Of a stretch of 64,000 nt of DNA, positions 1-64,000 are shown one piece after another. The DNA is taken from NCBI GenBank assembly GCA_949710005.1, contig OX453275.1, positions 23,741,691 to 23,805,690 on the forward strand, given 5' to 3'. The notes under the pieces were generated by a model that searched no databases, was not told the DNA's origin, and worked only from the letters and a program-made list of their open reading frames with translations. Source of the stretch: Ricordea florida (lineage: Eukaryota; Cnidaria; Anthozoa; Corallimorpharia; Ricordeidae). Both the position numbers and the translations under genes were made by a program. Within the stretch, counting starts at the first letter, position 1. Every line of letters begins with the position of its first letter.

Positions 1-575
1 AGACCGTACTTATGGCAGACGAAAGTTTAGACAAAAATCATAGCAAGTTAACCGACCTCGACACTTAACTATAGTTAAAAACGTTTGTGAATTCCTTCGC
101 AATATTTTAGAATGCTTTTACAGTTTAAAGTGAAATGAAAGTACTAACGGGAGCCCCGCTTTTAGGCTTGGCTAAATCTATATATTACAAATAGTCGGGT
201 GGCTACCTTAGGTAGTCTAGTTAAGGATTACGAGGAAACTAATATAACCCTCAATAACGCAAAGCCTTGAGAATGTAGTCCGAAGTTCGATATGGATATT
301 TTCATTATCATTGAGTTATGGAGCGTTACTTACTGTGTTTTATTTTTTGAGACGTGGAAGGGTGCGGGGCGTCTTTCGTACATAGGTTTATTACAGAGGA
401 GTATCGTACTCAAATATTAAGCTAAGAGGGTTGGTGGGGTTGGTTTCAGAAGGCGTGTCTAATTCCTCAGGAGGAGGGGGTCGTTTATACGATACGCTCT
501 TTTTTTTATAGATCGGATATGAAGTTATTTAAGATTATTTACGGTATATGCCCTTCAAATGCGCCTGAGAGTTAT
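1..575. other. AT-rich flank, no gene seen
   Basis: This is downstream of the ABCC gene, which reads leftward. No credible coding frame was found. Around 150-171 it holds ccccgcttttaggctt, also found near 11980 at the end of another repeat, so part of it is dispersed repeat. Confidence 0.5.
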
Positions 576-1190
576 TTATAAAAAGTTGATAGAAGAAAGG
601 GATTCAGTTCGATCCAGCGAGCTAACTTGTCCACTGTCTTTAGGAGCTTGATTTTGACAACTGACAAGTTCAGCAAACAAACCATTTCTGTTGTTAAGCA
701 GTATTTCTGGTTTGTCGAACTCCACGACTCGTCCGCCATCAAGAACAAGCACCTTATCATAGTCAATGATAGTGTTTAGTCGATGAGCGATGGTCAACAC
801 AGTGCAGTCTTGAAATTTGCTTCGTATCACTTGCTGAATCAAATGATCTGTTTTAAAATCTACATTAGCGGTGGCTTCATCCATAATGATGATCTTACTT
901 CCTTGAACGAGAGCTCGAGCTAGACAAAGTAACTGCCTCTCCCCTGCACTGAAGTTACTGCCAGACTCCTTCAGTTGATAGTCCAGCTGCCCTGGTAATA
1001 TTTCAACTAAGTTCTTCATTTGGACCTCGTCTAACACGGTCCACAGCTGTTGGTCATTAAATGTGCCAAAAGGGTCCAGGTTCTTTCTGAGGCTGCCACG
1101 AAAAAGGACCGGATCTTGGGTAATGACGGCCATGGAGCTACGGGCCGTCTGCAGGCTTACGTTCCCAACATCTAAGCCGTCAATCAGCAC
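576..1190 (-). CDS. ABCC exon 8: rest of NBD2 and C-terminus
   Basis: Terminal exon with acceptor AAAATAATAG and the natural stop at 576. It carries the Q-loop ITQDPVLFRGSL, the degenerate signature NFSAGERQL normal for ABCC NBD2, Walker B IIIMDEATANVD and the H-loop TIAHRLNTI. The C-terminal 35 residues are polar and end SSINFL. NBD2 is intact across exons 7 and 8. Confidence 0.9.
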   Translation of the reverse strand: MLIDGLDVGNVSLQTARSSMAVITQDPVLFRGSLRKNLDPFGTFNDQQLWTVLDEVQMKNLVEILPGQLDYQLKESGSNFSAGERQLLCLARALVQGSKIIIMDEATANVDFKTDHLIQQVIRSKFQDCTVLTIAHRLNTIIDYDKVLVLDGGRVVEFDKPEILLNNRNGLFAELVSCQNQAPKDSGQVSSLDRTESLSSINFL

Positions 1191-1822
1191 CTATTATTTT
1201 TAAGAAAAAGCATATGGAGTGTAAATGTAATGGAATCATGAGCCATTAGCCGATGGATTTCAGCATGCTGAAAGCAATCAAATTTTCTTAAGCCATACTT
1301 GTTGGAAACGAAAAGCCCCGTCTTCTTAAAATCCATAGTAATTACATTACTGGTCCCTCGTCAAGGTCTCATCATATCATTCACGCATGCTCAGTTAAGA
1401 GCGTCTTGAAGAGAGGGGATACCAATCCCATTTCGTAGCCCATTTTTTTTAAATCCCATTTCTTATTGCTCAAATCCCATTCCCACTGGCACAATTCGGA
1501 AAAAATAATACCATTCCCGGTGATCGAATCCCAAGTCCCGTTTTCCAGGGCAAAACCCAGCCGATCCAAGTTACCATTTTACTCCTTCAGGACCCTCAAT
1601 GAGCATTCAAGTCGAACAAACGAAACATATTGCTACATCCACTATTCGCTGAGATTGAACAGTGAATTGCTTTAGTATATAACAATGAACCAGCCTTGGT
1701 GGCATCTCTTTGAAACAGCTGTAAGGCGAGAATGATCGGCAGCCATTTTTTTTTCTTCGCTCACTTGCACAAGAATTTCCAAGAATCCCCAGCAAGATTC
1801 ACCTCTTAAGAGGTTAATAGTT

Positions 1823-2165
1823 AACAATTAGACCCATAGCCCGAAAGGGCAATGGGTCAATGGCTCATGAGGCTCAGCGGAATGGGCTATTCACCCATGG
1901 CCCTTTATGGGGAAAGGTCTAATTGTTTTAGTATCACCCAACTAGTCGGAATAATAGGCAATAACAAACTTAGCAAATGCCAGTTAAAGAAAATTGATAT
2001 TTACTTGGGAGTAAAACGAATGAAACTGTCACAAATTTCGCTACTCGAGGACTATCACTAAAGTCATCTAGTAGCGTAGCCAATCAGATTGTCGCATTCC
2101 CATTAGTCCAACAGTTGAGTGATTTTGGATACCCGAGATAGTGAGCCAATCAGATTACTCAAAAT
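1823..2165. repeat. Composite palindromic element (AACAATTA...TAATTGTTTTA type)
   Basis: This element lies in ABCC intron 7. An imperfect palindrome at 1823-1927 starts aacaattagacc and ends ggtctaattgtt, with GGGC/CCAT-rich arms. It is followed by ttagtat and, further right, two copies of gccaatcaga (near 2077 and 2145). The same order of parts occurs at 34813-35116 and 54955-55270. The right end is not sharply defined. No coding was found. Confidence 0.5.
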
Positions 2166-2230
2166 GCCAAAGTTGCTTAGTTGGTGTATACTTAGAAGTG
2201 ATGCTACCAGTAAAAACTGAAATATCCAAC

Positions 2231-2592
2231 CTTTCCGTAGGGATCGGGCATACGAAACAAAGCAGCAACAAGCGAGGATTTTCCAGCTCCTGTGCGACCG
2301 GCCACGCCAATCTTTTCTTTAGCAGCGATAGACAGACTTATGTTGTCCAGCACATGAGCACCTCCTTCAATATATACTAAAGACAAATCTTGCAAGGTCA
2401 TGTTCCCCTGCTGAGGCCACCCCTCTGGGGGAAAAATGTCGCAGTCGTACCCAGGTTCTTGATCAAGCTCTGTGTAGTGCATCACTCGCTCAGCTGACGT
2501 CATAGTGTTCTCAACTTCCGATATACACCATATTCCATATTGTATGTGATCCATGATTTCCAAGACATACATCAGCGACAGGCCTGCCAGGG
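2231..2592 (-). CDS. ABCC exon 7: end of TMD2 and NBD2 Walker A
   Basis: It encodes the final TMD2 helices, the VENTMTSAERVMHYTEL linker motif typical of ABCC proteins, and NBD2 with Walker A GRTGAGKSS. Acceptor CCTATAG; the donor is GTTGGA, a weak but possible GT site, in phase 0 with exon 8. Confidence 0.85.
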
Positions 2593-2669
2593 CTATAGGT
2601 AACACCAGTAATGGATATGGATACTATAGGAACTGTTGCTTCGTCGGAATAAACACACTAAAATGAGTC

Positions 2670-2880
2670 TGTCCAACGAGTTAATAATGAAACTTGTGCC
2701 ACTGTAAGATCTATGGGAAGCTGACAAGTCGAGCGTTAGCCTTTCGTCTGGCAAAACTGAGTTACCTCCCATTTAATCTTACAAAGAAACAACTTACATG
2801 TATCAACTCATTTGATAAACTCATTTTTTTCTGCCAGCTCAATGGCCACTTCAATGGCCACTTCAATGGCAGAGCGACAT
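2670..2880. repeat. Diverged Penelope-type terminal repeat fragment
   Basis: Contains gctgacaagtcgagcgttag with flanking motifs resembling the better copies at 11443-11540 and 16517-16616. It ends in three tandem copies of a 12-bp unit (caatggccactt) at about 2839-2871. It lies in ABCC intron 6. Confidence 0.4.
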
Positions 2881-3143
2881 GTTGATACTAAGAATGGCTC
2901 GGAGTTCACTAGTCCTTACACGGTTCACCCCTGAGGAGGAAAAAAGGCCAGAGCCCTTTTTATCGAAATTTTACTAGCTCCGATCTCCATTTTCATGTCG
3001 GAGTATTTTGAGTGTCTATGCAGTTTTTGACGTACAAACCAGCCAAACGTACACGTTAACTTAAGAATAGCCGGGCGTCAACTTGAAAACAAACAAAATT
3101 GAAATTTCCGTTTTAAATACTGTGATCATAAAATAGGCTTTCG

Positions 3144-3164
3144 GGCCCGGTAACTTACCGGGCC
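3144..3164. repeat. Perfect 21-bp hairpin
   Basis: ggcccggtaa and ttaccgggcc flank a single base. It lies inside ABCC intron 6. Function unknown. Confidence 0.5.
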
Positions 3165-3538
3165 TTTCGTGAAACCTGCCCTTGTAAATGGGGCCATTAG
3201 TCATACCTTCCCAAATAGGATTGTCCAATGAAAACGACTTATCTCCACTGAGGTCACAGTTTTTGTATTCTTGAGAGACTTGTCATGCATGTGTAGCGTG
3301 CTTTCTTCGGGTCGTGGCTTAAAGAACGAGTTATACATATTACATGTGTTGCGTACTTGTATCGGGTCATGACTTTCGTGACGATGTGTTTCACGACTAG
3401 ACGTTCCGTGGCGACACCTCAGTGGATTGAGTCAATATGTCTCCAGTGGACTCCGCTGAACACCTGGAATCTAATGGAGCATATTGGACGTAAATGGAAA
3501 GAACGAGTCACCTCTACGGGACCAAAAGTAACACATAC

Positions 3539-3675
3539 CTGCATTCTCAGTTACCAAAAGTGCTCCTGCAGTAGTTGCAGTAACCATTGCACTGCATACA
3601 TATCCCATGCAAATGCCAAGCCATCGGCGACTCGCTACCACCATATTTAACGCTGATGTGTTGACATCTTGATAA
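3539..3675 (-). CDS. ABCC exon 6: TMD2 continuation
   Basis: Acceptor TATATTACAG, donor GTATGTG. It encodes about 45 residues starting YQDVNTSALNMVVASRRWLG, matching the MRP pattern (H/Q)QDxxTxAxxxxxxxxRWL before the last TMD2 helices. Phases on both sides fit exons 5 and 7. Confidence 0.8.
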
Positions 3676-4503
3676 CTGTAATATAAACATGTTAGGTGAT
3701 ATAGCTTTGTGTATTGATGCAGAGAACAGCTTACCATGAAGGTCAACAAGTAACTGGGTACTTCGACGTTTGGCCTCTCGACGGAGAGTTCTTGGCAAAC
3801 AATTTCATATTTTCCCGCAAGTCCTTTATTTTGCACAACGTTTTTTATTCACAAATAGATTTTGTATTTTGAAACAATTCTTCAAAATTGTGGGAACTTT
3901 GATGTAATATAACAAACACGAAATAGAGAGTTTCATCACAGATCGAACACCGAAAACAGAGCTGAAAACTCGACGCTCGACGGAATATTTTTGGCGAAAT
4001 TCGAGGTGTTTGATATGCAATGAAACTCATGCATCATGAGTGTATGACATAGTTTCTCCAACGTTAACAAAATGCTTAAGGAGAAATTAACGATGTAAAA
4101 CGAGCCGTGTTTCATCAGATACCCAAATACGTCACTGTGCCTCCTGATATTTTTTGTCTTTCTCCTATGCATTATTAATGCGTTTGAGGATGTGATATCG
4201 TGTTTCAAAATATCAAAAATTTACAAAAAGAAAACAAGGAAATTAATGTTTAATGAGTGTCTTTGTATCTGATGTGGACACGGCTAACATTTGCGTTCAA
4301 TGCTCTTGGACAAAATACACAAAAATTCAAAGTTTAGTGTAGTAATAAATAGGTCTACACAATTTTTTGAAGTCGTTCAATTAACTCGTATTTCGTGTTT
4401 TATCACTATAAAACACCCGACAACGCCTCGTGCTTTACAACTGATAAAGTACTCCTGCTCTTTTACAGTATTAAACTACACATAAAGAATAAGACTGACT
4501 TAC

Positions 4504-5074
4504 TCGAACAATTTCTTTAGGAAAACATCCTGCATTTCAGACGATCGGATTACTTCCAATCCTCGCAGCGTCTCTGCAATGTGCGCGTAAACGGGACTAC
4601 AAGTAATTGCCTCCAACCTCTTCAACTCTCTGGTCGAATTCAAATAGTACCGAGCTACATACAAGGTGATTGCAAAAAGAGGTATCGCGGCAAGAAACAG
4701 CCACACGTTGGCTACCGCTGGGATCAGAGCGGAAACTGTTATGATCAAAATAGTTTCCACACCGTTCACCAGAAATATGGGAAGCAAGTCATCCATCGAG
4801 CCGATGTCCTTAGAAAATCGATTAAGAATTCGTCCCAGAGGCGTTTTATCGAAAAACAATACTGGTGCTTTGATAACAGACAGGACCATTTTGTTGTGAA
4901 GTTTCTCTGATGCCCTGATCATTGTGGAGAAGACAAGATATGCTGCGATTGCTGTCATTAATAACGCTGCCAAACCCGTGGCTCCAAAAATGGCCAGCGT
5001 AGAAATTTGCTTTTGTTCCTCGTAAGACATGTCTGCAATCTTGGAAGCCCACCAGAATGGTGCAACTACGAACA
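4504..5074 (-). CDS. ABCC exon 5: core of TMD2
   Basis: Acceptor TTTTTTTTTCAG, donor GTAAGTCAG. It encodes about 190 residues with strong TMD2 landmarks: KAPVLFFDKTPLGRILNRFS and KDIGSMDDLLP, three long hydrophobic helices, and LKRLEAITCSPVYAHIAETL. These are among the best conserved blocks of ABCC transporters. Confidence 0.85.
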
Positions 5075-5355
5075 CTGAAAAAAAAATCTAAATAAGCGAC
5101 CTTTCTGAGATACGACTTGATAATTCGACTTGAAGTTTCGTTCTCTCGGTAGCTAATCACAGGCATCGTACTGATCACGTGTTGACATTTTATCCACGAG
5201 CTCACAATTGGGTCCCTTTGATTCAAGGTTAAAACGTCTCAGAAAATTCTATTTGGAAAGTAACTGGGACTGAATTCCCCAGAGACGCAAAACCTCTAAA
5301 AAGTTAGTCTCATTTTTGAGCTAAAAAAAACAAAACCTCGAGTGCCATTTTATAC

Positions 5356-5503
5356 CATTTTCTGATCTTGGTGGTGTTGGGAAATATATCATTGCGTTAT
5401 TGCTCATGAAGAATGCGTGACTTAAATAATCGTCCCGTAGCTCCTTAAATGGAGATGTAATTAGCGAGAGCCACAGTAACACGAGAACAATGAACTTTGT
5501 AAT
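5356..5503 (-). CDS. ABCC exon 4: first TMD2 region
   Basis: A short exon (148 bp) with acceptor CTTTTAG and donor GTATAA. It encodes a hydrophobic helix rich in V, L and W followed by a hydrophilic loop. It ends with one spare base, which joins correctly to the next exon (GTG, Val). Its own start is phase 0, which does not match the one-base overhang at the 6426 donor. Confidence 0.6.
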
Positions 5504-6425
5504 CTAAAAGAAAAGTGATTGAGATTCCATCGTGCAACAGAATGCTGCTGTAATCACCGAGTATTACTGTCTTCTGTTTGGGATATCGAGAGTTCGCGTT
5601 TCTCATTAAAATCTACATTAAAATTAAGGGACTTGTTGTGGATTTCATTGAAGACGGGGGCAATTCACGACAGTCCTAAAGAGATTTGTACTGTACTTTC
5701 GCTGCATTTGGCATGCTCACAGAAAGAAAAAAATTCAAACGGGACAAGGATTCTGGAAATTCTCCGTACCATCGCCAGCGCCTATATCTCATTTTGAGAT
5801 CCTAAGTCCAGTTCAAAAGCCGTATTATTCATGTGCCGAACCTAATTGAGTTACATGTAGGCTTGGCTTTGGAGCAACATTGGTGTGACTTTTGATTTAG
5901 ATTGCGCACAGTGCGTCAAACCCAAGCTGTATTCAATACAAGAAGACGCCTGAAGGCGTTTACCCGGGATGTTTTGGTTTTAAATTGCTGACGCAGTATG
6001 TTTTCTTGCTGATTGTGCGATTATGGATATCCATGGTGCAATCCAACCTGACTTGCACGTGATTCGGAGTTACAGCCAATAAAAATCACACTATTTTTTC
6101 GGGACGGGCTCGGGATACGGGAAAGTTAAAAAACAAGGCAATTTTTGACTCCCAAGACGACGAAAGGAATGCGCTACCGAATTTTAATAAGCAGAGAAAG
6201 AAAGGTCTCAGTCCATTATGTATTTGGTTTGGTATACGGGAATCGTATAAATCACCTGCCACTGCAGTGTCGAATAATGCGACGGACGCTGTAGAGGTGA
6301 ACGTTTTGCCCGCACCAAATTGAAACTGAGAAATCGTTTCAGACGTCGCTATTTTGCCGTACTTACTGTGAATTCATTAGTTAAGCTAAAAGAACGAAAG
6401 GTGTGGCGTCTGAAACGGGCCTTAC
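5504..6425. other. ABCC intron 3, nothing else recognised
   Basis: About 0.9 kb between exons 3 and 4. No conserved coding or clear repeat was seen. Confidence 0.4.
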
Positions 6426-7110
6426 CTGTAATAATAACGACGAAGGTAACCAGTAAGAGGATTAGAGGAATGGGAAGTGCAACCCTGAAATATTTTCAGT
6501 ACGTTTGCCACGTGATAGCACCAATCGCTCGCTCTTCCTCGTCTTCTTCTAAATCTTTGACTTCCTCTGGATTTAGCTGATATGATTTCTCCTCTACGTT
6601 TTTAGCATCCTTATGATCATCGCGTCTGCTGCTGCTTACTTGATCACAAACCAGCCCTTCCCAAACTTCTTTCACTTCACGAAGCTGGCTGTAACTTCCT
6701 TCGTATCTGACTCGTCCCTTGTCCAACACTACAATGTGGTTTAGGTTGGTTAAGTAGTGTAACTGATGCGTCACAAGGACACGTGTGCGATCTGACAGAA
6801 ATCCACAGATGCAACTATTAAATAGATGCTGACCGACTTTCGCGTCCACTGCACTCAGAGGATCATCCAGCAAATACATATCAGCGTCAGAGTACAGAGC
6901 GCGTGCTAGACTTACACGTTGCCGCTGACCACCACTTAATCTGATCCCTCGCTGTCCGATCTCAGTTAAGTCCCCTTTTGGAAAACTTTGCAAGTCTTTC
7001 TCCAAAGAGCAAACTTTAATGATGTTCTGGAACTTTTCGCCATCGAACGGTTTTCCAAACACGATATTTTCTTGAACAGTCCCAGAGAAAACCCACGGTA
7101 TTTGCGGAAC
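6426..7110 (-). CDS. ABCC exon 3: NBD1 without Walker A, plus linker with in-frame stop
   Basis: It starts at or near VPQIPWVFSG (Q-loop) and carries the ABC signature RLSGGQRQR, Walker B MYLLDDPLSAVD and the switch histidine in VLVTHQL. An acidic linker follows, then WQTY, a TGA codon at 6496-6498, and in the same frame a hydrophobic TMD2-type segment to the donor GTAAGG (6425). No splice acceptor is visible upstream: the sequence before 7110 is a T/A-rich run without AG. Walker A must lie in a missing exon. Without it NBD1 could not bind ATP normally. Confidence 0.75.
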
Positions 7111-7254
7111 ATGGTTTAGGTTAAAAATTAAGAAATAAGAAATTAAGAAATACGAGGGCTTCGGATTAGTGACTGATTAATCAAGAGCGCAGTAATTCAG
7201 TAATTTTTCCCCTCTATTTCATTAACAACTAATTGCAATGGGGCCTCATAAAAC

Positions 7255-7355
7255 TAAGGATTTATATCACTTGTGTTTTCAGAAGTTGCTGAAATTGCTG
7301 TGCGACTCGGGCAATTTCAGCGACTTCTGAAAACACAAGTAATATAAATCCTTAA
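7255..7355. repeat. 101-bp foldback (MITE-like)
   Basis: The arms taaggatttatat and atataaatcctta continue inward through tgtgttttcagaagt to gcaatttcagc, making about 42-bp arms with few mismatches around a 12-base loop. It sits exactly in the interval where the missing ABCC exons should be. Confidence 0.7.
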
Positions 7356-7469
7356 CTTTACTCGGCCTCATGCGATTACCTATACAAATCTTGATCATTT
7401 ATATTCAAGATCGTAATGTAACTCAGTACGATCGAAATGAACTAAAAGTGAAATGACGGGTAAACTTAC

Positions 7470-7840
7470 CTCCTTAGCGCTTTTATCACCTCTGTGAAGT
7501 TCCATTCCCACGCGTACATCTTCACTGCTCGAATACCAGACACAATTTCACTCATGATTTCCAGTCGTTTGTCCGTGACAGCAGCCGCTTTTTGGCGCAA
7601 AGTTCCCGCATAACTTGACATACCAAAATTAAAGAGAGCAAGTGCAACATATAACAATAGGCCAGTAAGGGCAGGCCAACCAAACAAATTCCACAAGATG
7701 ATGGCCGCTGCTAGGATGTCTAAAGGAGCTAAACTCAACAACGTCAAGGGAAGACCCACGAACTCGAGTCTCTTCGTATCAACAGAGACAAGGTTTATGG
7801 TGTTTCCAGTGTGAATGTTATGGAGATCGCGGCGCTTCAG
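7470..7840 (-). CDS. ABCC exon 2: middle of TMD1
   Basis: Acceptor TTTGTTTCAG precedes 7840 and donor GTAAGT starts at 7469. The exon encodes the loop with HTGNTINLVSVD (the MRP TGxIVNLxSxD motif), two hydrophobic helices, and the cytosolic segment ending SGIRAVKMYAWEW, a hallmark of ABCC TMD1. The two following helices expected in a complete gene are not found downstream. Confidence 0.8.
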
Positions 7841-8147
7841 CTGAAACAAAATCTGCGGAACAGGACATGCAAATACGACTGTGTTAACACAGAGATTACA
7901 CAATAACGATACTCCGTCTGTGCGATGTGGCACGGTCTGCGGTCTAGTACTAATTTAAAATGGATTTGTTCTTGCCCTCCTTTCTCCTTCCCCTTCCCTT
8001 GTACTGCGTTCTTAGCCAGGAGCTCAGAGCCAACAACAGCGGGTGATCCAAAATGACGTTTTTGTTTTTCTGAAGATAAATGGTTAGATTCTAGGCAACC
8101 GCATACTATACGTCCTACGTTAGTCGATAACTTTCTGGAACACCTAC

Positions 8148-8672
8148 CTTTTTGTACATTAAGACCATGCTGGATACTTTGAGCCTTACAGACCAGCTCT
8201 CCGATATGACTGCAACGTGCTGAAGCGAGAATCCCCTTAAAAAAGTCAACAAGGAAATACCCACAACATAGAGTAAAGATGATCGAAGGTTTGTCTCAGA
8301 TACATTGGACAAATATTTGAGGAAATTCCACAGCAACAAAGGAAGACCAACACTCGATGCAAATCGAAGCAATCTCGCCGAGGCTAGAAGGGAAAACTCC
8401 TTCAGTGATATCGTCTTTGCCAACGCTCTCCACAGATTTGGATTTCTTCCCCTCTGCTGGCTTATTTTTAGTTCCCTCTTCCAGTTGTTTTCAATCACAG
8501 CCATTAGAAACTCCATTTTGTCCTCATTTAGGGTCGGAAAAAGGTCTTTTTCCTCTAAAGGCCTTCTATTTCCTTTTTTCAGAGCTATGGTCATCCAAAC
8601 CAGATTCAGTTTAGAGAACCAACTGGCTTTGTTTCTGGGGTGGGTACATGCTGGGATCGTCTGATCAGCCAT
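8148..8672 (-). CDS. ABCC exon 1: N-terminus and first TMD1 helices
   Basis: It begins with an ATG at 8672 and encodes about 175 residues. The N-terminal stretch has the NPLxxASWFSKLNLVW-like pattern of MRPs (here NKASWFSKLNLVWM) and an acidic EEKDLFP motif, both typical just before TMD1. The hydrophobic stretches after about residue 85 match the first membrane helices. The exon ends in MYKK at a GTAGGT donor (8147), in frame with the next exon. Confidence 0.8.
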
Positions 8673-9895
8673 CAGTTACTATACGTTATCTGCTGATAGA
8701 AACACCGCCATGAAACTGTAATATACGTTGTGGCAAAAATATATATAATTAGTACAGAGCACGTAGTGCAGAAGAAAAATACATCTTAAAATACATATAA
8801 ATGACATATTGCATTCAGTGGTGGAGGAATACGTATCAAGGTGGAGATCGACGCGGGTGAGTTTCCCTTGTACTGAAGTGAACTTTAGTTTTTCCTGAGT
8901 ACGTGCTTGTTTTAACAATTTCTTTCTGTAATGCAGACGTAATTTGTTTATTGGATAGCGACAGTGACTTAGAGGTAAGAAATTGGCCTTTTGGAAAAAG
9001 CAAAATTACCAAGATCTTCACAAGTCAGCCCTAAGAGCTGGCTTTATACACAAGGATGGCCGCCAAAATTGTGCTCTTGCCCTTACACTCCACGTTTTTC
9101 GAAAGGACGTTGATACATACATTTTATTGAAGCTCCTCTAAATAAGGCGTTTCAGCGACAATATAGGACAGTTAAGAAAAAGCTATATAATGATAAGTGC
9201 ACCGGAATGAAGAGTTAAATATTAAGAAGCAAAATATTCACCGTTTTTGCAGTCTGCGTTTTATCAAGACCGTCACCTTTAATACCGTACATTGAGAACA
9301 TTCGCTTTCTTTGAGAATGTTAACGAACCGTTACTGGAAATGCAGCCTTTAAACGACGCGGCAAGGATAAAATTTCATTGAATATCTGGAATATCTAATG
9401 ACATGAATTGATCATCGCAGTTATGCACACAACTGCTTAAGTTGTGTACATAACTGCGATGGTCAATTAATACCATTATATATTACTCCGCAGTTCAAAT
9501 ATATGGTCTTTCGTATATTCATTTCCATCATCTGGAATATCGTTGCCATCCTTCACGGCTCTTCGCAGTGTTGACGGTTCGTGCACTTGATCGCAGTAAG
9601 AACAATAGACAAACGGAGCCTGTAATCCGCGACCATCAGTTCTGTTGTAGTCCTCAAATCTCATATGTATGTTCCTTTTTCAGATCAAATACAGACCAAG
9701 ACCGAACCGTCCCTTTGTTTTGTTGTAATTTATTTTCAGCATACGGACTAGCCTGCGAACGCAGACGATTACCGAAAAAGCGCAGGCTACTCAAATTTCG
9801 GATAGGTGTTTGCGGCGAAGAGTCTTGACTGATACAACTTAGGCACCCTATCTAAGGATCACATCGGAATACCCTAGCCCGTGGCATATACCTAT
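8673..9895. other. Intergenic DNA upstream of ABCC, no gene
   Basis: AT-rich sequence without convincing exons. It would hold the ABCC promoter, but no core promoter motif can be assigned. It contains the hairpin at 9406-9468 and, at about 9745-9790, an agcctgcg/cgcaggct inverted pair of a dispersed repeat. Confidence 0.4.
9406..9468. repeat. 63-bp hairpin element
   Basis: aattgatcatcgcagttatg and cataactgcgatggtcaatt type arms meet at a central ttaa, with only a few mismatches. Foldback or solo MITE. Confidence 0.6.
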
Positions 9896-10576
9896 TTATT
9901 ATATCTGCAACCCTTGTATATGAGCAAACGCGTACTCTGATTGGTTCCCTACTCATAGTATATCAGCTCATATACCATTGGCACGGAAAACGGCCATCAT
10001 GGAGGGACGATTTCTTGAATTAGACAGGGAGAAATTCAAGTCAAGCTTAAAAATCATACACCAAAGAAATACTACCGAAGCAAATAAATATGGGATGAAA
10101 TTATTCGACGGTAAGTGAGCAAATTATACTGCGAAATTGTTTATTACGAACGAAAGTGAAACTCTTACAAACAGCCGCCATTTTGAAAGATCTGTGAAGC
10201 CCGAAACTGAGTTTTTATTTTATTTCTGCCTACCTTTTCCACTTTAAAATTCTTAAACTAATTTGCTAACTCGAAAAAAATTGGCAAGTACATTAAAGAG
10301 ATGTTTAAAAACGAGCCGGACTCGTGTTTGAAACTTTTTTACACATCGGCTCTACAATATGTCGGCTCGACAACAACATGCTTCTTTTCAAAAACAATAA
10401 CAAAGTCAATTCTTGTCGTACAAACTAATTCCAGTGTCTCGTAAGCGAGGTTTTAGAGATATAATAAAACAATTATTCCACTCAATCTCGTCGCATATGA
10501 GCTATAGTCAACTCGGCGCTACGCGCATCGTTGGCTATTAGCTCATATACGACTCGATTTCGTGGAATAATTGCTA
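9896..10576. repeat. Dispersed element, tandem copy 1 (about 681 bp)
   Basis: Begins ttattatatctgcaaccc and ends in a long palindrome (about 10465-10576) whose arms carry catatgagctatag and ctattagctcatat around gcgctacgcgc. It contains ctctgattggtt, the reverse of the aaccaatcaga motif found in the composite MITEs. Read in reverse, its layout matches those MITEs. The same unit follows immediately at 10578. Confidence 0.75.
9999..10110 (+). pseudogene. Small captured-looking exon, copy 1
   Basis: An ATG exon of 37 codons plus one base ends at a good donor (GTAAGTG at 10111). It begins MEGRFLELDREKF and continues with a short helical, basic segment. Similar openings (GRFLEL..E.F..) start tyrosine-recombinase/ZMYM-like repeat proteins in anthozoans, as far as I recall; this identity is weak. 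No matching downstream exon was found. Confidence 0.35.
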
Positions 10577-10577
10577 A

Positions 10578-11189
10578 TTATTATATCTGCAACCCTTGTA
10601 TATGAGCAAACGCGCGCTCTGATTGGTTCCCTACTCATGGTATATCAGCTCATATACCATTGGCACGGAAAACGGCCATCATGGAGGGATGATTTCTTGA
10701 ATTAGACTGGGAGAAATTCAAGTCAAGCTTCAAAATCATACACCAAAGAAATACTACCGAAGCAAATAAGTATGGGATGAAATTATTCGACGGTAAGTGG
10801 GCAAATTATATTGCGAAATTGTTTATTACGAACGAAAGTGAAACTCTTACAAACAGCCGCCATTTTGAAAGATCTGTGAAGCCCGTAAACTGAGTTTTTA
10901 TTTTATTTCTGCCTACTTTTTCCACTTCAAAATTCTTAAACTAATTTGCTAACTCGAAAAAAAATTGACAAGTACATTAAAGAGATGTTAAAAAACGAGC
11001 CGGACTCGTGTTTGAAACATTTTTACACATCGGCTCTACAATATGTCAGCTCGGCAACAACATGGTTCTGTTCAAAAACAATAACAAAGTCAATTCTTGT
11101 CGTACAAACTAATTCCAGTGTCTCATAAGTGAGGGTTTAGAGATATAATAAAACAATTATTCCACTCAATCTCGTCGTATACGAGCTAT

Positions 11190-11222
<33 letters not shown>

Positions 11223-11262
11223 ATTAGCTCATATACGACTCGATTTCGTGGAATAATTGCTA
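10578..11262. repeat. Dispersed element, tandem copy 2 (about 685 bp)
   Basis: Near-identical direct repeat of 9896-10576, offset by 682 bp, with the same head, exon and palindromic tail. The palindrome loop has diverged slightly (gtatacgagctatatagcc). Confidence 0.75.
10681..10792 (+). pseudogene. Small exon, copy 2, with nonsense codon
   Basis: The counterpart of 9999-10110. A substitution makes the fourth codon TGA (10690-10692), so this copy cannot encode the same peptide. The donor GTAAGTG is kept. Confidence 0.45.
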
Positions 11263-11442
11263 AATAGCCCATATATTGGAATACCCTCTCCCCCCCCCAC
11301 CCCCGGGCAACATACTGACACGATTTAGTCCCGTCATTTCAGATAACACCACTAGCAAAGTAAAGATATGTTCATTGTGGGGATAGTTTCTAAAGAAACT
11401 GGTGCTGCGTCGGTGGGAAATTGAAACACAAGAAACTGGATA

Positions 11443-11540
11443 AATCAAACGAGTTGATTAAGTAAGTTATACCACCGTAAGGTAAATGGTAGGTGCTGAC
11501 GTTTCGAGCGTTAGCCCTTCGTCGGAGCGAATGAGAGGAT
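11443..11540. repeat. Penelope-type terminal repeat fragment (minus sense)
   Basis: Contains gttataccaccgtaaggtaa and gctgacgtttcgagcgttag. An almost identical copy lies in reverse at 16517-16616. On the minus strand it reads CCGACGA..CGAAACGTC, close to a hammerhead core. It precedes a GIY-YIG Penelope fragment of the same sense. Confidence 0.55.
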
Positions 11541-11562
11541 TGTGGGTTACGTACAATTTATA

Positions 11563-11995
11563 GCGGAGCTCCACAGCGGAGCCCCATAACTACCGTGCGA
11601 GGATAGAAATTGAGAAAACCATGCGTTTGAGTTTTCATGGTCATCGTGGCTAGCGGCATGGCTCGCGGGCGCGTGCGCCTAGCGACGACGACGACGTTGC
11701 CCCAACATGGCGGCCACAGTCATCCGGGATATTAAGAAGGTCTTAAACCGAAACGAGGCTTTGTTTTTCGCGCGCTTTTCGCGGCTTGCCGCGGCTACAC
11801 AACCTACAGCCAGCAGTCTACAGCAGTCTACAATGTTTTGCTGAAGAAACGGATTATTCATAGCGGTTTTGGAGGAAAAAATTTCTTCCTACAAGTTTTC
11901 AAGCGTTTTTGGAGGGACATAAGCATAAAGCTGAGTTCTTTCTACAAGTTTTCAAGCATTTTTGGAGGGACTGTGTGAGGAGCTCCGCTTTTAGG
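11563..11995. repeat. Repeat bounded by inverted GGAGCTCCGC motifs
   Basis: Starts near tagcggagctcc and ends near ggagctccgcttttaggc. The interior is GC-richer (a gcgacgacgacgacg run) with two copies of caagttttcaagc. No protein identity was found. Confidence 0.4.
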
Positions 11996-12089
11996 CTTGC
12001 CTAATATTATATTATAGAGAAGTTTGGAGCCATGCTATTGGTGGAACCATAGCAGTGTGTGAATGGAAGTGAATAAATTAGATGAATGA

Positions 12090-12535
12090 TTAAATGAATG
12101 AGAAACGTTCGTTGATACCGTGGGGATTAAGAGAACCGAGTTGGAAGATAAACTTCTGTTCTAGGTTTTTACGGCTTTCCGTGATGCCCTGATGCACGGA
12201 AAGGCCACATACCACCATGTTGTGAGTTGAGTGATTAAGTAGATTTAAGTGTCGCGCTACAGGTTTAGATGCATCTTTGTCATTTCGTTGGACGTCACGC
12301 AGATGTTCGCGGAAACGGTCACCTAATCTCCTTCCGGTCTCGCCGATGTATATCTTCTTGCATAAGGTGCATTTTATGCAATAGATAACATTGGCGGAAA
12401 TGCATGTGAAACGGTTGGTGATTTTCAACGATCGTTTAGGTCCTGCTATTTTGTCTGTGTTGTGGATGAAAGGGCAAGTTTTGCATCTTTTGCGTGTGCA
12501 GTTGAATGTGCCAGGTGATTCGTCTGATTTTAGTG
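12090..12535 (-). mobile_element. Penelope-like element C-terminus (GIY-YIG endonuclease)
   Basis: On the minus strand, a frame open from about 12535 to the stop at 12090 encodes a Cys pair with CTRKRCKTCPF, then NVIYCIKCTLCKKIYIGETG (the GIY-YIG core), RRLGDRFREHL with the conserved Arg, and the usual end GINERFSFI. This is the endonuclease module that follows reverse transcriptase in Penelope-like retroelements and cuts the target. The reverse transcriptase is absent, so this is a 5'-truncated copy. The Penelope-type repeat at 11443 lies downstream in the same sense. Confidence 0.85.
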
Positions 12536-12565
12536 TACTTCTATCTAAAAATCGCTTACGTTTTT

Positions 12566-12660
12566 AAGTACACTAAAATCAGACGAATCACCTGGCGTTT
12601 CCGCGAACATCTGCGTGACGTCGAACGAAATGACAAAGATGCATCTAAACCTGTAGTGCA
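12566..12660 (+). pseudogene. Inverted, deleted copy of the Penelope GIY-YIG region
   Basis: aagtacactaaaatcagacg at 12566 mirrors 12510-12540, making about 30-bp arms around a 25-base loop. The sequence then jumps to the part encoding RFREHLRDVERNDKDASKP, so the GIY-YIG core has been deleted. It breaks off at about 12660. Confidence 0.75.
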
Positions 12661-12744
12661 AACAAATGAGCAAAGGGAGACAGCATTTATATATAAGCTA
12701 TGTATTTGCTATGTACTGGATATAAAAGTGAAGTTCACTTATCT

Positions 12745-13130
12745 GAGGCTGCCCACACAATTTTTTTTGTATGTTTTTGGTATGTCCAAGGTATGTTCAA
12801 GGTGTGTTGCAAGTGACTCTAGTATGTTTTAGATATGTCATTTTCCAAAACATACCTTAAACATAGCTTAAAAACATACCCAAAAAGTACTTAAACATTT
12901 CCAACTGTAAGACATATCCAGAACATAACTTAAGACATAGCCTACGAAATATGTAATTTTTTGGAGGAGAAATGATATGCCAAAAACATATGTTACAGAC
13001 ATATCAATAAAGTAGCTGATTTTTATAGAGGAAAATGACATACCAAAAACATAGGTCACAGACATACCAATAAACTAGCTGATTTTAACAGAGGAAAATG
13101 ATATACCAAAAACATACTGTAGGTCACAGA
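12745..13130. repeat. Iterated-word element (GTATGT / ACATAC)
   Basis: The left part is rich in gtatgtt words, the right part in aacatac/acatag words. It includes a roughly 63-bp tandem unit with ataccaaaaacatag and cagacata..caataaa at about 12970-13110. No coding. It resembles the CTATGTAAA-type tracts near 20100-20440 and 23530-23850. Confidence 0.5.
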
Positions 13131-13145
13131 CAATTACCCTTGCAG

Positions 13146-13300
13146 GAATTCAGTATATACTTCTCAGATGATATAAAAGTACAATTGGAGTACCCTTCAT
13201 TTATACTTTGATGAGAAAAGTATAAATGAAGTATACGCCCAATGTACTTCATTGATACTTAAAACGTGAAGGTACACTTCAAGTGTACGTCAAACTAAGT
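13146..13300. repeat. Iterated-word element (AAGTATA / GTACTT)
   Basis: Dense in agtatacttc, aagtac, gtacttc and gtacac words on both strands. Related words resume at about 13690-13745 (aaaagtatactttaag), so the 13306-13677 element seems inserted into it. Confidence 0.45.
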
Positions 13301-13305
13301 TCCCG

Positions 13306-13677
13306 ACGTAACTAATTGATGAAATTGATAATTGGCATCAATTGATAATCAATTGATATCAATTTACTAATTGATTATCAATTATTATTATCAGCAATTG
13401 ATAACAATTGATAACCAAAATTTCAGTGAGTGCAATTGATAAAAATTGATAATAATTGATAACAGTTGATAGAAAGCAAAAGCAAATGACAGCAATTGAT
13501 AATAATTGATAGAAGCCGCAAGCAATTGATAACAATTGATAACGCGGAAAATCTGAGTGAGTATCAATTGTTATCAATTGCTGATAATAATTGATAATCA
13601 ATTAGTAAATTGATATCAATTGATTATCAATCCTATCAATTGGCAATTGATAATCAATTTCTATCAATTAGTTACGT
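13306..13677. repeat. Palindromic element built of ATTGATA words
   Basis: 15-bp perfect terminal inverted repeats (acgtaactaattgat / atcaattagttacgt) bound 372 bp that contain over 20 copies of attgata or its complement, with the two halves in mirror order. No coding capacity of note. Looks like a foldback or MITE with an extreme single-word interior. Confidence 0.75.
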
Positions 13678-13689
13678 CAGGTAAGTTAA

Positions 13690-14623
13690 AATGGTCTGAG
13701 CACTAACTGTCGAACTAAAAGTATACTTTAAGTAAACTATTTATTAGACAGTCACTGTTCAGAAACGTGATCTGTCCAAGTAATATTTCATATTAAGTCC
13801 AACATAAAAAAAAACTAAATATTCTTAAGTTAAAAACGTTTGCCTGCAGACTCTTGCTGTGTAATTTTGTAAAAAGATAAACGGAAATGGACCTTCTATG
13901 GTAATACATGTTCATCAGGATTAAATATTGTGGAATCTGCAGTTTTTCATAATGTAACAGCCCTGTTTGGTTTCTTGAAGAATTTCGATGTCTAAGCGTC
14001 TTTTTTCCATTATGTGTACTGCTGTAGTCTACGGCAGCTGAGGCTGGAGTTCATAATTTTTTCTCCACCAGGTCGATCGCTAACAAAATTCAGGCACCGC
14101 ACGACTCGAAGCTGATATTCTAAACAGGTCGTTTGTACTCACTTTATAAACTTGGGAGACCAAAAGAGCACTTAAAGAAATCCGTCTTTTCGGAAATCCC
14201 ATGAATTAAGGAATTATTTTGACTAGGATAGTTCCTAATACCCACTCGCGGCCACTCGTCCGCCATATTAACATAAGACTGCCGTCAAGGCCCTGGAACG
14301 AGAAGCATGTCTGCTAAACCAATCAGAACATGCAAATTCTCAAGTGACTTCCGGCCGTGAGGCAAGCTCAAGCAGTTGAATTTGAAAATTGCGATCGGTT
14401 ATTTACCATGCAGTTTGCGCGCTTTTGAACAAGGGACGACATCAACTTGCACGTATGGTACGTGGATTAAATCAAACGTTTTCAATGGCTTGGTGAGAAG
14501 CAAAGCCGTATAAATTAACAAGTATTTTGTAAAAACACGATCAAGATTTATCTGGGAATCATTCAAAAGCACGCAATTTGTGGTGAGTACAACAATGCCT
14601 TCCTTTACTTCACTCACACATAC
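13690..14623. other. Unassigned DNA left of the ISL2EU-like transposon
   Basis: AT-rich to about 14200. On the minus strand 14620-14399 stays open for about 70 codons with no recognised domain. It is adjacent to the transposon and could be a broken exon, but support is poor. Confidence 0.3.
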
Positions 14624-14690
14624 TATAGAGGTTTTGCACGCGTCACGTGATCCCATAGCAACGGTAACTACGCCGCCATCTTGCATGCCA
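14624..14690 (+). repeat. Left terminal inverted repeat of ISL2EU-like element
   Basis: Begins tatagaggttttgcacgcgt and ends cttgcatgcca. It matches the right end at 66 of 67 positions by eye. Confidence 0.9.
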
Positions 14691-14734
14691 AACACTAAAC
14701 ACAAACAGAACAAGCTTTGAGAGAATACGCTACG

Positions 14735-16322
14735 ATGGGAAGATTTTGCTGCGTTTTTGGGTGCTCCAACCGCTCAGATAGAGAAACCCACTTATCATTT
14801 TTTAAAATTCCATCGGTAATTAAACACCAGGGCCTCTTAACGGAAAAACTTTCTCAGAAAAGACACGATCAGTGGATCGCAAACATCAAGAGAGATGCAG
14901 TTAAACATGGCGACATCAAGTATCCGCATGTGTGTTCCATTCACTTTCACGAAGGTAAGAAATATATCAAACTGTCGAGGATATTTATTTCCTTAAAACC
15001 TCTGGAGTATCTGAAAGAAATGGTTTGCGTTTTTATTGCCAGGGAAGCCAGCGGATCTTTACAACGAAAGTCATCCTGACTGGGCGCCGTCGATGAACAT
15101 GGGCCATTCTTCAAGTTCTGTGCGAAAGCCTAGCTCGCAGTCTGCTCTTGCACGACAAAAACGAGCGAAGGAAAGACAAAACAAAAAACAGAAATGTGTT
15201 CAAGAACTGTTTAAAGCGACGGACTGTGAGAGTGCTGGAGTCAAAATGATCGAGGACGAGTGTGACTGTGAAAAGGAAAATGTTGACAGAACCTTACCTG
15301 AAAGTGAAGAAACACAACCACCGGCGTTTACGTCAATCGCTGTTCAGACTGAACTTTCGATGCAGGACATAGAGGACTTAGAAAAGTCTAAAGAAACACG
15401 GGAGGACAATAATTCTGCATTTTCAAAGTCTTGGTTTGAAGCCGATGAGGAAAGGATTAAGTTTTATACTGGTTTGACAACAATGAGTGTCTTGATGGCT
15501 GTGTTTGAACTTATTAGCCCAGCATTGCCTGAAAGAAAAACTGTAAGCAAGTTGCAGCAACTTATCATGACCATCATGCGTCTCAGACTAAATCTTCCAG
15601 TGCAGGACCTGGCCTACAGATTTGGAGTGCATGCCTCTACTGTGTCAAGGGTATTTCACACTTGTGTGCATGCAATGTATACATCAATGTCCTTTCTTGT
15701 TCTATGGCCAGAGAGAGAGGAACTAAAGCAGACATTGCCAGCCTGCTTTAAAGAGAAGTTCTCATCGTGTGCTGTGATCATCGACTGCTTTGAAGTCTTT
15801 ATTGATCGTCCTTCTTGCTTGCTTGCACGTGCCCAGACATGGTCCTCCTACAAACATCACAACACAGCAAAATTCCTGATTGGAATTACCCCCCAAGGAA
15901 CTGTGTCTTTTATTTCAAAGGGTTGGGGAGGGCGTGCATCAGATAAGTTCATTACTGAGCACTGTGGACTTTTAAATAAGTTACTACCGGGTGATCTTGT
16001 TCTGGCAGATAGAGGTTTTGACATTGAGGACAGTGTTGGCCTGTATGCTGCACGCTTACAAATTCCATGCTTCACAAAGGGAAAGCCGCAGCTGTCAGCA
16101 TTAGACATTGAAACAACTAGGTCACTGGCTAATGTAAGGATTCATGTGGAGAGAGTCATCGGGTCTGTCCGTCAAAAGTACACAATTCTTGGACATGGTG
16201 TTGTGCCAATCCAGTATTTAATGTCAGATGACACTGAACCCTGTTTATTAGATAAGATTGCAGTTGTCTGTTGTGCCTTAACAAACTGTTGTAAGTCAGT
16301 AGTTTCTTCCGACAAGTACTAG
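14735..16322 (+). CDS. THAP-domain DDE transposase
   Basis: Two exons, 14735-14954 and 15043-16322 (donor GTAAGA, acceptor ATTGCCAG, phase-1 join), encode about 499 residues. The ATG at 14735 gives [12 protein letters not shown], the start of a THAP zinc finger (C2CH: CCVFGC..., W near residue 48, C..HF near 68-71), which binds terminal DNA. A basic, charged linker follows, then a helix-turn-helix region ([20 protein letters not shown]) and a DDE_Tnp_4 core with Asp in [12 protein letters not shown], Asp in LVLADRGF and Glu in [13 protein letters not shown]. It should cut and join the transposon ends in the nucleus. The frame is uninterrupted after splicing. Confidence 0.9.
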
Positions 16323-16516
16323 TGAGGTCTTGTATGAGAACAAATTTTAACAATTCAAATGTAGGGCTCAAAATATTTTTTTTTACAGTGAACATGACCA
16401 GCCAAACCAATTGTTTGATTATTGAAATGATATGTGATTTAATTGTAAAATTACACAATGATCATGAAAATATCCAGAAAATATTCTGAAACAAGTGAGA
16501 TTTCAATACTGTTTCT

Positions 16517-16616
16517 TAACATTCGCTCCGACGAAGGGCTAACGCTCGAAACGTCAGCACCTCCTTTTTACCTTACGGTGGTATAACTTACTTAATCAAC
16601 TCGTTTGATTTACCCA
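16517..16616. repeat. Penelope-type terminal repeat fragment inside the transposon
   Basis: Near-identical reverse copy of 11443-11540 (ttcgctccgacgaagggcta ... gtggtataacttac). It lies in the 420 bp between the two convergent stop codons. On the plus strand it reads CCGACGA..CGAAACGTC. Confidence 0.6.
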
Positions 16617-16741
16617 TTTTCTTCTGTTTCTTAACATGCCTGTTACCAGTATATTTGAGTTAAAAAACTCAACTTTTAATATTCTTGAGTAAGCACTTCA
16701 AAGATAAGGTCCATTATGTATTAAGGCTGTCTTGCATCCAT

Positions 16742-18935
16742 CTAAGAAGAGTTAAGACTCTTTTTCCTTCTACAGTCTGTACAAACCCAAGCTCTGTTAA
16801 CTGATGGTCTCCTTGAAAGGCCACAGCACCTCAAGTGGAACTTTCTGAATACACATGATGGGCTACTGCAAACTAACACTAGGGATTCCTCATCCTTCAC
16901 TCTGCAGTAGCAAAATAGTTTGTTAGCCAACTGGGTATCAGAATTATCTTCTCTTGGCTGTGTAAACCACTTAGCTAATAATTCAGGTAGGATAGCAACC
17001 TTGTACACCTCATTTACTCTTGATAAATGAGAGTTGAAAAATTCATTGTCGCGTTTAATTGTCTCAATGTGTAAGTCCTGTTCTGTCCACACAATAAAGT
17101 GTGCGAACTGAAATCCTGTAATATGCAGCTGCAGCTGCACCTGTGTCCAGTATGGATGTGACCTCTTAAGAGTGAGACGACCATCTGGAGACAGCTCCAG
17201 GCAAAGGTTGTGATGGCCACTTTCAACAGCCTTAGAGAGAACTTTGTCACGAACACAGTAGGGACACTTGACTTCAACACACCAAGTTCCATGACAGTCA
17301 CAGGACGCAATAGCATCTGGTGTTGCTCCTACGTGTGGGTTGTCTGTAGAAATCCATAAACCTGTTGGCTTTAATTTAAAATTCTGGTGGGATTGCACCA
17401 TGATCTGGAACAAATATACATAAAATATAGATGAGAAGGACTTAGCCATCTTTTCATAAATATTATTATTATTGTTAAAATATTATAAAAAGACACATCA
17501 TTATTTTGTTGATGACAATAACAATTACTTGCAAATTTGATTAAAATACTGTTGTTTCCTTAATAATTTGTGCATTTAAAACCAAAAAGGTTATATTCCC
17601 TACTCCTTTCACGGAATTGCTTACAACTAAAAAAAGATATAACTCATACCTTCCTGTATTCATCCAAAGCCTTTTTCTCTTGCCGACAACCCCAGTCAGT
17701 GGCAGCAGACTGGAATTTGGAGCCATAACAGATCTGCTTGATCAGGCTGATAGATGGCTTGGCAGGATTAGTATGACATACTTGATAGAAATTGCTGGCA
17801 GTGACTCTTCCAGTTCTCATTTTTGCCCAGATGTCAGAATTTCTTTGTTCTCTCGTTGACTTTTCAACATTAACTGCTTGCTCTTTACTACAGGATATCT
17901 CTTTTAAGACTTCATCAGCCTTGGTCAGTAGCTCACTAAAACTTAGTTTACGAAACTGTTCTGAGAAAAGTTCACCTAGGCTGTTTGGCAAATCCAAAGT
18001 AGGCTTTTTGGAAACATATTCTTTGTTGTACGGAGAGACAAGTGCCAGTATTGCAGGCTTTGTTCCTGAAGCATGCAAGCGCTCATAAAACTTACTGATC
18101 TGCTGTGTGGAAGGACCATGTGCAGTCCTAGGTTTTACTGGAGTTGACTGGGGAGTTAGTCCAGATATTCTGTCATCTAGCTTCCTTTTCTTTGTGTTTG
18201 AGGAAGTAAAGTCTATTTCCTGAAGTTCACCATACGCCACATTGCTGACAGCTGAGGGCATAAGCCACTGGCAAGGCACTGAAGTGCAAGTTTTGGCTTT
18301 GAGCATTCTTACTCCAGCTTCAACTGCAAATAGAACAGCACCAACATGAGAGCAAACCTCTCCGAGTCCAGCTATACAGTTGCAATGCCCCGTAAGGACG
18401 GTTCCATTCGTTTTGACAGCCAGCCAGGGTTTTAAAGGTGCTTCGCTTAGCCGCTGAGAGTGGTTTACCTAAAAAATTGTGATAAAGAAATCTTTTAAAA
18501 CTCAGCAGTGACCGCTAAAACATGAGATCACTTCCAACGATGCAACACACAAATATCTAACTGGTGGGTTTGTGTTACCTTTCCGATTAGAATTGTCGTG
18601 TCTGACGTAGCATTTCCAACGTAGATGCTTCTCACCCAGCCAGCAACAAAGTATTGATAGGCCTGCAGGCTTTTGTAGGCTTTCACTTGCTCTTTCGTAA
18701 ACTTGCTTGTGGAAAACAGCAAGTAATTCACAATATCAGGAAACTCAATCTCTGGCCATTTAGCCATCGACTGAGAGAAAAAATTCGCACTCACGGAGTA
18801 TGGATCAATATTTGCAGTAAGTACAAGTTTTGAATCGTATATTGCTCGATTTTCAGCAGTGAGGGAGTCTCGGTAACCTCTTAAAGATGGTACTCGATCG
18901 CCCTCTACAGCCGCCATGTTGTTTTGACCTGGCAT
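16742..18935 (-). CDS. SWIM-YqaJ-PHD transposon nuclease
   Basis: Three minus-strand exons, 18935-18579, 18468-17650 and 17404-16742, all phase 0 with GT/AG sites, give about 612 residues. Exon 2 opens with a SWIM zinc finger ([14 protein letters not shown], CxC..CxH). YqaJ-type nuclease motifs follow: Asp in HVGATPDAI and the ExK motif in WCVEVKCPY, then a conserved Gln in QLQLHITG. The C-terminus holds a PHD finger (FCYCRVKDE ... CSSPSC ... FHLRCCGL ... WVCTDC). The first ATG lies inside the right TIR; a second in-frame ATG is at 18917. It is probably an accessory exonuclease for transposition. The reaction is inferred from the family. Confidence 0.85.
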
Positions 18936-18996
18936 GCAAGATGGCGGCGTAGTTACCGTTGCTATGAGATCACGTGACGCGTGCAAAACCTCTATA
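18930..18996 (-). repeat. Right terminal inverted repeat of ISL2EU-like element
   Basis: The mirror of 14624-14690, ending gcaaaacctctata. It includes the first ATG of the nuclease gene. Confidence 0.9.
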
Positions 18997-20099
18997 TACA
19001 CTGTAGCTTTGATTTAACTTTTTTAAAAAAGACAATTGGAAGGGGCTATATGCTGATTCGAATGAACACAATGGACCCTTTTGTTATTCATCGGTATGTA
19101 AATAAGTGGACGGGTATTCTGAAATCTAGCCGAACTAAAGTAACAGTATCCTGACAGTGAAAGTAACATGAACTCGGGCGCTGCTTCATACAGCTCCTTT
19201 AATTAAGAACTGCATATTTGTGTGTTAAGATTACTTTGAATAGCTGGCTTATTTTGGCTTACAAATTAAGCACCCTATTAGATTTTCCGTTAGTTTTTAA
19301 AATGGTTCTGGTTTATAAATAGCAGAAACTGGAGCAAAAGGTATCACACATAAGGAATTAGTATACAAATTTTAAATTTTTGTAGCACCTGACGTAAATT
19401 ATTTTTTTGAGTCAGAATTTCCGTTTTGAACTTGATTTGCAGGTTTTGAGTATAGCCAGATGCCCTCCCAACTGTTCATCGTTGGGGAAAATAATACATT
19501 TCGAGGAACAGGACCAACACCTAACTATAAACATTCTGCAAAGCTTACAACCTTATAAACTATAATATTATATGACCGAGCTGTCCCTTCAGCCAACACC
19601 ACATGTAGAATCAGATGAGTCCAACAATTTCTCTGATTAAAACAAAAATGTTGATGAATTTGAAGGTGAAGATTTTTAAGCCAAGTTGTCACAAAATATT
19701 ATTTAAAAAAAACAACAATTAGATCTGGCCATTTAATGTTCAAGAGTTAATATAAGAATCTTTTGATAGTAAATCTGTTTAACATGATTAAATTTCCTTA
19801 CTTTGGACTTCTCTCCAGAATTACAATGAGTATTATTCTGCAAAATGACTTTTTCTGCGAAACAATTTTTTAAGGCTGCACGAATTACTGGTACTTGATT
19901 TGTTTTGTACTATGATTAATAACAACTTTTTTTAAAGGTCTTAAAGTAAGCTGAAAAAGGGAGAGCATTTAAACCTGCTAGATTTCCTTTTGATCATGTG
20001 TGAAAATTACTTAAAGTTGATTTTAATTTTTTTCAAATACACATTAAGACCCTTTATTTTGCTTCTTATGAAAAACATTTTTTACTTGTGTAAAAGCTA
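18997..20099. other. AT-rich DNA, no gene assigned
   Basis: The flank right of the transposon. Nothing recognised; an acceptor-like ttgatttgcag near 19441 is followed only by short frames. Confidence 0.3.
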
Positions 20100-20440
20100 T
20101 CCTTTACCATACTTTTTCCATCTGTATATGTTTTAACCCTATTTTATTGATAATTTTGAAGTAAATGTATAGGATATTACCTACCACTATCTAAAATCAA
20201 AGCAAATCCTATTCACAAGCTATTTAGTCAACTGTGTTTTCCCTATTTTAATGCTGTGCAAAATATATGTGAACTATATGTAAAGACTATGTTTATCATG
20301 TTTGCTCCATTCCTAGGCTATCTAAAAGCTAAGCAAACCCTATTCGAAAGCTATTTAGTCAACTGTTACCTAATCCCTTTAATTATGTAAACTCTATGCA
20401 AAGGCTATTTACTCTGTGTTTTCCCTATTTTAATGCTAAT
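20100..20440. repeat. Iterated-word tract (CTATGTAAA / CTATTTAGTC)
   Basis: Repeats such as gctatttagtcaactgt occur twice here and again near 23541, mixed with ctatgtaaa and ccctatttt words. Probably one half of an element whose other half is at 23530-23850. Confidence 0.4.
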
Positions 20441-20763
20441 GCTAATGCATTCAGACTCAAAGTTTTGGAATGGCTGTGCTGATGCAATGAACAAGGTTTG
20501 CAATTCTTCACAGACAGGTTTGTTAATTTTGATTTAAGTGCTTTATGTATTGAATGAGATTTGTTTGATTTGGTAACTGCATTCCTCCAAGTTTGAAGCA
20601 ATTTTGAAGTTACATTTTCTGTGCTATAATCTCCATCACCCTTTCTTGTTTTCATAAACTTGTATTTTGCTGTGGTGCGTCTAATATTAAACCAAGTAGA
20701 ATATCACTATTATTGTTTTGTTTGGGTACTGTTTATACTTAACTCTTTCATTTTCTATTTTAG

Positions 20764-21054
20764 GTGCCAGTTGTCAAACTAGGATTACAAAGTACTTATC
20801 TGACTGTACAGTTCAGTACATTGTCAGAGGCTGAGGAGGCCTTGCTAATTGATTATCTCACTAGTGGATTCAAATTTGGAGAAGGCCAGCAAAGCAGTAC
20901 TCCACAAAAGCCAACTGCACCCTCATTTGACAACACTCTGTCCCCTATATTCCAGTTCTCACCATTTGAACTTACATGCACCTTCACTTTCTTCCAGTGT
21001 TGGGGATCTGATCAAAGATTTTATTTGAAGTGTCAAATGTGCAATGACATTTAG
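20764..21054 (+). other. Possible internal or terminal exon, unknown product
   Basis: A good acceptor (cattttctattttag) precedes an open frame of 97 codons, beginning VPVVKLGLQSTYLTV and containing a leucine/acidic helix (LSEAEEALLIDYL). It is not recognised, and upstream exons were not identified. It may belong to a transposon gene. Confidence 0.25.
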
Positions 21055-21743
21055 GCTACAGTACGTTCACAGCTCCTAAATCACTTATTCAAGATAGCTA
21101 TTATTGAAAATGAGGGACATGACTTTGCATTATTAACCCTTTGAACTTGATAAAAATTTTAATTCTTGATTATTTTTGCAGCAGTGGGGAATTGTAAAAT
21201 TATCTAGCCAATTCACCTTGTGTGATCATCTCCTTAATTCTCATGACCATCATGCTTTGTGAAGGAGAAAATTGAAACTGATCATCCTTTGGGATTTAAG
21301 GGTTAAAGTACCAAAATCAAAACCAAGTAGTAAGCAATGTTGGTACTAAAAGGTGAAATTATCCATTGAATAGAAATTTTCATTGAAGTGATGTTTACTT
21401 TTTATGATTGAGAATATTTGCATTCAATAATAGAAATCCTCAAAATAACAACTGTTGTCTGATCTCAAGGTGTACTTGGTTCATGTAATACAGCATTACT
21501 AGTTAACGATTACTAGTGGTAAACTTGTGCATGTATGTTGATAACAACAATAATTATACATTCATTTCATCATTAAATTTTTCTTTGCATGTTTCATTGA
21601 TTCAATCATGTTACTTTGTGGTTTACTTTGCTTTACTTTGTGGCTGGCTTTAATCACTGGTTACTCCCAAAGATCAGTTCTTGTAATATTCAGTTGTTAA
21701 ATAAAAAAAATTATAAGATAAGTGGTGCAAAACTGGATTTATT
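21055..21743. other. Intergenic AT-rich DNA
   Basis: No feature supported. Confidence 0.3.
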
Positions 21744-22076
21744 TCACTTAAGTGTTGGATCCTTAAGTAGCTTTAGAGGATGGACGAGGGAAGTTAATTC
21801 ACTGGCTAAGTAGCCCACTTTAATTGCATTTTTGTCATGAGGATTTTCAGGTTCAGCCTCAAGTTTGGCAAAGATGTGTTGGTTATGTTCATAGAGGTAC
21901 TCGTATGCTTTCTGGTATTTTGTGGGACAGCAAGTGCCAATAACTTTAAAGGGTAGGCTGTGTGTAATGACTTCAATTGATTCTTCTGGCTCCAAGTCAG
22001 AATCCTCATGACAACTAGAATCACCAGTTGACTGAAAAGCAGGTACTGAAGGGTTTATGTTTGGTGTAAAACGCAC
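21744..22076 (-). pseudogene. HIRAN-like domain fragment
   Basis: On the minus strand this frame has an acidic N-terminal stretch, then FKVIGTCCPTKYQ and AEPENPHDKNAIKVGYLASEL, which fits the HIRAN pattern (xxEPxNPxDxNAIxV..GYI). HIRAN domains bind single-stranded 3' DNA ends and occur in helicases and in some cnidarian repeat proteins. The usual residues between NAIKV and GYL are missing, so it is probably deleted or split. The rest of the gene is not seen. Confidence 0.45.
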
Positions 22077-23529
22077 CAGTGACGTAGCAAAAGATTACAA
22101 AGAAAATCCAAACAATGCAGACCACACAACAATGACCTAAAACAAAGAAAATCTTCACACCGTTTTACACTGAACATAAACCTACTGAAGAATCAACTGT
22201 GTCTGCCTGTCAGTCAATTTACACAATACTGTGTATTTACTCTCTGCAATAACTATTTGACAATGAGCAAAACAGAGGTATTTCCCCCTCTTCAACTGAG
22301 ATGCTACACACTTTTGTACAACTCCCTGCTCCATCATTGAGCCATGTTTAAAGAAAACATTAACAAATTCCAGTGTCGTGACTGGAAAGCATGGCACTTT
22401 CCAAGAAAATGATGAAACTCTTTCCACAAGTATAATTTCACAATGCAGGGGTTGGCTATGAGCTGCAATAAAAGAGATGTACTTTAGCATGCAAAAAGAA
22501 GTTTGGATGACAATGATTTGTAAGATCTGTGGTTACATTAAATATTATTAGAGAGATGAGGTTAAACCTTTCAACATTTATTACCCTTGCTTGCTATCTG
22601 TTTAGTTGAAATTTCTATCCTCAACCCAATGTCAAATTAAAAGTTCTCATCTAAACCTCAGGTTGATTATCCACTGAAATGACTATAGAACTATGACTGC
22701 TACATGAAAGTTAAACAACATTTCAGCATAACAGACACAAGCTATGAAATAAGCTCTGTTTAATCACCAGATTCCACAACTGTATTTTCAGTGTATTTTT
22801 CACGAAAAGTATAGCTTACATTTATGCACTCAGTGACACCACTGAAGCAGATTTCCACAGCTTGACTTCTCACTTTGTTTGCCTTTTCCTCGAGCCTCCG
22901 AGGTATTTGCATCCTCAGTCCTTTCTACACTATCTTATTTTTCCCTATATCAAATAAGGAAAACGGTTTGTTAAAAACAAAGAGTAAGTGTAAATTAAAG
23001 GTAAACAAGACTATGAAAATGATGAAATCGGAAATGTTCTCACCTCCTTCTTTCATTCTCTTCTGCTTTAAATGGTGGGTAAAGAGAAGCCATCAAAAAG
23101 CACAATCGGAATTACACCGGCAATCTTCATGGGGCGCAAATGGCTTCAAAAACTATCAATACACCATGAAAAAAAAAATGTCGTTTTCACCTCACGTCCT
23201 CTTGTTTTAGGTATCTCGATTCATCAAAGACGTAGTAACAAAGACTCAGAATTTCTCACCTTTCTTGCCTACCACTCTGCGCTGCAGAAAACACTTAGGC
23301 CCTTGTGCAGCCAACAAGATGCATCTATGCAGACAGTTTGCCCAGTAAATTCTCTTAAATTGACTTTCTTACTAAACGTTTAAAGGAATGGAAACAGACA
23401 GTGAATCCACATTACATTCCAAGTGCTCGCGCTATTCTTGCTTCCACAAGAGATGTTCACTTGACCACGTCTGGATGCAAATGACATTATTTCAGTTCTA
23501 GGACCATGATGCCATGCAATCAGAGTGCG
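22077..23529. other. Unassigned DNA with weak minus-strand frames
   Basis: Includes an open stretch on the minus strand near 22490-22182 without a recognised domain, possibly part of the HIRAN-like gene. Nothing firm. Confidence 0.25.
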
Positions 23530-23850
23530 CACACCACCTGCTATTTAGTCAACTGTTCCCTGTTCCATTTTACTATGTAAACTCTATTTCACTTCTATGT
23601 GTATTCTATTTAATTTCTATGATTGGTCAATTCAAATGTCTATAAAGTTGAGTGTGAGGTCCAAAATTAAAAGCTAAGTAAATTGTATGTATAGGCTATG
23701 CAGAAACTAGCGAAAACACAGCATTTCTGATACCAAAAACATAGTCCTGGCATAGAAACAACATAGAACATTAGCATAGGTTTTACATACTCTGTGACAT
23801 AGCATTTGCATAGATTCTACATAGTGTCTGATTCTACAAGGGTAATTAAG
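23530..23850. repeat. Iterated-word tract (CTATG / CATAG)
   Basis: The left part repeats ctatg/ctattt words, the right part acatag/catagaa words in reverse sense, ending ctacaagggtaatt. A similar aattacccttgcag lies at 13132, next to the ACATAC element. Confidence 0.45.
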
Positions 23851-23913
23851 ACCAAACCGTATGACAGGGCCATTCTAAGAATAAGGGATAGATCACTAAA
23901 CTGCTGGGAATGA

Positions 23914-24052
23914 TTTCCACACAGGTCCCTACTTCATTATGCATGCTGTAGCCATACTGTTTCATTCTACAATAACAAGAAATGTTTACATGTGCATTAC
24001 CCTAAACAATTCATCTGCTGCATGAATAATGAAGTAGGGACCTGTGCGGAAA
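23914..24052. repeat. 139-bp MITE with about 31-bp inverted ends
   Basis: The left end tttccacacaggtccctact and its mirror at the right differ at about two positions and meet 75 bp of unrelated interior. No coding. Confidence 0.7.
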
Positions 24053-24504
24053 TATTGCCAACTGCTGATATCTAAGAGAAAAAGGCACCACTTTTAAAAT
24101 AAAAACGTAGTCAAATATAACCCATACTTAACATGAGATACTTACTACAACAGGAATCAACACAGACGGCATAGAGATGGACGAGATTCCAGTGTTTTCA
24201 AAATCAACCGTCGGCCGTCGCATCCAACGACAACTTTTCGATTTGAGACGCCAACTTTGCGTTGGGAAGAAAATAAAATAAATATAGCTTTTGATAAAAG
24301 AGCAAGGTGTCCACAAGAGACGTTGTGAGAAAAAAAACTTGAAATTTCCAAGGGAAATTTCGCGACAACAGCGCTTGAACCAGCTGCGATAATTCGACCG
24401 TGAAGGTCGAGAAAGTTCGGGTAATGCATCCATGTTAGACCCACCAAGCATCCCGAACTGCTAATTTACATATAGTTCCTTGACAATCGAATTTACTCAC
24501 GTTT
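24053..24504. other. Unassigned DNA
   Basis: A minus-strand frame near 24432-24330 (MDALPELSRPSRSNYRSWF...) might be a first exon, but no clear donor was seen. Confidence 0.2.
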
Positions 24505-24605
24505 AACCCTGTTTAGCCTCATTTACCCCAAAATACCCACGTTTAACCCTGTTTACCCTCATTTACTCCAGGTTACCCACCTTTTACCCTGAGTTTACCC
24601 TCATT
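24505..24605. repeat. Short block of the 40-bp satellite
   Basis: About 2.5 units of the repeat that dominates 55526-63900 (gtttaccctcatttac, cacgtttaaccctg). Confidence 0.8.
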
Positions 24606-25199
24606 TACTAGGGAGTTTAAGTCACGTGATTTTCCCCTGCGAATCTAGCCAAAACATTACCACTTCCAAACTTTCCGTTTATTCTCGTTAATATATTGTG
24701 TTCTTCTACAATTAAAATTCACCCACCTTTAGAACATACCTTTGAGAATAAAACCTTTAAATTTCATCGTGATTGGTGGCTTATTTCTATTGCTAATAAT
24801 CCGACTAAACCGTCACTCGGCGTCAGGGATCGCAAGTGAAACGTAGCCACCATGCTTGCGTAAACCTGACCTGACCCGGGGAAGGCAAAATTCGATTCCG
24901 CAGTGCTCATTGGCTACAAAACAATCGCTAATGTATGAAACAATAGGGCCAAAGGATCAGGGGACTCCTAGGCAGTGGTTTCTTTGGTCAAACGTCCGCA
25001 GTTCCCGAAATATCGTTGATTATCTAAATTAAAAGCTATTTTCGAAGAGATTTGTTATCGTTATTCGGTGTAAACTACACCTGAAGTGTTTTATAGCTTG
25101 TAAGGTTTTTGTTAAGCGAAACATCAGTCGAATTTGACGTGTTTTCATGCGCCGGAGAGCGAGTTATAATATGTGAGTTCTAACGCGCACCGAGAAGTC
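24606..25199. other. Upstream region of small two-exon gene
   Basis: No gene. It would contain the promoter of the gene that starts at 25200. No core motif is clear. Confidence 0.3.
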
Positions 25200-28100
25200 A
25201 TGGGGCCATCAACTACAACAAGCCTTTCGGATTCGAACAAAACGGAGGGTAAGCAGATATTTCTTTGCTTTATTGAGCGTTTTTAGACAATTGATTTTAA
25301 GCTTCACTTTACGTGCAACCTATTAGAAAATAAAATAAAATGTGCTGTTTATGGCTTTAAGAATTTTCCTGCTGAACCTGATGCAGAAGCTTGGTGATTG
25401 TTCTTATTGAAGAATTCTCCTCGGTGTTGGACGGTTTTATTTATCACAACAACGATGTAGAAGCGAATCTACGGGAAAACGTACAGTAATAAAAATACAC
25501 TTAAAACAAAATAAAGCACGGCCGACATTGTACCAGCTGACAATGTACTTACAACTGTAATAAAACGTGCTTTAGTCCTGAAGAGCTTCTTAATAAAACG
25601 ATACCAAGGTATTAGTCAACAAAATGTCCGAGTATATCGACATGGTCTGCGGACGTTCCCTTAAGGGGTGAGTCCGTGGTGTGTTCAGTTGTGTAATGTC
25701 TCATGTTGGCCAGCGGTGTGCTGGTTCGACAAACTCTGCATCCCCCCCCAGTCTGCAAGTTAACGAGCGGACTAAACATTATATCCATTTGCCTGTTTCG
25801 GGTTCGAAGCGTTTCGGCGGCTGGCGAACGCGCCTAGGACGGGGGCTGCTTGCCTGTAGGCCATGTTGCGGGGTTGGTGGTCCCGATGTGGTTAGGTCGT
25901 TTCGCGCGTCAGGGTGCGCGTCAGAAGGGCTGTCATCTTCGGGGGGTAGTGCATGGGTGGGGCGGAGCGAGAGGTCCTCCAGAGTTGGTGGTATGTCTGG
26001 TTCTGCTGGAGTGGCGGGGGGAGTTGCACGCTGGTGACAACTGGAAGGGGGGTTAGCCGGTGCTATACATGGTGTGGCAGGCGTGTATGCCCGAAGGAAG
26101 CGGCGGTTGCGTGATGTGAGACGTCCCGACCCATCCACTTTGACTACATACTGATCATGTTCCTTTTTCTCTACGACCGTGCCGGATCTATCCCATTTGT
26201 TGGGGTGTGTCCCTTGCTGGTTCTGCAGGAAAACCTGCTCGCCCGTTGACAATGGACGGAGGGGTAGCGAGTGCTCCTTTAGTGTTTCCACTGTTCTGGA
26301 CAGTCTTGTTCTGAGGGCTTCCTCTTTAGCTGCCCAAGCATTGCGCCACAGTGGGCGAATGTTGGGGTTCGAGAACTTCTCCAGTCGATTAGCGAAGGAG
26401 AATGTATCGCGTAGCGGCCGTCCAAAGACGATTTCGGCTGGCGAGAGGCTACAGTCGGGATCAGGGGTGTTGCGCAGCTGGAGCATGGCCCGCAGGAAGC
26501 CATCGTGGTTAAGGCTGCCTGATGGCCCGGTGTTGGACATCAAGAGGCGTTTTGCGGTTTTGACAGCTACCTCTGCCCTCCCATTGGACTGGGGAAAATG
26601 TGCGGAGGAGAGACGGTGTCGGATTCCCCATTGGCGGAGGAAGGTTTCTGTGCATCCCGCTGTGAACTCCGGGCCTCCGTCGGTGGATATCTCTGCGGGT
26701 ACCCCGAACGTGGCAAAGAGTGCTCGGAGGTGGCGAAGCAGACCATTGGCGCCCGCGAGGTTGGTGCTTGATGGAGAGCTGAAGACTTCCACCCATCCTG
26801 AGAGGCGGTCCCCTACCGCGAGGTAGTGGTGGCCTCCATAATTGAAGAAATCAGCAAACACGGCTTCAAATGGCGTGGAAGGCGGTGGGGATGGTATTGG
26901 TGGGGTTGAGGTCTGTGAGGGTGCGTTTCGATTGCAATCAGTACATCTGTCCCTTGTTATGCGGATGTCCTTTGTCATTCCTGGCCAGTAGACTATCATG
27001 CGTGCACGGTGTTCCATTGTCGAGGTTCCTTGGTGAGCTGCGTGTAGGTGCCGCAGGACCTGTGGGCGGAGTGAAGGGGGGACCACTATCCGATCCTGGT
27101 ACATGAGGACACCTTGCTCGACGTAGAGTGCCTCACGGATCGGCCAGAAGGCTGCGAGCTTGGGGTCCGATCGATCGATATCCTGCTGCCCCTGCTCAAT
27201 CATACTGCGCAAGCGACTCAGCGATGGGTCCGCCTCTGTCTCCTGGGCGATGTCAGCCCATGAGATGATGCCGAGCTGCTGGGCTTCACTGCGGATGGCG
27301 GACATCATGATGGTCTCTGGCGTGTCCACTGAGTCCTCTGAGACTGATGGCGATGGATGACGTGATGTTGCATCGGCTGCATGGTTTAGCTTTCCAGGGA
27401 GGTGCGCAATGTCGAAGCGCCATGGAAGCGTGCGCTGCTTGAGTCTGAAAAGGCGTGAGTTCGATATCTCATCAAGTGTGCGGTCACCGAAGATCTTTGT
27501 GAGCGGCTTGTGATCGGTGACGACAACAAGGTTGTCACAGCCTTGCGTGAAATAGCGTGTCTGTTCTAGTCCCCAGGCGACGGCCAGAGCCTCACCCTCG
27601 ATGGGAGCGTAACGTTGCTCAGCTGACGAGAGGAACCTTGATCCTGCTAGGGTAATCCGCCATCCTTCTGTACAGCAATCAGGGAGTCCCGATGGGCAGT
27701 TGCAGTGTTGCTGAAGCAAAAAATATCCTATCCCACGTCGGGACCAGTCAGGGCGGAGGCATGTGCGTCTTGTTATGTCGAATATCTCCACGCCTTGGCG
27801 AATGGCATCAACGATGGCTTGCTTTGACGCTTGGAACGCGTCCTCAAGTTCTGCAGACCACGAGAATTTGTAGCGGGGGCTCAGAAACGGCTTGAATGGC
27901 GTCATGGTATCTCGTAGTTGGGCGTAGTTGGCCACCTGATTAACGAGGCCGAACCAGCTTCTGATGTCAGTGGTTGAGGCTGGAAACGGGAAGTCTCTTA
28001 TGGCGTCTAAGTATTTCGGTAGCGGTTCGATGGCAGATTCAGATATCCTGAAACCCGCGAAGTCCGCACGTTTGCTGGCAAATTGGAATTTGTCAGGGTT

Positions 28101-31100
28101 TAGTACGATTCCGGCTTGACCAAGGTGGGTGAGTAAGTCGATCGTGCGCCACCAGTGCTGCTCTAGATCAGAATCATAATGAATCGTGTCGTCCACGCAA
28201 CGTTCCTTGCGGTCAAAGCTGGAGAGGATGGCATCGAAGCGGCGGTTGTAGCCGTCACCCGACGACAGGAATCCCTGGGGTGCTCTGGTGTAGCGCCACC
28301 GTCCAAACGGGGTGATGAACGTTGTCAAGTGCCGGTCAGACTCGCGTAAGGGGACACTATGGTACCCGTTCCACGCGTCAGTCACCGTTTTCCAACTGTC
28401 TCTAGGTATTCTGCGCGCTGAATGGAAGGGCGACTCGGCGGCGAATGTCTCCCGTTGGCAGAACTTGTTCAGTGGTGATAGATCAACGGTGCGGCGTGGT
28501 GAGCCGTCATGCTTTCTGGTGACGACCATCCGGTGGCACCAGGTGACAGGCTCGCCGTAGGGCACCCTTTCGATGACTCCGAGTGCTTCGTCGCGCAGAA
28601 GGTCGTCGTAGACCTGCTGCTGCCAATGGAGTGGCACAGCGGCTGGGGTGTGGCAAGCCTTTGGTGTCGCGTTGGGGTCGACATGTATTTCTATGGCTGG
28701 TCCATCCATGCACGGCAGTGTCTGGTGAGGGCAGGTGTTGAATGTTGAAGATGCGTATCTGTTAAGCAGCCATTGTTTCATCTGACCATTGTTCTCAGCC
28801 CGGCATTCAAAAGGGAGCTCCGACGGGCGGCTGGGTGCTTGTCTCCGTTGGGGACATGAGCAATGTTGGCCCGATACGTTACAGGATTCCCCTGTGTCTT
28901 GGGCGGTGGGGTTGCGTTGCGTGTTATAGTCGCGTGTGGGGAAGGTATGTGGCAGGATGCCCAGGCTGACGAGCGTGTCGTATGATAAATACATAGTATT
29001 CACGGCACGGCTGACATATACCATGGAGCGGCATGTGATTACCTCTCCGTCGTGGGTTCTGTATGTGATCTTGGCAAAGAACGCTCCCTCGATGGCGATG
29101 GGAGAGCGATTGGCCGCAGACACGCTGAGAGTGGCGGGTGTCAGTATGTCTGGTGAAAATCCGCAGGCTAGAAAGTCGGCAAATGACCACAGATCCGACT
29201 GCGCACCAGTGTCTGCAACGGCTGATACATCGGCGCGGGCCTTTGCTGTCACGCCTGGGACGGTGGTGTGGTCAACCGCCTCGGACTCGGCGGTGATAGT
29301 GATATGCACTGTGGGTTGGGCTTTTAGACGCGCCCGCCGCCACTCGCCCTTCGTGAAGACGTGGTGATCGAGTTTGATTGGCTTACGTCCATTGAAGCTG
29401 TGTGTTGGAAATTTCCGTCTTCGGTGCCGTCTGTTTCGTCGAGGAGATTTGACTGGAATTGGTAGGAGCGCCGCAATCTGGGAGACCTGCTCTGACTCTC
29501 CATCAGCGTGAAATGCAGATGCGGAGGCCTGGGGCGTCCCTCGTGTTCGTTTGTTCCGGCGGCGAGTTCGGTAGCACAAAATGCACACCTGGTGGGGCTT
29601 TGTGTTCCAGCCCCGTGCTCCTTCCGTAAAGGTCTTGAATCGCTGCTGGCAATCCGGGCACGTGGCTTCTTTTGCCTGGTCTACTAGGGACGGTGTAGGG
29701 TTTGGTGCTGCGGTGTTGGAGTTAAGCCGAGGATTCTGTTGGCGTCGGAATGAAGACATAGCAGATAGGCTTGATGTTGGAAGTGCGTTTCGAGCCTTCT
29801 CTTTGGCCTCCACGAGGGAGATTACATCGTTCACCGCCGTCTGTGTGATGTCTCGTGTCCCGAGTACCTCACGGCGGATGTCAGGGTCGGCGATGCCGTT
29901 TAACAGGACGTCTCTAGACATGTGAGGTGTGTAGTCTACATTTTTTCCACATTCGCACTTCGTGGTAAATTCGCATGTCTCAGCTTTGCCTCGGACCCTC
30001 GCTGCGAAGGAACGGAATGGTTCATCGCGTTCCTGTTGAAGCTGAAGGAGCTCGGTTCTCAGGACGCTAGTTGCTATGGGGATGACTGCCAAGGAGCGCA
30101 TGGTCTCCAAAAGCTGTGGCAGGTTGTCTGAGATGGCATCTGGGTTAGTCTTGAGTATATTGTCTCCGAGCTGAGGGCCCGCGCACTGAAATAGCTGGGC
30201 CGGTGCGGTAGCATCAGTGATGCCTGATCCAGTGCGAAACACGTGCCAACGTCTTACGAATACATTCCAGTCTTCTGTGGATACGCCGACGTCGATTTTT
30301 GGTCGTTCGAGCGCTGGTGCACGTGGGGTTTGCGTCGTGGCTGCTGGTTCGGCGCTAGGAGTCGGGGTTGTTTGATGAGCAAGCCCGTGGTTCTGTAGCA
30401 GGGCGATGGCCAGTGCTTCGGAGACGTCAGGTGTCGTAAACTCGCATGTTGGAACCGAACAGCCTACAATAACCATTGTTGAAGTTCCTTGTATTCGCTT
30501 CTACATGAAGAATTCTCCTCGGTGTTGGACGGTTTTATTTATCACAACAACGATGTAGAAGCGAATCTACGGGAAAACGTACAGTAATAAAAATACACTT
30601 AAAACAAAATAAAGCACGGCCGACATTGTACCAGCTGACAATGTACTTACAACTGTAATAAAACGTGCTTTAGTCCTGAAGAGCTTCTTAATAAAACGAT
30701 ACCAAGGTATTAGTCAACAAAATGTCCGAGTATATCGACATGGTCTGCGGACGTTCCCTTAAGGGGTGAGTCCGTGGTGTGTTCAGTTGTGTAATGTCTC
30801 ATGTTGGCCAGCGGTGTGCTGGTTCGACAAACTCTGCACTTATTGTATTCAGTAAATTGAGTAAATTAGTAAAACATGTTCATGTCCCACTTGAATTCGC
30901 TACTACTATTGGAATATTGAATGTATGATATAGGTATCCTATTGTGTAATATTCTAATATTAGTGTTGTTTTGCTTGTATATTATTATTTCACCAAAGAG
31001 AAAATCTATGGCCTTTAGCTATTGACATATTGAGTATTGTTTTGGACTGAGCTTTACTTTGTGCTCAAATTTTGAATTGTTACAGATTAAAAGAAGAGAG

Positions 31101-31345
31101 ATTTAATAATGTTTTTAATTCCATTGCCAGATAATGTTTTGTTGAACAAAAGCAGTTTTGGGGGACCTTACTCTCTGAGAAATGGTTTGGATGTGGCAGC
31201 AGAATGGTTCAATGCAACTGTCTTGCACCTTGCTGAAGGTGTTACTGCTGAAGCAGATCCTGAGTACATTATAAAATACGACATTGATGAAGATGATGAT
31301 GAATGGACAATGGCATTACTTGAAGATTTAGACAAGGGGATTTGA
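25200..31345 (+). CDS. Small two-exon gene, acidic Tudor-like protein (host of LTR element)
   Basis: Exon 1 25200-25248 (ATG, donor GTAAGC) and exon 2 31131-31345 (acceptor TTCCATTGCCAG) join in phase to give about 87 residues. The product contains GLDVAAEWFNATVLHL and a YIIKYDIDEDDDEWT block, with the aromatic/acidic feel of a Tudor or chromo-like barrel, and ends in an acidic helix. I do not recognise the protein. The 5.43-kb retrotransposon lies in the intron, antisense to the gene. Additional exons between cannot be excluded. Confidence 0.4.
25408..25740 (-). repeat. 3' LTR (left copy)
   Basis: Ends with tgaagaattctcc on the left and caaactctgca on the right. Contains aataaaacg/aataaagc stretches on the plus strand. 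Looks identical to 30506-30838. Confidence 0.95.
25741..25751 (-). promoter_or_regulatory. Polypurine tract
   Basis: Read on the minus strand, CTGGGGGGGGA abuts the 3' LTR, as expected for plus-strand DNA priming. Confidence 0.8.
25779..30476 (-). CDS. Gag-Pol polyprotein of Ty3/gypsy retrotransposon
   Basis: A single frame of 1565 residues. Gag-like region to about 330, with Cys/His motifs (CECGKN near 174; CPDCQQRF...CILCYRT near 273-303) and a basic stretch. Protease with VADTGAQSD near 420. Reverse transcriptase about 600-800 with ...RAPQGFLSSGDG and the catalytic CVDDTIHY near 760. RNase H about 905-1000 (RPDWSRRGIGYFLL, EGEALAVAWGLEQ, VVTDHKPL). Integrase zinc finger HHCC about 1144-1185, and catalytic Asp (near 1209), Asp (STDGGPEF near 1265) and Glu (SNGRAEVAV near 1302). 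No chromodomain is evident. Gag and Pol share one frame, so processing by the internal protease is expected. Confidence 0.95.
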   Translation of the reverse strand: MVIVGCSVPTCEFTTPDVSEALAIALLQNHGLAHQTTPTPSAEPAATTQTPRAPALERPKIDVGVSTEDWNVFVRRWHVFRTGSGITDATAPAQLFQCAGPQLGDNILKTNPDAISDNLPQLLETMRSLAVIPIATSVLRTELLQLQQERDEPFRSFAARVRGKAETCEFTTKCECGKNVDYTPHMSRDVLLNGIADPDIRREVLGTRDITQTAVNDVISLVEAKEKARNALPTSSLSAMSSFRRQQNPRLNSNTAAPNPTPSLVDQAKEATCPDCQQRFKTFTEGARGWNTKPHQVCILCYRTRRRNKRTRGTPQASASAFHADGESEQVSQIAALLPIPVKSPRRNRRHRRRKFPTHSFNGRKPIKLDHHVFTKGEWRRARLKAQPTVHITITAESEAVDHTTVPGVTAKARADVSAVADTGAQSDLWSFADFLACGFSPDILTPATLSVSAANRSPIAIEGAFFAKITYRTHDGEVITCRSMVYVSRAVNTMYLSYDTLVSLGILPHTFPTRDYNTQRNPTAQDTGESCNVSGQHCSCPQRRQAPSRPSELPFECRAENNGQMKQWLLNRYASSTFNTCPHQTLPCMDGPAIEIHVDPNATPKACHTPAAVPLHWQQQVYDDLLRDEALGVIERVPYGEPVTWCHRMVVTRKHDGSPRRTVDLSPLNKFCQRETFAAESPFHSARRIPRDSWKTVTDAWNGYHSVPLRESDRHLTTFITPFGRWRYTRAPQGFLSSGDGYNRRFDAILSSFDRKERCVDDTIHYDSDLEQHWWRTIDLLTHLGQAGIVLNPDKFQFASKRADFAGFRISESAIEPLPKYLDAIRDFPFPASTTDIRSWFGLVNQVANYAQLRDTMTPFKPFLSPRYKFSWSAELEDAFQASKQAIVDAIRQGVEIFDITRRTCLRPDWSRRGIGYFLLQQHCNCPSGLPDCCTEGWRITLAGSRFLSSAEQRYAPIEGEALAVAWGLEQTRYFTQGCDNLVVVTDHKPLTKIFGDRTLDEISNSRLFRLKQRTLPWRFDIAHLPGKLNHAADATSRHPSPSVSEDSVDTPETIMMSAIRSEAQQLGIISWADIAQETEADPSLSRLRSMIEQGQQDIDRSDPKLAAFWPIREALYVEQGVLMYQDRIVVPPSLRPQVLRHLHAAHQGTSTMEHRARMIVYWPGMTKDIRITRDRCTDCNRNAPSQTSTPPIPSPPPSTPFEAVFADFFNYGGHHYLAVGDRLSGWVEVFSSPSSTNLAGANGLLRHLRALFATFGVPAEISTDGGPEFTAGCTETFLRQWGIRHRLSSAHFPQSNGRAEVAVKTAKRLLMSNTGPSGSLNHDGFLRAMLQLRNTPDPDCSLSPAEIVFGRPLRDTFSFANRLEKFSNPNIRPLWRNAWAAKEEALRTRLSRTVETLKEHSLPLRPLSTGEQVFLQNQQGTHPNKWDRSGTVVEKKEHDQYVVKVDGSGRLTSRNRRFLRAYTPATPCIAPANPPSSCHQRATPPATPAEPDIPPTLEDLSLRPTHALPPEDDSPSDAHPDARNDLTTSGPPTPQHGLQASSPRPRRVRQPPKRFEPETGKWI
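30493..30505 (-). promoter_or_regulatory. Self-complementary primer-binding site
   Basis: The 13 bases beside the 5' LTR (minus strand TGTAGAAGCGAAT) are perfectly complementary to a segment within the LTR (30554-30566). The site lacks the TGG start of tRNA-primed elements. This is the arrangement of Tf1-type self-priming. Confidence 0.75.
30506..30838 (-). repeat. 5' LTR (right copy)
   Basis: Identical by eye to 25408-25740. On the minus strand it would hold the promoter; the self-complementary segment at 30554-30566 suggests the transcript begins near there. Confidence 0.95.
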
Positions 31346-31647
31346 TTTTACTAAACTAATATTTACTTGAACATATTTTTTAGAATTGTGTAGTTCCATA
31401 AATATCCATACCTCCACCACAGAAGGGTTTTTTAACTCGGAGCAGCCCCATTTAGCTTGTAACCACAGAAACAGCCAACTTTTAATTTTATTGTTTCTGA
31501 TCTGTGTTGTTTATACTGAATATCATAAGATTCCATTTACTTGATATGCTGACATATGATACCAAAGGAGGTGGTTGCCATGGAAACAGAACCCTTAATC
31601 CCTCAACCCTTGATTTCGGATAGGCTAGAAAATGCCAGGTTGTTTGT
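31346..31647. other. Flank between small gene and Helitron copy A
   Basis: No additional gene was seen; presumably 3' UTR and spacer. Confidence 0.3.
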
Positions 31648-32674
31648 TCCTCGCGAAGCGAGGCCGAAGGCCGAGCGTAGCGAGGTTACTAATCGTGTCG
31701 GTTCCGGTCAGACCACGTGGCTCGCAAGCCCGAGTAAATCGAGCCGAGAGTTTTTATATATGTATATATATATATTTATATATATGTTTATATATATCTA
31801 TATTTTAAAGGTGTCCGTTCGCAGGCCAGGTTACCTGGCAATAGTAACGCACTTGAGAACGCTGAATTTCCGCCATTATTCGGTGATGCCTTTTTGAAAG
31901 TAATGTAAATTTTGTGGAAACCGATTTCACTCGTCCTGGAAGTACATCCCAGCAAGGTGATCTCCAAGATATTCAAGAAATATTAGCACGAGATCGTCGC
32001 CGAGTAAGTTCGAATACCGTGAAAATCAACACGAGGAAAGCACGACTCAAAGCAGGGATAGAGAAACGACAGCAGGGAGAATAACAACAGAAATCGCAGC
32101 CAAGACAACAACTGCTCGCTCCAGAAAAAGGCAAACGAGACAGCAGGGAAAAGGACCAGGAATTCAATCAAGTTAGTTTTGAATTTGAATGTGTTATTGA
32201 TAGAAATACAGGACATGAGTGAACGATTACATAACGAAATATATTGGTGTACTACATTTAGCAAAACGACTTAGAAGGGACACCGAGTAAGAACGACTTC
32301 AACGATTGGAGATGTCTCTGGAAAATAATTCTATTAGTCTAAAACCGGAATCGGAAGACGACCAACAGATTACAAGAGAATGTAAATAGGTATTTTTCAT
32401 AATAAAACGATAGCGTTTCCAGTTTGAAGTAATTTCCAACACAGAGAGTTGCAGTTGTTATAGCAATCATTTATAACGATGTGATCTGATATCATTGCAA
32501 CAGTGAAAATATTGTAAATTTTCTTGATCTAGCAGTTATGTTAAACATTTTCAACAGAATGTATACCCTGTGTCACTATAAAGTACTGGTTCTGCAATAT
32601 TATCAGTGATCAATGTGATCATTTTAAAATAAAGCAAATGTGATTACTGAATTCTGAGTAGTATTTCTCTTTGC

Positions 32675-32707
<33 letters not shown>

Positions 32708-34623
32708 TCTCTGATTGAAAGGTTTCAATAATATTATGTAGAGACAAGTTTCATAGCCTTTTCACAATGGGTCAGTTTTACCTTAGAGTGCAATGACCCC
32801 CCCCCCCCTGATAATATTGCTATCTAGAACCCCTGCCCTTTTTTCACAAATGAAATGTTAATTCAAGCCTTAATTTGCAAAGTTAGACATAACATATTAA
32901 CTTTGTTACTTTCTGCCGTTTACTTTATTTTTATGTCAAATATCAATATTTCATAACAACCACAACATGCAATTAACCTTTTACATTGGAAAAACTTTAT
33001 AAAGAAGAAAATAAATTTTGTAATGCCAAAATGTTTATGATCTTTCTCATATATTCATTGCAAGTGTGCTGTATGTAGTAACAAGTGTTTCAAGTTTCCT
33101 AAATGCCCTATGCTTTCAATAATGATTTTCCACACAAACTTTCTAGACAAATGACTGCACTAGATTCTAAGCCTTTAAGAAGAAATGGTATTGTTTGGAG
33201 CTGTTTTGATTACTACCACCTCTGATAGAAAGCCTATTAAGAAGATTTTTGTATTGCTTTTAGTAGTAGAGTAACAATAACTTTACCAAGATTAAGACAT
33301 GAATCCCACCCCATAAAAATATATTATGTTTAACATAAAAAATATAACAATAATAATATCAATACCAGTAATAATAATAGTAATGATAATAATAATGATA
33401 ATAATATAATGATAGTTCTTCTCGTTACTATATGTCATTGGTTACAGTTCAATACCTCTGGCTGCCATGACTTTTTCGATGAAATACCGTCCTTATATTA
33501 AATCTTTCTTCTGCAGTTTTTATAATAGAAATTTTCATATATTCAAAATAATGTACTATTCTATGGTTGGGTATGGATATTTTGCCTGTTTCTGTAACAG
33601 CACAATTAAACTTTCATGTGGTATATACTTTTGACTGATTGATGTTGATTTCACATTATTTTTTTACAGGAGTACGTAGTGCAGCAATCTTTTTGAACAT
33701 ATTAAGATTTCAATAACTCTTTCTTACATGTATTGTTTTTATGATATGACCTAAAAATAGCACAACCACATACTATACAGTGGGCACTCACTATTACCAA
33801 ACCTTTATTCAAAGCTTTTGTAGAATCCAATTGTTTTACCCCCAATTTGTTGATGTGGCATCTCTTTTGAGGGAAGAGGAATTTTTCTATCTACCACTGG
33901 GGGTACCATTGCAACTGGAAAGAGTACACACATTAAAACATGCACTATTCATAATGCTCTCAATTGTGGTTACCCGGGAATGAAATAATGACTGCAGTAG
34001 ACAATAAAATATCTAATCAGAAGATTCTTCTTACAATGAATCTCATGCAATTATAACCAAAAAAACATAAACAAAAAATAATTGGAGCGTTCAGCTCATC
34101 CTCTGTGTAAGAACATATTGTGTTCAAAAGTGATGTACAACAAAGAAGACAAAGCAGTAGAGACTAAGAAAATAAAACTAAAGAAAAAAAACACAGGTTT
34201 TTACACCGTGGTAAACACAAGCATTCATATCAACTCTTCAAGATTTCACCTGCAAAAGATTTACAATCATTTTCAATTTGTGTTAAGTGAATATTATTGT
34301 GATACTTCATCGACTCTGTATTCCCTGTCAAGATAATAAATAATTTTACTTCTATTCCCTCTGGTGCAATCTCAGTGGCAGTGAAAGAGCTAAATGAAGG
34401 TCAATTTTTAAGCACTGTGTTGAGCGGTATACTGATCTTGTAATTTGCACCAGGTGTCACTAATTGTGTACCAAACACAGCATAAGAAATAAAATAATGG
34501 GGATTACGCTAATATAAAAAATAAAATATATAATATAAAAAAAAATAAAGAATAAAATATGAAAGCATTGTGACTTCTTCAAAAACTAGCTTCGCGAGGT
34601 TTTTGCGGGAGTCGTATTTCTAG
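31648..34623 (+). mobile_element. Non-autonomous Helitron/Helentron-like copy A
   Basis: 2976 bp from TCCTCGCGAAGC to TATTTCTAG, with T on each side. The 5' module is a run of GC palindromes (ctcgcgaagcgag, gccgaaggc). The 3' end has an inverted gcttcgcgagg 30 bases from the terminus, a weak GC hairpin, and CTAG. The interior holds (TA)n, a C-homopolymer and AT trinucleotide tracts, and short frames that are shared by copies but not recognised. A basic RDRRRVSSNTVKINTRKAR segment near 31995 may be a relic of a Helitron protein N-terminus. Confidence 0.75.
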
Positions 34624-34812
34624 TTTTTATTGAATACTTATTGTCTTTTGATCAAAATTTGGCCTATTTCTTAGTATTCTCTTTATTAATTCCTCGCGAA
34701 GCGAGGCCGAAGGCCGAGCGTAGCGAGGTTACTAATCGTGTCGCTTCCGGTTAGACCACGTGGCTCGCAAGCCCGAGTAAATCGAGCCGAGAGTTTTTAT
34801 ATATGTATATAT

Positions 34813-35116
34813 TTAACAATTATTCGCCGAAGGCGAAGTGATTCTCGGTGAATATTCACCGAGACGAAGTCGAGGTGAATATTCACCGAGAATCACTGAG
34901 CCTAAGGCGAATAATTGTTTTAGTATAAATACACAGGTGATTATTTCAAAAAAGAAGAGAAAAGCATTTTACAACGAGAAAAAGTTCTATTTCATCAAAA
35001 GCGCGCGAACGACTGGCAGCCATTTTGTTCGTCGAGGTGATTATCGGCCAATAATCCGAGATAGCGAACCAATCACAGCGCGCGATTTTGTATAATCACC
35101 TGAGTATTTATACTAA
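34813..35116. repeat. Composite palindromic MITE inside copy H
   Basis: A palindrome at 34815-34919 (aacaattattcgcc ... ggcgaataattgtt) with inner gaatattcacc words is followed by ttagtataaat at 34920 and its mirror atttatactaa ending at 35116. It contains aaccaatcacagcgcgcg near 35070. Copy B starts directly at its right edge. Confidence 0.75.
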
Positions 35117-38092
35117 CTAGAAATACGACTCCCGCAAAAACCTCGCGAAGCTAGTTTTTGAAGAAGTCACAATGCTTTCATATTTTATTCTTTATTTTTT
35201 TTTATATTATATATTTTATTTTTTATATTAGCTTAATCCCCATTATTTTATTTCTTATGCTGTGTTTGGTACACAATTAGTGACACCTGGTGCAAATTAC
35301 ATGATCAGTATACCGCTCAACACAGTGCTTAAAAATTGACCTTCATTTAGCTCTTTCACTGCCACTGAGATTGCACCAGAGGGAATAGAAGTAAAATTAT
35401 TTATTATCTTGACAGGGAATACAGAGTCGGTGAAGTATCACAATAATATTCACTTAACACAAATTGAAAATGATTGTAAATCTTTTGCAGGTGAAATCTT
35501 GAAGAGTTGATATGAATGCTTGTGTTTACCACGGTGTAAAAACCTGTGTTTTTTTTCTTTAGTTTTATTTTCTTAGTCTCTACTGCTTTGTCTTCTTTGT
35601 TGTACATCACTTTTGAACACAATATGTTCTTACACAGAGGATGAGCTGAACGCTCCAATTATTTTTTGTTTATGTTTTTTTGGTTATAATTGCATGAGAT
35701 TCATTGTAAGAAGAATCTTCTGATTAGATATTTTATTGTCTACTGCAGTCATTATTTCATTCCCGGGTAACCACAGTTGAGAGCATTACGAATAGTGCAT
35801 GTTTTAATGTGTGTACTCTTTCCAGTTGCAATGGTACCCCCAGTGGTAGATAGAAAAATTCCTCTTCCCTCAAAAGAGATGCCATATCAACAAATTGGGG
35901 GTAAAACAATTGGATTCTACAAAAGCTTTGAATAAAGGTTTGGTAATAGTGAGTGCCCACTGTATAGTATGTGGTTGTGCTATTTTTAGGTCATATCATA
36001 AAAACAATACATGTAAGAAAGAGTTATTGAAATCTTAATATGTTCAAAAAGATTGCTGCACTACGTACTCCTGTAAAAAAATAATGTGAAATCAACATCA
36101 ATCAGTCAAAAGTATATACCACATGAAAGTTTAATTGTGCTGTTACAGAAACAGGCAAAATATCCATACCCAACCATAGAATAGTACATTATTTTGAATA
36201 TATGAAAATTTCTATTATAAAAACTGCAGAAGAAAGATTTAATATAAGGACGGTATTTCATCGAAAAAGTCATGGCAGCCAGAGGTATTGAACTGTAACC
36301 AATGACATATAGTAACGAGAAGAACTATCATTATATTATTATCATTATTATTATCATTACTATTATTATTACTGGTATTGATATTATTATTGTTATATTT
36401 TTTATGTTAAACATAATATATTTTTATGGGGTGGGATTCATGTCTTAATCTTGGTAAAGTTATTGTTACTCTACTACTAAAAGCAATACAAAAATCTTCT
36501 TAATAGGCTTTCCATCAGAGGTGGTAGTAATCAAAACAGCTCCAAACAATACCATTTCTTCTAAAAGGCTTAGAATCTAGTGCAGTCATTTGTCTAGAAA
36601 GTTTGTGTGGAAAATCATTATTGAAAGCATAGGGCATTTAGGAAACTTGAAACACTTGTTACTACATACAGCACACTTGCAATGAATATATGAGAAAGAT
36701 CATAAACATTTTGGCATTACAAAATTTATTTTCTTCTTTATAAAGTTTTTCCAATGTAAAAGGTTAATTGCATGTTGTGGTTGTTATGAAATATTGATAT
36801 TTGACATAAAAATAAAGTAAACGGCAGAAAGTAACAAAGTTAATATGTTATGTCTAACTTTGCAAATTAAGGCTTGAATTAACATTTCATTTGTGAAAAA
36901 AGGGCAGGGGTTCTAGATAGCAATATTATCAGGGGGGGGGGGGGGGGTCATTGCACTCTAAGGTAAAACTGACCCATTGTGAAAAGGCTATGAAACTTGT
37001 CTCTACACAATATTATTGAAACCTTTCAATCAGAGAATACATACATATATATATATATATATATAGCAAAGAGAAATACTACTCAGAATTCAGTAATCAC
37101 ATTTGCTTTATTTTAAAATGATCACATTGATCACTGATAATATTGCAGAACCAGTACTTTATAGTGACACAGGGTATACATTCTGTTGAAAATGTTTAAC
37201 ATAACTGCTAGATCAAGAAAATTTACAATACTTTCACTGTTGCAATGATATCAGATCACATCGTTATAAATGATTGCTATAACAACTGCAACTCTCTGTG
37301 TTGGAAATTACTTCAAACTGGAAACGCTATCGTTTTATTATGAAAAATACCTATTTACATTCTCTTGTAATCTGTTGGTCGTCTTCCGATTCCGGTTTTA
37401 GACTAATAGAATTATTTTCCAGAGACATCTCCAATCGTTGAAGTCGTTCTTACTCGGTGTCCCTTCTAAGTCGTTTTGCTAAATGTAGTACACCAATATA
37501 TTTCGTTATGTAATCGTTCACTCATGTCCTGTATTTCTATCAATAACACATTCAAATTCAAAACTAACTTGATTGAATTCCTGGTCCTTTTCCCTGCTGT
37601 TTCGTTTGCCTTTTTCTGGAGCGAGCAGTTGTTGTCTTGGCTGCGATTTCTGTTGTTATTCTCCCTGCTGTCGTTTCTCTATCCCTGCTTTGAGTCGTGC
37701 TTTCCTCGTGTTGATTTTCACGGTATTCGAACTTACTCGGCGACGATCTCGTGCTAATATTTCTTGAATATCTTGTAGATCACCTTGCTGGGATGTACTT
37801 CCAGGACGAGTGAAATCGGTTTCCACAAAATTTACATTACTTTCAAAAAGGCATCACCGAATAATGGCGGAAATTCAGCGTTCTCAAGTGCGTTACTATT
37901 GCCAGGTAACCTGGCCTGCGAACGGACACCTTTAAAATATAGATATATATAAACATATATATAAATATATATATATACATATATAAAAACTCTCGGCTCG
38001 ATTTACTCGGGCTTGCGAGCCACGTGCTCTGACCGGAACCGACACGATTAGTAACCTCGCTACGCTCGGCCTTCGGCCTCGCTTCGCGAGGA
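35117..38092 (-). mobile_element. Non-autonomous Helitron/Helentron-like copy B
   Basis: The reverse-oriented, near-identical counterpart of copy A with the same length (2976 bp). CTAG end at 35117 with T beyond (minus sense), TC end at 38092 with T beyond. Inserted into copy H at the edge of the MITE. Confidence 0.8.
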
Positions 38093-38652
38093 AATATATA
38101 TATATCTATATTTTAAAGGTGTCCGTTCGCAGGCCAGGTTACCTGGCAATAGTAGCGTATTTGAGAACTCCTGAATTTCCGCCAATTCGAATGCGGTGAT
38201 GCCTTTTTGAAAGAAATGTAAATTTTGTGGAAACGGATTTCACTCGTCCTGGAAGTGTATCCCAGCAAGATGATCTCCGAGATATTCAAGAAAGAGTAGC
38301 CCGAGATCGTCGCCGAGTAAGTTCGAACACCGTGAAAATCAACACAAGGAAAGCACGACTCAAAGCAGGGAAAGAGTACGACAGCAGGGCGAATAACAAC
38401 AGACATCCGTCATCGCAGCAAAGACAAAAACTGCTCGCTCTAGAAAAAGGCAAACGAAACAGCAGGGAAAAGGACCAGGAATTCAACCAAGTTAGTTTTG
38501 AATTTGAATGTGTTATTGATAGAAATACAGAACAGGAGTGAACGATTACATAACGAAATATATTAGCGTACTAAATTTAGCAAAACGGCTTAGAAGGGAA
38601 ACCGAGTAGAAACAACTACAACGATTGGAGATGTCTCTGGAAAATAATTATA

Positions 38653-40567
38653 CTAGAAATACGACTCCCGCAAAAACCTCGCGAAGCTAGTTTTTGAAGA
38701 AGTCACAATGCTTTCATATTTTATTCTTTATTTTTTTTTATATTATATATTTTATTTTTTATATTAGCGTAATCCCCATTATTTTATTTCTTATGCTGTG
38801 TTTGGTACACAATTAGTGACACCTGGTGCAAATTACATGATCAGTATACCGCTCAACACAGTGCTTAAAAATTGACCTTCATTTAGCTCTTTCACTGCCA
38901 CTGAGATTGCACCAGAGGGAATAGAAGTAAAATTATTTATTATCTTGACAGGGAATACAGAGTCGATGAAGTATCACAATAATATTCACTTAACACAAAT
39001 TGAAAATGATTGTAAATCTTTTGCAGGTGAAATCTTGAAGAGTTGATATGAATGCTTGTGTTTACCACGGTGTAAAAACCTGTGTTTTTTTTCTTTAGTT
39101 TTATTTTCTTAGTCTCTACTGCTTTGTCTTCTTTGTTGTACATCACTTTTGAACACAATATGTTCTTACACAGAGGATGAGCTGAACGCTCCAATTATTT
39201 TTTGTTTATGTTTTTTTGGTTATAATTGCATGAGATTCATTGTAAGAAGAATCTTCTGATTAGATATTTTATTGTCTACTGCAGTCATTATTTCATTCCC
39301 GGGTAACCACAATTGAGAGCATTACGAATAGTGCATGTTTTAATGTGTGTACTCTTTCCAGTTGCAATGGTACCCCCAGTGGTAGATAGAAAAATTCCTC
39401 TTCCCTCAAAAGAGATGCCATATCAACAAATTGGGGGTAAAACAATTGGATTCTACAAAAGCTTTGAATAAAGGTTTGGTAATAGTGAGTGCCCACTGTA
39501 TAGTATGTGGTTGTGCTATTTTTAGGTCATATCATAAAAACAATACATGTAAGAAAGAGTTATTGAAATCTTAATATGTTCAAAAAGATTGCTGCACTAC
39601 GTACTCCTGTAAAAAAATAATGTGAAATCAACATCAATCAGTCAAAAGTATATACCACATGAAAGTTTAATTGTGCTGTTACAGAAACAGGCAAAATATC
39701 CATACCCAACCATAGAATAGTACATTATTTTGAATATATGAAAATTTCTATTATAAAAACTGCAGAAGAAAGATTTAATATAAGGACGGTATTTCATCGA
39801 AAAAGTCATGGCAGCCAGAGGTATTGAACTGTAACCAATGACATATAGTAACGAGAAGAACTATCATTATATTATTATCATTATTATTATCATTACTATT
39901 ATTATTACTGGTATTGATATTATTATTGTTATATTTTTTATGTTAAACATAATATATTTTTATGGGGTGGGATTCATGTCTTAATCTTGGTAAAGTTATT
40001 GTTACTCTACTACTAAAAGCAATACAAAAATCTTCTTAATAGGCTTTCCATCAGAGGTGGTAGTAATCAAAACAGCTCCAAACAATACCATTTCTTCTAA
40101 AAGGCTTAGAATCTAGTGCAGTCATTTGTCTAGAAAGTTTGTGTGGAAAATCATTATTGAAAGCATAGGGCATTTAGGAAACTTGAAACACTTGTTACTA
40201 CATACAGCACACTTGCAATGAATATATGAGAAAGATCATAAACATTTTGGCATTACAAAATTTATTTTCTTCTTTATTAAGTTTTTCCAATGTAAAAGGT
40301 TAATTGCATGTTGTGGTTGTTATGAAATATTGATATTTGACATAAAAATAAAGTAAACGGCAGAAAGTAACAAAGTTAATATGTTATGTCTAACTTTGCA
40401 AATTAAGGCTTGAATTAACATTTCATTTGTGAAAAAAGGGCAGGGGTTCTAGATAGCAATATTATCAGGGGGGGGGGGTCATTGCACTCTAAGGTAAAAC
40501 TGACCCATTGTGAAAAGGCTATGAAACTTGTCTCTACACAATATTATTGAAACCTTTCAATCAGAGA

Positions 40568-40611
<44 letters not shown>

Positions 40612-41637
40612 CAAAGAGAAATACTACTCAGAATTCAGTAATCACATTTGCTTTATTTTAAAATGATCACATTGATCACTGATAATATTGCAGAACCAGT
40701 ACTTTATAGTGACACAGGGTATACATTCTGTTGAAAATGTTTAACATAACTGCTAGATCAAGAAAATTTACAATATTTTCACTGTTGCAATGATATCAGA
40801 TCACATCGTTATAAATGATTGCTATAACAACTGCAACTCTCTGTGTTGGAAATTACTTCAAACTGGAAACGCTATCGTTTTATTATGAAAAATACCTATT
40901 TACATTCTCTTGTAATCTGTTGGTCGTCTTCCGATTCCGGTTTTAGACTAATAGAATTATTTTCCAGAGACATCTCCAATCGTTGAAGTCGTTCTTACTC
41001 GGTGTCCCTTCTAAGTCGTTTTGCTAAATGTAGTACACCAATATATTTCGTTATGTAATCGTTCACTCATGTCCTGTATTTCTATCAATAACACATTCAA
41101 ATTCAAAACTAACTTGATTGAATTCCTGGTCCTTTTCCCTGCAGTTTCGTTTGCCTTTTTCTGGAGCGAGCAGTTGTTGTCTTGGCTGCGATTTCTGTTG
41201 TTATTCTCCCTGCTGTCGTTTCTCTATCCCTGCTTTGAGTCGTGCTTTCCTCGTGTTGATTTTCACGGTATTCGAACTTACTCGGCGACGATCTCGTGCT
41301 AATATTTCTTGAATATCTTGGAGATCACCTTGCTGGGATGTACTTCCAGGACGAGTGAAATCGGTTTCCACAAAATTTACATTACTTTCAAAAAGGCATC
41401 ACCGAATAATGGCGGAAATTCAGCGTTCTCAAGTGCGTTACTATTGCCAGGTAACCTGGCCTGCGAACGGACACCTTTAAAATATAGATATATATAAACA
41501 TATATATAAATATATATATATACATATATAAAAACTCTCGGCTCGATTTACTCGGGCTTGCGAGCCACGTGGTCTGACCGGAACCGACACGATTAGTAAC
41601 CTCGCTACGCTCGGCCTTCGGCCTCGCTTCGCGAGGA
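38653..41637 (-). mobile_element. Non-autonomous Helitron/Helentron-like copy C
   Basis: 2985 bp, same termini and order as B, inserted in copy H between T and T. Differs from B mainly in (TA)n and G-run lengths and scattered substitutions. Confidence 0.8.
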
Positions 41638-42075
41638 ATTAGTCTAAAAATAGGCACGCGAAGCATGCATGTGGCTACTGTTTTGGTTGGGGTTGTTTTG
41701 TTTTGCTATTACTTGATTTGAAGCAAAGTTGGATTTGATACAAGTCCTTCGCCTCTGATAGAAAATCAAGTGCAGATTCGCAAAATCAGTTCACGTGAAA
41801 AGATATCAGTACGTAATTATTCAATAACGTATAACAAGAGCAGTCAAGCAGCATTGTATTACTGTGGTCCCAGCAACGTCCAGAATGAGAATTGCAATTA
41901 GCGGTTTAAAATGATTTCTTTATATTAGTATTGAGTCTCGAGGTAAGCTTTGAATCAGAGTTGCGTTAACGTTTTTCCAAGGTTTCATTTAACACTTTAA
42001 CACTTTATGGCAAATATACAAATAAACATATAATGAAATAGATGAAACAACGAGAATCTTTCTAACGTTGAGTTT

Positions 42076-42983
42076 TTATAACTCTACAACAATGAACAAG
42101 CAACAATGACCATTAAGCTGCAACAGCATAATAATGGTAATTATTAAGCTTGTAACCATTCCTGAAGACTGGTTTCCATATAGATGAAATCGTTTCAAAT
42201 GCGCAATACTTGAGTTATCTTTAATAACTAATTTTGTGACTGAGGAATCGAGTAGCCCATTAACAAAAACAGTTAGTTTGCATTTACTACACTTGACTGT
42301 GGAAGTGTCATCAGTGACGTGTATCTTTGAGTTGCACATTATGCAACTTTTGTAATGTGAAACATTAGCTCCTAGGACAGACCCAATAATGACCTTACCA
42401 TAGGACTCGCATTGGGGTTCTGCGATGCATGCCACGTCATCAACTACATTAATTACTGTGTAGTTTGTAGTTGTAAATATTTCTCATCACTGAAACTATG
42501 AACACTTACACCTTCAATGACATAACATTTATCTGCTTCGAGACAAACTTTACTTTCCCATGTTACTAGCTTGATAGATTTAGTTTTGTCAGCAATTACG
42601 CAATCTACCTTTGTTAAAGGTTTCCCCCTAACATTTACAATCTCAGGCTGACCGATTTCAATTACTTTTGCTTTCACTGTTATTGACTGGAAGTCTGAAA
42701 TGTTATCAATGTCACCAATGTTAAAGTGCATTAGTGAAAATGCGTTGTCATAGTCATAATCTACTGTGTGGGGTGTTACTCCCGATCTTTACTTGATGGT
42801 ATATTGTTCTTGTGAAGTTCGTCGCCTGCCAATGGTTTGCTGCACACTGTCAAAACTGACAGGTTGCTTTTTAGTTTGCATTTCCTTTATTTTTGCACGC
42901 TTTTCAGGAGAGTAGCAGACGGCTCTGACAGATTTCCTTGGGGATGTTTGCAGCTGGAATTCGAAGTATGACGAAGTTCCCAC
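42076..42983 (-). pseudogene. RPA-like single-strand DNA-binding protein, broken
   Basis: Three neighbouring minus-strand frames: 42983-42789 (SSYFEFQLQTSPRKSVRAV, the opening typical of cnidarian transposon RPA-like proteins), 42731-42453 (an OB-fold: ITVKAKVIEIG, KVDCVIADKTKSIKLVTWE, KYLQLQTT), and 42435-42076 with a zinc ribbon (CIMCNSKI...KCSKCKL). Stops or shifts separate them. RPA-like genes accompany many Helitrons and would protect single-stranded intermediates. Confidence 0.7.
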
Positions 42984-43041
42984 GTTTGATGATCTTATAG
43001 CATCAATTTGGGAACAAAGCCACAGAGGTTGTCATGTTGCC

Positions 43042-43789
43042 CGAAAAATGAGGATATTCTGCTAAAATAAAATATAAGATTAGATCAGTACCATTAACGT
43101 GTGAAAACATAGATTGATCGATTGATTGATAGTTTGACTGATTGAATGATTAGTTCATTGATTGATTGTTGGGTTGACTGATTGATCCTTTGTTTTTTCA
43201 AGAATAAAAGTTAATGGTATTGCAGTATTACTTACTCGAGAGAGTTGCTTGACTTTGTGCTTGAGGAGCCTAAAATATGTACAGATTTGTTATTTTATAT
43301 TAACATATTACAAATAACGCAGTGTGAGAAAATTAATTTGTAAGCGTTTTTAATACAACAAGCCTGTATTTTTTGTCTATTTTTCATTTTTCCAAATAAT
43401 AAATACATACATAATTATATTCATAAAATACATTCATACATAAAACGGCTTGCTGAGATTGATAGTGACTTTTGAATTATGATGTTTGCTTTGTAAATAG
43501 ATATCTAGGTTCAATTGGAAGTCAGGGGTTTGGGTTTGTTCGCTAAGGGACCAATAGCAGCAGTTCATGACCTGTGAAATACAAAGCAAAGACACATAAT
43601 AATCTTTAATTTGAGGCACAAAGTATATCATGATTCATTATCTCCAGAAGCTAATGTCATAGGTACTTCTCCAAGCTGGCTGTTTGAATCCCCTGCCTGA
43701 GATAGATAAGTGAATGAGAGAGACATCAAAATATGTTGATGACACCATCTGATATTCAATGGGAAAAACAGCAGCAAATGGGGATGCTG
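43042..43789. other. Deleted interior of the Helentron-like element
   Basis: Here the Rep endonuclease and PIF1-type helicase would be expected, but no HUH, Walker or other helicase motif is visible. It contains a gattgattgatt tract near 43115-43190. Confidence 0.45.
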
Positions 43790-44173
43790 TTAAATATTTC
43801 CCTTGCATTTTCTAAGTGCTATTTGAGACTGACAGAGAAGGATTTTCATTTGTAATTTTTTTGCTTTATAAAAGATATTTTCAACACACATAGCAGCCCT
43901 TCTGTCAGATCCTCTAAGCTCTGATTTACAGATATCACTGTAATGTTCTTGCTTACTTTCTGTTCGTTGTTGACCAAGAAAAATGCCAGGATAAGCTAAT
44001 TCTTCAGAGTACCTGTCTCTAAATATGCTCAACGGTCTATTGCCTTCAGCTGGAGCAACATTCATTATAACTTGCCGCTCATTATTTTCTAAAAAGTCAG
44101 ATGATGTTAACATTGTATCAGTAACACCAGCAGGTATAATCAGCTTCATCTTCACTCCATTCATGTTCATCAT
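43790..44173 (-). pseudogene. Helitron protein segment before Rep
   Basis: Has NVAPAEGNRPLSIFRDR, YPGIFLGQQR and SELRGSDRRAA, the block that in Helitron polyproteins follows DUF6570 and precedes the Rep region. It overlaps the preceding frame (44651-44118), implying a frameshift. Ends at a stop (43790). Confidence 0.65.
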
Positions 44174-44651
44174 CTAAGTCTTGTGGCTCATTATTTTGAC
44201 TGTTTTCAGTGGTTTCTCTTGATCCCTCTTCAATCAAATTGTCAATTGTTTTGCTATTTTTAATTATTTCCTCATTGTATTGCTGAGCCCAATCTGAGTT
44301 AAATATAATTCCTTCATCCTTCTGAAGAGTACTATTATTCATGAACCAAACTGCTGCTTTTGCTACCTTATGAGGTCTTATATTTAATGATAAAGCACTA
44401 CTTTTATATTGCAACTTCCTTTTTAAATTGACTTTGATTGTACAAGTCTCATTTGGTAACCTTGGTAGCATACTGACTGTATTAGTTACATCAGCAGGAA
44501 CATTAACAGCATTACCATGAATTTTAAGTTGCTTTCCTCTAGGAGCTTGCATTAACTTTTGAAATGCAATTCTTGGTGCCAGTAACCTACATTCTAATTC
44601 ATTGAGATAAAAAAATGCAGGTTTTTCTGGAAATGTCATTCCATTCACCAC
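44118..44651 (-). pseudogene. DUF6570-like Helitron N-region
   Basis: Contains LNELECRLLAPRIAFQKL, APRGKQLKIHGNAVNVPAD and NIRPHKVAKAAVWFMNNS, matching the conserved domain found upstream of Rep in animal Helitrons. An acidic tail (DDEHEWSEDEAD) follows. Confidence 0.7.
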
Positions 44652-44831
44652 TTATAATGGTGCCATTTTATTTTTAACCAAATATTTATAACATGTCAAA
44701 CAAACCCATTCAACATCATCAACACTTTTGTTGTTAGAAATATGTTTATCAACATTAAACACAACTGATGACAAGTGCAAATATAGAGTGGGCCTTGAGA
44801 GACTGTTTCATGAAACTTTGAAATAGTTAAC

Positions 44832-45475
44832 TCAATATTGCTCTTTGTTTTTGCTCTGTAAGATTTCATATATTATATTCTGCTGTACTTTTTCATTGAC
44901 TGTTTTTGAAGATCTCTGGTTTCTCATACATGCATTATGTTTGGCCTTTTGATCTGCAGATTCAGTTTCAGATCTAAAAGTTCTCATACGAGCATTATGT
45001 ATTGCTTTTTGCTTAGGCAATTCAATTTCAGCTCTATAATTCCTCATGTATACATTAGCTTTTTCTTTATGTTCAGCTAATTCAATTTCAGCTCTATAAT
45101 TCCTCATGTATGCATTAGCTTTTTCTTTTTGTTCAGGTGATTCAATTTCAGCTCTATAGTTCCTCTTGTATGCATTAGCTTTTCCTTTCGTTCTGAAGAC
45201 TTAATTTTGGCCCTATAACTTCTCATGTAAGCATTTCATTTTGCCCTTTTGTCTGGTGAATCACTATTGGTAACTTTGTCTTGTGTAGTTGCCTTCTTAG
45301 CTGCTTTATATTTCATATCTATTCTTTTCTTTTCTTTCACATCAGCACGTGCTTTATTAGGTCTAGGCTTTCTTACCTTGTTTACATTTTCAGACTTTGC
45401 AACATCATTAAAGCCCATTGTACATTCATTGCCATTTTGTGACATAAAGTCATATTTTCTTTTGGACGCATTCAA
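44832..45475 (-). pseudogene. Basic N-terminal region with 20-residue repeats
   Basis: 45475-45236 is lysine-rich (KKRIDMKYKAAKKA). 45236-44832 holds about six 60-bp tandem units, each encoding a variant of MRNYRAEIELAEHKEKANVY. Arg/Lys-rich repeats of this type precede DUF6570 in Helitron proteins. The last units are out of frame or diverged. Confidence 0.6.
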
Positions 45476-45484
45476 AGTACATGG

Positions 45485-45961
45485 TTAAGAATCAATAAAT
45501 ACATCTATGTCTGTTTTGTTTGAAATTCTTTGAACAGTGGAAGCATAGTGCATTTCACCTATGTGCCCTATATGTATAGTCCTACAATTCTGTGAAACAT
45601 TTGCAGCTTCAACAAAGCTTCTTTCACTAAAATTTTCATTTGACTCCACAATATTAATTTTCAAATTCATAGCATCTGCCACAGCTTGAATTATGATGTG
45701 ATCAGCCCACATCCCTTGTCTGGACATTGAAGTTAAATATTGAGACCACGTCATATTATCTGCAACACTTTCTATAAATTGTTCAGGGTGGTCTAGCAAA
45801 TATTGAACTCCAGCAGTTCTTACTCCTGAATGACGTCTTGCTTCATTGTATAACTGATGTGCTACAGCTCTAAAGAAGCAATCCCCATTTCCTCCTACAT
45901 CTAGTGAAATGAGTCCAAGAGTATGTATTCTGTTATAAAAAAACTTAATCATTGTTCTCAT
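45485..45961 (-). pseudogene. OTU-family cysteine protease domain
   Basis: Contains GLISLDVGGNGDCFFRAVAH (Asp and catalytic Cys) and near the end HIGHIGEMHYAST (catalytic His), so the triad residues appear kept. OTU domains remove ubiquitin-like proteins; they occur in Helentron polyproteins. The frame is shifted relative to the preceding 2A-bearing frame (overlap 45945-45961) near a T homopolymer. Confidence 0.8.
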
Positions 45962-46160
45962 CGCATATTACTCTTAACGAGGTGGGAATACTGCTTCCTC
46001 TCGGACCTGGATTTAACTCAATATCTCCTGACAGCAAAGCTTTTAATTTTGATACATTACACAATGATTCAGACTTAAAATAATTGCTATAAAAACTGTC
46101 TTCTCTCTTCAAAAACCTGATGTCCCATTGTTTATACTGACTAGCAATGCTATACAACAA
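45945..46160 (-). pseudogene. N-terminal segment with 2A ribosome-skipping peptide
   Basis: Ends its helical lead-in with LKALLSGDIELNPGP, a full match to the D(V/I)ExNPGP consensus (46002-46025). In 2A peptides the ribosome skips the Gly-Pro bond and releases the upstream protein. It stands about 30 residues ahead of the OTU domain. Confidence 0.75.
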
Positions 46161-46186
46161 TCATGAAGCAGGAACTGCACTTTTAA

Positions 46187-46780
46187 TCAAACTTGTTTCT
46201 TTTTCTCAGTTTTCTGTGTTTTAGCGAGTTCAAAACTTTTTTTCAGTGATATTCTGGAAGGTTCTCTACCTCTTACTTTTCGATTCCTCAGTTGTCTGGA
46301 CTGCTGCAAAATCCTACTGCAATGATCAGTAATATTAAATACACTTTTATAATTATTGTCAGCTTCTAATGTAATATTCATTTTATCATCAAAAGCCTTA
46401 TCATCACATTCTAAACCAGGCACAGAAATCAAACATGTTTCAGTGTGACAGCCTTTTTTTTAAACTTGTTTATCGCCACAATCCCTTTGGCTGCAATTTG
46501 CGTCTGACAAGAAACTTGTATTCGTGTTTTCAAAGTCAGCATTTATTCCCCGAAATGAATTGTTGGTTTCCTGTAGGAAATAATTCGTGTCACAAAGGTC
46601 AATGTTGGTTCCCCGAAGGGAATTGTTGGTTTCCCGAAGGAAATTGAATGACCCAGAACACTTTTGAGCAGCAACACACATCACGCGCTCATCATGGTGG
46701 TCTTTCAAACATCTTAGCGGTTCGGCAAAATTCCATTTTCTTTTGGAAACTCTAAAGCTTACACCTTCGAAAAAACTTAA
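46187..46780 (-). pseudogene. N-terminal region of the Helentron-like protein
   Basis: Two frames: 46780-46460, starting near KRKWNFAEPLRCLKDHHDE and then repeating (R/Q)ETNNSxRGTN-like units; and 46432-46187, basic toward its end. The product upstream of the 2A site is of unknown function. Confidence 0.45.
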
Positions 46781-47129
46781 AAATGTCTTTAGGAAAAAAT
46801 GTTAGCCACAGTGTTTGAATGCTGTGCCTGATCTGTGGTATAACATAACGATAAAACATAGTAAAGTATTTATCTTACCTTCACTCGACGAGCACATGGA
46901 AAAAGGGTTGACGCAGCTCAATCTTCTTGCAGTCGATATAAATTCGACAAAATGGCGAAAACATATCGGTAATTATCGTTTGCACAATCCGTCGCCGTAT
47001 CTTCGCCGTATCACTTGCCGTAGATACACGAAACAAACCCGAAATATCTTCCTGACTCATTCGAGAGGAAACCGATTTTCTTTCGACCAAAATCGCTGCC
47101 GAAAAACCGAAGATAAACCGAAGATTCGA

Positions 47130-47165
47130 GTATTACTTACTTACTTACTTACTTACGCACGCACG
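47130..47165. repeat. Microsatellite (TTAC)n then (GCAC)n
   Basis: ttacttacttactt followed by cgcacgcacgcac near the 5' end of the Helentron-like element. Confidence 0.8.
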
Positions 47166-48915
47166 CACTTACACGACCGATGACATAGAGGCTTACTGCC
47201 TGGTTACCAGGCAGTAGCCACAAAAACGGAATAGGAAGACGACCAACAGATTACAAGAGAATGTAAGTAGGTATTTTTCATAATAAAGCGATAGCGTTTC
47301 CATTTTGAAGAAATTCCCAATACAGAGACTGCAGTTGTGATAGCAACTATTTATGATTATGTGATCTGATGTCATTGCAACAGTGAAAATATATTGTAGA
47401 TTTGTCTGTTGTAGCAGTTATGTTCAGCATTTTCAACAGAAAAGATACTTAACAATTAGTGACTGGTTCTGCAATATTATCAGTGATCATTGCAATTCTT
47501 TGAAAATAAAGCAGATGGTATTTATTACTGACTTTTAAGTAGTATTTCTCTTTGCTGTATATATCTTTTCTACATATATGTATTAAGTAATTAAAAGGTT
47601 TTGTTGGGACTGACAAGTTCCATAGCCTTTTGAAAATGGATTTTTACATATGAGTTCCAGGTATCCCTGGGAATTACTCTCTTAGCCCCCACACTTTTCC
47701 CACAAATGAAAAATTCATTTAAGCCCTACTTTGCAAAATTAGGCATAACATCGTAACCTTTGTTCTTAATACTGTTTTTAAAATTCAGATGTAAAATACA
47801 AATATTTAACAACAACTGCAATATACAGTTGACCTTTTACATTGGGAAGACTAAAGTTTGTAATGCCAAATTTTTCACGATCTTTCTTATATATTCATTG
47901 CAAGGGTGCTGTATGTAATAAAAAGTATTTAAAGTTTCGTAAAAGCCCTGTGCTTTCAATCATGATTTTCCACACTAACTGTATGGACAAATGACTGTAT
48001 GGACTAATTCATTTTTATGATGTCAAGTACAAATATTTAATAACAACCACAATATACAGTTGACATTTTACATTAAAAACACTCTACAAAGGAGAAACTA
48101 AAGTTTGTAATGCCAAAATTTTTATGATCTTTCTTATGTAATCATTCCAAGGTTGCTGTATGTAATAACAAGTCTTTGAAGTTTCCTAAATGCCCTATGC
48201 TTTCAATCATGATTTTCCACACCAACTGTATGGACAAATGACTGCCCTAGCATGATTGCTACAGGTCAGAAAATGGTCAGGGAAAAAATTCTTCAAGCAA
48301 AGGAAAAGTAAGGGAATTTCATTTCGAGTAAGGGAAAGTTTAAGTCTTTGAGAGAAGTCAGGGAAAAGTGAAATTTAAGAGTTCTTATTTATTTATTGCC
48401 AATTCAGCTATGATTTGGTGTAATTAAGAATGTGACATGAAATGTGTTGGAGTGGTAGAATTAATTGACAAGCTGATTTTGGATTGCCTAGAAAATCAAT
48501 CCTTTTTCCATGACTTTGTTACCTTAAGAAACTATCAATCCATATGCACTTATGTGACTTTCTGAAAGCATATTAAAAAAAGGGGTGTAGAGGTTGGCTG
48601 TGAGGTGACGTTGGAGGCCATTACCAGGACTAATTTGTGAGTTTTCTTATTTAGTTTGTAAGGGAAATTTTTACATTTATAAGGGAAAAGTAAAGGAATT
48701 TCAACATCTTGTGGCTGTGGCAACCATGACTAGATTCTAAGCCGAAAAGAAGAAATGGTATTGTTCAGAGATGAGTAATTTTTACCACAACTGATAGAAA
48801 CCCTATTCCAAAGAAAACTGTATTGCTTGTAGTAGTAGAGGAACAATGCCTTTACCCAGATTAGGACATACACCCCCACCCCATAACAGTAAAAATAGCA
48901 ATAATAATAATAATA

Positions 48916-50831
48916 CTAGAAATACGACTCCCGCAAAAACCTCGCGAAGCTAGTTTTTGAAGAAGTCACAATGCTTTCATATTTTATTCTTTATTTTTTT
49001 TTATATTATATATTTTATTTTTTATATTAGCGTAATCCCCATTATTTTATTTCTTATGCTGTGTTTGGTACACAATTAGTGACACCTGGTGCAAATTACA
49101 AGATCAGTATACCGCTCAACACAGTGCTTAAAAATTGACCTTCATTTAGCTCTTTCACTGCCACTGAGATTGCACCAGAGGGAATAGAAGTAAAATTATT
49201 TATTATCTTGACAGGGAATACAGAGTCGATGAAGTATCACAATAATATTCACTTAACACAAATTGAAAATGATTGTAAATCTTTTGCAGGTGAAATCTTG
49301 AAGAGTTGATATGAATGCTTGTGTTTACCACGGTGTAAAAACCTGTGTTTTTTTTCTTTAGTTTTATTTTCTTAGTCTCTACTGCTTTGTCTTCTTTGTT
49401 GTACATCACTTTTGAACACAATATGTTCTTACACAGAGGATGAGCTGAATGCTCCAATTATTTTTTGTTTATGTTTTTTTGGTTATAATTGCATGAGATT
49501 CATTGTAAGAAGAATCTTCTGATTAGATATTTTATTGTCTACTGCAGTCATTATTTCATTCCCGGGTAACCACAATTGAGAGCATTATGAATAGTGCATG
49601 TTTTAATGTGTGTACTCTTTCCAGTTGCAATGGTACCCCCAGTGGTAGATAGAAAAATTCCTCTTCCCTCAAAAGAGATGCCACATCAACAAATTGGGGG
49701 TAAAACAATTGGATTCTACAAAAGCTTTGAATAAAGGTTTGGTAATAGTGAGTGCCCACTGTATAGTATGTGGTTGTGCTATTTTTAGGTCATATCATAA
49801 AAACAATACATGTAAGAAAGAGTTATTGAAATCTTAATATGTTCAAAAAGATTGCTGCACTACGTACTCCTGTAAAAAAATAATGTGAAATCAACATCAA
49901 TCAGTCAAAAGTATATACCACATGAAAGTTTAATTGTGCTGTTACAGAAACAGGCAAAATATCCATACCCAACCATAGAATAGTACATTATTTTGAATAT
50001 ATGAAAATTTCTATTATAAAAACTGCAGAAGAAAGATTTAATATAAGGACGGTATTTCATCGAAAAAGTCATGGCAGCCAGAGGTATTGAACTGTAACCA
50101 ATGACATATAGTAACGAGAAGAACTATCATTATATTATTATCATTATTATTATCATTACTATTATTATTACTGGTATTGATATTATTATTGTTATATTTT
50201 TTATGTTAAACATAATATATTTTTATGGGGTGGGATTCATGTCTTAATCTTGGTAAAGTTATTGTTACTCTACTACTAAAAGCAATACAAAAATCTTCTT
50301 AATAGGCTTTCTATCAGAGGTGGTAGTAATCAAAACAGCTCCAAACAATACCATTTCTTCTTAAAGGCTTAGAATCTAGTGCAGTCATTTGTCTAGAAAG
50401 TTTGTGTGGAAAATCATTATTGAAAGCATAGGGCATTTAGGAAACTTGAAACACTTGTTACTACATACAGCACACTTGCAATGAATATATGAGAAAGATC
50501 ATAAACATTTTGGCATTACAAAATTTATTTTCTTCTTTATAAAGTTTTTCCAATGTAAAAGGTTAATTGCATGTTGTGGTTGTTATGAAATATTGATATT
50601 TGACATAAAAATAAAGTAAACGGCAGAAAGTAACAAAGTTAATATGTTATGTCTAACTTTGCAAATTAAGGCTTGAATTAACATTTCATTTGTGAAAAAA
50701 GGGCAGGGGTTCTAGATAGCAATATTATCAGGGGGGGGGGGGTCATTGCACTCTAAGGTAAAACTGACCCATTGTGAAAAGGCTATGAAACTTGTCTCTA
50801 CACAATATTATTGAAACCTTTCAATCAGAGA

Positions 50832-50875
<44 letters not shown>

Positions 50876-52045
50876 CAAAGAGAAATACTACTCAGAATTC
50901 AGTAATCACATTTGCTTTATTTTAAAATGATCACATTGATCACTGATAATATTGCAGAACCAGTACTTTATAGTGACACAGGGTATACATTCTGTTGAAA
51001 ATGTTTAACATAACTGCTAGATCAAGAAAATTTACAATATTTTCACTGTTGCAATGATATCAGATCACATCGTTATAAATGATTGCTATAACAACTGCAA
51101 CTCTCTGTGTTGGAAATTACTTCAAACTGGAAACGCTATCGTTTTATTATGAAAAATACCTATTTACATTCTCTTGTAATCTGTTGGTCGTCTTCCGATT
51201 CCGGTTTTAGACTAATAGAATTATTTTCCAGAGACATCTCCAATCGTTGAAGTCGTTCTTACTCGGTGTCCCTTCTAAGTCGTTTTGCTAAATGTAGTAC
51301 ACCAATATATTTCGTTATGTAATCGTTCACTCATGTCCTGTATTTCTATCAATAACACATTCAAATTCAAAACTAACTTGATTGAATTCCTGGTCCTTTT
51401 CCCTGCTGTTTCGTTTGCCTTTTTCTGGAGCGAGCAGTTGTTGTCTTGGCTGCGATTTCTGTTGTTATTCTCCCTGCTGTCGTTTCTCTATCCCTGCTTT
51501 GAGTCGTGCTTTCCTCGTGTTGATTTTCACGGTATTCGAACTTACTCGGCGACGATCTCGGGCTAATATTTCTTGAATATCTTGGAGATCACCTTGCTGG
51601 GATGTACTTCCAGGACGAGTGAAATCGGTTTCCACAAAATTTACATTACTTTCAAAAAGGCATCACCGAATAATGGCGGAAATTCAGCGTTCTCAAGTGC
51701 GTTACTATTGCCAGGTAACCTGGCCTGCGAACGGACACCTTTAAAATATAGATATATATAAACATATATATAAATATATATATATACATATATAAAAACT
51801 CTCGGCTCGATTTACTCGGGCTTGCGAGCCACGTGGTCTGACCGGAACCGACACGATTAGTAACCTCGCTACGCTCGGCCTTCGGCCTCGCTTCGCGAGG
51901 AATAAACATATATATAAATATATATATATACATATATAAAAACTCTCGGCTCGATTTACTCGGGCTTGCGAGCCACGTGGTCTGACCGGAACCGACACGA
52001 TTAGTAACCTCGCTACGCTCGGCCTTCGGCCTCGCTTCGCGAGGA
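48916..52045 (-). mobile_element. Non-autonomous Helitron/Helentron-like copy D
   Basis: The body 48916-51901 matches A-C. The 5' terminal 144 bp is tandemly repeated (51902-52045). T flanks on both sides. Inserted in an aataataat tract of copy H. Confidence 0.8.
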
Positions 52046-52259
52046 ATCAATACCAGCAATAATAATAATGATAATAATAATGGTAATAATACAATAATAA
52101 TCATGATAATAATTACAAGAAATGAGAAAGTAAAAAAAGTGATAATGATATAACAATAAGTAAATACATAAAAATTGGGGTTCTATCCCTCATGGGAAAA
52201 ACCATCATGAGTTCTTTAAAAACTAGCTTCGCGAGGTTTTGCGGGAGTCGTATTTCTAG

Positions 52260-52501
52260 TTAATAATTTGACGTCATCAGGGTTGTCATGGCAACTTGAT
52301 TGATGCATAGGATGATAGCTCTGTCAAAGTTGTACATGATGGCCAAGTTTCATGGCCATAGCTTGCTTCATTCAAAAGTTATGGCTGAAAATGTAATTCA
52401 TAGTGTTAATTATGGTGCCACTGGAAATTCATCAGATCCATACTTGCCCTTGTATTTAAATGTCCATAAAAATTGCTAATTAAATAATATTTAAAAATTT
52501 A
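52260..52501. other. Spacer between tail-to-tail copies H and G
   Basis: 242 bp without coding or a recognised repeat. The two 3' ends face each other. Confidence 0.4.
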
Positions 52502-55402
52502 CTAGAAATACGACTCCCGCAAAACCTCGCGAAGCTAGTTTGTAAAGGACTCCTAATGGTTTTTCCTATGAGGTATAAAACCCCAATTTACGTATTTACT
52601 TATTATTATATTATTTTTACTTTTTGTACTTTCTCATTTTTTGCAATTATCATGATTATTATTATCATATTATTATCATTATCATTTTTAATATTATTAC
52701 TGGTATTGATATTATTATTAGTATTGTTATTTTTTATGTTTAACATAATATACTGTTATTGGGTTGGGGTGTATGTCCTAATCTGGGAAAAGGTATTGTT
52801 CCTCTACAACTACATGCAATTCTGTTTTTCTTGTGAATAGGGTTTGTATCATAGGAAGTAAAAATTACTCAACTCTGAACAATACCATTTCTTCTTTTAA
52901 GCTTAGAATCTAGTCATGGTTGCCACAGCCATAAGATCTTTAAATTTTCTGACTTTTCCCTGACAAATGTAAAATTTCCCTTACCAACTAAATTAGAAAA
53001 GTCACAAATTAGTCCTGGTAGTGACCTCCAACCTCATCTCACAACCAACCTCTCCACCCATTTATTTAATATGCTTTCAGAAAGTCACATACAGTGTACG
53101 TGGATTGATAGTTTCTTACGATAACCAATTCATGGAAAAAGGATTGATTTTCTTGGAAACCCAAAATCAGCTTGTCATTTAATTCTACCAATCCAACACA
53201 TTTCATGTCACATTCTTGACCACACCAAACCAAAGCTGAATTGGCAAGAAATAAATTAGTAGTATTAAATTTCACTTTTCCCTGACTTGATTTGAAATTC
53301 CCTTACTTTTCACTGACCTTGAAGAATTTTTTCCCTTACCATTTTCTGACCTGTGGCAATCATGCCAGTGCAGTCATTTGTCCATACAGTTAGTGTGGAA
53401 AATCATGATTGAAAGCATAGGGCATTTGGGAAACTTCAAAGACTTGTTATTACATACAGCACCCTTGCAATGAATACATAAAACAGCAAACAGAAAAACA
53501 GCTAAAACTTTTAGCATTTCAAACTTTAGTTTCTCCCTTGTAGAGTTTTTCCAATGTAAAAGGTCAACTGCATATTGTGGTTGTTATTAAATATTTGTAT
53601 TTGACATCATTAAAATGAATTAAACAGCATTAAGGAAAAAGGTTAAGATGTTGTCTTATTTTGCAAATTAGGGCTTAAATTAACTTTTCATTTGTGGGAA
53701 AAGGGTGGGTGCTAAGAGAGTAATTCCCAGGAATGCATGGAATTCAAAGGTAAAAACCCATTTTGAAATGGCTATGGAACTTGTCTGTCCCAACGAAACT
53801 TTTTAATTACGTAATACATATATGTAGCAAAGAAATAGAGCAAAGAGAAATACTACTCAGAAGTCCGTAACGACATCTGCTTTATTTACAAATAATTGCA
53901 TTGAACAGTGATAATATTGCAGAACCGGTAACTTATTGTTTGGTATCTATTCTGTTGAAAATGCTGAACATAACTGCTACATCAAACAAATCTACAATAT
54001 ATTTTCACTGTTGCAATGATATCAGATCACATAATTATAAATAATTGCTATCACAACTGCAATCTCTGTATTGGGAATTTCTTTCAAATGGAAGGCAAAC
54101 GTTTCACTACGAAAAATACCTACTTGCATTCTCATTGCAGTATTAATACTACGTGACTGTCATCTTTCATTTCTTTGCGGTTGGTTTCTGTTTCCCCTTT
54201 CCTGGCACTTTTTTCACGACGATATGGTAATCTGTTTTGTCGTTCGTCTTCTGATTCTGGCTCCTTCTCCGTGTACCGGCACAGATGACGTAAAACAAAG
54301 CCAGACAATAACAAACATGTTACTGAATAATTTTACACACAATGATGAAACAATGCGCTACGTCATCTGTGCCGGTACACGGAGTAGGAGCCCTGATTCT
54401 GTCTGCATGCTGGAAGTCGTTCCTACTCGGTTTCCGTTCTAAGTCATTTTGCTAAATTTTGTTCGCCAATTTCGTTATGTAATCGCTTGCTCATGTCCTG
54501 TATACCTAAAACGAGTCTTTGTTTCTATCCATAACAAATTCAATATCCAATCTAACTTGATGGTAACTTGATGGTATTCCTGGTCCTTTTCCTTGCTGAT
54601 CCCTTTGCTTTTTTTGAGCGAGCAGTTCTTGTCTTAGCTGCGATGTCTCTTGTTATCGTCCCTACCGTCGTTTCTCAATCTCTGCTTTGAGTCGCCGCTT
54701 CCCGTGTGCATTTTTTGCGGCATTCAAACTTACTCGACGACGATCTCTCACCATTCTTTCTTGTATATGTCGGAGATCTTCTTGCTGGGATGTACTTCCA
54801 AGACGAGTGAAATCGGTTTCCACAAAATTCGCATTATTTTCAAAACATCATTCAAGGAATTCGTAATGTCGGAATTTCACATGGAGTAATGTTGCCAGGT
54901 AACCTGGCCTGCGAACGGACACCTTTAAAATATAGATATATATAAACATATATTAAACAATTAGATTATGAGCTCGAGATTTCTATCGCGTGATAGTTGA
55001 CGAGGGCGCAGCCCGAGTCAACTATCACGCATAGAAATCGAGAGCGAATAATCTAATTGTTTTAGTATAAATCTACTAGTCATTCAAAACTTTGTCTTTT
55101 CTGGAACAGCCTCGACCAGTAAACTGTCTAAATCTTCTTTATGGACACTTCGAAAACGTGAACAAGCGGCCGCCATTACGCTACTCGCTATCTATCACAG
55201 AATAGATAGTGAGTAGCGTAGCCAATCAGAGCGCGGCATTTGTGATAGAACGCTAGTAGATTTATACTAAATAAATATATATATATACATATATAAAAAC
55301 TCCCGGCTCGATTTACTCGGGCTTGCGAGCCACGTGGTCTGACCGGAACCGACACGATTAGTAACCTCGCTACGCTCGGCCTTCGGCCTCGCTTCGCGAG
55401 GA
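52502..55402 (-). mobile_element. Older Helitron/Helentron-like copy G
   Basis: Reverse-oriented relative of copy H: same shortened 3' region (ggggtttta..cctcatagg type block), diverged interior with AT tracts, and a 5' module ending cgcgaggaata at 55402. Interrupted by a MITE at 54955-55270. T is found beyond both ends. Confidence 0.65.
54955..55270. repeat. Composite palindromic MITE inside copy G
   Basis: Palindrome 54956-55061 (aacaattagatt ... aatctaattgtt, inner tgatag/ctatca words), then ttagtataaatctactag with mirror ctagtagatttatactaa ending at 55270. Contains gtagccaatcagagcgcgg near 55210. Inserted in the AT tract of the 5' module. Confidence 0.75.
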
Positions 55403-55525
55403 ATAACTCTGCTTCTAAAAGGCAGATTTCCATCATTCAAAAAGCAAAATGTTCAGAAAAATTGGGAGAATTTTTTAGCAGTGATTTCAAGGGTGATGAA
55501 AATTAAGGAAAAATGGGCTAAAACT
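55403..55525. other. Spacer before the satellite
   Basis: Short AT-rich stretch, nothing recognised. Confidence 0.3.
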
Positions 55526-55853
55526 CCCTACATTTACCCCAAGTTACCCACGTTTAACCCTGTTAACCCTCATTTACCCAATGTTGCCCACGTTTCACCC
55601 TGTTTACCCTCATTAACCCCAGGTGCCCACGTTTCACCCTGTTTACCCTCATTTACCCCAAGTTGCCAACGTTTCACCCTGTTTACCCTCATTTACCCCA
55701 GGTTACCCACGTTTCACCCTGTTTACCCTCATTTACCCGAGGTTACCCACGTTTCACCCTGTTTACCCTCATTTACTCCAGGTTACCCACGTTTCACCCT
55801 GTTTACCCTCATTTACTCCAGGTTACCCACGTTTCACCCTGTTTACCCTCATT
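55526..55853. repeat. 40-bp satellite, left block
   Basis: About eight units of gtttaccctcatttacccca + ggttacccacgtttcaccct. Each unit is four 10-bp steps of the type TTnACCCnnn. It continues at 60412 after an insertion. Confidence 0.9.
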
Positions 55854-55881
55854 ACTCGGGCTTCCGTAGGAGAGCCCGAGT

Positions 55882-56183
55882 CGTAAAATGCTAGCGGTTT
55901 GGTCGCCAAAAGGGGGGTCATGGTCCCAGGCGTTCCTTGCGTGGACTGCGGAAACTGGGGATGAGAAGGCGAATTCATGTGCTCGCTTTACGTAAACAAC
56001 ATGATTTACCGAATGGCCGTTTTTGTGAAGACCGTTTTGCAAAAATACAAACGCACACGCCGTCCGTGATAGGCCCACCCTAAATGATGTCTAGCGTTGT
56101 CGAAATGGGCTGTCGATCCACGAATACTAGCTTGAAGGCTAGACCAACGTGCAGAGTTCATACTAGTTCTACGAGATAACAAA
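55882..56183. other. Insertion interior, left of LINE
   Basis: GC-richer sequence with no recognised gene. Confidence 0.3.
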
Positions 56184-59100
56184 TATAGATAGATAGATAG
56201 ATAGCAACTTTATTTAAAGAGGGTAGCACGTGACAGAAAAATTCTGATAAATCTGTGGCCCTCTATTCTAAAAACAATTACAATTTAAGATACAACTAAT
56301 TTATCTAAATTATTCTAATTACAAAACTTAAAATCTATAAAATTATGCTTAAGTTACAATAATTAAAAATTAAAAATACAACTTATTAATCTACTACTTC
56401 TAACTACAAAACTAAAGAGCTGAAAATGGGAAAGAAAAGAAAGAGATATGTACATGAGTAAAAAATAGATCAAGCTAGGGATTAAAGAGCTGAGAAATAT
56501 TTTTTAAGTGCAGACTTAAACGAGCCAATAGTGTTCTTCTTACGCACGTGCACGTCGAGAGGGATCTTGTTCCAGAGTTTTATCGCACGAACTTGAAAGA
56601 AACGACCCCCTTCTGTTTCCCTATTATAATAAGGACACACCAAGTTATACTTCCCATATCGACTAGTTCTACTATGTCGGTCCGAGTTCCTGGGTAACAG
56701 TTGCATAATGTAGCTGGGGCAGTGTTCTTCATTGTTGATGCGTGTGAATATTAAGCTACTCATTTGAGAATTTAATTCGTCCTTCAGCGGAAGCCAGTCT
56801 AGCCGCCTAAATAGGACCTCACTCCTTTCTCCGGTATCAGCATCTAAAATTACTCGAGCTGCTCGCTTTTGCAGTTTAGAAACACGTTTGACATTTTCTT
56901 TTGACGAAGTGCTCCATGCGCATGATCCGTACAGCATTATCGGCTTGATTAGTGCGTTAAAATACAGTTTGCGCTCTGCAAGAGGCAAATTACGCTTAAT
57001 CTTCTTTAGTACGGCAATTCGTTGTGACACCTTTTTACAGAGGTCATCGATATGTTCAGTAAAGCTTAGGTGGCTGTCTAGTTTCACTCCAAGTAATTTC
57101 TGTGAGGTGACTTGTTCAATCTCAGTACCATTGCATAAAATTTTAAGGTCCTTATCTAGAGCTTTCTTCTCTAGGCGTTTACCAGTAACAAGCAGACTTT
57201 TCGTTTTGGTCGCATTCAGTACCATCCTATTTTCGGACGTCCAATTTGCTATCTTGTTAATATCATCTTGTAGCCGCTGCTGGATTGCAGGTAGATCTGA
57301 AACTTGAGCAGAGGTACTCAAAGTGGTGTCGTCTGCATAAATGTCTACAATTGACCGGGAAACTGCATGGGGAAGATCGTTAACAAATATAATAAATAAT
57401 AGGGGCCCCAGGACTGATCCCTGCGGAACACCGTGTGTGATCAGTCTGTGTTCTGACTGCACTCCATCAATAACAACTGATTGCCTTCTACCCTTTAAGT
57501 AATCCTTGAAGAGCAGTAGTTCCTTGGATGCTACGCCGTATGTCTCAAGCTTTGACAAGAGTATGTCATGGTCAATTAAGTCAAAAGCCTTCTTGTAGTC
57601 AATGAATACAAGTCCACTTACTTGGTCTTTGTCCATATCTGATAGTAGTTGATCTATTAGACGAACGAGCGCTGTTTCGGTAGAGTGTGATCTTCGGAAC
57701 CCGGACTGCAAATTGTAAAGCAGGTTGTTGCTTCTCATATAGCTGTACAGGGCTTGATGGACATGCTTTTCAAAAATTTTTGAGAGCAAAGGGAGCACAG
57801 AGATTGGGCGATAATTGTTCTTGTCTTCTTTGCTTCCTTGGCCCTTGTAAATAGGCGTCACTTTAGCAGATTTCCACGCCGATGGGAAAGTACCTGTGTC
57901 AATACAGCGATTTATAAGCCGACTAAGGGGCATGGAGATTGCGGGGGCAGCTGCTTTCAGTATCTTAGCGCCAAGTCCATCAGATCCAGTGGCCTTGTGG
58001 GATGGCATGTGTTGTAATAACTCCTCAACCTTTTGCGGCGCAATGTGTGGAATAGTGAACTGCGTTTTGTTTACTCCACTTGTTAAGTCCCTAGGAGTCT
58101 GTGACGCTGTAACCGGTGGTAGATTTCGGAGCAATATTAGGGGCTGCTTCACGAACCAAAAGTTTAAGCGCTCTGCAATTTCGAGTGTATTTGTAACCAC
58201 TTCGTCGCCTTCCCTCAGCTGACGTAAAGAGGCATGATTGTTTACGTTCTGTCTAGTGAGATTTCTGATAAGGCTCCACAACCTTTTAGGGTTATGTTTA
58301 TGCTCAGCAAATTGGTTCTTGAAATATTGCTCTTTGGTACTCCTAATTAACTGACAGACTTCATTTTTCACCCGTTTAAAAGTGGCCCAGTCGTCAGGAC
58401 TTGCAGATATTCTCGCTTTCTTTAGCAATTTATCTCTTTTTCTCATGTGTTCGTTGATTTTAGTAGTGAACCAAATTGGCTGGGCTCTTTTTTTTACTCT
58501 TTTCTCTTTCACAGGTATCTGAGAGTCAAGAACATCAGTAAATATTTTGTGCCAGCTGTCTACAATATCGTCAATGTCTTCGAAAACAAAGGCTGCGTCC
58601 CACGGGACATCCCTAAGTTTTTGCTGATCTAGGCGTTTCGTATCCCTGTAAAAAAAGGTGTTCCTCAAATTACTGTTCAACGAAGTCTGACCTTTATATC
58701 GTCGAACCGCCATTGTTGGAAGGTGATCCGACATTCCAATAGTCTTTGTTTGTACGCACGTCATTCTTTCTGGGTGACTTGTCCAGATGTGATCTAGACA
58801 CGTTCCTGAAACGGGCCTTGTTACTTCTTTGACAAGTTGGGTTAGATGCAAATTCGTTAGTGTTTTAACTAGTTTGTGCTTATTTGCTTGATTTGCATTT
58901 AGGAAGTCGATGTTAAAATCTCCTAAAAGCACCATTTCTTTGTTCAACAAATAGGCTTTTTCGATGTTTTTTACGATATTTGCATCATCTTGGGACGTGG
59001 AAGACGGAGGTCTGTAGACTCCAGCAATAAGCATTGATCGCTTTGATTTGAAAGGACATACTTCAATCCAGAGCACTTCGATTTCAGTTGTCATCAGATC

Positions 59101-59850
59101 AGGGCGAATTTTAGCATGTAATTTGTTGCTCACATAAATTATAATTCCTCCCCCTTTCTTTCCAACTCTGTCCTTCCGGAACAGGTCATAACCATGTACT
59201 TGGTAAAAGGAGTCTGGTCTTTTACTGTTGCAAAAAGTCTCCGTTAGGATGAGTAGATCGACTTTATTCCCTGAGACTTTATGGGCGTTGAGCGATAGCG
59301 AAAGCTGTTCAAATTTGGTCTCCGTTAGGTGTTGAATGTTCCATTGCCCAACCATTATTCCTCTACCTTGACTTGAAACTCTTAAATCAAGTGGACCGGG
59401 ATTCAAGGCCACATCATTCGACAGACAGATCAAATTTGCGGCCAACATGATATTAAAGAAGCGCACAGCCAGCATCAACTTTAGTGCGGGCGCCATCTTT
59501 AAAGGCTCTTTCAAGCTTGACTTCAATCTGCCTACGCTATAATTTATCCTCACCGCTTGTTGTAGGTCTTTTGCAACTGCCAAAGTCTCAAAGTTTCCAT
59601 TTTTCGTCCGTTTGTCACGACTTTTTGACAGCTGCACAGCGAGTAGAAACGCTAGAAGGTATTTTGTCAGAACGCCGCCAAGACACGACCGCTTCATTTT
59701 GAAGAACCAATGAATTTGAAATGAGCCATATGTTAGCTGCCAAAACTGTGATAGCCGATTGAACAACAAACTATGACATTGAGACGAACACATCACTTGC
59801 TGAAAAATTTAGGAATGTTGGAGAACACAAATTCGAAGCTGGCGCTAACA
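56184..59850 (-). mobile_element. CR1-like non-LTR retrotransposon
   Basis: Reads leftward. The 3' end carries a (TATC)n tail (56184-56204) after aataaagttgc, typical of CR1/L2-group elements that end in microsatellites. The long frame encodes endonuclease and reverse transcriptase. The 5' limit is not certain. The open frame suggests a recent copy. Confidence 0.8.
56482..59796 (-). CDS. CR1-like endonuclease-reverse transcriptase
   Basis: 1104 codons without a stop. The N-terminal ~135 residues include a basic segment followed by a hydrophobic helix, and a degenerate 2A-like DVALNPGP (59392-59415). APE-type endonuclease: [39 protein letters not shown]. Reverse transcriptase: [56 protein letters not shown] and the catalytic YADDTT, then a thumb/C-terminal region ending KKYFSAL. 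It would nick target DNA and reverse-transcribe its RNA there. The true start may be one of several later ATGs. Confidence 0.9.
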
Positions 59851-60411
59851 GCAGCGAATTGGACAAGGATACTGACAGAAACAACTTGAATAGTAGGGTT
59901 AAATATCTAAGCTTAGTTCTTCCGTTAAATATCCTGTTTCTGTTATTGGTTTTTATTGGGCTCAATACTTGTAAAGCGATCGTAAATCTTGGTTTGCTCT
60001 TTTTCCCGGAATTGCATGTGCTTGATAGAATAAAGACATGAAGAATACTCTTGACGACTGTGATCTTCCACAAAACGTTGTCAGTATGACTAATGTACAT
60101 GAACATAATGATGTTCCAATGTCAATAAAAGTACTACAATTCAGATCTCGTTCTGCAATGTATGTATATTGTGACTGTGCTCGTGATTTGTGTGAGCGGC
60201 TGTACACACGCCAATAAAATAATGATTTTCATTCGAGTAATTGAACTGACTGGTGGCACAAATAATCGTCAGAAAGTGGTACAGTAGTGACCGGTAACGA
60301 AAATTGCCCACACGGATCCGGCATGTAGTTGCGTACACATTTTAGGCGTGGTAAATATTCAAGTAAAACGTTCAAAAAGAAGCCCCAGTGAACGCTCCTC
60401 AAGCGTCTTGT
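59851..60411. other. Insertion interior, right of LINE
   Basis: AT-rich, perhaps partly LINE 5' UTR. No gene was recognised. Confidence 0.3.
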
Positions 60412-63400
60412 TTACTCCAGGTTACCCACATTTCACCCTGTTTACCCTCATTTACCCCAGGTTACAAACGTTTCACCCTGTTTACCCTCATTTACTCCAG
60501 GTTACCCACGTTTCACCAAGTTTACCCTCAATTACCCCAGGTTACCCACTTTTCACCCTGTTTAGCTTAATTTACCCCAGGTTGAACACGTTTAACCCGG
60601 TTTACCCTCATATACCCCAGGTTGCCCACGCTTCACCCTGTTTACCCTCATTTACCTCAGGTTGCCCACGTTTAACCCTGTTTACCCTCATTTACTCTAG
60701 GTTACCCACGTTTCAACCTGTTTACCCTCATTTATTCCAAGTTACCCACGTTTCACCCTGTTTACCCTCATTTACCCCAGGTTGCCCACGTTTAACCCTG
60801 TTTACCCTCATTTACTCTAGGTTACCCACGTTTCAACCTGTTTACCCTCATTTATTCCAAGTTACCCACGTTTCACCCTGTTTACCCTCATTTACCCCAG
60901 GTTGCCCACGTTTCACCCTGTTTACCCTCATTTACTCTAGGTTACCCACGTTTCAACCTGTTTACCCTCATTTATTCCAAGTTACCCACGTTTCACCCTG
61001 TTTACCCTCATTTACCCCAGGTTGCCCACGTTTAACCCTGTTTACCCTCATTTACTCCAGGTTGCCCACGTTTCACCCTGTTTACCTTCATTTACCCCAG
61101 GTTGAACACGTTTAACCCGGTTTACCCTCATATACCCCAGGTTGCCCACGCTTCACCCTGTTTACACTCATTTACCCCAGGTTGCCCACGTTTAACCCTG
61201 TTTACCCTCATTTACCCCAGGTTGCCCACGTTTAACCTTGTTTACCCTCATTTACCCCAGGTTGCCCACGTTTAACCCTGTTTACCCTCATTTACCCCAG
61301 GTTGCCCACGTTTAACCTTGTTTACCCTCATTTACCCCAGGTTGCCCACGTTTCACCCTGTTTACACTCATTTACCTCAGGTTGCACACGTTTCACCCTG
61401 TTTACCCTCATTTACCCCAAGTTACCAGCGTTTCACCCTGTTTACCCTCATTAACCCCAAGTTACCCACGTTTCACTCTGTTTACCCTCATTTACCCCAG
61501 CGTGCCCACGTTTTACCCTGTTTACCCTCATTTACTCTAGGTTACCCACGTTTTACCATTTTACCCTTATGTACCCCAGGCTATCCACGTTTCACCCTGC
61601 TTACCCTCATTTACCCCTGGTTGCCAACGTTTCACCCTGTTTACCATTATTTACCCCAAGTTACCCACGTTTCACCCTGTTTACCCTCATTTACCCCAGG
61701 TTGCCAACGTTTCACTCTTTTTACCCTCATTTACCCCAAGTTACCCACGTTTCACCCTGTTTACACTCATTTTCCCCATGTTGCCCACGTTTCACCCTGC
61801 TTACCCTCACTTACTTCTGGTTGCCAACGTTTCACCCTGTTTACCCTCATTTACCCCAAGTTACCCACGTTTCACCCTGTTTACCCTCATTTAACCCAAG
61901 TTACCCACATTTTACCCTGTTTACCCTCATTTACCCCAAGTTACCCACGTTTCACCCTGTTTGCCCTCATTTACCCCAGGTTACCCACGTTTCACCCTGT
62001 TTACCCTCATTTACCCCAGGTTGCCCACGTTTCACCATTTTACCCTCATTTACCCCTGGTTGCCAACGTTTCACCCTGTTTACCCTCATTTACCCCAAGT
62101 TAACCAAGTTTCACCCTGTTTATCCTCATTTACCCGAGGTTGCCCACGTTTAACCCTGTTTACCCTCATTTACCCCAATTTACCCACGTTTCACCCTGTT
62201 TACCCTCATTTACCCCAAGTTACCCAGGTTTCACCCTGTTTACCCCTCATGTACCCCAGCTTACCCACGTTTCACCCTGTTTACCTTCATTTACCCCAGG
62301 TTGCCCACGTTTCACCCTGTTTACCCTCATTTACCCCAGGTTGCCTACGTTTCACCCTGTTTACCTTCATTTACCCCAGGTTGCCCACGTTTCACCCTGT
62401 TTACCCTCATTTACCCCAGGTTGCCTACGTTTCACTCTTTTTACCCTCATTTACCCCAGGTTGCCCACGTTTCACCCTGTTTACCTTCATTTACCCCAGG
62501 TTGCCCACGTTTCACCCTGTTTACCCTCATTTACCCCAGGTTGCCTACGTTTCACTCTTTTTACCCTCATTTACCCCAAGTTACCCACGTTTCACCCTGT
62601 TTACCCCCATTTACCCCAGGTTGCCTACGTTTCACTCTTTTTACCCTCATTTACCCCAAGTTACCCACGTTTCACCCTGTTTACCCTCATTTACCCCAGG
62701 TTTCCCACGTTTAACCCTGTTTACCCTCATTTACCCCAAGTTACCCACGTTTTACCCTGTTTACCCTCATTTACCCCAAGTTACCCACGTTTCACCCTGT
62801 TTACCCTCATTTTACCTTAGGTTGCCCACGTTTTACCCTGTTTACCCTCATTTACCCCAAGTTACCTACGTTTCACCCTGTTTACCCTCATTTACCCCAA
62901 GTTACCTACGTTTCACCCTGTTTACCCTCATTTACCCCAAGTTACCTACGTTTCACCCTGTTTACCCTCATTTTACCTTAGGTTGCCCACGTTTTACCCT
63001 GTTTACCCTCATTTACCCCAAGTTACCCACGTTTCACCCTGTTTACCCTCATTTACCCCAAGTTACCCACGTTTTACCCTGTTTACCCTCATTTACCCCC
63101 TGTTGCCCACGTTTCACCCTGTTTACCCTCACCTACCGCAAGTTACCCACGCTTCTCCCTATTTACCCTCATTTACCCCAGGTTGCCCACGTTTCACCCT
63201 GTTTACCCTCACCTACCGCAAGTTACCCACGCTTCTCCCTATTTACCCTCATTTACCCCAGGTTGCCCACGTTTCACCCTGTTTACCCTCATTTACCCCA
63301 AGTTACCCACGTTTTACCCTGTTTACCCTCATTTACCACAGGTTGCCCACGTTTTATTATATTTATCCTCATTTACCCCAAGTTACCCACGTTTCACCCT

Positions 63401-63900
63401 GTTTACCCTCATTTACCCCAGGTTGGGCACGGTTTACCCTGTTTAACCTGATTTACCCCAAGTTACCCACTTTTTACCCTGTTTACCCTCATTTACCCCA
63501 AGTTACCCACGATTTACCCGGTTTATCCTTATTTACCCTAAGTTGCGCACGTTTCACCCTGTTTACCCTCATTTACCCTAAGTTTCTCACGATTTACCCT
63601 GTTTACCGTTATTTACCCCAAATTGCCTACGTTTCACCCTGTTTACCTTCATTTACCCCAAGTTACCCAGGTTTTACCCTGTTAATCCTTATTTAACCCC
63701 AGTTACCCGCGTTTCGGGCTGATTTCTCATTTACACCAAGGTACCCACGTTCTACCCGGTTTACCAAGGTTTAAAATAAGTCTCACGTTTTACCCTTTTT
63801 TCACTCCCTTTCACCTTTTTGACCTGAGGTTTTCACATGTTTGTTCCATTAACCCGCGTTTCAATCCGTTTACCTACATTTACCCAAAATTGCCCTCATT
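60412..63900. repeat. 40-bp satellite, main array
   Basis: About 87 units of the 40-bp repeat; the unit order ggttgcccac / ggttacccac / gttaaccctg variants alternates, suggesting higher-order groups of two to four units. From about 63700 units degrade. The unit lacks in-frame stops in all three forward frames, and since 40 is not a multiple of three each frame reads a 40-residue period; frames of 200-496 codons result and are judged spurious. Confidence 0.95.
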
Positions 63901-64000
63901 TCAACCTGTTTAGAGTATAAGTCGTCAGTTTTTGGACCACTTGGAATTTGTTTGAAAGCCATATCTCAATTGATAATATCCATGGTGTCATACAAGATAT
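63901..64000. other. Non-satellite sequence at window edge
   Basis: The satellite ends; nothing recognisable in the last 100 bases. Confidence 0.4.

Follow-up and report, generated by a model that had tools for sequence, protein, structure and literature searches.

A defective Helentron-like element with asymmetric ends in Ricordea florida, and a 2A motif ahead of the deubiquitinase in its protein relatives

The window analysed here is a stretch of 64,000 nt from the corallimorpharian Ricordea florida (contig OX453275.1, positions 23,741,691 to 23,805,690). Part of it, at 41651-47221, was originally predicted to be a coding Helentron-like element that lacks a Rep-helicase and lies among non-autonomous copies. 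This locus raises the question of what kind of transposon it represents, whether it could move by itself, and whether its family moves the repeats around it. We interpret 41651-47221, with a probability of about 0.9, as a copy of a Helitron2/Helentron rolling-circle transposon that is dead and has suffered an internal deletion. The element is thus of an ordinary, known kind, and the point of interest is the 2A motif that stands before the helper protease in its relatives.

Boundaries and ends of the element

The limits of the element (41651..47221, minus strand) were obtained from a paralogous empty site. Self-comparison of the window revealed a 3-kb repeat, U, in four copies that are 98.7 to 99.6% identical to each other (approximately 31647-34624 on the plus strand and 35116-38093, 38652-41639 and 48915-51903 on the minus strand). 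An older copy of U, here called W, is broken up into segments at 34690-34815, 38097-38652, 41638-41650, 47222-48886 and 52046-52260. W hosts both the element and the third U copy, U3 (38653..41637, minus strand), a non-autonomous Helitron2-type insertion; the 13 bp of W between the two (41638..41650, plus strand) form one side of the empty site. The W pieces to the right of the element (47222..48886, plus strand, with no match to U at 48251-48728) and to the left of the inserted U3 (38097..38652, plus strand) were identified by self-comparison and by the empty site. When the W flanks were joined across U3 and the element, each of the four U copies could be aligned with them (212 columns, 89.2%), the four near-identical copies counting as one witness. 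The alignment was broken by two gaps, one of 5 nt within an A-run where the element is inserted and one of a single base where U3 meets W. The coordinates originally predicted for the element were therefore right, except for A/T bases at its edges that cannot be assigned to either side. Helitron2 elements are expected at T-rich sites and to produce no target duplication. The insertion site here is T-rich, and the junction has five extra A/T bases, which in this one copy are compatible with element-borne bases or with a 5-nt duplication. The Helentron copies described in PMC4067079 carry T strings of 2 to 5, the number being variable.

In minus-strand orientation, the element runs from 47221 to 41651. 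An asymmetric terminal inverted repeat (ATIR) of 10 bp, GTGGCTACTG (47212..47221, minus strand), lies 0 nt from the 5' end. Its exact mirror, the 3' ATIR CAGTAGCCAC (41671..41680, minus strand), stands 20 nt short of the 3' terminus, in agreement with the predicted subterminal mirroring of the 5' sequence. The 20 bp at 41651-41670 are missing from the empty-site copies and so are part of the insertion, which makes the ends asymmetric. In the window, GTGGCTACTG has two exact sites, 41671-41680 (plus strand) and 47212-47221 (minus strand), and a third site with one mismatch. This number is not above chance (three sites at one mismatch or fewer versus 2.00 expected, with at least three in 29 of 100 shuffles). 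The position of the sites is unlikely: in simulations that used the local base composition and took the ends from the empty site, 4 of 200000 random 10-mers at the 5' terminus had a mirror copy within the final 40 nt.

At the 3' end, the ATIR is followed on the minus strand by 2 nt, the hairpin GCATGC-TTC-GCGTGC, CTA, and then TTTTT. The final 20 nt of the element are ATGCATGCTTCGCGTGCCTA, containing a 6-bp stem with one G-T pair. The hairpin expected to close the element (41654..41668, minus strand) is thus present 2 nt after the ATIR, but it is no stronger than those of shuffled sequences (z = -0.28; 71 of 200 shuffles fold as well). A highly significant hairpin at the 5' end (47190..47219, minus strand; -13.3 kcal/mol, z = -6.85, none of 200 shuffles as stable), which takes in eight of the ten ATIR bases, had not been part of the original prediction.

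This end geometry is for the most part that of Helitron2. As described by Bao and Jurka in 2013 (PMC3627910), Helitron2 elements have a 5' ATIR of 8-15 bp that is situated 0-2 bp from the 5' end and takes part in a 5' hairpin; their 3' ATIR precedes another hairpin and lies some 20-30 bp inside the 3' end. The present element is alike in its 5'-terminal ATIR of 10 bp, most of which is in a 5' hairpin, in its 3' ATIR 20 nt from the end, with the statistically weak hairpin after it, and in its T-rich site. It is unlike the Helitron2 elements of that description in that no RepHel was found in it and in that it holds 2A, OTU, DUF6570 and RPA-like relics. The mite HINEs described by Thomas and Pritham in 2014 (PMC4067079) differ from it in having an ATIR of 12-15 bp located 38-60 bp from the 3' end. 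Assignment to HINEs uses identical subTIRs of at least 11 bp and, within a subfamily, 80% identity over the last 60 bp.

Coding relics and the missing Rep-helicase

On the minus strand, the element carries a 2A octapeptide, OTU, about five 20-aa repeats, DUF6570, a pre-Rep segment, 764 bp without homology, and an RPA-like gene, in this order, which is that of Helentron polyproteins. The 2A (StopGo-like) octapeptide DIELNPGP (46002..46025, minus strand), in an ORF at 45945-46160, aligns with the 2A of the best protein relative, P0001. An OTU protease relic (45485..45967, minus strand; Pfam PF02338, E = 1.1e-14) is followed by tandem 20-aa repeats with a 60-bp period (44832..45200, minus strand; repeat family D1). 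These stand at the place occupied by STPR repeats in relatives of the VTD class, where PF21107 was found in eight of ten proteins scanned, in two of the eight below its cut-off. Next come a DUF6570 relic (44118..44651, minus strand; PF20209, E = 1.3e-12) and the conserved pre-Rep segment (43796..44137, minus strand), which matches residues 653-770 of P0001 at 84% in tblastn. Finally, a relic of an RPA70-like OB-fold protein (42199..43010, minus strand) is 72% and 61% identical to the relative P0121.

The RPA-like part gave no Pfam match above the cut-off and a weak family profile match, and a PDB sequence search with one protein gave nothing useful. The structural model of P0121, however, matches RPA70/SSB, with OB folds of the RPA70 type, and this predicted fold of a relative settled the assignment. 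Of the content originally proposed, 2A, OTU and DUF6570 are thus confirmed by sequence or Pfam, and RPA is supported through the model of a relative instead of a Pfam match. OTU and RPA are known accessory genes of Helentrons (PMC4067079). In the present copy the genes have decayed. The polyprotein relic has six in-frame stops within four alignment pieces and three frame changes between the pieces; two of the six stops are in a region of poor alignment, where they may reflect additional frame changes. One stop and one frame change are present in the RPA relic. It is not likely that these coding pieces would yield an intact protein.

A search with the joined coding pieces retrieved 226 proteins, the 120 listed ones of which were used. 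P0001 covers 99% of the query at 55% identity and has the layout 2A-OTU-repeats-DUF6570, continuing into a Helitron_like_N domain at residues 793-925. The few named proteins among the matches listed belong to Paramuricea clavata, Oculina patagonica and Nematostella vectensis, in keeping with a cnidarian host. In 38 of the best 120 of the 226 relatives, Rep motif 2 could be located; it is of the Helentron type in all 38, reading FYRVEYQQRGSPH[IVS]H with the diagnostic GSP; the signature given for Helentrons in PMC4067079 is F/Y-x-R and GSP. Full-length relatives were absent from viral contigs (three scans, with 0 matches to the ends) and from genome contigs (one scan), that is, from viruses and prokaryotes, where such an element is hardly expected.

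A Pfam search of the 32 stop-to-stop ORFs of at least 50 aa lying wholly within the element found no Rep, helicase, endonuclease or transposase. Matches above the cut-off were to OTU, DUF6570 and the OTU-related Peptidase_C65; the few others were weak and fell below their cut-offs. In tblastn with P0001, homology extends through residue 770 and ends at 43796, where seven other listed polyprotein homologs end too, and it resumes at 43010 in the RPA gene. The stretch in between, at the expected place of the Rep-helicase (43032..43795, minus strand), has no homology detected by Pfam or tblastn. No Rep-helicase relics were detected there by Pfam (three ORFs) or tblastn, helicase relics being less well tested than Rep relics, with the Rep motif in 38 of the 120 relatives and the helicase Walker motif reached by only four. 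When 143 homologs were searched against the window by tblastn (E = 1e-3), there was no match outside the element. The absence of Rep and helicase that had been predicted thus holds, with this reservation for the helicase. Autonomous Helentrons combine an HUH Rep and a PIF1 helicase with an AP endonuclease. The element showed neither a Rep nor a helicase, and none of its 32 ORFs matched an endonuclease in Pfam; the listed relatives end before the place of the AP endonuclease. Since homology ends before Rep and the 32 ORFs are without a Rep or helicase match, this copy is non-autonomous.

Origin of the element and its neighbours

There is good support for a Helentron-like element that is coding but defective and has asymmetric ends, and the class originally proposed can be retained. 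Like the Helentrons and HINEs of Thomas and Pritham (PMC4067079), the element has OTU and RPA genes (here OTU by Pfam and OB folds by the P0121 model) and a T-rich insertion site, its relatives share the Helentron-type Rep motif, and deletion derivatives are common in that group. We infer that the element moved by a rolling-circle mechanism and that RepHel was lost by deletion rather than never present, as in an origin by capture. An autonomous ancestor would have encoded an N-terminal protein, 2A, OTU, repeats, DUF6570 and Rep-helicase, plus an RPA gene, and its ends would have been nicked and joined by a Rep at a T-rich target. The Rep-helicase interval would then have been lost, leaving both ends and the flanking genes. 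This deletion may have occurred before the last move, in which case the element would have moved in trans, or after it.

No sequence combining the ends of the element with a Rep was encountered here, and 43032-43795, between the gene relics, is without detected homology. Both observations would also fit a chimera, in which a non-autonomous Helitron2-family element took in pieces (2A-OTU-DUF6570 and RPA) of a different Helentron. We consider such a capture improbable, since, between the 2A region and the point just ahead of Rep, the pieces agree with the relatives in order, orientation and position, and the coding direction is also the structural direction. A single internal deletion is the simpler explanation, given an assumed layout with RPA downstream of RepHel that no autonomous relative displays here. 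Even less probable is a cut-and-paste DNA transposon whose 10-bp TIRs would lie at 41671 and 47221, with AAAAA as a 5-bp target duplication. The inverted repeat has no mismatch over its 10 bp and the five extra A at the junction fit a duplication, but the 20 bases beyond the left repeat belong to the insertion, for which reason a symmetric-TIR transposon was rejected. In addition, no transposase was detected by Pfam in the 32 ORFs, and the relatives carry a Helitron Rep domain.

The internally deleted Helitron2/Helentron copy shares its host repeat with a second family. The U copies have an 11-bp ATIR, CCTCGCGAAGC, which at the 5' side is set 1 nt in from the terminus and at the 3' side about 24 nt in. 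In the four copies read, they start with TC and end with CTAG, with T on both sides. No stop-to-stop ORF of at least 120 aa is present in U1 to U3, and the tblastn search with the 143 homologs revealed no machinery for the U copies in the window. Judged by sequence, they are of the Helitron2 type and of a family other than that of the element. Their identity of about 99% among four copies indicates that the U family was probably active recently. It had been proposed that the family of the element mobilises, or once mobilised, some of the surrounding copies, though with ends unlike theirs. The difference in ends is real (GTGGCTACTG in the element versus CCTCGCGAAGC in U). Both families have Helitron2-type end geometry and T-rich targets, as a shared machinery would predict; given the different ATIRs, the lack of a detected Rep in the element and the lack of homolog matches elsewhere in the window, we regard mobilisation of U by the family of the element as very unlikely, and this part of the original prediction is not upheld.

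A 2A motif ahead of OTU or VTD in the relatives

Among the 120 listed relatives, 20 have an OTU domain by Pfam, and 18 of these have the GDC box. The 2A octapeptide D[VI]E.NPGP was found upstream of OTU in 16 of the 20, with 23-44 residues between the octapeptide and the GDC box. Of the four without it, two start inside OTU, one starts 41 residues ahead of the box, and the last, P0080, lacks the motif in a long N-terminus. Another 16 of the 120 carry Herpes_teg_N (VTD), and a 2A-like motif precedes it in 13 (in 11 by the strict pattern and in the other two with a one-residue difference); the remaining three comprise two with shortened N-termini and one with HPGP instead of NPGP. NPGP was absent outside the OTU and VTD classes among the 120, and the motif occurred in none of the 120 reversed sequences used as a control. 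Clustering at 80% identity places the motif carriers in 23 clusters.

A tree of the core from DUF6570 to Rep was constructed with 19 of the 36 OTU/VTD proteins and the element, the other 17 being dropped as their core or its end was not recognisable. In this tree, OTU and VTD proteins do not separate into two clades: at least two switches of the OTU/VTD label are required, the second of which rests on one OTU protein, P0011, grouping with two VTD proteins at 100/100. Placement of the VTD proteins in one clade was rejected on the same tree (p-AU = 5.5e-7), in a test run after a smaller first tree had shown the pattern. That first tree, with 15 of the 36 relatives chosen by a narrow text pattern, also needed at least two label changes.

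Deubiquitinase domains are known in Helitron proteins from VTD- and OTU-bearing Helitrons (Nat Commun 2022; PMC9741609), and the relatives here likewise have OTU or VTD (Herpes_teg_N). They differ in that NPGP, StopGo, self-cleaving and DUF6570 are absent from the main text of that paper. Ribosome-skipping 2A has been attributed to RNA viruses, non-LTR retrotransposons and sea urchin NLR genes (PMC12846837, PMC4981915); the available text of both sources mentions non-LTR retrotransposons, and the word Helitron does not occur in it. Our literature searches returned no paper on 2A in Helitrons among the matches listed. The 2A function of the relatives is predicted from the motif. We lean slightly towards the view that Helentron polyproteins of this clade would use ribosome skipping (2A/StopGo), which would release a deubiquitinase-Rep protein from an N-terminal protein, and that the site would stay in place while an OTU and a viral-tegument-like deubiquitinase are exchanged behind it.

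The copy in R. florida, which lies within stacked copies of another Helitron2-type family, provides an empty-site-verified case of Helentron decay. The conserved 2A ahead of either deubiquitinase suggests that rolling-circle DNA transposons may split their polyprotein during translation. If true, this would mean that a DNA transposon uses StopGo recoding and carries a protease cassette that can be swapped.

A fragment and a mosaic older copy of the U repeat

Self-comparison of the window revealed a 140-bp fragment of the 5' end of U, the 3-kb Helitron2-type repeat, at 51907-52046, abutting the 5' end of the full-length copy U4. The fragment, which lacks a separate 3' end, lies together with U4 within W, an older and now split copy of U (34690-52260). 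A remnant of this kind might result from rolling-circle copying that was one-ended or aborted. Judging from its sequence, W is itself a mosaic. In the same self-comparison, its left part showed 91% identity to U and 75% to V, another old U copy (52501-55404), whereas its right part was, at its start, closer to V (84%) than to U (77%).

Palindrome-bearing inserts

W and V, two different old U copies, each carry an insert of about 300 bp (34816-35115 and 54958-55267, respectively) at the same AT-rich spot. Both inserts show a TTAGTATAAAT-like edge, and one end of each is formed by a palindrome of roughly 105 bp.

Other mobile-element-like ORFs and the context of 2A motifs

A retroelement-like unit (25408-30838) contains a minus-strand ORF of 1573 aa (25779-30500), Gypsy-like as judged by eye, between two 333-bp repeats. 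The unit is probably young, because these repeats are 100% identical to each other. ORFs at 14699-16322 presumably resemble THAP and DDE-transposase, and a nearby ORF (16742-17482) is one that we take to be YqaJ-like. Inspection by eye also found a non-LTR retrotransposon-like ORF of 1108 aa (56482-59808), with its own 2A-like motif, NDVALNPGP, close to the N-terminus. Among the relatives P0046-P0117, those of the VTD class, which carry Herpes_teg_N, have 2A behind a short hydrophobic N-terminus. This arrangement is similar to the 2A-like signal sequences described for sea urchin NLR proteins (PMC4981915).
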